Source: Nitratireductor sp. XY-223
GTDB lineage: Bacteria; Pseudomonadota; Alphaproteobacteria; Rhizobiales; Rhizobiaceae
DNA length: 33,397 bases
Direction of reading: 5' to 3'
Assembly (NCBI RefSeq): GCF_004959855.1
Contig: NZ_SPNT01000022.1
Coordinates: 1-33,397 of the forward strand
The number at the start of each line of letters is the position of its first letter. Within the stretch, counting starts at the first letter, position 1. The notes beneath the pieces were generated by a model that searched no databases, was not told where the DNA came from, and saw only the letters and a program-made list of their open reading frames with translations. A program made the position numbers and the translations under genes. Shown here piece by piece: positions 1-33,397 of the stretch.

Positions 1-116
1 GGCTTCTGGATGCCCGTGCCCGTGTAGATCGCTATCGTGTAAAGCACCTTCTCACGCGGCGCCCGCATCGCCTCCATCGGTGACGCATAGCCAGGACCGC
101 AACAGGGTTCGTTCAT
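1..116 (-). CDS. SELENBP/SBP56-family protein, probable methanethiol oxidase (N-terminus only)
   Basis: Reading leftward from the ATG at 116, the frame stays open to the window edge and gives 38 residues. They contain CCGPGYASPMEAM followed by APREKVLY and IYTGTG. These match the conserved start of the SBP56/SELENBP1 family (CGPGYxxPLEAMxxPREExxY in human SELENBP1). Characterised members oxidise methanethiol to formaldehyde, hydrogen sulfide and hydrogen peroxide. A good ribosome binding site (GAGGAAAG) lies 4 nt upstream. The gene starts 22 nt after the stop of the bifunctional aldolase/dehydrogenase and is probably the last visible gene of that operon. The catalytic region is outside the window, so the family call is fairly sure but the activity is inference. 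Confidence 0.75.
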   Translation of the reverse strand, partial: MNEPCCGPGYASPMEAMRAPREKVLYTIAIYTGTGIQK

Positions 117-138
117 TGATCTTTCCTCAAACTGAAAT

Positions 139-2175
139 CTATCTCAGTTCCGCCGCGGTATTTCCGCCGTCGACGGTCAGCACATGGCCGGTGGTGCGTT
201 CCGACAGCGCCAACGCTACGAACGCCTCGCCGACATGGCGCGCCTCGACTTCCCGCTTCAACAGATTGCCGCCCATATAGTCCGCTTCGCTGACGCCGCG
301 GGCGGCCGAGCGCTCCTTGATGAAATCTTCCGTGAGAAGCCCCGACCGTATGCGGTCGGCATTGATGCCGTTGACGCGTATGCCGTCGCCGCCGAGTTCC
401 AGCGCCAGCTGGCGCATGAGGAACATGGTCGCCGCCTTCGGCATGCCGTAGGCGCCCATGTTCTTTCCCGGGTTGATCGCCTGCTTGGAGATGTTGAACA
501 GGATCTGGCCCGGGCGCTGCTGGCGCAGCATCAGCGCCGCCGCCGAGGTGGCGAAGTTCTTGTGGGCAAAGAAATTCAGCTCGAATGCCTTGCGGAACGC
601 AGCGTCGTCGAGTTCCAGCATTGCACCGCCCGTTGCCGAGCCGGCGTTCGAGACAAGGATGTCCAGCCCGCCGAAGGTCGCCACCGCGTGGTCCATCGCG
701 CCTTCGGCCGCGCCTGCTGCGGTGATATCGCAGGCATGGGTGGTGTGCCACGGTCCGAGTTCGCCAACGGCATCCGCCAGCCGTGCCTCGTCGAGATCGA
801 CAAGGATGCAGTTGGCGCCGAGCTCCGCAAAGGCCCTGGCGGTCGCCAGGCCGATGGCACCCGCGCCGCCGGTGACCATGACCACCCTGCCCTGCAGGAC
901 CGGCGTCGCGCTGCGGTCCAGCTTGGCGCGTTCGACCGGCCAGTATTCGCATTCGAACTGGTCTTCCTCCGCAATCGGACGAAACCCGCCGGCATCCTCG
1001 CCGGCAATCCGCACGGCCATGTTCTGTTCGGCAAGGTCGGCGGCAACCGCGGCAGACCGCGCGTCGTTTCCGATCCCGACGATGCCGATGCCCTCGATCC
1101 AGGCATGTTTCGGATCGGGAGTGACCATCGATTTCGGCGTGTCGGATTGCTGTGCGTTGCGGTCGAAATAGGCCGCATAATCCGCTTCGAAGGCCTGCAC
1201 GGTGCCCGCGATCGCGTCACGCCCGGCTTCCCAGACCTTTCTCGGGAGCACAAGCGGCCGTCCCTTGATATGCAGCACATGATCCGGCGAGCAGACGCCC
1301 TTCCCGGCGAGCGCCTCGACATCGGGCCGCGCCCAGACCGCGTGTGCGGCCGTGCCGCCGCGAATGTCGAAAACCGGCATCGCCACGTCCGGATCGCTGC
1401 GCTGCTCGGCAATGACACCGCGCAACACGGGAAGCACCGAAAGGTCCGCTGCCCGATCATGGCCGGTGTCGGACATCGTGCCGGTCATGCCGAAATAGGC
1501 GGCTGCCTCGTTGGCCTGATCGACAACCCGGTTGTAGCTCTGCTCGGCCGTATCGCCGAAGGCCACGTGGCCGTGGTTGAGCAGCAGCAGACCCTCCATA
1601 TCCGGGTTCTCGTCAAAGACCTCGGCCGCTCTCTTGTCCAGCGCAAAACCAGGCATCATGTAGGGCACGACGCCGACGCGGCCGCCGAATATCTCGCGGC
1701 ACACCTCCTCCGCATTGGGAAGGTTAGCAAGCACCAGGAACGGGGTTGCGTGTGTGTGGTCCACATAGGTGTGCGGCAGGAATGCGTGCAGCAGGGTCTC
1801 GATCGACGGGTTCGGCGCGCTGGCATCCAGCAGCGCGGCGCGCTGGGCGCTGATCATTTCACGGTCGCTGAGGCCGTTCAGCTGTCGCTGCCTGAGAAGC
1901 GGGTCGAGCCAGACACCGGGCATGCCGTCCGCTTCGACCGCACCCAGATCCCAGCCCGAACCCTTGATATGAACAACGGCCTGCTCATCCCCATAGAGAT
2001 CGCGCCGCTTGACCTTGACGGACGTGTTGCCGCCGCCATGCATCACCAGGTCGGGATTCCGGCCGATCAGCCGCGACGTGTAGACGCGCTCGGCCAGCTC
2101 CTGGTCCGCCGGATCGTCGCCCGCTTCCCTGCGCCAGCGAATTGCCTCTTCACGGTCGTAGTTGTTGTCAATCAT
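139..2175 (-). CDS. Bifunctional class II aldolase / short-chain dehydrogenase (rhamnulose-1-phosphate aldolase/lactaldehyde dehydrogenase type)
   Basis: This 678-residue two-domain protein resembles the rhizobial RhaD type, usually about 700 residues. The N-terminal class II aldolase domain (about 25-340) has GGGNTS at 47-52, a likely catalytic Glu126 in PSIET, and zinc-ligand histidines His140, His142 (DHTHAT) and His201 (LNHGH). The C-terminal SDR domain (about 428-675) has the NAD(P) motif TGGAGAIG at 435-442, NAG at 510-512, and catalytic Tyr576-x3-Lys580. In characterised relatives the aldolase splits L-rhamnulose 1-phosphate into DHAP and lactaldehyde, and the SDR domain oxidises the aldehyde. 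The ATG at 2175 overlaps the preceding aldolase gene by 8 nt. No rhamnose isomerase (rhaI) or mutarotase (rhaU) is visible, so rhamnose is not assured as substrate and I give no gene symbol. Confidence 0.88.
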   Translation of the reverse strand: MIDNNYDREEAIRWRREAGDDPADQELAERVYTSRLIGRNPDLVMHGGGNTSVKVKRRDLYGDEQAVVHIKGSGWDLGAVEADGMPGVWLDPLLRQRQLNGLSDREMISAQRAALLDASAPNPSIETLLHAFLPHTYVDHTHATPFLVLANLPNAEEVCREIFGGRVGVVPYMMPGFALDKRAAEVFDENPDMEGLLLLNHGHVAFGDTAEQSYNRVVDQANEAAAYFGMTGTMSDTGHDRAADLSVLPVLRGVIAEQRSDPDVAMPVFDIRGGTAAHAVWARPDVEALAGKGVCSPDHVLHIKGRPLVLPRKVWEAGRDAIAGTVQAFEADYAAYFDRNAQQSDTPKSMVTPDPKHAWIEGIGIVGIGNDARSAAVAADLAEQNMAVRIAGEDAGGFRPIAEEDQFECEYWPVERAKLDRSATPVLQGRVVMVTGGAGAIGLATARAFAELGANCILVDLDEARLADAVGELGPWHTTHACDITAAGAAEGAMDHAVATFGGLDILVSNAGSATGGAMLELDDAAFRKAFELNFFAHKNFATSAAALMLRQQRPGQILFNISKQAINPGKNMGAYGMPKAATMFLMRQLALELGGDGIRVNGINADRIRSGLLTEDFIKERSAARGVSEADYMGGNLLKREVEARHVGEAFVALALSERTTGHVLTVDGGNTAAELR

Positions 2176-2917
2176 TGCACTTCGCCGATTCTGGAAATCC
2201 GGTCATGGCGAAACGCGAGGGTCCCGCGTCCCGCCCGCTCCCTTGCGGATGGACTTTCTGCATTTGATAGGCCGGGGACGCCTCCACCTCCTGCCGGGTC
2301 AACAGCACCGGCCCGCCAATGGAAAGAGCGATGCAATACTGGCGCGCCAGGGCTTCGAGCTGCACGGCCGCGTCGAGCGCCGCCGCAAGCGTCCCGCCCA
2401 CCGTGATCATGCCGTGGTTGGCGAGCAGGCAGGCGGTGCGGTCTTCCAGGGCCGCCAACGCCGCGTCCGAGAGGGCCTGGCTGCCATTGACGGCATAGTC
2501 CGCGCAGCGCACATCGTCCCCGCCGAATGAGGCGATCAGGTAGTGACAGGCCGGAATCGGTTTTCGCGCCATGGACAGCGCCGTCGCAAAGGGTGAATGC
2601 AGGTGGACGACGGCGTTCACATCGGATCGCGCCGCCAGGATGTCCCGGTGAAACCGCCATTCCGAAGACGGCTCGTACGCGCCGCTCCAGCTCCCGTCGG
2701 AAATCGCCATCGGGACAATCATGTCCGCCCTGAGACGGTCATAGGCGATCGAGCCCGGCGTGATCAGCAGGCGGTCTCCGAACCGGGCGCTGACATTGCC
2801 GGACATGCCCTGGTTGTAGCCGGCCGCGTTCATTTCGATGCAGCCGTCGATGATGGCCTGGCGCAGTTTCAGTTCGTCGTTCGGTGACATGGTCGGGCGT
2901 TTTTTCATTCGATTCAA
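2168..2917 (-). CDS. Class II aldolase/adducin-family protein, L-fuculose-phosphate aldolase-like
   Basis: The 249-residue product fits the zinc-dependent class II aldolase family. GNVSAR is at 40-45, PSSEW (83-87) carries the Glu86 that matches catalytic Glu73 of FucA, and the zinc histidines are His105 and His107 (VVHLHSP) and His168 (LANHGM). The usual phosphate-loop motif TPSG reads TPGS here (54-57). Such enzymes cleave ketose 1-phosphates to DHAP and an aldehyde; relatives act on fuculose-1-P, ribulose-1-P or 5-methylthioribulose-1-P. It lies between the hydroxyacid dehydrogenase and a second, RhaD-like aldolase, so the operon encodes two aldolases. The longest frame starts with TTG overlapping the upstream stop (TTGA). 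In-frame ATGs at 2908 and 2890 are alternatives, and none has a strong ribosome binding site. Confidence 0.85.
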   Translation of the reverse strand: MNRMKKRPTMSPNDELKLRQAIIDGCIEMNAAGYNQGMSGNVSARFGDRLLITPGSIAYDRLRADMIVPMAISDGSWSGAYEPSSEWRFHRDILAARSDVNAVVHLHSPFATALSMARKPIPACHYLIASFGGDDVRCADYAVNGSQALSDAALAALEDRTACLLANHGMITVGGTLAAALDAAVQLEALARQYCIALSIGGPVLLTRQEVEASPAYQMQKVHPQGSGRDAGPSRFAMTGFPESAKCND

Positions 2918-3951
2918 TTCGGGTTGATGGGCGGCTCGCCGGCGAGAAAGCGCCGCACCTCTTCTGCCGCCTGTTCCGCGGCAAAGGTGACGGTTCGGAC
3001 CGACGCGCCGGCGATATGCGGCGTCAGGGTCACATTCGGCAGCTGCAGCAGGGGCCAGTCTGCAGGAACGGGTTCGACGGCGAAGGTCTCCAGCATCGCG
3101 CCGCCCAGATGCCCGGAGCGGAGCGCTTCATAGAGCGCATCGTAGTCGACAAGCGGCCCGCGGGCGGTGTTGATGAAGATCGCGCCCTTCTTCATGGCGG
3201 CAAATTCATCCTTGCCGATCATGCCCTGCGTTTCGGGCGTGACCCGCGGATGCATGGTCACCACGTCGCTTTCGGCCAGCAACTCCGCGAGCGAGGTGTG
3301 CAGGACGCCGTCCCGACGGTCCTGTTCCGACAATTGTACGTAAGGATCGCTGACGAGCACCCTCGTTCCGAAGGCGCGCAGAAGCCGCACGACTTTCGTT
3401 CCGATATTGCCGTAACCGATGACCCCAACGGTCATCTCGTTGAGTTCCCTTCCGGTGCGGTCGGCGCGGTAGAGGTCTCCGCGCCAGTCGCCGGCGCGCA
3501 GGGATTCGTGGCCCTCGCGGATAAGCCTGGTCTCGGCGAGAATCGCGCCGATGGTGAACTCGGCAACGGCGGTCGCGTTCCGGCCCGGCGTGTTGACGAC
3601 GAGGATACCGTTGTCGCGGGACGCCGGCATATCGATGGAGACCGGCCCGCCGCGCGACACCGCGACAAGTTTCAGGTTCGGCAACTGCTCCATCATCTTG
3701 CGCGACAACGGCGCCAGATGGGTGACGAAAATCTCGGCATCGCCAACAAAATCCAGCACGTCCTCGGCGGTTCCGAAATACTCCTTCAGGCCATCCATGC
3801 CGGCAACGGCGTATCCGTGTTCCATCGCCACGTCGGGCCACTGCTGCTGCATGGTCCTTATCGTGTGGGCATTTCCGCATGCCTCCTCGATCTTCTCGGC
3901 AAAGACCTCCGGAAGCATGAAGAGATCGCCAATGATTGCTATTTCGGCCAT
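2914..3951 (-). CDS. D-isomer-specific 2-hydroxyacid dehydrogenase (phosphoglycerate dehydrogenase-like)
   Basis: This 345-residue cytoplasmic NAD-dependent dehydrogenase has a Rossmann motif GYGNIG at 179-184 and the expected catalytic triad: Arg264 in NTARG, Glu293 in VEP, and His312 in TPHIAG. The spacing of Arg to Glu (29 residues) matches E. coli SerA. It lacks the C-terminal ACT domain of SerA, so a role in catabolic 2-hydroxy or 2-keto acid interconversion is more likely than serine synthesis. The start ATG at 3951 lies 11 nt beyond the SorC-type regulator stop, with AGGA upstream. In this operon it could handle the acid formed after aldol cleavage and aldehyde oxidation, such as lactate or glycolate analogues; that is inference. 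Confidence 0.85.
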   Translation of the reverse strand: MAEIAIIGDLFMLPEVFAEKIEEACGNAHTIRTMQQQWPDVAMEHGYAVAGMDGLKEYFGTAEDVLDFVGDAEIFVTHLAPLSRKMMEQLPNLKLVAVSRGGPVSIDMPASRDNGILVVNTPGRNATAVAEFTIGAILAETRLIREGHESLRAGDWRGDLYRADRTGRELNEMTVGVIGYGNIGTKVVRLLRAFGTRVLVSDPYVQLSEQDRRDGVLHTSLAELLAESDVVTMHPRVTPETQGMIGKDEFAAMKKGAIFINTARGPLVDYDALYEALRSGHLGGAMLETFAVEPVPADWPLLQLPNVTLTPHIAGASVRTVTFAAEQAAEEVRRFLAGEPPINPN

Positions 3952-3962
3952 GGTAACGCGTC

Positions 3963-4958
3963 CTAGATTTCCAGCAGCGCTTGTGCGGTCTGCTCGTCAG
4001 TGACCAGATGAGACACATAGCCACCATTGAGCGTCGCGGTTATCGCATCGAATTTCGCCGGACCGCCGGCGACCAACAGCCCGTTTGCCCTGTCCTTGAG
4101 ATATGAAAGGTCGATACCGATCATGCGCTCGTCCATTGGACCCTCAATGTGCGTACCGGCACGATCGATGAAACGGCCGCACAGCACGCCGACGGCGCCC
4201 TTCTCGCGATACCAGTCGAATTCCTCTTTGCTGGTGATGGCGGACTGGACGATGGGCGTGTCTGAATCGCAGTTGCCGACCGAAAAGATCGACCGGTCGA
4301 TGGTCTTCAAACGCTCCAGCTGTTCGCTTATGACCGGTTCGCCGCGCAGCGCCTCCGCCAGTTTCGCGGAGGTCAGGATGGCCGGCGCATGCAGCGTGTG
4401 GCACTCGGCGCCGAGCCGGGAAGCGAGGCTGATGGCGCATCCCTCCGCCGTCGACACAAGGGGGGTCGTCATCGACCCGATGAGTTGACAGACCGTCAGA
4501 TCCTCGATGATGCGGTAAGGTGCCTCGTTGGCCAGGTGATAGATCGTCTCGCCCCATGCGATACCGACAAGTTCGCCGGGCTGCAGTACGTCGTGCAGCG
4601 CCATGGCGCCGACCTGAGCCACCTCGCGGTTGATTTGCGCCTTGTAGGCGACATCGGCCGGGTCTCCTTCCGGCGTGAGGCTGGCGATGTAGACATCCGC
4701 AAGGTTGAATTTGGCGCGCAGGTCGCGCGAGGTGTTGGACACCGCGAAGGATGCGCCGTTGATGCGAATGTCAACGATGTTCTGTTCGCGCGCCAGGCGC
4801 AGATAGTTGATGACCGTGGGGCGCGACACGCCGAGACGCAGCGCGATCTCGTTCTGGGTCAGGCCTTCCTTGTAGTAAAGGATCGCCGTGTTCGCCAGGA
4901 CGCTGTCCTGGTGCAGCGACCGGCGGGCATCGCTCTTTTTCGCGTGTTCAGTCATCAT
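3963..4958 (-). CDS. SorC/DeoR-family sugar-binding transcriptional regulator
   Basis: The 331-residue protein has an N-terminal helix-turn-helix at about 33-55 (LTQNEIALRLGVSRPTV) and a long C-terminal effector domain of the SorC sugar-binding type, with GIAWG near 133-137 and the terminal segment LLVAGG. Family members (SorC, DeoR-like, LsrR, EryD) bind phosphorylated sugars and control the operon that encodes them. It sits inside the kinase/aldolase operon and overlaps the end of the PfkB gene by 11 nt, so it is most likely the local regulator. Candidate targets are the inverted repeats in the divergent promoter at 7434-7753. Two consecutive start codons (4958 and 4955) are possible. Confidence 0.87.
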   Translation of the reverse strand: MMTEHAKKSDARRSLHQDSVLANTAILYYKEGLTQNEIALRLGVSRPTVINYLRLAREQNIVDIRINGASFAVSNTSRDLRAKFNLADVYIASLTPEGDPADVAYKAQINREVAQVGAMALHDVLQPGELVGIAWGETIYHLANEAPYRIIEDLTVCQLIGSMTTPLVSTAEGCAISLASRLGAECHTLHAPAILTSAKLAEALRGEPVISEQLERLKTIDRSIFSVGNCDSDTPIVQSAITSKEEFDWYREKGAVGVLCGRFIDRAGTHIEGPMDERMIGIDLSYLKDRANGLLVAGGPAKFDAITATLNGGYVSHLVTDEQTAQALLEI

Positions 4959-5916
4959 TGTCTTCCAGTATCGAGGCGGTGCTCATGAATTCGAGTGTCC
5001 GTTGCAGATCGACCACCCCGGCATCGGAGCCGAGCCCTGTGGCGACCAGACCGGAGACCGCGGTTCCCAGCCGGCAGGCCATTTCCAGGTCGTAGCCCAT
5101 GCTGAGCCCGGCAATGAAACCGCCGCAGTAGCTGTCGCCGCAGCCGGTGGTGTCCGAAACTTCCACTTTGAAAGCAGGTATGCGCCAATTGCCATCGGCG
5201 GTGCTTACGAACGATCCCCTGGCGCCCCACTTGAAGATGCAGGCCGTGGCGCCAAGATCCCGGAAATAACGCGCGGCGTCGGACGGATCGGATTTTCCGG
5301 AGATGAACCGGGCCTCCTCCATCGAAGGCATGAAATAGTCGACATGCGGCAGCAGCTCTTTCAACTGGCCGAGCGTCCGGTCGCTCGGGCCGATCAGGTC
5401 GAGGGTCACCGTCAGCCCCCGCTGCTTGGCGTGGGCGAGCAGTTTCGCGCTCTGGCCCCGGTCCATTCTTTCAAGGAAACCGGTGCCGCCGTGATGCAGG
5501 AACCGGGCGTCGCACACCGCGTCGAACTCGGTCTCGTCCAGCCACCAATCATCTGATGCGCCGCGGCAATGCAGGGCGGGACGCTCGCCATCGGGCCGGA
5601 TGGGCAGGATCGTTGCCGACGTCGCCACAGCATCGGTGCGCTGCAGCAGCGAGCAGTCTATGCCCATCGCGCGATACCGGTTTTCGATGAAGTCGCCCTT
5701 CTCGTCGCGTCCCAGGCAGGCCGACGTCGAGCAGGATACGCCGAGCTTGGCGGCGTTCATGACAGCACCTGACGCGGTGCCGGCGGGGTTCATCCGTATT
5801 TCCTCGACAAAGGCGATGCCGCCCCCTTCGGGAATGGACGAGACGGGCCGTCCGGCGATATCGAGGATGGTCAATCCGGCAAAGACGGCATCGAAACGTG
5901 GGCTGCTGCCGGTCAT
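4948..5916 (-). CDS. PfkB-family carbohydrate kinase
   Basis: A sugar or nucleoside kinase of the ribokinase/PfkB family. I start it at the ATG at 5916, which gives 322 residues and an ATGA overlap with the FGGY kinase stop; the frame is open to 5952, but that would force a 40-nt overlap. The C-terminal PfkB signature DTTGCGDSYCGGF holds the catalytic Asp261 (numbered from 5916), with Cys replacing the usual Ala of DTxGAGD. An N-terminal GG-rich sugar-binding segment is also present. Together with the adjacent FGGY kinase the operon has two kinases, possibly for two successive phosphorylations or for two related sugars. The substrate cannot be read from the sequence. Confidence 0.85.
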   Translation of the reverse strand: MTGSSPRFDAVFAGLTILDIAGRPVSSIPEGGGIAFVEEIRMNPAGTASGAVMNAAKLGVSCSTSACLGRDEKGDFIENRYRAMGIDCSLLQRTDAVATSATILPIRPDGERPALHCRGASDDWWLDETEFDAVCDARFLHHGGTGFLERMDRGQSAKLLAHAKQRGLTVTLDLIGPSDRTLGQLKELLPHVDYFMPSMEEARFISGKSDPSDAARYFRDLGATACIFKWGARGSFVSTADGNWRIPAFKVEVSDTTGCGDSYCGGFIAGLSMGYDLEMACRLGTAVSGLVATGLGSDAGVVDLQRTLEFMSTASILEDNDD

Positions 5917-7433
5917 GACGGGCCCCCCAGAATATCGCGCCGCGCATTCCACAGCGCCGGCGAGGATGCCACATGGTTTTCATAGAGCTGAAAAAGCTGG
6001 TTGTAGGAGGCGACCATTTTGCCGTCCGGCCGGTGCCGACGCAGCGCCTCGTCGCGCACCGGCGGCCGTGCGATATCCATCATGCCGCCGGCGCAGGCGC
6101 CGATCATCGCCGCGCCCCAGACGCCGTGGTCGCTGGAATCGCTGGCCACGATCGTCGTGTTCATGACGCTGGCGATGATATCGCACCACAGGGCATTGCG
6201 GGCCCCGCCGCCGGTCATGAAGATCTGACCCGGCGTGGCGGCGCCTGTTGCCTGGAAACACTGCCGTAGGCTCATCGCGGCGCCCTCCATCACGGCGCGG
6301 GCGAGATCCGCCTGCGTCGTGGCGCTGGTAATTCCGTGAAACGACGCCGTTGCGTGCGGCGCCACGACCGGCGCCCGCTCTCCCGACAGAAACGGCACGA
6401 ACACGACGCCGTTGGCGCCGGCGGGCACCGAAGCTGCCGCGCTGTTGAGGCGTTGTATGACCTCCGCCGCGTCCGCCCCGCCGTAGTTCACGCTGTCGAG
6501 CGACGTGAACCAGTCAAGCGCGGACGCACCGCTGAGCGGTGCCAGGACCCTGATCCATTTGTCGGCATAGGGGTGCGCCAGGGTTGCGCCGGGCTGCGGC
6601 CCGCTGAATGCCTCCGGCTCGACGATGACCGCCACCACAGCGGTCGTTCCGAGGATCAGGCAGATGTCGCCGGTTTCGGCAAGCCCCATGCCGCTGATCA
6701 TCGCCGCCACGTCGATGCAACCGGCGGCCACCGGGGTTCCGACCGGCAGGCCGGTCGCGCCCGATGCCGCCTCGTCGACCGCGCCGTTGAGCCCGGTCGC
6801 CCGCAGCGGATCGACAAGCTTGTCCTGCAGCTCTTCGACCCCGAGCATCGCGAAGGCTTCCGGAGCATAGCGGCCCGATTCGAGATCAAGAAAGGGGATC
6901 GTCGCATCGGTGTAGTCCGTGGTCAGTTGCCCGGTCAGGCGTAAATTGATCCAGTCCTTGCAGTTGATCGCATGCCTGGCCCGCGCCGCGTTCTCCGGCT
7001 CATGGTCCTTCAGCCAGCGATAGGCCGCACCGGACGTTCCGGGCCAGATAGCGGTCCGGCTGAAACGCGCGAGCCGGTCCGCCGTGCCGTCCTCGATCCA
7101 TCCGGTGACGTAGTCGACCGCCCTTTGATCGTTCCACAAGATGGCGTCCCGGACCGGCCTGCCCTGCTCGTCGAGCAGCCACAGTCCATCCCCTTGAGCG
7201 CACACGCCGACGGTGCCGATGTTTTGCGCACCGACTTGCGTTGAGACGGACTTGATCGCATCCGCGGCTGTCTGCCAAACGGCCTCCATCGGCTGGGACG
7301 ACCACCCGGACCGCTCAGCGACGGGATTGCTCTCGCGGTCTTCCAGCGCCCTGATTGCGCCATGCGAATCGTAGACCGCCGCCTTGACGGCGGTCGTACC
7401 CACATCCAGTCCAAGATGGAGATTACCAGTCAT
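5913..7433 (-). CDS. FGGY-family carbohydrate kinase (xylulokinase/LyxK-like)
   Basis: This 506-residue protein is the first gene of the leftward operon. The N-terminal phosphate motif reads GLDVGTTAVKAAVYD (residues 8-22), and the C-terminal FGGY domain has a glycine-rich stretch (FMTGGGARN) and an ERAPV loop. The ILWNDQRA segment with its catalytic-type Asp is typical of xylulokinase-like members. It would phosphorylate an imported ketose or polyol in the cytoplasm before aldolase cleavage. The AT-rich divergent region to its right should hold its promoter, but no clear ribosome binding site precedes the ATG at 7433. Substrate specificity within FGGY kinases is not predictable from these motifs. 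Confidence 0.88.
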   Translation of the reverse strand: MTGNLHLGLDVGTTAVKAAVYDSHGAIRALEDRESNPVAERSGWSSQPMEAVWQTAADAIKSVSTQVGAQNIGTVGVCAQGDGLWLLDEQGRPVRDAILWNDQRAVDYVTGWIEDGTADRLARFSRTAIWPGTSGAAYRWLKDHEPENAARARHAINCKDWINLRLTGQLTTDYTDATIPFLDLESGRYAPEAFAMLGVEELQDKLVDPLRATGLNGAVDEAASGATGLPVGTPVAAGCIDVAAMISGMGLAETGDICLILGTTAVVAVIVEPEAFSGPQPGATLAHPYADKWIRVLAPLSGASALDWFTSLDSVNYGGADAAEVIQRLNSAAASVPAGANGVVFVPFLSGERAPVVAPHATASFHGITSATTQADLARAVMEGAAMSLRQCFQATGAATPGQIFMTGGGARNALWCDIIASVMNTTIVASDSSDHGVWGAAMIGACAGGMMDIARPPVRDEALRRHRPDGKMVASYNQLFQLYENHVASSPALWNARRDILGGPS

Positions 7434-7585
7434 TCACACAGCCAACACATTACCCAATTCTTTTTACATATGGCATATAATTTTACAATTGTTAAGTCTG
7501 TTTTCTTGAGCGCGAAACCGGAGATTCCACCCGCTCGAATGGCGCCGGGGCAATTTCAAACACGGTTGTCACGCGCCCGCCTCGT

Positions 7586-7614
7586 TTGACTTATGACATT
7601 TCTTGTTACATAAG
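7586..7614 (+). promoter_or_regulatory. Sigma70-like promoter for the sugar ABC operon
   Basis: TTGACT at 7586-7591 and CATAAG at 7609-7614 are separated by 17 bp. They match 5 of 6 and 4 of 6 consensus positions. Transcription would start near 7621, about 130 nt before the binding-protein ATG. Confidence 0.45.
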
Positions 7615-7615
7615 T
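7589..7615. promoter_or_regulatory. Inverted repeat over the -35/-10 region, candidate operator
   Basis: ACTTATG (7589-7595) and CATAAGT (7609-7615) are exact reverse complements, spaced 13 bp apart. They cover both promoter boxes of the rightward sugar ABC operon. This is a plausible repressor site, and the SorC-type regulator at 3963-4958 is the nearest candidate. Confidence 0.4.
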
Positions 7616-7620
7616 TAAGT

Positions 7621-7634
7621 CCGTTTTGAAACGG
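7621..7634. promoter_or_regulatory. Inverted repeat CCGTTT-TG-AAACGG at the predicted transcription start
   Basis: Two exact 6-bp half-sites are separated by 2 bp and lie directly at the predicted +1 of the sugar ABC operon. The position fits a repressor operator. The cognate protein is unknown. Confidence 0.4.
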
Positions 7635-7716
7635 CTGTCACGATTTGTGGTTCGATCCTGCACCAAGAAATTTGGTTCCCGGCCACGTGCAGACCGGATG
7701 AAAACGTTGGTTCGAA

Positions 7717-7737
7717 TGCAGCCATCCTGCGGCTGCA
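7717..7737 (+). promoter_or_regulatory. Leader hairpin just upstream of the binding-protein ribosome binding site
   Basis: TGCAGCC (7717-7723) pairs perfectly with GGCTGCA (7731-7737) around a 7-nt loop. The Shine-Dalgarno sequence GGGAGGA follows 3 nt later. The hairpin could influence mRNA stability or ribosome access; no U-tract follows, so it is not a classical terminator. Confidence 0.35.
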
Positions 7738-7753
7738 AAAGGGAGGAATAGCA

Positions 7754-8743
7754 ATGAGCAAGAGTTTGCGTTCAAGCGTTCGCGCGCTTGGCCTGGGCAT
7801 CATGGCCGCCGCGGTTGTCGCGACCGGGGCATGGGCGGACGGGCATCTGTCACTGGACGGCAAGAAAATCGGCGTGGCCGTCGTTGGTACCCAGCACTTC
7901 TGGGACCGCGAGGCCTTCAACGGGGCGATCGACCGGGTCAAGGAACTCGGCGGCGAAGTCGTTCCCGTCGATGGCGGACGCGACAATCAGGTACATGCGG
8001 ACAACCACGACATCTTGCTGAACAGCGATGTGGATGCCGTCATTTCCATTCTCGGCGACGGGGCCGTCGAGCCCAAGTTCGAGGCGCTCAAGAATGCCGG
8101 CGTGCCGGTGTTCACGGTCGATCACCTGTCGCCGCACGGCATCAACAACACGACGTCCGACAACTACTACATGGGCACCACCATCGGCCGCTACATGGCG
8201 GACGCGATCGGCGGCCAGGGAAAGGTCGCGATCTTCAACGCCTTCGAGGGCGCATTGCGGATTTGCGGTATCCGCGCCGGCCTGTGGAAATACGTGATGC
8301 AGGACTATCCCGGCATCGAGATCATGCAGCCGGAACTGGCGGAGGAGTTCGCAAACGCACCTGAAGACGCGCGCAAGAAGACGCTCGACCTTCTGGCCGC
8401 CAATCCGAAAGGCACGATCGATGCCATTCACGTCGGCTGCTGGGACCAGCCCGCGATCGGCATCGTCCAGGCGCTCGAGGAAGCCGGCCGCACCGAAATC
8501 AAGGTCACCGCACTTGATGGCGGGCCGGAAACACTCGAAATCATGGCCGAGGAAAACAGCCCGTTCGTAGCCAATGTCGCGCAGCAGCCGCGCAAGATCG
8601 GATCGACCGCGGCAACGAACGTGGCCCGCCACTTCGCCGGCGAAAAGCTGCTGCCGCAGACTTTTGTCGACGTCAAGCCGGTGAACGGCCCTGATGAGGC
8701 GAAGGCCGTTTACAAGGAGCTCGGCTACGGCGACCTGAACTAG
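7754..8743 (+). CDS. Sugar ABC transporter, periplasmic substrate-binding protein (ribose/CUT2 type)
   Basis: The 329-residue product has a Sec signal peptide with probable cleavage after AWA at residue 28, followed by a type I periplasmic binding fold of the Peripla_BP_4/RbsB class (KIGVAVVG, DAVISILGDGAVEP, GVPVFTVDH, ALDGGPET). It captures a sugar or related ligand in the periplasm and delivers it to the permeases encoded downstream. A strong ribosome binding site GGGAGGA lies 7 nt before the ATG. It is the first gene of a four-gene importer operon divergent from the kinase/aldolase genes, so the two operons probably handle the same substrate. It does not look like LsrB, although the overall gene set (FGGY kinase, SorC regulator, double ATPase, two permeases) recalls lsr. 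Confidence 0.9.
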   Translation: MSKSLRSSVRALGLGIMAAAVVATGAWADGHLSLDGKKIGVAVVGTQHFWDREAFNGAIDRVKELGGEVVPVDGGRDNQVHADNHDILLNSDVDAVISILGDGAVEPKFEALKNAGVPVFTVDHLSPHGINNTTSDNYYMGTTIGRYMADAIGGQGKVAIFNAFEGALRICGIRAGLWKYVMQDYPGIEIMQPELAEEFANAPEDARKKTLDLLAANPKGTIDAIHVGCWDQPAIGIVQALEEAGRTEIKVTALDGGPETLEIMAEENSPFVANVAQQPRKIGSTAATNVARHFAGEKLLPQTFVDVKPVNGPDEAKAVYKELGYGDLN

Positions 8744-8771
8744 GAGCCCTGCCTTTTCAGTGGACAGCCGG

Positions 8772-8805
8772 CCGGATGGCCCGTGATTCAACGCGGGCCT
8801 TCCGG
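8772..8805 (+). terminator. Strong intercistronic stem-loop after the binding-protein gene
   Basis: A 12-bp stem with one mismatch (CCGGATGGCCCG with CGGGCCTTCCGG) encloses a 10-nt loop, 28 nt after the binding-protein stop. Only two U residues follow. It is better read as a partial attenuator or mRNA-stabilising element, giving more binding protein than transporter, than as a full terminator. Confidence 0.5.
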
Positions 8806-8844
8806 TTATAATCCCGCGGTGGTCATTTCAATCAGCATCGGCCC

Positions 8845-10377
8845 GTGAACATGACAAAGAACGATGACCTGCACGTTCTTTCCATGGCTGGAATCTCGAA
8901 AATGTTTCCGGGCGTACAGGCGCTCGACCAAGCCAGCCTGTATGTCGCCCCAGGAGAAATCCACGGGTTGGTCGGCGAGAACGGCGCCGGAAAATCGACC
9001 ATTATCAAGGTCCTTGCCGGCGTCTATGCCCGCGACAGCGGGACCGTCACCATCAACGGCACCGCCTACGATACGCTGACGCCGGCGTCGGTGCACGCGG
9101 CCGGCGTGCGGTTCATCCACCAGGAACTGCATCTCGTCCCGCATTTCACGGTCGCTGAATCGGTTTTCATGGGCCAGGAGATCAGCGGTGTTTTCGGTAT
9201 CGACCGAAAGACGATGAACGCCCGGGCGTCCGCATTCCTGTCGGAAACGCTGCATGTCGATATTGCGCCGAACACCCTGATCCGCGATCTGGGCATCGCG
9301 GAACGAAAGCTGGTTCAGATCGCCCGTGCGCTGATCGACAACAAGGCCCGGATCGTGGTCTTTGACGAGCCGACCGCGCCGCTGGCGATGGCCGAGATCG
9401 AGCAACTCTTCGCGGCGATCCGACGGCTGAAGGAACGCGGCATCGCGATCATCTACGTGTCGCACTATCTCGGTGAAATCACCCAGCTCTGCGACCGGGT
9501 GACCGTCTTCCGCAACGGCAAGGACGTCGCGGTCGAAGACAATATCGACGATGCCTCCTCCGACAGCATCATCAGGCACATGGTCGGCCGCGCCCTCGAC
9601 GCGCTCTATCCGACGAAGCACCACGCGGTCGAAGCGCCGATCCTGAAATTGTCGGGCCTGACCAGCGAGGGCCAGTTCAGCGGCATCGACCTGACGGTCG
9701 GCAAAGGTGAGATCGTCGGCCTTGGCGGCCTCATCGGATCCGGCCGGGAAGAACTGACCGACACCATTTACGGCCTCAAGCAGCCGACATCCGGCAGCAT
9801 TGAACTGGGCGGGCGGGAGTTGACCATATCGACGCCGTCAACGGCTGTCGCCGCGGGGATCGTGCTGGTTCCCCGCGACCGCCGGCATGACGGTCTGGTG
9901 CTCGACCTGAGCGTCGGCGACAACATCAACCTGGCCTCCCTGGAAGAGATTGCGGACCTGTGGCTGGAGAACCGCAGGTCGGCCGCACGGCGTTCCGACG
10001 CGCTGTCGGAAAAGCTGGACATAAGGCCGCGCAATTCCAGCGCCATCACACGGTTCCTGAGCGGCGGCAACCAGCAGAAGGTGGTTCTGGCCCGATGGCT
10101 GGCGACCGGCTCCAAGGTGTTCATCCTGGACGAGCCGACGGTGGGAGTCGATATCGGCGCAAAGGTGGAGATCTACCAACTGATCGAGGACCTGGCGGCG
10201 CAAGGCGCCGGCATCATCATCTCTTCGTCCGATCCCGCCGAACTGCTCGGCCTGTGTGACCGGGTCGCGGTCCTGATGCGCGGCAGGATGATTGCCGACC
10301 GCCCGACCGACACGCTCGATATCGACAGCCTGATCGCCCTGACAACCGGTTTCGAAGCAACGGGGGATGCGGCTTGA
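8845..10377 (+). CDS. Sugar ABC transporter, tandem-domain ATPase (RbsA/MglA type)
   Basis: The 510-residue protein has two nucleotide-binding domains. Domain 1 has Walker A GENGAGKST at 44-52, a degenerate signature LGIAERK at 149-155 and Walker B VVFDEPT at 171-177. Domain 2 lacks the Walker A GK[ST] (LGGLIGSGR around 293-301) but has a canonical LSGGNQQ at 405-411 and Walker B VFILDEP at 425-431. This asymmetry is normal for RbsA/MglA/AraG ATPases. It energises import from the inner face of the membrane. The frame begins with GTG at 8845; an ATG two codons later at 8851 is equally possible. Its stop overlaps the next gene (TTGA). Confidence 0.92.
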   Translation: MNMTKNDDLHVLSMAGISKMFPGVQALDQASLYVAPGEIHGLVGENGAGKSTIIKVLAGVYARDSGTVTINGTAYDTLTPASVHAAGVRFIHQELHLVPHFTVAESVFMGQEISGVFGIDRKTMNARASAFLSETLHVDIAPNTLIRDLGIAERKLVQIARALIDNKARIVVFDEPTAPLAMAEIEQLFAAIRRLKERGIAIIYVSHYLGEITQLCDRVTVFRNGKDVAVEDNIDDASSDSIIRHMVGRALDALYPTKHHAVEAPILKLSGLTSEGQFSGIDLTVGKGEIVGLGGLIGSGREELTDTIYGLKQPTSGSIELGGRELTISTPSTAVAAGIVLVPRDRRHDGLVLDLSVGDNINLASLEEIADLWLENRRSAARRSDALSEKLDIRPRNSSAITRFLSGGNQQKVVLARWLATGSKVFILDEPTVGVDIGAKVEIYQLIEDLAAQGAGIIISSSDPAELLGLCDRVAVLMRGRMIADRPTDTLDIDSLIALTTGFEATGDAA

Positions 10378-11387
10378 GCGCGGACAGCGGACCTGCGGCG
10401 GGACAGTCCGCCGTGCCGAGACGGGCAGCCTTGGTCGGCTACCTGCCGCTGGCGATCTTTGTCGTTCTTCTCGTCTATCTCAGCTTCACGGCGCCGAACT
10501 ATTTCAGCTTCCAGAGCCTTGACCTGATCCTCAGGCAGGCCATTCCGACGGTGGTCGTGTGCCTCGGCCTTTCCGTGGTGGTCATGGCCGGCGGAAACGA
10601 TGTCGTCTCCGGCGGGATCGATCTTTCGATACCGGCAACGGCGGTGATGTCGGCGGCGATCATCGCGGACCAGGTCACCAATCACGGCACGCCGATCGCC
10701 ATCGCCTTTGCCCTGGCGTTGATTGCCGCGCTGATTGTCGGCGCCGTCAATGCGCTCCTCGTCGTGCGGATCGGCATGACGCCTCTATTGGCGACGCTCT
10801 CGGTCTCGGTTGCCGTGGTCGGGATCGTCAAGGTGATCACGTCCAGCCGGCGGATCAATGTCGACCACCCGGTCGTGGTGTGGCTGCGCGACGGGTCCAT
10901 CGCCGGCGTCTCGGTCGGCGTCATCCTGACGACGATCCTGTTCCTCATCTTCTTCTTTGTCGTGCACCGGACACGCTGGGGCATGAACCTGCAGGCCGTC
11001 GGCGGCAGCCGCGACGCCGCCGAGATCTCCGGCATCCCGACCGGCCGCTTCCTGTCGCAGTCCTTCGTCGTCGCGGCGTTCGCCGGCGGGCTGGCATCCA
11101 TGTTCGTGCTGGCGCGCGGCTCCGGCTCCACGCCCGGAACGGAGGAAAATCTCCTGCTCGAGATGGTGCTGGCGACCTTTCTGGGCGCTGCTTTCTCCCC
11201 GCGCCGGGTTGTCACCCTGTGGGGCGCGGTGCTCGGAGCGGTGCTGGTGACCGCGCTCTCCATCGGCTTCAAATCCATCGGGGTCAACGTTTTCTGGACC
11301 GGCTGCATCAAGGGTGCCCTGATCCTCGTTGTCGTCGCCTCCGCATCGCTGTCGCTGAGGGCATCCGCACGGGGGCACGCAGCATGA
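10374..11387 (+). CDS. Sugar ABC transporter permease 1 (RbsC type)
   Basis: This 337-residue hydrophobic protein has about 8-10 membrane segments and typical BPD_transp_2 features, such as GGIDLSIPATAVMSA near 82-96 and the conserved AVGGSRDAAEISGI segment near the cytoplasmic loop. The start is TTG, overlapping the ATPase stop as TTGA; translational coupling is likely. It forms the membrane channel with permease 2. Confidence 0.9.
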   Translation: MSADSGPAAGQSAVPRRAALVGYLPLAIFVVLLVYLSFTAPNYFSFQSLDLILRQAIPTVVVCLGLSVVVMAGGNDVVSGGIDLSIPATAVMSAAIIADQVTNHGTPIAIAFALALIAALIVGAVNALLVVRIGMTPLLATLSVSVAVVGIVKVITSSRRINVDHPVVVWLRDGSIAGVSVGVILTTILFLIFFFVVHRTRWGMNLQAVGGSRDAAEISGIPTGRFLSQSFVVAAFAGGLASMFVLARGSGSTPGTEENLLLEMVLATFLGAAFSPRRVVTLWGAVLGAVLVTALSIGFKSIGVNVFWTGCIKGALILVVVASASLSLRASARGHAA

Positions 11388-12355
11388 GCCTCGTGACCGA
11401 GACCAATTCAACCACGATGCGCAATTTCCTGGTGCGCTACGGTTTCCTCGTCATCATCGCCGCGTTCTTCGCGTTCTTCTCGCTCTATACCGGCAGCTTC
11501 CTCAGCGGGACCAACCTGCTGAACATCATCGAGGGATCGTCCATCCTGCTGATCCTTGCGCTCGGCATGACGCTGGTCGTGGCGCTGGGCGGCATCGACC
11601 TGTCGGTGGGCATCGCATTCGACATGGGCGCCGCCTTCGCCATCGTCGCCATGAAGGATTTCAACGCGGCCTGGTACGTGGCCATAATGATCGGCATCGG
11701 CGGCGGCGCGATTGTCGGCCTGCTCAATGCGTTCCTCGTCGTGAAACTGTCGGTCAGCCCGTTCCTCGCAACGCTCGGCACGTTCTTTATCGGCAGTTCC
11801 GTACAGCGCATCTTTACGGGTGGCGGCGGCCCGATTTCGCATCGGCGGGCGCCGATGGAGTACCGCAACCTGGCGATCGGCGACGTTTTCGGCATTCCGT
11901 CCGAAGTCATCATCGCTGCGGTTGTGCTGATCATCTATTTCGTTTTTCTGGAATGGTCGATCTTCGGCAAACGCATCCATGCCATCGGTCTGCAAAAAAC
12001 CGCCGCGCTCGTGGCCGGCATCAAGGTCAACAAATACGTCGCGCTGGGGTTCATCATCGCCGCGGCCACCTGTGCCATCGGCGGCATGATCGGATCGGCG
12101 AACCTGCGCATGTTCACGCCGCTGGCCGGTTTTTCCTACCTGCTCGACGCGATTGCCGCCGTCTTCATCGGAGCCTCGATCCACCCGCATGGACGGCCGA
12201 ACGTGCCGGGCACGCTGATCGGCGTGCTGTTTCTCGGCATGGTGGCCAACGGCCTCAACCTGATGGGGCTCGATTTCAACACGAAGGATGCGCTGTCCGG
12301 GCTCATCCTGGTCGGCGCGCTGGCCATCGCGGTGGCGCAGAAGCGCTGGCGCTAA
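11384..12355 (+). CDS. Sugar ABC transporter permease 2 (RbsC type)
   Basis: I start this 323-residue permease at the ATG at 11384, which overlaps the permease 1 stop (ATGA). The same frame is open for about 275 codons further upstream, but that stretch is antisense-free shadow of permease 1. It has the family motifs GGIDLSVGIAFDMGAAFAI and AIGLQKTAALVAGI and multiple transmembrane helices. Two different permeases imply a heterodimeric channel, as in LsrCD. The gene ends 4 bp before the convergent GntR gene. Confidence 0.9.
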   Translation: MSLVTETNSTTMRNFLVRYGFLVIIAAFFAFFSLYTGSFLSGTNLLNIIEGSSILLILALGMTLVVALGGIDLSVGIAFDMGAAFAIVAMKDFNAAWYVAIMIGIGGGAIVGLLNAFLVVKLSVSPFLATLGTFFIGSSVQRIFTGGGGPISHRRAPMEYRNLAIGDVFGIPSEVIIAAVVLIIYFVFLEWSIFGKRIHAIGLQKTAALVAGIKVNKYVALGFIIAAATCAIGGMIGSANLRMFTPLAGFSYLLDAIAAVFIGASIHPHGRPNVPGTLIGVLFLGMVANGLNLMGLDFNTKDALSGLILVGALAIAVAQKRWR

Positions 12356-12359
12356 GCCA

Positions 12360-13190
12360 TCACTTCATGATGGCCATGTGGATCCGCGCGGCGTCCGAAT
12401 TATAAAAGGCGCGATAGTATTCCAGGGGCGTGTTGTCGCTTTCAAAGGCGATGGATTCGATCTCGATCATCGGCAGGCCCTGCTGGATGCCCATCACGGC
12501 GGCGACGTCTTTCGGCGGAATGACGGCATTCAGCCAGCGTTCGGCGCGCACCAGCGTGCGGCCGTAGCGCTCGCGCACCATGCCCAGGATGGACCGGTCG
12601 TCGACATCCATGTTCTCAAAGCCCGGGACCTTCTCGCCGTGGAGCGACATGCGCGTATAGGTGATCGGTGCGTCATCCATCCAGAAGACCCGCACCACGC
12701 GCACGACGCTCCCCTCGGCGTCGAGCCCGAGTGCGTCGCGCTCCTTCTCGTCCGGCTCGGAGCGGTAGAATTCGAGGGTTTTGGTGCGCACCGCATGGCC
12801 GCGGGCGATGAGATCGTCATAGGCGCTGAGCGTCGTCGAGATAAAGTCGGTCTCAAGCGGCGGCGATCCGACGAAAATGCCCTTGCGGTGGACTTTCACC
12901 ACCAGCCCCTTGCTGGCGAGCGCCTGCATGGCGTTGCGCACCACCGGCCTGGAAATCCCGAACCGGTCGGCGATCATCTCTTCCGACGGGATGCGCGAAT
13001 GCGGCTCGAGGCGGCCTTCCCTTATGGTGGTCTCGAGCTGCTCGTAAAGCTGCCTCCAAAGGGAAACGCCGCTTTTCTTGTCCAGCGTGATGGACCTGCA
13101 GGCGTCGCTGAAGGCCTGCCCCTCGGGCGTGCCGGTCAGGTCGAAGGCGGGCCGTCCGGGCCGCCGTATTTCCATCGTGGATCCAGTCAT
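12360..13190 (-). CDS. GntR-family (HutC subfamily) transcriptional regulator with UTRA domain
   Basis: I choose the ATG at 13190 because GGAAG sits 4 nt upstream, giving 276 residues; the frame itself runs to a TTG at 13253. The N-terminal winged helix (about 43-108 from this start: IPSEEMIADRFGISRPVVRNAM, then GLVVKVHRKGIFVG) is classic GntR. The C-terminal half is a UTRA effector-binding domain (about 128-268) ending in IESIAFESDNTPLEYYRAFYNSD. It follows the sulfatase gene by 59 nt in the same direction and probably senses the sulfatase module's substrate or product. The perfect palindrome at 14832-14847 is its likely operator. Confidence 0.88.
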   Translation of the reverse strand: MTGSTMEIRRPGRPAFDLTGTPEGQAFSDACRSITLDKKSGVSLWRQLYEQLETTIREGRLEPHSRIPSEEMIADRFGISRPVVRNAMQALASKGLVVKVHRKGIFVGSPPLETDFISTTLSAYDDLIARGHAVRTKTLEFYRSEPDEKERDALGLDAEGSVVRVVRVFWMDDAPITYTRMSLHGEKVPGFENMDVDDRSILGMVRERYGRTLVRAERWLNAVIPPKDVAAVMGIQQGLPMIEIESIAFESDNTPLEYYRAFYNSDAARIHMAIMK

Positions 13191-13249
13191 CGGACTTCCA
13201 AAGCAGCATGCCGTTCGCGGTCGGATCATCGCGAATCCGGCAGGGAATA

Positions 13250-14776
13250 TCAATGCGGACCGGCCATTCCGAGCCGCTCATACTGCTCCGGAGGGCATCC
13301 CTCCTCATCCATCAGCTTTCGGGCAAGCGCCAGCAGGCGCTCCCTCTGCTCGGGCTCGGAATCCCACAGATTTCTCGTCTGGCCGGGGTCCTGTGCCCTG
13401 TTGTAGAGATAATTCTCGCGGGTCCGCGGATCGATTTCGATGGGAATCTTCCACATGGGCAGTGGTACGGTCGGGTCGAAATAGCCCTGGTCCACGGGTG
13501 GCTCAGGCAGCTTCCCGACCCTCCCGTCGACGGGATTGTCGACGATGAGCGGCCTGGTAATCGCGGTCGAATAGACGTAGAGCGGCTTGCCCTCGAGGGG
13601 CGCTCGGAACAGCGTCCAGTCACCGTCACAGACACAGATGCCCTGTCCGAAGGTGCCGTAAAGGATGGCGTCGCGAATATCCGCGCTTTCATTGCGAATG
13701 AGCGGCATCAGGCTCCTGCTGTGCCGGTTGGCTTCAGGCAGGTCGGCGCCGGCGGCCTCGATGACGGTGGCAAAGAGATCCACCGTCTGGGTAAGACCCG
13801 TCACGCGCCGCCCGTCTCCCTGGTGTTCCGGGTGCCAGACAATCATCGGGATATTGGCGTGGCTGTCGTAGTGCGGGTGCTGCTTGCCGAAGATGCCGCG
13901 CTCGCCGAGATCGTGGCCGTGGTCGGTGGTGAAGATGACCATGGTGTCGCCCCACAGCGACAGTTCATCCATCTTGTCCATGAACCTGCCGAACCACACA
14001 TCAGCCATGGTCGCCTTGCCGAGATATTGCGAGCGGAGAAACGCCAGTTCCTCCTCGCTCGTCTGGGCCATGAAGGCGTCGAGGTCGTCATAAACCTGGT
14101 AGGGCGGCCAAATATTGAAATCGTCCTTGCTCTTGCCGGTCCGGTTATACATCGAGCCATAGGGTTCCGGTGTGTCGAAAGGCTCATGGACATCGAAGGA
14201 TTCGATCTGAAGGAAAAACGGCCCCTTTGACGCGTTGTCGGCCAGCCAATCGGCCGCCTTGCTGAAAACCTTCGCCGGAAAATAGTCCTCCTCGTCTTTG
14301 AAATCGCGGACATTGGCATAATACTGGCCGACATATTGACGGGCGCGAAATTCAGCCATCTTCTCCACCCATTTTGGGAGCGGTTCTGCATCCGGCACCC
14401 GCCAGGCGTCGTATTCATGGCCACGGATGAACTCAATCGACCTGAAGCCCTGAAGGTAACCGTTCGCCTCTTCTTCCCAGTAATGATAGTGATCGGTGAC
14501 GATGCCCGTATTGAAGCCCTTGGCGCCGATTATTGACGGCAGGCGCGGATCAAAGACTTCCAGCGAGCCCCAGGGACGCCAGAGGAATTCCTTGCGGCCG
14601 GCGAATATCTCGCGGCGTGCCGGCATGCACGGCAGGCTGGCGATGAAGTGGTTTTCGAAAATATGCGACTTCTCGCCAAACCTGTCGAGAAACGGCGTGC
14701 GACACTCGGACTGGGGATTGAACATCTGCAGGCAGTGCTTGTTCAGACTGTCCACCAGAATCAGGATGATGTTCAT
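13250..14776 (-). CDS. FGly-type sulfatase (arylsulfatase/phosphonate monoester hydrolase-like), cytoplasmic
   Basis: The ATG at 14776 with GGAGGC 5 nt upstream gives 508 residues; a frame extension to 14818 has no such signal. The formylglycine motif C-M-P-A-R (Cys50, Pro52, Arg54) shows that the Cys must be oxidised by a formylglycine-generating enzyme or equivalent, not seen in this window. Metal-site residues include Asp9 (in VDSLN), and Asp285-His286 in TTDHGHDLGERG; VHEP at 197 onward is typical of this alkaline-phosphatase-superfamily branch. The second Asp of the usual N-terminal DD pair is Ser here. No signal peptide is present, so it hydrolyses an imported sulfate ester in the cytoplasm, in line with the divergent importer. 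Confidence 0.88.
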   Translation of the reverse strand: MNIILILVDSLNKHCLQMFNPQSECRTPFLDRFGEKSHIFENHFIASLPCMPARREIFAGRKEFLWRPWGSLEVFDPRLPSIIGAKGFNTGIVTDHYHYWEEEANGYLQGFRSIEFIRGHEYDAWRVPDAEPLPKWVEKMAEFRARQYVGQYYANVRDFKDEEDYFPAKVFSKAADWLADNASKGPFFLQIESFDVHEPFDTPEPYGSMYNRTGKSKDDFNIWPPYQVYDDLDAFMAQTSEEELAFLRSQYLGKATMADVWFGRFMDKMDELSLWGDTMVIFTTDHGHDLGERGIFGKQHPHYDSHANIPMIVWHPEHQGDGRRVTGLTQTVDLFATVIEAAGADLPEANRHSRSLMPLIRNESADIRDAILYGTFGQGICVCDGDWTLFRAPLEGKPLYVYSTAITRPLIVDNPVDGRVGKLPEPPVDQGYFDPTVPLPMWKIPIEIDPRTRENYLYNRAQDPGQTRNLWDSEPEQRERLLALARKLMDEEGCPPEQYERLGMAGPH

Positions 14777-14831
14777 GTTTGCCTCCGGGAATACGCCGAC
14801 CTGCCTTGGCTTAACCACAAGGCGATCATAT

Positions 14832-14847
14832 TCTAGTAATTACTAGA
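14832..14847. promoter_or_regulatory. Perfect 16-bp palindrome TCTAGTAATTACTAGA, candidate GntR operator
   Basis: The site lies in the 165-bp divergent region between the sulfatase and the sulfonate-type importer, immediately before a TTGACA box. Its GTAATTAC core resembles the GT-N-AC dyads bound by GntR/HutC regulators, and the module encodes one. It could control both directions. Confidence 0.55.
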
Positions 14848-14877
14848 TTGACAAGTGTCGATTATTCTGACAAATGT
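14848..14877 (+). promoter_or_regulatory. Promoter box TTGACA with a 19-bp-spaced direct repeat
   Basis: TTGACA at 14848-14853 is a perfect -35 box for rightward transcription; the matching -10 is not clear. TGACAAGTGT (14849-14858) recurs as TGACAAATGT (14868-14877) with one mismatch, start-to-start 19 bp, about two helical turns, which suggests binding of a tandem regulator. Confidence 0.4.
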
Positions 14878-14896
14878 AAAACAAAAAAAGGACGGT

Positions 14897-14915
14897 TGCG
14901 GCCGTGAATGCCGCA
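14897..14915 (+). promoter_or_regulatory. Leader hairpin upstream of the sulfonate-type binding-protein gene
   Basis: TGCGGC pairs with GCCGCA around a 7-nt loop, about 13 nt before the GGGAGGAAGGA ribosome binding site. The geometry is similar to the hairpin before the sugar binding-protein gene at 7717-7737. Confidence 0.3.
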
Positions 14916-14941
14916 CAGGATTCTGAAGGGAGGAAGGAACC

Positions 14942-15976
14942 ATGTCATCTGCTTTGAAGAGCAAAATCAGCCGCCGCACGGCGCTCAAAAGCGTCGCTGG
15001 CGCAGGCGCCGCACTTGCCGCACCCAGTTTCTTTATTGGAAAGGCCCACGCGGCCAATGAAAAGCTGACAATCGGCATCATCCCGGCCTATTCGTTCGGG
15101 ATCTACTGGCTGGTACAGGATCAGGGTTTTGCGCCCGGAGTCGACATGGAATTCCGTGTTTTCCCCTCCGGCCCCCCTGCCATTGAAGCCATGGTGGGCG
15201 GCTCGGTCGAGGCCATCACGGTCGGTTCCGTTCCGCCGCTCGCAGCGATGGCGCGCAAGGTCGCCGATTTCCGCGAAATCTCCGTTTGCGGGGACGCCAG
15301 CGGCCTCTTCACCATCGTCGGAGCGCCCGGCCTCAAATCCCTTTCCGACCTCGAAGGTAAGCGGATCGCCGTGACCTCCGGCTCGAATTTCGACTTTTTC
15401 CTCGACGTTGCCCTCCGGCAATCCGGTCTCGGCGATATGCCACACACCCGCGTGAACATGGAGCCTATCGATGCCCAGGCTGCCCTGATCGCCGGTGCCG
15501 TGGATGCGACGGTTCCGCTTGCGACCTCCCGCAAGCTGATCTTCGAAAAGCTTCCGGACGCCAGTCTGCTCGCCGAGGGAGCGCAGATGCCGATCGACAA
15601 GCGACCGAGTATCATGGACGTGTTCATGACGACTCAGCCGGTTCTCGACGCCAAGCAGGAGGCGTTGAAACAGGTGGTCGCCGCCTTCCACAAGGAAGGT
15701 GTCGGCATGCTGCGCGACAATAACGACGAAGTGGTCAACCGCATGGTGGTCTGGCAGGAAGGGATCGGCCGCGCCGGCGTCAAGCCGGAAGAGGTCGAGC
15801 CGCTGCTCAACGGCTATTTCTACTTCGACACAAACGAGATCAAGGATGTCTATTCGAAGAACATCCTCAAGAACTCGAAAAAAGTGCAGTCGGAATTCCT
15901 GGTCAATGCGGGCAAGCTTGAAAACGTGCCCGATCTCGACGCGCTGATCTCCGATCAGATTGTCAAGCAAATCTGA
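14942..15976 (+). CDS. ABC transporter substrate-binding protein, NMT1/TauA/SsuA-like
   Basis: This 344-residue periplasmic protein has a twin-arginine signal (SRRTALK at 10-16, hydrophobic stretch, probable cleavage after AHA at 37). The mature part resembles the NMT1/SsuA/TauA class: an early IGIIPAYSFGIYWL ligand lobe, then GVDMEFRVFPSGPPAIEAM and DLEGKRIAVTSGSNFDFFL. Such proteins bind taurine, alkanesulfonates, nitrate, thiamine precursors or aromatic acids. The strong ribosome binding site GGGAGGAAGGA precedes the ATG. It is first in a three-gene importer operon divergent from the sulfatase. A sulfate ester or sulfonate ligand is the contextual guess. Confidence 0.88.
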   Translation: MSSALKSKISRRTALKSVAGAGAALAAPSFFIGKAHAANEKLTIGIIPAYSFGIYWLVQDQGFAPGVDMEFRVFPSGPPAIEAMVGGSVEAITVGSVPPLAAMARKVADFREISVCGDASGLFTIVGAPGLKSLSDLEGKRIAVTSGSNFDFFLDVALRQSGLGDMPHTRVNMEPIDAQAALIAGAVDATVPLATSRKLIFEKLPDASLLAEGAQMPIDKRPSIMDVFMTTQPVLDAKQEALKQVVAAFHKEGVGMLRDNNDEVVNRMVVWQEGIGRAGVKPEEVEPLLNGYFYFDTNEIKDVYSKNILKNSKKVQSEFLVNAGKLENVPDLDALISDQIVKQI

Positions 15977-15981
15977 CGACC

Positions 15982-16758
15982 ATGGAGATTCTGGCGAAAG
16001 TTACGACGGGGCGCTTCGGTTTGGGCGCCCTGTCCGTGGCGGTTGTGTTCATCCTCTATATCATCGTGACCAACCAGCCCGACAACAACCCGGCGCTGCT
16101 GCCGCCGCTCACGGACATCTTCAACTCGTTTGTCACCAACGTGACATCCGGAACACTCTTTACGGCCCTCGCGGCGAGCCTCTTCCGGATCTTCATGGGC
16201 TTTTTCATCGGCACCACGCTGGCGCTGATCCTCGGATGCCTGATCGGCTGGTACAAGGTGATCGAATACCTGTTCGATCCGCTGATCGAGGCGCTTCGGC
16301 CGATCCCGCCGCTGGCCTATATCCCGATCATCATCATCTGGTTCGGGATCGGTGAGTTCAGCCGGGTGCTGATCATCACCATCGCCTGTTTCATGGTCTG
16401 CGTCGTCAACGTCATTGCCGGGATGAAAAATGTCCCCCAGGTCTATGTGGACGCCGCCGCCACCATGGGCGCCTCGCGTTTCCAGGTGTTCAGGACCGTG
16501 GCGGTTCCGGCAGCGACGCCCTTCATCATCACCGGCTACCGGATTGCGCTTGCCGCCGCCTGGACGACGCTGGTCGCATCCGAACTCCTCGCCGCGCAGA
16601 ACGGCCTCGGTTTCCTGCTTCAGGAAGGCCGCCGCTACTTCCTGACGGATCAGGTGATGATGATCATTGTCATCATCGGGGCCTGCGCGTTCATCATGGA
16701 CCGCATTTTCCGCAAGATCCAGGCGCGGCTGATGCAATGGTCGGAGGCACGCGAATAA
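15982..16758 (+). CDS. ABC transporter permease, TauC/SsuC-like
   Basis: The 258-residue membrane protein has about six hydrophobic segments and the binding-protein-dependent transport domain loop, with the EAA-type stretch YVDAAATMGASRFQVFRTVAVP at about 152-173. This loop contacts the ATPase. The start lies 5 nt after the binding-protein stop, and the stop overlaps the ATPase start (TAATG), so the three subunits are translated together. Confidence 0.9.
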   Translation: MEILAKVTTGRFGLGALSVAVVFILYIIVTNQPDNNPALLPPLTDIFNSFVTNVTSGTLFTALAASLFRIFMGFFIGTTLALILGCLIGWYKVIEYLFDPLIEALRPIPPLAYIPIIIIWFGIGEFSRVLIITIACFMVCVVNVIAGMKNVPQVYVDAAATMGASRFQVFRTVAVPAATPFIITGYRIALAAAWTTLVASELLAAQNGLGFLLQEGRRYFLTDQVMMIIVIIGACAFIMDRIFRKIQARLMQWSEARE

Positions 16759-17513
16759 TGCCGGAGATCCTCGTCGACAAACTCACGCACACCTTCGGCA
16801 AGGGCGGCCCGAACCCGCTGACAGTGCTTGAAGACATCAACCTGAAATTCGAGTCGGGCAGTTTCTGTTCCATTGTCGGAACGTCCGGCTGCGGAAAATC
16901 GACCCTGCTGAAAATGATGGCCGGCCTGTTCGAGCCCTCGGACGGACAGATGACCCTTGATGGCGACATCATCAGGGGGACCGACAGGCGCAGGGGCATG
17001 GTGTTCCAGCAGGATGCCGTCTTTCCCTGGATGACGGTGTCGCGCAATATTTCCTACGGCCCGCGCCTCAGGGGCGCGAGCCGGGAGGAGCAGGCGGAAA
17101 TCGAAACCAAATGGGTCGATATGGTCGGCCTGAAGGGTTTCGAGGACCGGTGGCCGCGCGAATTGTCCGGCGGCATGCGCAAACGTGTCGACATCGGCAG
17201 GGTCTACGCAAACGATCCCGACGTACTGCTCATGGACGAGCCGTTCGGGGCACTGGACGCGCAGACCAAGGAGCGCATGCAGGCCGACCTGCTGGAGACC
17301 TGGCGGCAGTCGAAGAAGACGGTCATTTTCGTGACACACGATCTGGAAGAGGCGATATTCCTCTCCGACAAGATCATCGTGATGTCGGCGCGCCCGGGCC
17401 GAATCCGGCACATTGAAGAAGTATCGCTGCCGCGCCCGAGAACCGACGAAATGCGCCTGACCGACGAGTTCATCCAGATCAAGCGCAAGCTCTGGGCCAT
17501 GCTGGAGCACTGA
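16758..17513 (+). CDS. ABC transporter ATP-binding protein, TauB/SsuB-like
   Basis: The ATG at 16758 overlaps the permease stop (TAATG), has GGAGG about 10 nt upstream and gives 251 residues; the frame extends seven codons upstream to 16737. Walker A is GTSGCGKS (41-48), the signature LSGGM (136-140, followed by RKRV where RQRV is usual), Walker B VLLMDEP (156-162) and the H-loop His194. The FQQDAVFPWMTV Q-loop context is typical for nitrate/sulfonate/taurine importers. It drives uptake together with the two preceding gene products. Confidence 0.9.
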   Translation: MPEILVDKLTHTFGKGGPNPLTVLEDINLKFESGSFCSIVGTSGCGKSTLLKMMAGLFEPSDGQMTLDGDIIRGTDRRRGMVFQQDAVFPWMTVSRNISYGPRLRGASREEQAEIETKWVDMVGLKGFEDRWPRELSGGMRKRVDIGRVYANDPDVLLMDEPFGALDAQTKERMQADLLETWRQSKKTVIFVTHDLEEAIFLSDKIIVMSARPGRIRHIEEVSLPRPRTDEMRLTDEFIQIKRKLWAMLEH

Positions 17514-17525
17514 GGCCGCGATCCC

Positions 17526-17544
17526 GGCGGGGCAACTTCCCGCC
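17526..17544 (+). terminator. Weak stem-loop between the importer ATPase and the MFS gene
   Basis: GGCGGG (17526-17531) pairs with CCCGCC (17539-17544) around a 7-nt loop, 12 nt after the ATPase stop. No U-tract follows. It may lower transcription into the MFS gene rather than stop it. Confidence 0.3.
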
Positions 17545-17597
17545 AACCATGATAATGTCGCCTCGGTAATTGGTCTTGCACTGTTTCGAGGTGACGC

Positions 17598-18839
17598 GTG
17601 GCATCGAGCAGCATTCCTTCAAACGGCTCCGAACCGTTTGAGGCAGAACGACGATGGAGTGTTCTGGCAATCACCGCAGTCGCGGTCGTCCTGTCGCTGA
17701 TGAGCTGGTTTTCCGCGACCGCCGTCATCAATGATATTTCGCGCGCCTGGGAATTGGATACGGCCACAGCCGGCTGGCTGACCAATGCGGTGCAGCTGGG
17801 ATTCGTGACGGGCGCCATCCTGTCCAGCCTGCTGGCGATTTCCGACATTGTCGCCCTGCCCCGGCTGATGGCCGGGTCGGCGCTTCTCGCAGGGATTTCA
17901 AGTGCCGTTCTTCTGATCGAACCGGGTTTTGCGGGTGCCGTTTTAGCGCGCTTTGTCACCGGAGCGGCGCTTGCCGGGGTCTATCCGCCGGCGATGAAAT
18001 TCATCGCCACGTGGTTCAAAACCGGACGCGGCATTGCCATGGGCGCCATGGTCGGCGCGGTGACCCTTGGTTCGGCCGGTCCGCATCTGGTGCGGGCCGT
18101 CGGACAGGTCCTGCCCTGGGAAACCGTGATCACCGTCACGGCCATCTGCTGTTTATTGTCAGCGGTTGTTTTCCTTGTTCTGCGCGAAGGTCCGCACGGA
18201 TTTGCGCGGGCCCGGGTCGACCCGAGGCAGGTGGCGGCGATCATCCGCAACCGCCCGGTGATGCTGGCCAATTTCGGCTATTTCGGCCACATGTGGGAAC
18301 TCTATGCCATGTGGGGATGGATTCTCGCCTATGTGGTCGCCGCCTCGGATTCGGGCGCCTATTTCGGCAACGCGTCCTTGCTGGCCTTCGCGGTCGTCGC
18401 GATGGGCGCACCGGGCTGCCTGCTGGGCGGCTTCTTGTCGGACATGATCGGACGCTGCTACACGACGGCCCTGATGATGGCGGTGTCGGGCCTGTGTGCG
18501 CTGGCGGTCGGCTTCCTGTTTGACGGTCCGGCCGCCCTCTTCCTGATCGTCGCATTGATCTGGGGGCTGACCGTCGTCGCCGATTCCGCCCAGTTCTCGG
18601 CAGCCGTCAGCGAACTCTCGGACGCCAGTTACGTGGGATCGTCGCTGGCCTTCCAGATGGGCGTGGGATTCGCCATCACCACAATCACCATATGGCTGGT
18701 GCCGGTGATCGCGGATTTCGCCGGAAGCTGGCGATGGACCTTCCTCGTTCTCGTGCCCGGCCCGTTCCTTGGCGTCGTCAGCATGCTTGCCCTCAGGCGC
18801 CTGCCGGAGGCTGCGAAAATCGCGAACGGCCTGAGATAA
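17598..18839 (+). CDS. Major facilitator superfamily transporter
   Basis: The 413-residue inner-membrane protein has about 12 transmembrane helices. MFS features include a conserved GRG segment after helix 6 (FKTGRGIAMGAMVGAVTLGSA) and a GxLSDMIGR-type loop (GGFLSDMIGRCY) between helices. The start is GTG with GAGGTGA at the correct distance. It lies 84 nt beyond the TauB-like ATPase in the same direction and may belong to the sulfatase/importer module as an additional importer or as an exporter of a product. Substrate is not predictable. The convergent acyl-CoA synthetase gene follows. Confidence 0.82.
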   Translation: MASSSIPSNGSEPFEAERRWSVLAITAVAVVLSLMSWFSATAVINDISRAWELDTATAGWLTNAVQLGFVTGAILSSLLAISDIVALPRLMAGSALLAGISSAVLLIEPGFAGAVLARFVTGAALAGVYPPAMKFIATWFKTGRGIAMGAMVGAVTLGSAGPHLVRAVGQVLPWETVITVTAICCLLSAVVFLVLREGPHGFARARVDPRQVAAIIRNRPVMLANFGYFGHMWELYAMWGWILAYVVAASDSGAYFGNASLLAFAVVAMGAPGCLLGGFLSDMIGRCYTTALMMAVSGLCALAVGFLFDGPAALFLIVALIWGLTVVADSAQFSAAVSELSDASYVGSSLAFQMGVGFAITTITIWLVPVIADFAGSWRWTFLVLVPGPFLGVVSMLALRRLPEAAKIANGLR

Positions 18840-18862
18840 CCGAGTACTGTCCTGGTCCGAAG

Positions 18863-18894
18863 TGCCGGCGGCGCGCTGTCTGTCGACGCCGGCA
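18863..18894. terminator. Bidirectional hairpin between convergent genes
   Basis: TGCCGGCG (18863-18870) is the exact complement of CGCCGGCA (18887-18894), with a 16-nt loop. It occupies the short gap between the MFS stop and the convergent acyl-CoA synthetase stop. The U-tracts are absent, so efficiency is uncertain. Confidence 0.4.
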
Positions 18895-18896
18895 GA

Positions 18897-20660
18897 TCAC
18901 TCGCTGAAGCCGTTCTCGACCATCCAGTCGCGCATGGCGAATTTCTGCGGTTTGCCGGTGACGGTCATCGGCAGTTCGTCGACGATGCGGATGTGCTTGG
19001 GGATCTTGTAGTGCGCGATCTTTGTGTCGCAGAACCGGCGTATATCGTCGGCCTGCAGATCAGCCCCGTCGCCCGGCACGATCCAGGCCCCGACGACTTC
19101 GCCCAGCGCGCTGTCGGGAATGCCGAAAACCTGCACCTCCTTGACCGCCGGATGGCTGAACAGGAAGTCCTCGATTTCCGCGGGATAGATGTTCTCACCG
19201 CCGCGGATGATCATGTCCTTCACCCGGCCGACAATCGCGCAATATCCCTCCTCGTCCAGTGTCGCGAGATCGCCGGTACGCATCCAGCCGTCGACAATGG
19301 ACTCAGATGTCTTGTCCTCGTCGTCCCAGTAGCCGCGCATGACGGAGTAACCGCGGGTGCAAAGCTCGCCCTCGGCGCCCGCCGGGACGATGGCGCCCGC
19401 CTCGTCGATGATCTTGACCTCCAGGTTCGGGTGGATGCGCCCCACCGTCGTGACCCTCTTTTCGATCGGATCGTTAACGAAACTCTGAAAGGAAATCGGC
19501 GAGGTTTCCGTCATCCCGTAGCCGATGGTCACCTGCGACATGTTCATCTCGTCGATGACCCGCCGCATCACCTCGATCGGGCATGGTGCGCCGGCCATCA
19601 TGCCGGTGCGCAACCGGGACACGTCATACGATCCGTTGCCGAGTTCCTCGAGCATGGCGACGAACATGGTCGGCACGCCGAACAACGCCGTGCACCGGTC
19701 CTTCGAGACGGCTTCGAGTGTGTCGGGAGCCGTGAACGCCTCCCCCGGAAATACCATCGCGGCCCCTTTGCTGACGCAGCCGAGCACGCCCAGCACCATG
19801 CCGAAGCAATGGTAAAGCGGGACCGGAATGCACAGCCGGTCCCGCTCGGTGAACTGCATGCGCTCGGCGGTAAAACGGGCATTGTTGACGATGTTGTAGT
19901 GGGAAAGCGTCGCCCCTTTGGGCGATCCGGTCGTGCCGGATGTAAACTGGATGTTTATCGGCTCATCCGGGTCAAGGGACCGGGCGATCGTGTCGAGCCG
20001 CAATTGCTGCGCCGGCCCGCCAAGCGACTGGACCTCCTTGAACGTGAATGCGCCGGGCTGCGGATCGTCGGACATGACGATCACGTGCCTGAGTTGCGGC
20101 AATCGGGCTGCCGCGAGCCGGCCCGGCTCGCAGTCATCCAGTTCCGGCGCAAGGTTTTTCAGCATCTCGACATAGTTGGAGGACTTGAATGCCTGCGCCA
20201 GGACGAGCGCGCGGCAGCCGACCTTGTTCAGCGCATATTCGAGCTCCGATACCCGGTAGGCGGGATTGATGTTGACAAGGATGAGCCCGATGCGGGCGGT
20301 CGCAAACTGGGTCAGCACCCATTCCAGCCTGTTGGGCGACCAGATGCCCAGCCGGTCGCCCTTCTGAAGCCCGAGGGCCAGCAGCCCGGACGCCATCTCA
20401 TCCACCATCCGGTCGAGATCGTAATAGGTGAACGTCCTTGCCTCGTTGGGAAACACGACGGCGTCGCGCGGACCGTGCCGGGTGACCGCCTCGCGAAGCA
20501 GGTCCGGAATGGTGATGTGTCTGAGCGCCGGCCAATCCGCGCCGCGAACATAGGAGCGGCCGTCCTGCGGCGCGAGGTCCGCCGGGTTGCTGTCGGAATC
20601 TGCCTTGACGCCATTTCCGGTCTTCAGCAGTCCGGCCAGGCTCTCGTTGAGTATGGACAT
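18897..20660 (-). CDS. AMP-binding acyl-CoA synthetase
   Basis: The ATG at 20660, preceded by GAGGAGG 5 nt upstream, gives 587 residues; the frame goes up to 20708 but would overlap the amidase. ANL-superfamily motifs are complete: the P-loop TSGTTGSPKG (240-249), GYGMTETSP (380-388), WMRTGD ending at 464 and the adenylation lysine 570 in TGKPQK. The enzyme activates a carboxylic acid with ATP and CoA. It lies 10 nt after the ABC-amidase fusion gene, with the ribosome binding site between them, so the acid released by the amidase is the natural candidate substrate. It resembles medium/long-chain fatty acid ligases, but specificity is open. Confidence 0.9.
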   Translation of the reverse strand: MSILNESLAGLLKTGNGVKADSDSNPADLAPQDGRSYVRGADWPALRHITIPDLLREAVTRHGPRDAVVFPNEARTFTYYDLDRMVDEMASGLLALGLQKGDRLGIWSPNRLEWVLTQFATARIGLILVNINPAYRVSELEYALNKVGCRALVLAQAFKSSNYVEMLKNLAPELDDCEPGRLAAARLPQLRHVIVMSDDPQPGAFTFKEVQSLGGPAQQLRLDTIARSLDPDEPINIQFTSGTTGSPKGATLSHYNIVNNARFTAERMQFTERDRLCIPVPLYHCFGMVLGVLGCVSKGAAMVFPGEAFTAPDTLEAVSKDRCTALFGVPTMFVAMLEELGNGSYDVSRLRTGMMAGAPCPIEVMRRVIDEMNMSQVTIGYGMTETSPISFQSFVNDPIEKRVTTVGRIHPNLEVKIIDEAGAIVPAGAEGELCTRGYSVMRGYWDDEDKTSESIVDGWMRTGDLATLDEEGYCAIVGRVKDMIIRGGENIYPAEIEDFLFSHPAVKEVQVFGIPDSALGEVVGAWIVPGDGADLQADDIRRFCDTKIAHYKIPKHIRIVDELPMTVTGKPQKFAMRDWMVENGFSE

Positions 20661-20670
20661 GGCTTCCTCC

Positions 20671-23052
20671 TCACAGCGTTCGCCAGTCGACGCTTTGCTC
20701 GAATGCATGCGCGGCCTGGTAGATCGTCATCTCGCCGTAGTGCGGTCCCACGAGCATCATGCCGATCGGCAGTCCCTCGCTGAGACCGCACGGCACGGTC
20801 ATGGCCGGCAGTCCGCCATTGAAGGGCGCGGTATTGCCGATCATTTCAAAGGCACGCTGCACGTAGAGGCTGATGGAACAGTCCGCCGGCGGTATCTTCT
20901 GCGGTTTCATCGGCAGGGTCGGCATCACCAGGAGATCGTGCCTGGCAAACGCCTCCAGGTACTTTTCATGCACCTTGCGCATCAGGTTCTGCGCCTTGCC
21001 GTAGTAGCGCCCCCGGTACTGGTTCTGAAAATATTCTCCGAGAAACATGCAGACTTTCAGCGAATGGGAGAGCTCATCGGCGCGATGCCTCCAGCCGGCC
21101 GCCTGGTCGATCATGGAGGGCAGAAACAGGCCGCGGTAGTTCGTGCCGCCGCAATTGCCGTGCATCATGTGATCCTGCAATCCCTCGACCGTGATCGCCG
21201 TCCACAGGTCCGCGGCGAAATAGTGCTCCTCGACGGAAACCTCCTCCACGCGGGCACCGAGCTCGCGGAACCGGTCCAGCGCCGCCTCGACCTTGCCGTC
21301 CACATCGGCTTCGCTTTCCGGCCGGCCGAAGCCCTCCTTTAGGACCCCGATGCGCAGGCCCGAACAGCCCCGGTTCAGGGCCTCCGTGTAGCGGTAGACC
21401 TTCGGCGCCCTCTGCCGGGGGTCGAGTCCGTCCTCGCCGGCCAGCACCTCGAGGAACAGCGCATTGTCGGCGACATTGCCGGTGACCGGCCCCACGTGAT
21501 CGATGGTCTGCTCGACCGGCATGACCCCGGTATAGGGCACAAGACCGTGGGTCGGCTTCATGCCGTAGACGCCGCAGCTCGACGAAGGGATGCGCACGGA
21601 TCCGCCCTGATCGCCGGCGATCGCCATGTCCACTTCGCCGGCGGCCACCAGGGCAGCCGAACCGCTGGAAGATCCGCCGGCCATGTATCCGTGCTTCCAG
21701 GGGTTGTGCACCGGCCCGGTCGCATTGGTGTGCGATCCGCCGGATATGCAGAGGTTCTCGCAATGCGCCTTTCCCGCCACGATGCCGCCGGCGTCGAGAA
21801 TGCGCGTCACGATGGTCGCGTCGATCTCCGGGACATAACCTTCCATGATCGAACTGCCGTTCATCATCGGCACGCCGGCGACACAGACCGTGTCCTTCAG
21901 CGCGATGCGCTTGCCGCGCAGAGGGCCGTCCGGCGCACCCTTGATATCGGTCTTGTAGAACCAGGCGTTGAGCGGGTTTTCGGACGGTGACGGCCGATAG
22001 CCGGGCGCCCTCGGATAACGCACCTCGGGAAGATAGTCGGGCGCCGCGTCGATACGGTCATAGCACTGGATGTAGGGCTCCATGATCTCGCGGTATTCCT
22101 CGATCTCCTGGTCCGACAAGTGCATTCCGAAGCGCTGCGCCATCTCGTGCATCTGGGAAAGGCTTGGGCGTTTTATGGTCATGTTCGTCACCGATGGAAT
22201 TGTCCGGTCGGACCGGTCGTTTGCCGGGGCCGACCGTGTCGCGGTCGCATTGGAACTGCTGGATGCCGAGGGTTTTAATGGCGTTCCCGGCGGGCCGTCC
22301 GCCGCGCCGCGCCGCGTTGAACGGGCTGCGCCGAAGCCCAGGAAACGGTCCACCTTGGCGCGGTCGGTCAGGTCCTGTTTCGAGAGTTCGCCGGTCAGGC
22401 GCCCGCGCTCGAGCACGACGACGCGATCCGACAGGTCGGCGATGAAATCAAAGTTCTGCTCGACCAGCAGGACCGACAGCCCGCGCTTCTTTCGCAGGTC
22501 GTCGAGGGTTTCCGACATCTCCTCGATGATCGAGGGCTGGATGCCTTCGGTGGGCTCGTCCAGCAGCAGGAATTCGGGATCGGCCATCAGGCACCTGGCC
22601 AGCGCGAGCAGTTGCTGCTCGCCGCCGGAGAGCGTGCCGCCCTCGCGGTCCAGGAGGCGCACCAGCCTCGGGAAATGATCCAGCACCGCGTCGAACGTCT
22701 CGTCCTCGCCGCCCTGCCCGTGATCGTGGTAGGCAAAACGCATATTGTCCCGGACCGTGAGCTGCGGAAAGATGCCGCGGCCCTGCGGAACGTAGCCGAT
22801 GCCGAGTTCCACCCGCCTGTTCGGGGGCCAGCCGGTAATGTCCTCGCCGCGAAAATGCACGGAACCGCCGGTCGGCTTCAGGAAACCCATCAGCGTCTTG
22901 AGCAGTGTCGATTTGCCCATGCCGTTGTGGCCGAGGATGCCGACCACCTGGTTCTCGCCGACCGCAAGCTCGATGCCGTGCAGCACGGGAACCCTGCCGT
23001 AGCCGCCCGACAGGCCCTTGATGGCGAGAACCGTGTTTGCTTCGTCCGCCAT
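20671..23052 (-). CDS. Fusion protein: LivF/UrtE-like ABC ATPase + amidase-signature hydrolase
   Basis: One uninterrupted frame of 793 residues starts at the ATG at 23052 (1 nt beyond the LivG stop, AGAAGGG upstream). Residues 1-242 are a complete LivF-type ATPase: Walker A GHNGMGKS (41-48), signature LSGGEQQ (141-147), Walker B FLLLDEP (161-167) and VEQN. About 50 Ser/Ala/Thr-rich linker residues follow. From Met291 (ATG at 22182), a full amidase-signature enzyme begins with Lys386, cis-Ser461 (GGSSSGS) and nucleophile Ser485 (DQGGSVRIP). The 75- and 24-residue spacings equal those of the FAAH triad. It would couple import of an amide with its hydrolysis. The ATG at 22182 with GGTGA upstream may also allow separate amidase synthesis. 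A sequencing error that removed a LivF stop cannot be excluded. Confidence 0.85.
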   Translation of the reverse strand: MADEANTVLAIKGLSGGYGRVPVLHGIELAVGENQVVGILGHNGMGKSTLLKTLMGFLKPTGGSVHFRGEDITGWPPNRRVELGIGYVPQGRGIFPQLTVRDNMRFAYHDHGQGGEDETFDAVLDHFPRLVRLLDREGGTLSGGEQQLLALARCLMADPEFLLLDEPTEGIQPSIIEEMSETLDDLRKKRGLSVLLVEQNFDFIADLSDRVVVLERGRLTGELSKQDLTDRAKVDRFLGFGAARSTRRGAADGPPGTPLKPSASSSSNATATRSAPANDRSDRTIPSVTNMTIKRPSLSQMHEMAQRFGMHLSDQEIEEYREIMEPYIQCYDRIDAAPDYLPEVRYPRAPGYRPSPSENPLNAWFYKTDIKGAPDGPLRGKRIALKDTVCVAGVPMMNGSSIMEGYVPEIDATIVTRILDAGGIVAGKAHCENLCISGGSHTNATGPVHNPWKHGYMAGGSSSGSAALVAAGEVDMAIAGDQGGSVRIPSSSCGVYGMKPTHGLVPYTGVMPVEQTIDHVGPVTGNVADNALFLEVLAGEDGLDPRQRAPKVYRYTEALNRGCSGLRIGVLKEGFGRPESEADVDGKVEAALDRFRELGARVEEVSVEEHYFAADLWTAITVEGLQDHMMHGNCGGTNYRGLFLPSMIDQAAGWRHRADELSHSLKVCMFLGEYFQNQYRGRYYGKAQNLMRKVHEKYLEAFARHDLLVMPTLPMKPQKIPPADCSISLYVQRAFEMIGNTAPFNGGLPAMTVPCGLSEGLPIGMMLVGPHYGEMTIYQAAHAFEQSVDWRTL

Positions 23053-23053
23053 G

Positions 23054-23770
23054 TCAGCCCTTCTTGCCCAGATAGACACGGCGCACGGTCTCATCGGACA
23101 TAACCTTGTCGACGTGGTCTTCCATCAGCACGGACCCCTGGTGAAACACCGTGACCGTGGAGGCGATGGAGCGGATGAACTGCATGTCGTGCTCGACGAT
23201 GATGACGGCGGCGCTGCGGTTGAGTTCACGGATGATGGCGACCATGCGCTCGACGTCGCCCGCGGACATTCCAGCCGCCGGCTCGTCGAGCAGGACAAGC
23301 CAGGGATCGCCGACGGCGACGATGCCGAGCTCCACCTGCTGACGCTCTCCATGGGCCAGCCGGCCGACATCCGCGGCCGCTATGGCGTTCAGCTCCAGCC
23401 TTTCGATCATGTCGGCGGTCTTGCGGTTCGCTTCGACGACCGGGTGCCGCCGCCGCGCGGCCAGCCAGATGTTCTCCCTCACGGTCAGACCGTCCATGAC
23501 GCTCGGCACCTGTGTCTTCACCCCGACGCCAAGCGATGCGATTTCGTGCGGATGCCATCCGGTGGTTTCTTCATGGCGCATGAATATGCGCCCGTCCGAA
23601 GGCGTCAGGAGACCGGTGATGCATTTGAAGAAGGTGCTCTTGCCGGCACCGTTCGGCCCGATCAGGCAACGCAGCTCGCGGGCGGCAAGCCGGAAGCTGA
23701 CATTGTCGGCGGCGACGACGCCACCGAACCGCATGGTCAGGTTCTCGGTCTCGAGCACGGTCTCAGCCAT
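23054..23770 (-). CDS. ABC transporter ATP-binding protein, LivG/UrtD-like
   Basis: The 238-residue ATPase has Walker A GPNGAGKS (38-45), Q-loop Gln87, a degenerate signature LAHGERQ (138-144) as often seen in UrtD/LivG proteins, Walker B LVLLDEP (158-164) and H-loop His194. With the LivF-type domain encoded next, it forms the heterodimeric motor of a hydrophobic-amino-acid/urea/amide importer. Its start overlaps the LivM gene by 8 nt. The RxLRCLIGPNGAGKS context is closer to the urea/amide branch than to leucine transport, which I judge from memory only. Confidence 0.9.
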   Translation of the reverse strand: MAETVLETENLTMRFGGVVAADNVSFRLAARELRCLIGPNGAGKSTFFKCITGLLTPSDGRIFMRHEETTGWHPHEIASLGVGVKTQVPSVMDGLTVRENIWLAARRRHPVVEANRKTADMIERLELNAIAAADVGRLAHGERQQVELGIVAVGDPWLVLLDEPAAGMSAGDVERMVAIIRELNRSAAVIIVEHDMQFIRSIASTVTVFHQGSVLMEDHVDKVMSDETVRRVYLGKKG

Positions 23771-24791
23771 TGGCGGCTCTCCGCACCCGAAGCCGGCGCG
23801 ACGGCCTGTTTCGCCGCGTCAGCACCCGGCCCGCGACGGAAACAATGGCCGGAACAAGCCCCCGCGGCAGGAACAGCACGAACAGGACGAGAATGAGCCC
23901 GGTGATCAGCGTGTTGTCCACCAGGGATTGCTGGCCGAGAAGGAATTTGAGGTAGGAAAGACCGGCGGCGCCGACCATCGGCCCGATGCGGGTGCCAAGG
24001 CCGCCGACAATGCACCAGATGATGATTTCCGCGCTTTGCGGAAGGCTGAACAGGCCGGGCGTCACAATCTCCGCCCAGTTGGCGAAGAAGGCGCCTGAAA
24101 GACCGGCGATCGCGGCGCCGACGGTAAACAGGACCGTCTTCCTCGCCCTGACGTCGTAGCCCATCAGCGACATGCGGGTCTCGCTCTCGCGAATACCGAC
24201 GGCAATGCGGCCGAAGCTGCTGCCGAGCAGCCAGGTGACCAGCAGGAAGACGAGGAGCAAGGCCACCGCCACCACGTAATAAAGGCTGTCTCCCCACACG
24301 TAGAAATCGGGGTAGCCCGGAACGTTCAGCGTCTGGAATCCGGGGATCCCGTTGAAGCCGCCGAGCCGCGCCGAGCCGATCATGTATTCGGGACCGGCTG
24401 TGGAATTCATGAACCTGTAGAAGATCAGCGTGACCACCAGCGTGATGACGCCGAGATAGACATCGGCCAGCCGGCCGTAGAACATCATCGCGCCGAGGAT
24501 GGCCGCAAACGCCGCCGGAACAATGATGGCGATCAGCATGGGTATCGTGCTTTCGCCGAAATTGATCGCCGAAATGGCGTAGGCATAGGCCCCGAGCCCG
24601 AAAAACGCCGCCTGGCCGAAACACAGGATGCCGCCGAACCCCCAGATGAGGCCGAGGCTGAGGCCGAGCATGGCGTAGACCAGCAGCACGGTCAGCGTGT
24701 AGGTGTCGATGGCGGACGGCAGCGCGACGATGAGCGCGACGCCGACGGCGACGATCCAGAGATATTCACGCCACTGATTGCCCCGCATCAC
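23763..24791 (-). CDS. ABC transporter permease, LivM/UrtC-like
   Basis: This 342-residue membrane protein with 8-10 hydrophobic helices shows LivM features: GLIWGFGGILCFGQAAFFGLGAY near 48-69 and the IRESETRMSLMGYD coupling segment. The longest frame starts with GTG at 24791, overlapping the LivH stop (GTGA); the next codon is ATG at 24788. It forms the channel with the LivH-like subunit. The C-terminus has an Arg-rich tail (TRRNRPSRRLRVRRAANG) of unknown meaning. Confidence 0.9.
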   Translation of the reverse strand: MMRGNQWREYLWIVAVGVALIVALPSAIDTYTLTVLLVYAMLGLSLGLIWGFGGILCFGQAAFFGLGAYAYAISAINFGESTIPMLIAIIVPAAFAAILGAMMFYGRLADVYLGVITLVVTLIFYRFMNSTAGPEYMIGSARLGGFNGIPGFQTLNVPGYPDFYVWGDSLYYVVAVALLLVFLLVTWLLGSSFGRIAVGIRESETRMSLMGYDVRARKTVLFTVGAAIAGLSGAFFANWAEIVTPGLFSLPQSAEIIIWCIVGGLGTRIGPMVGAAGLSYLKFLLGQQSLVDNTLITGLILVLFVLFLPRGLVPAIVSVAGRVLTRRNRPSRRLRVRRAANG

Positions 24792-25654
24792 AACCTGCCC
24801 CTGAAAAAGCGCGTCGTGATGCCCTGCGGCAACACGCGCAGCAGAATGACCGCCGAAATCAGCAGGGCCACCTCGCCGACGACCGGCGAAAGGGCAAATG
24901 CAAAGGCCTGGTTGACGAGCCCGAAAAATCCGGCGCTGCTGAGCAGGCCGGCCACCAGGGCCGGTCCGCCGGCAATGACGGTGATGAAAGCCTTGGCGAT
25001 ATACGCGCCGCCGGAGGACGGCACGAGACCCACGAGCGGCGCCAGGACAGCGCCCGCCAGGCCCGACAGCGCCGAGCCGACGAAAAAGGTCGCCATGTAG
25101 ACGCGGTCCGGACTGTAGCCCAGCGCCGCGGCCATGTCGGCCCGTTGCATGGTGCCGCGCGCGATGAGACCGATGCGTGTCCCCTTCAGCACCGCATACA
25201 TGGCGATGACCAGGATGATCGAGACCAGGATGATGAAGAAATTATAACCGTTGACCTGGTATCCGCCGATCGGAAAGCCGGGGATCGGCGTTGAGATGCC
25301 GGTCGTCGTGTTGCCGAATATCATGGTCACGCCGCCGACAAAGAACAGGCTCAGGCCCCAGGTGGCCAGCATGGTGTCGACCAGACGGCCGTAGAGGTGG
25401 CGGATGACCAGCCGCTCGACGATCAGGCCGATCGCACCGACTACGAGCGGCGCAATCAGGATCATCGCCAGGAAGATGTTGACGCCCGCCTTGACGGCGG
25501 TGATCGTCACGTACCCGCCGAGCATCATGAACTCGCCGTGCGCGAGATTGATGACCTTCATCATGCCGAAAACGATCGCGAGGCCGGCGCTGATGAGCAC
25601 CAGCGACGCGATCGCGTAGACGATTTCCACCAGTATGACGGCTGCCAGGTCCAT
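24788..25654 (-). CDS. ABC transporter permease, LivH/UrtB-like
   Basis: I start at the ATG at 25654 (288 residues), where family similarity begins; the frame extends upstream to a TTG at 25690. Typical LivH sequence GLAIVFGMMKVINLAHGEFMMLGGY lies near the N-terminus, and the coupling segment RADMAAALGYSPDRVY sits in the second half. There are about eight transmembrane helices. A 98-nt gap with a strong stem-loop separates it from the binding-protein gene upstream. Confidence 0.9.
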   Translation of the reverse strand: MDLAAVILVEIVYAIASLVLISAGLAIVFGMMKVINLAHGEFMMLGGYVTITAVKAGVNIFLAMILIAPLVVGAIGLIVERLVIRHLYGRLVDTMLATWGLSLFFVGGVTMIFGNTTTGISTPIPGFPIGGYQVNGYNFFIILVSIILVIAMYAVLKGTRIGLIARGTMQRADMAAALGYSPDRVYMATFFVGSALSGLAGAVLAPLVGLVPSSGGAYIAKAFITVIAGGPALVAGLLSSAGFFGLVNQAFAFALSPVVGEVALLISAVILLRVLPQGITTRFFRGRL

Positions 25655-25704
25655 GTCTTTGCCAATTCCGAACGTTCGCGGGGAATGCAATGCCCCGAGG
25701 GAAT

Positions 25705-25733
25705 GGGCGCCCCCTCAGCAATCGGGGGCGCCC
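25705..25733 (-). terminator. Perfect 10-bp intercistronic stem-loop between binding-protein and permease genes
   Basis: GGGCGCCCCC (25705-25714) and GGGGGCGCCC (25724-25733) are exact complements around a 9-nt loop, about 20 nt after the binding-protein stop. No U-tract follows in the transcript direction. It probably stabilises the upstream mRNA or attenuates transcription, so that the binding protein exceeds the membrane subunits. Confidence 0.55.
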
Positions 25734-25752
25734 GCGCTCTTTGGGAGGAGCG

Positions 25753-26976
25753 TCAGATCTTGATTTCGTACTGCTTGTTGTCGTCGGGATTGGCGACGAG
25801 ATCGCACACCGCCTGCGTATCGATCGGCGGGCGTTGCGGCAGGGTCTCGACGACGTTCATGCCCTGGTCCTCGACAACCATCAGATGCACGTCCAGGGTG
25901 GCGTGGTGCGTCTTCGGGTCCACGGTGACCGTCCCGGCGGGGCCGTCGATCGACAATCCCGTCTCGAGGGCCGCGATGACGGCGTCGCGGTCGGTGCTGC
26001 CGGCCTTTTTCACCGCTTCGGCCCACATCTTGACACCCTGGTAGTTGGATACCGCGATTTCGTGGATCGCGCTGCTGTCGCCGTAGGCCTCGGCCCAGGC
26101 TTCCTTGAACGCCTTGTTGGCGGGCGTGTCCAGCTCCTGGCTGTAGTTGTAGGCAACCATGATGCCGTTGCCCTCTTCCGGGGTCAGGACCTTGTGCTCG
26201 TTGCCGACGCCCATCGTGGTCGAGGCGAGCGGTATCTTGTCCTTCATGCCGGCAGCCGCCCACTGGCGGAAGAACGACAGGTGCGCGCCGCCAACCAGGG
26301 GCGCGATCACCAGATCGGGCGCAGCTCCCTGGATCTTCGCGATGGTCGAGCCGAAATCGGCGACGTCCAGCGGGAAGAAATCGACGGCGACGACTTCACC
26401 GCCGTTTTCCTCGACATATTTCTGGATCCAGTTGGCCGTGATCTGGCCGTAGTTGTAGTCGGCGGCGAGGATATAGACCTTGTTGCCGCCCGCCCTTTCC
26501 ATGGCAAAGGGCACAAGCGCCTCGACCTGCTGCGCCGGCGTGACGCCGTTGATGAAGATGTTGCGGTCGCAGACGCCGCCCTCGTAGAGGACGTTGTAGA
26601 AATACAGCGTCTTGGCCTTGCGCATGGTCTGCCGGATGGCTTCGCGGGACGCCGACAGGATCCCGCCGTGCACGATATCCGCCTTGTCCCTGCGCACCAG
26701 CTGCTGACCGAACTGGGTGTAGAGCGCCATGTCGGACTGCGTATCGTAGCTGACGATCTCGATCTGCTGACCGTTGAGGCCGCCGGCGTCGTTGATCTCC
26801 TTGACGGCCAGCCGCATGGCCATGTCCATGGGCTTTCCGTAAGCGTCGAAAATGCCGGACGTGTCGAGGATGGAGCCGAGCTTGATGGTGTCGGCTGCGG
26901 CGCCGAGCCGCGGCACGGCCATTGTGCCGGCAAGCGCTGCCGACGCGGACAGGAACGCGCGTCTGTTGATGGTCAT
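25753..26976 (-). CDS. ABC transporter substrate-binding protein, amide/urea/branched-chain type (FmdD/UrtA-like)
   Basis: The 407-residue protein carries a twin-arginine-type signal (NRRAFLS at 4-10, cleavage near residue 27) and a type I periplasmic fold of the Peripla_BP_5/6 class: IKLGSILDTSGIFDAYG at the N-terminus, then YILAADYNYGQITANWIQKY. It belongs to the LivJ/UrtA/FmdD/AmiC group. Ligands in the group are branched-chain amino acids, urea and short-chain amides; the neighbouring amidase argues for an amide. Its start overlaps the SPFH gene stop (ATGA). Confidence 0.88.
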   Translation of the reverse strand: MTINRRAFLSASAALAGTMAVPRLGAAADTIKLGSILDTSGIFDAYGKPMDMAMRLAVKEINDAGGLNGQQIEIVSYDTQSDMALYTQFGQQLVRRDKADIVHGGILSASREAIRQTMRKAKTLYFYNVLYEGGVCDRNIFINGVTPAQQVEALVPFAMERAGGNKVYILAADYNYGQITANWIQKYVEENGGEVVAVDFFPLDVADFGSTIAKIQGAAPDLVIAPLVGGAHLSFFRQWAAAGMKDKIPLASTTMGVGNEHKVLTPEEGNGIMVAYNYSQELDTPANKAFKEAWAEAYGDSSAIHEIAVSNYQGVKMWAEAVKKAGSTDRDAVIAALETGLSIDGPAGTVTVDPKTHHATLDVHLMVVEDQGMNVVETLPQRPPIDTQAVCDLVANPDDNKQYEIKI

Positions 26977-28589
26977 TTCTTACCTCCCGTTTCACCCTTT
27001 TCGTTGGATTTGGATCGGATGCGATTGGCGTAGTCGGCGGTCCGGCCGGCCAGGTTGGCGTCGAAATCGATACCGATTTCCTCGCCCATCTGCTTCATGG
27101 CCGGCAGCCGCACCGCCATGCCGAGGATCTGGTCCATGGCGGCGCCGAACGCGCCGTTGATGCCCTCGCCGTCGGCGAACCCGCCCTGTGCGACGCCGCC
27201 GATCTGATTGATCTTGATGGAATCGATCTTTTCGACCGGCTTCATCATCTGGGTCATGATGTCGGGCATGCGGTCCAGCCGCCGTTCCTCGAGGCGCATC
27301 GAGATGATTGCCTCGCTCAGGCCATTCTCCGCGGCGATGAGCGCGGCCTGGCCGTCGGCCTCGGATTCCAGGCGCAGTTTTTCCGCCTTCGCGGCGATCT
27401 CGGCCGCCTTCGCATCGGCCGACGCCTTGGCCAGCATGGTTTCGTTGTCGGATTTGGACCGGGCGTCCTCGACCGAAATCTCCCTGTCGACCTTCATCAT
27501 CGCGATCGCCTTTTCGCGCTTGGCGACGGCGGTTTCCTTGTCGGTCTGGACGGATTCGGCGGCCAGCAGCACCTTCGATCGCGACGCCTCCTCCGCAGCC
27601 TTGGCTTCGGCCTCGTCGGCGCGCTTCTGCGCAAGCCGCATGGCGTTTTCGATCTTGGTTTCTTCCAGTGTCAGGATCGCCGCCATCTCCTTGCGGCGCA
27701 GTTCCTCGTCATTGGCGATCTTCACCGCGTCGATTTCCAGTTGCTTGACCAGCGTGGCTTTCTCGGACGTGCGGTCCGCTTCGGTCCGGATCTCCGCCGA
27801 CTTGGCCTCGGCCTCGGCCTGCAGGCGCGACAGGTGCTCTCGCTGGGCGATCTCCGCCTCGCGTTCGGCGCGCTCGATGTCGAGGCGGCGCTGCGCCTGC
27901 GCCAGCTGGCTCTCGCGAACGGCGATATCGGCTTCGGTTTCGATCCGCACCCGCTCCTTGCGGTTGTCCGCCACCAGACCGGCGAGCTTTCGCATGCCTT
28001 CGGAATTGAACGCGTTGTTTTCGTCAAGGCCCGCGAAACTGCCCTGGTCGACCCGCAGCAGCACGGCGGAGACGAGCGTCAGCCCGAGCGCCTCTATGCG
28101 GCGCTCGACGACCTGCGCCACCTGCTCCGAGAACGCCTCGCGTTCGCGGTGGATGTCGTCCAGCGAACGGGCCGCCGCGGCATCCTGCATCGCCGCGGCC
28201 AGCTGGCCGTGCAGCAGTTCCTCGACCGCTTCGCCGCCCCGCGCGATGCGCGATCCGAGCGCCTGGGCGGCGCGAGCGACACCGTCCCGGGTCGGCTGGA
28301 CGCGGACCTCGATTTCCATTTCCGCGTCGGCCCGCAAGCGGTCGCCGGTCAGCAGGGAATGCTGACCCGAGCGGTCCAGCCGGACGGTGATCGCGCCCAT
28401 CGAGACCTTCTGGATCTGGTGCAGGATCGGCAGCGCGAGGCAGCCGCCGTCGATGACGGTCTTTTGCCCGCCGAGACCGGTGCGGACGAGCGACAGCTCC
28501 CGTGTCGCCTTGGCGAAATACCTGTGCAAGAACCAGATGACGACCGCGACGGCAATCGCAAAAATCAGCAATGAGATTATCCACGCCAC
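26973..28589 (-). CDS. SPFH-domain, flotillin-like membrane-anchored protein
   Basis: I choose the GTG at 28589 (GGGGAG 6 nt upstream), which makes the protein begin directly with a membrane helix (AWIISLLIFAIAVAVVIWFL); the frame extends 16 codons further to 28637. The 538 residues comprise the N-terminal anchor, an SPFH/band-7 domain (about 30-200), a very long charged Ala/Glu/Arg/Lys-rich coiled coil (about 205-450) and a C-terminal region ending in GETGGKK. This order matches flotillins (FloT, YqiK), which organise membrane microdomains. It is the first gene of the amide-transport operon and overlaps the binding-protein start, an unusual partner for an ABC importer. A scaffold for the transporter-amidase is inference. 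Confidence 0.85.
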   Translation of the reverse strand: MAWIISLLIFAIAVAVVIWFLHRYFAKATRELSLVRTGLGGQKTVIDGGCLALPILHQIQKVSMGAITVRLDRSGQHSLLTGDRLRADAEMEIEVRVQPTRDGVARAAQALGSRIARGGEAVEELLHGQLAAAMQDAAAARSLDDIHREREAFSEQVAQVVERRIEALGLTLVSAVLLRVDQGSFAGLDENNAFNSEGMRKLAGLVADNRKERVRIETEADIAVRESQLAQAQRRLDIERAEREAEIAQREHLSRLQAEAEAKSAEIRTEADRTSEKATLVKQLEIDAVKIANDEELRRKEMAAILTLEETKIENAMRLAQKRADEAEAKAAEEASRSKVLLAAESVQTDKETAVAKREKAIAMMKVDREISVEDARSKSDNETMLAKASADAKAAEIAAKAEKLRLESEADGQAALIAAENGLSEAIISMRLEERRLDRMPDIMTQMMKPVEKIDSIKINQIGGVAQGGFADGEGINGAFGAAMDQILGMAVRLPAMKQMGEEIGIDFDANLAGRTADYANRIRSKSNEKGETGGKK

Positions 28590-28640
28590 GGCGCACTCCC
28601 CAGTCCCGGGAACGGCCGTGAAACGGTCGCAGGCCACTCC

Positions 28641-28654
28641 CCCGAAATTTCGGG
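28641..28654. promoter_or_regulatory. Perfect 14-bp palindrome CCCGAAATTTCGGG at the predicted transcription start of the SPFH operon
   Basis: The palindrome lies about 4 nt downstream of a -10-like TAGCAT (leftward reading) and covers the predicted +1. The position fits an operator. The half-site GAAAT is shared with the second palindrome at 28668-28679. Confidence 0.45.
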
Positions 28655-28657
28655 AGA

Positions 28658-28687
28658 ATGCTACGCAGAAATTAATTTCCTTTTCAA
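28658..28687 (-). promoter_or_regulatory. Sigma70-like promoter of the SPFH/ABC/amidase operon
   Basis: Reading leftward, TTGAAA (28687-28682) and TAGCAT (28663-28658) are separated by 18 bp. The spacer contains the perfect 12-bp palindrome GAAATTAATTTC (28668-28679). The leader to the SPFH start would be about 60 nt. Confidence 0.45.
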
Positions 28688-28709
28688 GTAATTTTTTTAG
28701 TCGTTGTTA

Positions 28710-29852
28710 TTATTGAATTTTTTCGAACTCATCGAAAACAACACCATTTGCGCGGGCCAGATAGACCGGTGCGGTATTGCGCGAATTCGAGATGTAAATC
28801 GACTGTCTGGCGCTCTTGTAGGAGACCGGGCAGGAAGACGATTCGCGCGCACCGCGCCACGTGCCGCCGGCCTCTTCCATCAGGCTCGACAGAAACTGGA
28901 ATCCTTCATAGGTCGACTGGCCGAGCGCGTTGAGCATGGGTGCCCGGTCCCTGTGCAGCGTGTGGTATTTTTCGCGGAAATTCGCGTTCTCCGCGGTGCT
29001 CAGCGCGGCGAAATAAGAGGCGGATGAAAACAGCCTTTGCAGGTTTTCCTCGCCGCTTGCCAGCAGACCGTTTTCCTCCATCGCGCAGGACAGGCGGACG
29101 ATCCTCTTGTGCAACTCGAGCGCCCCGAAGATCCGGTTGAAATCGACGGCGTCCTGCCCGACCAGCGATACCAGCACGCCGTCGGCGCCTGACCGGCCGA
29201 TCTGGTCCACATAGTCCTCGAGATTGCCGCAGGAAAACGGCAAGTATTTCTCGAAGACCAGCTCCGCGCCGAGCGAGGCGATCTTGCCCTTGGCGTAGTT
29301 GTGCGAGGTCCGCGGCCAGACATAGTCGTTGCCGATCAACGCCCACTTCTTCAGCCTGAACCTGCGGTAAAGGTGCTCCATCGCGGGGCCGAGCTGCTTG
29401 GGCGGTGTGTCGCCGATCGCGAAAACGCCGCTCGAGTGCTCGCCGCCTTCGTAGAGCGGCGTATAGACATACGGGATGCGGCCCTGGACGACCTTCGTCA
29501 GGCGCTGGCGCACCGCGCTTATGTGCATGCCGACGATCGCATCGATCGATCCGTTTTCGATCATCGTATGAACGAGAACGTCCACCGGCGTTTCGGATTC
29601 GATGGCGGAATCGATCATCACCATCTGCACCGGGCGCCCGGCGATGCCCGACAGGCGGTTGAGCTCCTGAACGGCGACCTGGGCGCTGGCGATGCACGAC
29701 GGCGCCCACAGCCCGGCCGATCCACACAGCGGTATCAGCAGCGCCACCTTGTATGCGCGCTGGTCCAGCAGGTCCTCGTGGTCGTCGTCGAGCGTGTTGA
29801 CTGTGTGCGGCAGTCCGGTCTTTTGTGCCGCGACCCCCAGTTCAAGTCGCAT
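28710..29852 (-). CDS. AmiC-like cytoplasmic amide/ligand-binding protein
   Basis: The ATG at 29852 gives 380 residues; the frame continues to a TTG at 29906, but that start would lie inside the conserved promoter block at 29887-29908. There is no signal peptide. After an acidic leader, the type I binding fold starts at VALLIPLCGSAGLWAPSC, followed by ELNRLSGIAGRPVQ, YTPLYEGGEHSSGVF and IGNDYVWPRTSHNY, closely recalling Pseudomonas AmiC (TPYEGFEYSPN, GSDYIYPRESN). AmiC is a cytoplasmic amide sensor that restrains the antiterminator AmiR. No AmiR-like gene is visible here, so the partner may be the MarR or AraC regulator. Alternatively it is a second binding protein for the importer. Confidence 0.8.
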   Translation of the reverse strand: MRLELGVAAQKTGLPHTVNTLDDDHEDLLDQRAYKVALLIPLCGSAGLWAPSCIASAQVAVQELNRLSGIAGRPVQMVMIDSAIESETPVDVLVHTMIENGSIDAIVGMHISAVRQRLTKVVQGRIPYVYTPLYEGGEHSSGVFAIGDTPPKQLGPAMEHLYRRFRLKKWALIGNDYVWPRTSHNYAKGKIASLGAELVFEKYLPFSCGNLEDYVDQIGRSGADGVLVSLVGQDAVDFNRIFGALELHKRIVRLSCAMEENGLLASGEENLQRLFSSASYFAALSTAENANFREKYHTLHRDRAPMLNALGQSTYEGFQFLSSLMEEAGGTWRGARESSSCPVSYKSARQSIYISNSRNTAPVYLARANGVVFDEFEKIQ

Positions 29853-29886
29853 TTCAACCGTCTTTCTTTGTGTTCCCGCTCTATGG

Positions 29887-29908
29887 GAATTGAAATTCCT
29901 TTCCAAGT
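29887..29908. promoter_or_regulatory. Shared regulatory block in the amiC-like/marR divergent promoter
   Basis: This 22-bp block matches 28668-28689 in the SPFH promoter at 18 of 22 positions, in the same orientation. It contains the inverted repeat GGAATT-GA-AATTCC (29886-29899) and a rightward TTGAAA (29890-29895) 17 bp before TAATTT (29913-29918), a possible marR promoter. The leftward TTGGAA may serve the amiC-like gene. MarR-family regulators bind such dyads and often control their own promoter. Confidence 0.5.
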
Positions 29909-29951
29909 CAACTAATTTCGCAAAACAAGTTCAATCGAGAACAATTCGATC

Positions 29952-30374
29952 ATGGCTCCATCGACCTCACCTGTCAGCGCATATCTGTCCTATTCGCTCG
30001 CTGCCGCGCACCGGAAACTCAGTGTCGAGCTCAATCGAGAGCTGAAGAAGATGGGTGTCCAGATCGAAACCTGGCTGGTCTTGCAGACCCTGCAGACCGG
30101 CGAAGGCTACACGATGACCGAACTCGCCGGCATTGTCCTGATGAACCCGCCGACCCTCACCAAGCTTGTCGACCGCATGGTCGCCGAGGGGCTCGTGCAG
30201 CGGCAGCTCGACGTGGAGGACAATCGCCGGGTTCAGCTTGTGCTGACGGATCTGGGCATGGACGTGTGCCAGAAGGTGACGGAGCATGTGGAAGCGCAGA
30301 ACGACATGATCGTGCGCACCATAGGCGAGGAAAAGGCCGTCCTGCTCAGGGAAGTGCTGGAAACCTTGGCCTGA
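29952..30374 (+). CDS. MarR-family transcriptional regulator
   Basis: This 140-residue protein is a typical MarR winged-helix regulator. An N-terminal dimerisation helix is followed by LQTGEGYTMTELAGIVLMNPPTLTKLVDRMVAEGLVQR (recognition helix PPTLTKLVDRM) and the wing DVEDNRRVQLVLTDLG. The pattern TKLVDRM...R...D.R...L is diagnostic. It is divergent from the amiC-like gene, 99 nt apart with the shared dyad between them, and so is the best candidate to regulate the amide operon. The ribosome binding site is weak. Its ligand could be the amide, the acid or its CoA ester; no sequence feature decides this. Confidence 0.88.
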   Translation: MAPSTSPVSAYLSYSLAAAHRKLSVELNRELKKMGVQIETWLVLQTLQTGEGYTMTELAGIVLMNPPTLTKLVDRMVAEGLVQRQLDVEDNRRVQLVLTDLGMDVCQKVTEHVEAQNDMIVRTIGEEKAVLLREVLETLA

Positions 30375-30641
30375 GCGGCGACGTAGCGCTTCAACGCTGC
30401 TGCGATACCCGGCTGCACCCGGCCGCATCGTCTCGCCATCACTGGAAGCATGGCTGACCGAAAAGACGGACTTGCAGGAACCCGATACCAGCGAGTGACC
30501 GTCGACTTGCCGCGTTCGCGGGATCGGGGTACTTTCTGCAATTGCGTTTGTTTGCCCGCAGATTTCCTGTGCATTTATTGCGAGATTATTGGTTGATACC
30601 ACAGTTAGTGAATGTCGCCCCCTCACCGGCGAATTCTAGAT

Positions 30642-30661
30642 TTAGAACGACTTAGAACGAC
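30642..30661 (+). repeat. Perfect tandem 10-bp repeat (TTAGAACGAC) abutting the AraC-family start codon
   Basis: TTAGAACGAC occurs twice without interruption at 30642-30651 and 30652-30661, and the ATG follows directly at 30662. The repeats occupy the place of the ribosome binding site, and no Shine-Dalgarno is seen. This may be a half-site pair for autoregulation (AraC proteins often bind direct repeats one helical turn apart) or a translation-affecting element. Confidence 0.5.
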
Positions 30662-31693
30662 ATGGAAAACCAGAATCCGATCCCATCCATTCAGCTGGAT
30701 TCGTCGACCGTGGGTCGCAGACATTGTTTCGACGCATGGCGCGAGGCCGTTCGCTGCGTCTTTGACGTCAATCCCCTGAGCGACGAAGTCAGCGGGACGG
30801 AGCGCATGGAAGGCTGGTTGCTGGACAACCTGATATTTACGGAAGTCGCTTTTTCCCCGCAGTCCTTCAGGCACCACGCGCGACACGCGCAGGATGCCAA
30901 CTACCTGTCCCTTCAGATCTACAGAAGCGGCGGTTCTTCAGGCGTATTGGCAGACCAATACTGGAAAATGGAACCGGGACAGGTCCACATCTACGACTTT
31001 TCGCGCCAGTTCCAATCCGTCGCCGAGGATTCTGTCGTCGCCGGCGTGAAGATACCTCACGAGGCCATCGGCTATGATCCCGGAAGACATCCGGCGCACA
31101 TCATGCTCAGCGGATGCTCACCCCTTGGCCGCTTTCTCATAGAGACGTATTTTGCCATTCAGCGCCGGCTGCCGGAACTTTGCCAGGAAGAGGCATCAGC
31201 ACTGGCGAAGGGATTTTGCGGCCTGGTGCGCGGGATTTTGATACCGCAGGGGAACGAAGACTGCACCGAGGTCAAAAGGTCCCGCGCGGAACGGCGCGTG
31301 GCGATGCGTTCGTATCTGGACCGGCACCTGTCGGATCCCGCACTCGGCATCGATCACCTGCTGCGTTCTTTCGCGGTGTCACGGCCATCGATCTATCGCG
31401 ACTTCGCAAATGAAGGCGGTGTCGCCACATACATAAACAGGCGCCGTCTCGACCGTGCGTTCTCTCGGCTTGTTTCGACGACGCCGAGCCATGGGCGCAT
31501 CAAGGAGATAGCCAACGGTGTCGGTTTCAACGATCCGGCATATTTCAACCGGCTTTTTCGCCAGCGGTTCGGCATCGCTCCCGGAGCCGCGATCACAAAC
31601 CGCCGTCCGCCCGGAACCCGACCGCAACTGACGGCTCGAAACGACTCGTCGCTTGCGGCATCGCAACTCAGCAACTGGTTCAGCAGCATTTGA
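30662..31693 (+). CDS. AraC-family transcriptional regulator
   Basis: The 343-residue protein has an N-terminal AraC-binding-like effector region (about 20-190, FDAWREAVRCVFDVNP, then LSLQIYRSGGSSG) and a C-terminal double helix-turn-helix (about 215-315): SYLDRHLSDPALGIDHLLRSFAVSRPSIYRDF, followed by IKEIANGVGFNDPAYFNRLFRQRFGIAPG, the second HTH with the family's FxxxFRxxFGxxP ending. The N-terminal type resembles the AraC_binding_2 regulators of aromatic or aminohydrolase catabolism. It lies 287 bp from marR in the same direction. Its targets are unknown; the adjacent amide module is the nearest candidate. Confidence 0.87.
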   Translation: MENQNPIPSIQLDSSTVGRRHCFDAWREAVRCVFDVNPLSDEVSGTERMEGWLLDNLIFTEVAFSPQSFRHHARHAQDANYLSLQIYRSGGSSGVLADQYWKMEPGQVHIYDFSRQFQSVAEDSVVAGVKIPHEAIGYDPGRHPAHIMLSGCSPLGRFLIETYFAIQRRLPELCQEEASALAKGFCGLVRGILIPQGNEDCTEVKRSRAERRVAMRSYLDRHLSDPALGIDHLLRSFAVSRPSIYRDFANEGGVATYINRRRLDRAFSRLVSTTPSHGRIKEIANGVGFNDPAYFNRLFRQRFGIAPGAAITNRRPPGTRPQLTARNDSSLAASQLSNWFSSI

Positions 31694-32307
31694 CAGCAAC
31701 TGGCGACGTATTTACCTGTATAATTCTAATACAATTGTGCTATAAATTATGAGACTGCAGTCCAAATGTTTGCAGTTGCGCTATTAGGCACGTAATATTA
31801 GATTTTATTGTGGCGCGTTGCAAGAAACGTGCGCTGCGCGGCATTACGGTGGAATTGCATATGAACCGGCCGCCGACATCGGCATTGCCGCGCTTCTTAG
31901 TTCGGTTTTGTTGCAAAGCCATACGAGAAGCAGATGCATTGAAGTTCTTCTTAGCAGCTGTCCTCTTTGCTTTACCGATTGCCGCGACCTCCATGCCGAT
32001 CGCGGCAATCAGTGCGCCCGGCGACCGTATTCTCCTCGGATAGAGGCGCGGCCTTGGAGACTGGTCGCCGGGCCACAATCCCTCGCTTATCGCCACCAAC
32101 CTGCGTGCGTGATCATGAAGTCCCGACGGACGTTCTCGATGGACAGCGCGCCCTGATAGCCGGTGCAGCATGCCGAACAGCGCGATATGCGCCGGGAGCG
32201 ATTCACGGCGATGATGGATCTTTGATCAATTTCGCCGACACGCCTTTTTCGTCCGGAGCTTCAGCCCGGGGTTGGCTGACCGGCACCGGCCACTCCGACC
32301 GGATCGT
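31694..32307. other. Gene-poor 614-bp stretch with decayed sequence
   Basis: The first 120 bp are strikingly AT-rich compared with the rest of the window and include a perfect TATAAT (31719-31724) without a paired -35. A 77-codon frame (31810-32043) encodes a signal-peptide-like stretch but has no ribosome binding site. GGTTTTGTTGCAAAG at 31904-31918 resembles the terminal repeats of IS6-family elements. On the minus strand a short frame ending near 32088 reads GYQGALSIEN, similar to the C-terminal strand of sugar-phosphate isomerase/epimerase TIM barrels, but the upstream frame is not protein-like. I read the whole as remnants. Confidence 0.4.
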
Positions 32308-33276
32308 TCAAAACTCGATAACGGCGCGAATCGACTGGCCGTCATGCATCAGGTCAAAGCCGTGATTGATGTCCACCAATGACAGCTTGTGGGTGATCAT
32401 CGGATCGATCTCGATCTTGCCCTGCATGTACCAGTCGACGATCCTCGGCACATCCGTGCGTCCGCGGGCGCCGCCAAACGCGGTGCCGCGCCAGGAACGG
32501 CCGGTCACCAGCTGGAACGGGCGGGTGGAAATCTCCTGTCCGGCGCCGGCGACACCGATGATGATCGATTCACCCCAGCCCTTGTGACAGCATTCGAGTG
32601 CGTCGCGCATGACCCTGGTGTTGCCGATACATTCGAAAGAGTAATCCGCGCCGCCCTTTGTCAGATCCACAAGATGCGGGACAAGATCGCCCTCCACCTT
32701 CGCCGGATTGACGAAATGGGTCATGCCGAATTTCTCGCCCCACTCTTTCTTTGAATCGTTGAGGTCAACACCGACAATCATTTCCGCGCCGATCATGCGC
32801 AGACCCTGAATGACGTTGAGGCCGATACCGCCCAGACCAAAGACCACCGCCCGGCAACCGGGTTCGGCCTTCGCCGTGTTGATCACCGCGCCGATGCCGG
32901 TGGTCACGCCACAGCCGATATAGCAGACCTTGTCGAAGGGTGCGTCCTTGCGGATCTTGGCGAGCGCGATCTCCGGCACCACCGTATGGTTGGCAAAGGT
33001 GGAACAGCCCATGTAGTGGTGGATCGGCGCACCGTTCAGCATCGAAAAACGGGTTGTACCATCCGGCAGCAGTCCCCGGCCCTGCGTTTCGCGGATCGAC
33101 TGACAAAGGTTGGTTTTGGGATTGAGGCAGTACTCGCACGTGCGACACTCCGGCGTGTAGAGCGGAATGACATGATCGCCGACCTCAAGCGAGGTCACGC
33201 CCTCACCCACCTCGACCACGACCCCGGCCCCCTCGTGGCCTAAAATCGCCGGGAATATGCCTTCCGGGTCGGCGCC
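32308..33276 (-). pseudogene. Class III alcohol dehydrogenase / S-(hydroxymethyl)glutathione dehydrogenase, 5'-truncated
   Basis: The frame encodes the last approximately 320 residues of a zinc-dependent class III alcohol dehydrogenase: [18 protein letters not shown], the structural zinc cysteines in [15 protein letters not shown], the third catalytic-zinc ligand in CGVTTGIGA, and the Rossmann motif [10 protein letters not shown]. The C-terminus is intact. Upstream of GAD, similarity stops abruptly at about 33277 and the sequence becomes unrelated DNA, so about 50 N-terminal residues including the first catalytic-zinc cysteine (CHTD motif) are lost. A GTG at 33219 opens a 303-residue frame, but the protein would lack part of the active site. 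In intact form it oxidises the glutathione adduct of formaldehyde. Confidence 0.8.
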
Positions 33277-33322
33277 GGGGATGTCCCGTTCTCTGTTGAA
33301 AAAGAACTGAGGATTGGGTGGC

Positions 33323-33374
33323 GTTGCTTCCCCTGAGCATTAAGCTCAGGGCATTGAACCTGAAAGGAAGCAAC
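33323..33374 (+). promoter_or_regulatory. Nested hairpin covering the ribosome binding site of the following ORF
   Basis: Inner stem CCCTGAGC (33331-33338) with GCTCAGGG (33344-33351) has a 5-nt loop; the outer arms GTTGCTTCC (33323-33331) and GGAAGCAAC (33366-33374) are exact complements. The outer right arm contains the GGAAG ribosome binding site before the ATG at 33378, so folding of a longer transcript would mask it. Confidence 0.5.
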
Positions 33375-33377
33375 ACC

Positions 33378-33397
33378 ATGAAGACGATTAGCACATC
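33378..33397 (+). CDS. Start of an unidentified ORF, possibly a transposase (6 codons)
   Basis: The frame reads MKTIST and runs off the window. AAAGGAAG lies 7 nt upstream as ribosome binding site. The transposase assignment rests only on position at the left end of the inserted DNA. Confidence 0.35.

Follow-up and report, generated by a model that had tools for sequence, protein, structure and literature searches.

Gene content of the locus

The stretch of DNA analysed here, referred to as the window, comprises 33,397 nucleotides of Nitratireductor sp. XY-223 (contig NZ_SPNT01000022.1). On its minus strand it carries a cassette of eight genes with a recurrent order, namely a second binding protein, a flotillin, UrtA, UrtB, UrtC, UrtD, a gene in which a UrtE-type ATPase is joined to an amidase, and an acyl-CoA ligase. 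The coordinates of these genes and of the parts of the fusion gene are given in Table 1. The fusion gene begins with an ATG at 23052, which is preceded by the sequence AAGAAGG, and ends with a TGA at 20673-20671, giving a product of 86.4 kDa; the plus strand of 20671-23052 contains stops, and the open frame is that of the minus strand.

Table 1. Coordinates in the window of the cassette genes and of the features within the fusion gene
Feature	Coordinates	Strand	Remarks
AMP-binding acyl-CoA ligase	18897..20708	-	downstream cassette gene; 38-base overlap with the fusion gene in the listed frame, whose start is provisional
UrtE-type ATPase~amidase fusion gene	20671..23052	-	793 aa, one open frame
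Amidase domain, residues 291-793	20671..22182	-	includes Lys386/Ser461/Ser485
Internal ATG, putative start of free amidase	22180..22182	-	503 aa, 55.1 kDa
GGTGA element, putative ribosome-binding site	22188..22192	-	-10 to -6 of the internal ATG
Linker, residues 237-290	22183..22344	-	basic, predicted disordered (240-290)
ATPase domain, residues 1-236	22345..23052	-	Walker A, signature LSGGE and Walker B present
UrtD-type ATPase	23054..23770	-	stops one base before the ATG of the fusion gene
UrtC-type permease	23763..24791	-
UrtB-type permease	24788..25690	-
UrtA-type substrate-binding protein	25753..26976	-
Flotillin-like SPFH protein (Band_7 + Flot)	26973..28637	-	554 aa as open frame; cassette member
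Second substrate-binding protein (UrtA-like)	28710..29906	-	cassette member; precedes flotillin

The flotillin-like protein scored well above the cut-offs of both of its families (Band_7, 46.5 bits against 23.6; Flot, 100.2 bits against 27), and a hydrophobic segment was recognised by eye at its N-terminus. With regard to the two UrtA-like proteins, the second may be a further binding protein of the importer or may serve as a sensor.

Domains and catalytic motifs of the fusion protein

The original prediction described a single polypeptide with two complete domains, and this description is borne out by Pfam, which placed ABC_tran at residues 24-168 and Amidase (301 bits) at residues 369-776 of the 793-residue frame. 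The NCBIfam model PRK07235 matched residues 291-792 with 766.5 bits against a cut-off of 545, and since the match spans positions 1 to 505 of 506 of the model, the amidase half is full length, including an N-terminal part of its own. By its sequence, this half is a member of the amidase signature family (PF01425, PRK07235), and it is predicted to hydrolyse amides. The catalytic motifs had also been proposed to be intact. Lys386, Ser461 and Ser485, which we take to be the Ser-Ser-Lys catalytic triad of the amidase signature family, are invariant in all 49 fusions that were aligned from the 91 fused loci described below, and the same is true of the key positions in Walker A, Walker B and the signature motif.

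The ATPase half had been regarded as LivF-type; this assignment has to be revised, as among the NCBIfam models UrtE (TIGR03410) is closest with 262.5 bits and LivF is second with 159 bits. The UrtE score nevertheless falls short of the equivalog threshold of 285.8 bits, and the UrtA, UrtB, UrtC and UrtD homologues likewise lie under their urea equivalog cut-offs. Membership in the urea-transporter equivalogs was rejected, all five subunits being below the cut-offs.

Residues 295-786 have their nearest solved structures, judged by sequence, in 3a1k and 3a1i (E 3e-132), and residues 6-236 in 1ji0. The first two represent the amidase of Rhodococcus sp. N-771, whose chain of 521 residues lacks an ATPase half. 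The AlphaFold model of the fusion has a mean pLDDT of 64.5, with values of 76-93 over most of the ATPase, while the amidase core was poorly modelled from the alignment used and the packing of the domains is uninterpretable.

Distribution and origin of the fusion

When a single genome of each species was scanned, 102 relatives were obtained, of which the best 80 were kept and the other 22 stand outside the count. Homologues with the same two-domain order proved to be the rule, since 79 of these best 80 carry ATPase and amidase in a single frame; the remaining locus (L083) is interrupted by a contig end ahead of the ATPase, and two loci counted among the 79 (L058 and L081) run off the contig end inside the amidase. 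Within the genus of the window, 8 genomes were searched and the fusion was found in 3 including the window's own (2 of the 7 others), while in a fourth (G001) UrtE and amidase form an unfused pair. At the level of the class, the Alphaproteobacteria, an amidase was detected at an E-value of 1e-120 or better in 52 of 385 genomes; 11 of these 52, again counting the window's own, are confirmed as fused and one more (G192) is interrupted by a contig end.

Sixty flanked stretches were gathered from class and phylum search matches and from two loci in genomes of the genus. A total of 145 amidase places in 143 sources was examined, keeping amidases that had at least 42 % identity and more than about 380 aligned residues. 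The fusion occurs at 91 of these places (88 distinct), 20 have a separate UrtE-like gene directly upstream of the amidase, 30 are without an adjacent UrtE and 4 lie at contig edges. These locus counts retain repeats; the analyses of the internal start given below use the 88 distinct fused loci.

In an amidase tree of 77 rows built by a quick method, the 28 fused rows make up one side of a branch with an SH-aLRT of 98; fused rows with at least 73 % identity save a chosen few, rows at contig edges, rows with less than 440 residues and repeats had been left out. The closest unfused amidases reach an identity of 61 %, and the most distant fused amidase has 59 %. The idea would have failed if homologous loci always showed two genes, however, unfused neighbours are confined to other branches of the amidase tree. 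Judged by these sequences, the fusion is a feature of a whole lineage and no one-off. No reversion was seen among the 145 amidase places. Since the unfused relatives often lie directly behind a separate UrtE gene, the fusion is probably an old, once-only merger of neighbouring genes.

Amongst plasmid records, 53 matched and 3 of them carry at least 80 % of the fusion. It is present on two circular Sulfitobacter plasmids, one of them from Sulfitobacter alexandrii, as one CDS named 'amidase' in the PLSDB annotation, with the same cassette around it, and this label hides the ATPase half.

Association with flotillin and ligase

Considering loci with more than 7.5 kb upstream, and requiring at least 30 % identity, more than 80 bits and the same strand, the flotillin turned up in each of the 79 fused loci, in none of the 13 unfused adjacent loci and in none of the 17 loci without an adjacent UrtE. 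A similar picture was obtained for the ligase at a criterion of at least 40 % identity; amongst loci with room for it, it was present in 85 of 87 fused loci, 0 of 19 unfused adjacent loci and 0 of 29 loci without an adjacent UrtE. Because the fused loci form one clade, flotillin and ligase may simply mark the clade that has the fusion, and the association may then reflect one event and not many. The flotillin is fixed in the cassette, and for an ABC importer such a dedicated partner seems unusual. Neighbouring genes gave no clue to the substrate, as none of the genes beyond the cassette was shared by more than about 16 of the 84 sources when up to 8 kb per side was considered and antisense shadow frames were set aside.

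The linker and the upkeep of the fused state

The linker, which had been expected to have about 50 residues, has 54 in the window gene, with a pI of 11.7. Across fused loci its length ranges from 33 to 92 residues (median 53), and the composition is rich in Ala, Pro, Ser, Thr, Arg and Gly; both sequence and length are poorly conserved. The linker follows a nearly conserved GAARxTR stretch at the end of the ATPase. AlphaFold assigns a pLDDT of about 30 to residues 240-290, and the predicted disorder fits a flexible tether; it has no bearing on channelling.

The linker is open in all 91 fused loci (88 distinct), compared with a mean probability of 0.35 for a shuffled linker to be open, a result that holds by definition, because a locus with a stop would count as unfused, and that comes from related loci. 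No locus of the fused clade with a stop between the domains was met. An indel test with loose gap penalties on 277 linker pairs revealed no preference for the frame (623, 940 and 694 gaps with lengths of 0, 1 and 2 modulo 3, respectively). In a stricter test on 11 clean close pairs, which share sequences, 3 of 3 gaps were multiples of three, and substitutions in the same pairs numbered 26, 13 and 46 at the first, second and third bases of codons, so that 46 of 85 fell on the third base.

A probable conserved start inside the gene

The internal ATG lies exactly at 22182, where it had been pointed out as a possible start of free amidase, and it was found to bear conserved initiation signals. Amongst the 88 distinct fused loci the codon is ATG in 86, GTG in 1 and ATC in 1, although the linker upstream of it is unconserved; the unfused adjacent amidase genes start with ATG in 20 of 20 cases. 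The locus with ATC belongs to Pseudosulfitobacter koreensis (L050) and still has the GGTGA element upstream.

Conservation of the nucleotides ahead of this codon, where a GGTGA-like element lies at -10 to -6, goes beyond the encoded peptide. A G stands at -10 in 79 of the 88 loci, compared with 38.7 expected from the codon usage of each gene for the residue in question, while the codon at -12 to -10 encodes 12 residue identities over the same loci. The three bases of this codon changed 19, 21 and 7 times on the tree, a pattern matched by 0 of 484 codons in the body of the gene. Similarly, GTG accounts for 54 of the 58 valine codons at -9 to -7, where 24.2 would be expected. On the tree of the 88 loci, the sites from -10 to -6 underwent 7, 3, 11, 11 and 7 base changes, compared with 19-39 at the sites from -33 to -11.

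Pairing with the anti-Shine-Dalgarno (anti-SD) sequence has a mean energy of -6.99 at the internal start, compared with -3.42 for the rest of the gene and -8.76 for the starts of free amidases. Compared with control positions of its own gene, the internal start was within the best 5 % in 14 of 88 loci and within the best 10 % in 58 of 88 (9.7 % in the window gene); taken as an alignment column, it ranks only 20 of 515, since equally good pairing occurs at conserved motifs in other places. A core SD match of at least 4 was seen at 23 of 91 internal starts and 19 of 20 free amidase starts, and the internal ribosome site is, by this sequence measure, weaker than that of free amidase genes.

Synonymous constraint was scanned over the amidase and 11 linker codons. 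It peaks at codons -5 to +9 when 14 columns are taken together and at -11 to -2 when 10 are taken, noting that the score leans high in variable linker columns because the commonest codon is picked after the fact. For single codons within the amidase, codon 4 (AAA) ranks 1 of 495 and codon 8 ranks 3 of 495. The mean minimum free energy (MFE) of folding in 50 nt at the internal ATG is -5.5, which is the weakest of 121 offsets between -600 and +1200 (mean -13.5, sd 2.6); the corresponding means are -9.1 at the fusion's own start, -7.9 at free amidase starts and -14.9 in the linker interior. In 67 of the 88 genes at most 5 % of the body windows are as open as the internal start, and in the window gene, with -4.2 at this site, 0.7 % of positions are equally open.

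A conserved start codon, a ribosome site (the weakest of these signals), low structure and synonymous constraint are thus found at one place. They strongly indicate, as a new finding at the level of sequence comparison, that the internal ATG is a maintained translation start under selection. For this reason we propose two products, and the gene probably makes a transporter-tethered form of 86 kDa and a free amidase of 55 kDa.

Alternative explanations

An assembly error or a chance frameshift in the genome of the window can practically be dismissed; no point in its favour was found, and it is refuted by the homologues, which have the identical frame in 79 of the best 80 related loci and on circular plasmids. 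A more serious objection concerns the second product. The fusion protein might be the sole product of the gene, with the conserved nucleotides near the internal ATG reflecting either conservation of a VT(N/A)M peptide or some element of the DNA or RNA that has nothing to do with initiation. The sequence V-T-x-M is indeed common among the closer relatives and the SD match is short. Against this, the residue encoded at -12 to -10 takes 12 identities over the 88 loci although its third base is G in 79 of them, mean mRNA structure is at its minimum at the ATG among 121 offsets, and AAA is preferred at codon 4. We consider this explanation improbable.

The opposite reading is that function lies with the free amidase, the fusion being read-through that is tolerated but has no role of its own. 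Strong internal start signals and a linker that is poorly conserved in sequence and length (33-92 residues) would agree with such a reading. It is harder to reconcile with linkers that lack a stop in 91 of 91 loci at a shuffled mean probability of 0.35, even if these loci are related and a stop would have led to filing as unfused, and with the 11 clean pairs sharing sequences, in which the third base has an excess of the substitutions (46 of 85) and 3 of 3 gaps are multiples of three. On balance we hold it to be improbable as well.

Proposed function

The reading that we prefer, at a probability of roughly 0.7, is that the gene encodes the ATPase-plus-amidase subunit of an amide ABC importer, within an eight-gene cassette for amide utilisation, and that the amidase is made in two forms. 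The binding protein and the UrtBC-like permeases would import an amide, and the tethered amidase, close to the membrane, would split it into ammonia and a carboxylic acid, which as a charged molecule would be retained in the cell and converted to an acyl-CoA by the neighbouring ligase. In the original prediction, tethering to the inner face of the transporter was suggested as a way in which an amide may be cleaved on entry. Related free amidases are dimers. If this applies here, a free subunit may pair with the tethered one where the transporter has a single UrtE. Alternatively, the free form may provide extra cytosolic activity. The flotillin may gather transporter-amidase complexes in one area of the membrane.

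A more elaborate version, which we put forward speculatively and regard as unlikely, is that the two forms are made on purpose, the bound subunit recruiting a free one into a mixed dimer on each single-UrtE importer, and that the dedicated flotillin gathers these complexes into a part of the membrane in which import, hydrolysis and CoA activation would be coupled.

An importer ATPase that carries the first catabolic enzyme for its likely substrate would make the coupling of uptake and metabolism directly testable, and a maintained internal start would offer a built-in comparison of tethered and free enzyme within one gene. Additionally, through its tie to flotillin the cassette offers a defined setting for studying the contribution of bacterial flotillins to transporters.

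Relation to known systems

The nearest counterparts are the unfused UrtABCDE-like operons with a PRK07235-type amidase, which contain the same kinds of subunits and in which a UrtE-like gene directly precedes an amidase of the same family (20 of 145 places). They differ in that ATPase and amidase are encoded by two genes, the ribosome sites are stronger, and neither the flotillin (0 of 13) nor the ligase (0 of 19) was found at places with room for it.

Extra domains on ABC ATPases have precedents. Peptidase-containing ABC transporters (PCATs) are described in PMC6959990 as a hydrolase fused to an ABC transporter, with cleavage and transport coupled; they are exporters with peptidase, membrane and ATPase domains, whereas the fusion reported here joins an importer ATPase subunit to an amidase. 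In NrtC, an ATPase of the cyanobacterial nitrate importer, passages of PMC6603209 describe an additional domain as regulatory, with a putative nitrate site, whereas the additional domain of the fusion is an enzyme with its catalytic residues intact. The two examples show that a hydrolase or a further domain can be attached to an ABC ATPase. A five-gene Urt-like cluster beside amidase genes in Bradyrhizobium japonicum, according to PMC3098086, links a Urt-type transporter to amide hydrolysis; the neighbouring genes there belong to other amidase families, and the word 'fusion' is absent from that text. Among the papers listed by searches of the open-licence PMC literature, outside which most subscription journals lie, no description of an importer ATPase-amidase fusion or of the eight-gene cassette was found.

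Other genes around the cassette

On both Sulfitobacter plasmids a gene for a MarR-family regulator is divergent from the cassette (L207, 1701-2123; L208, 1695-2117). In the window, an AraC-type regulator (30662-31693, plus strand) lies near the same end of the cassette as the MarR gene of the plasmids. At 14942-18839, on the plus strand and hence the strand opposite to the cassette, the window has a second ABC importer (NMT1-type binding protein, permease and ATPase) and an MFS transporter, which adjoin the cassette. The region 3963-14818 contains genes of a sugar-type ABC importer (Peripla_BP_4, ABC_tran with two stretches and BPD_transp_2) as well as a carbohydrate kinase, a regulator with a sugar-binding domain and a sulfatase.
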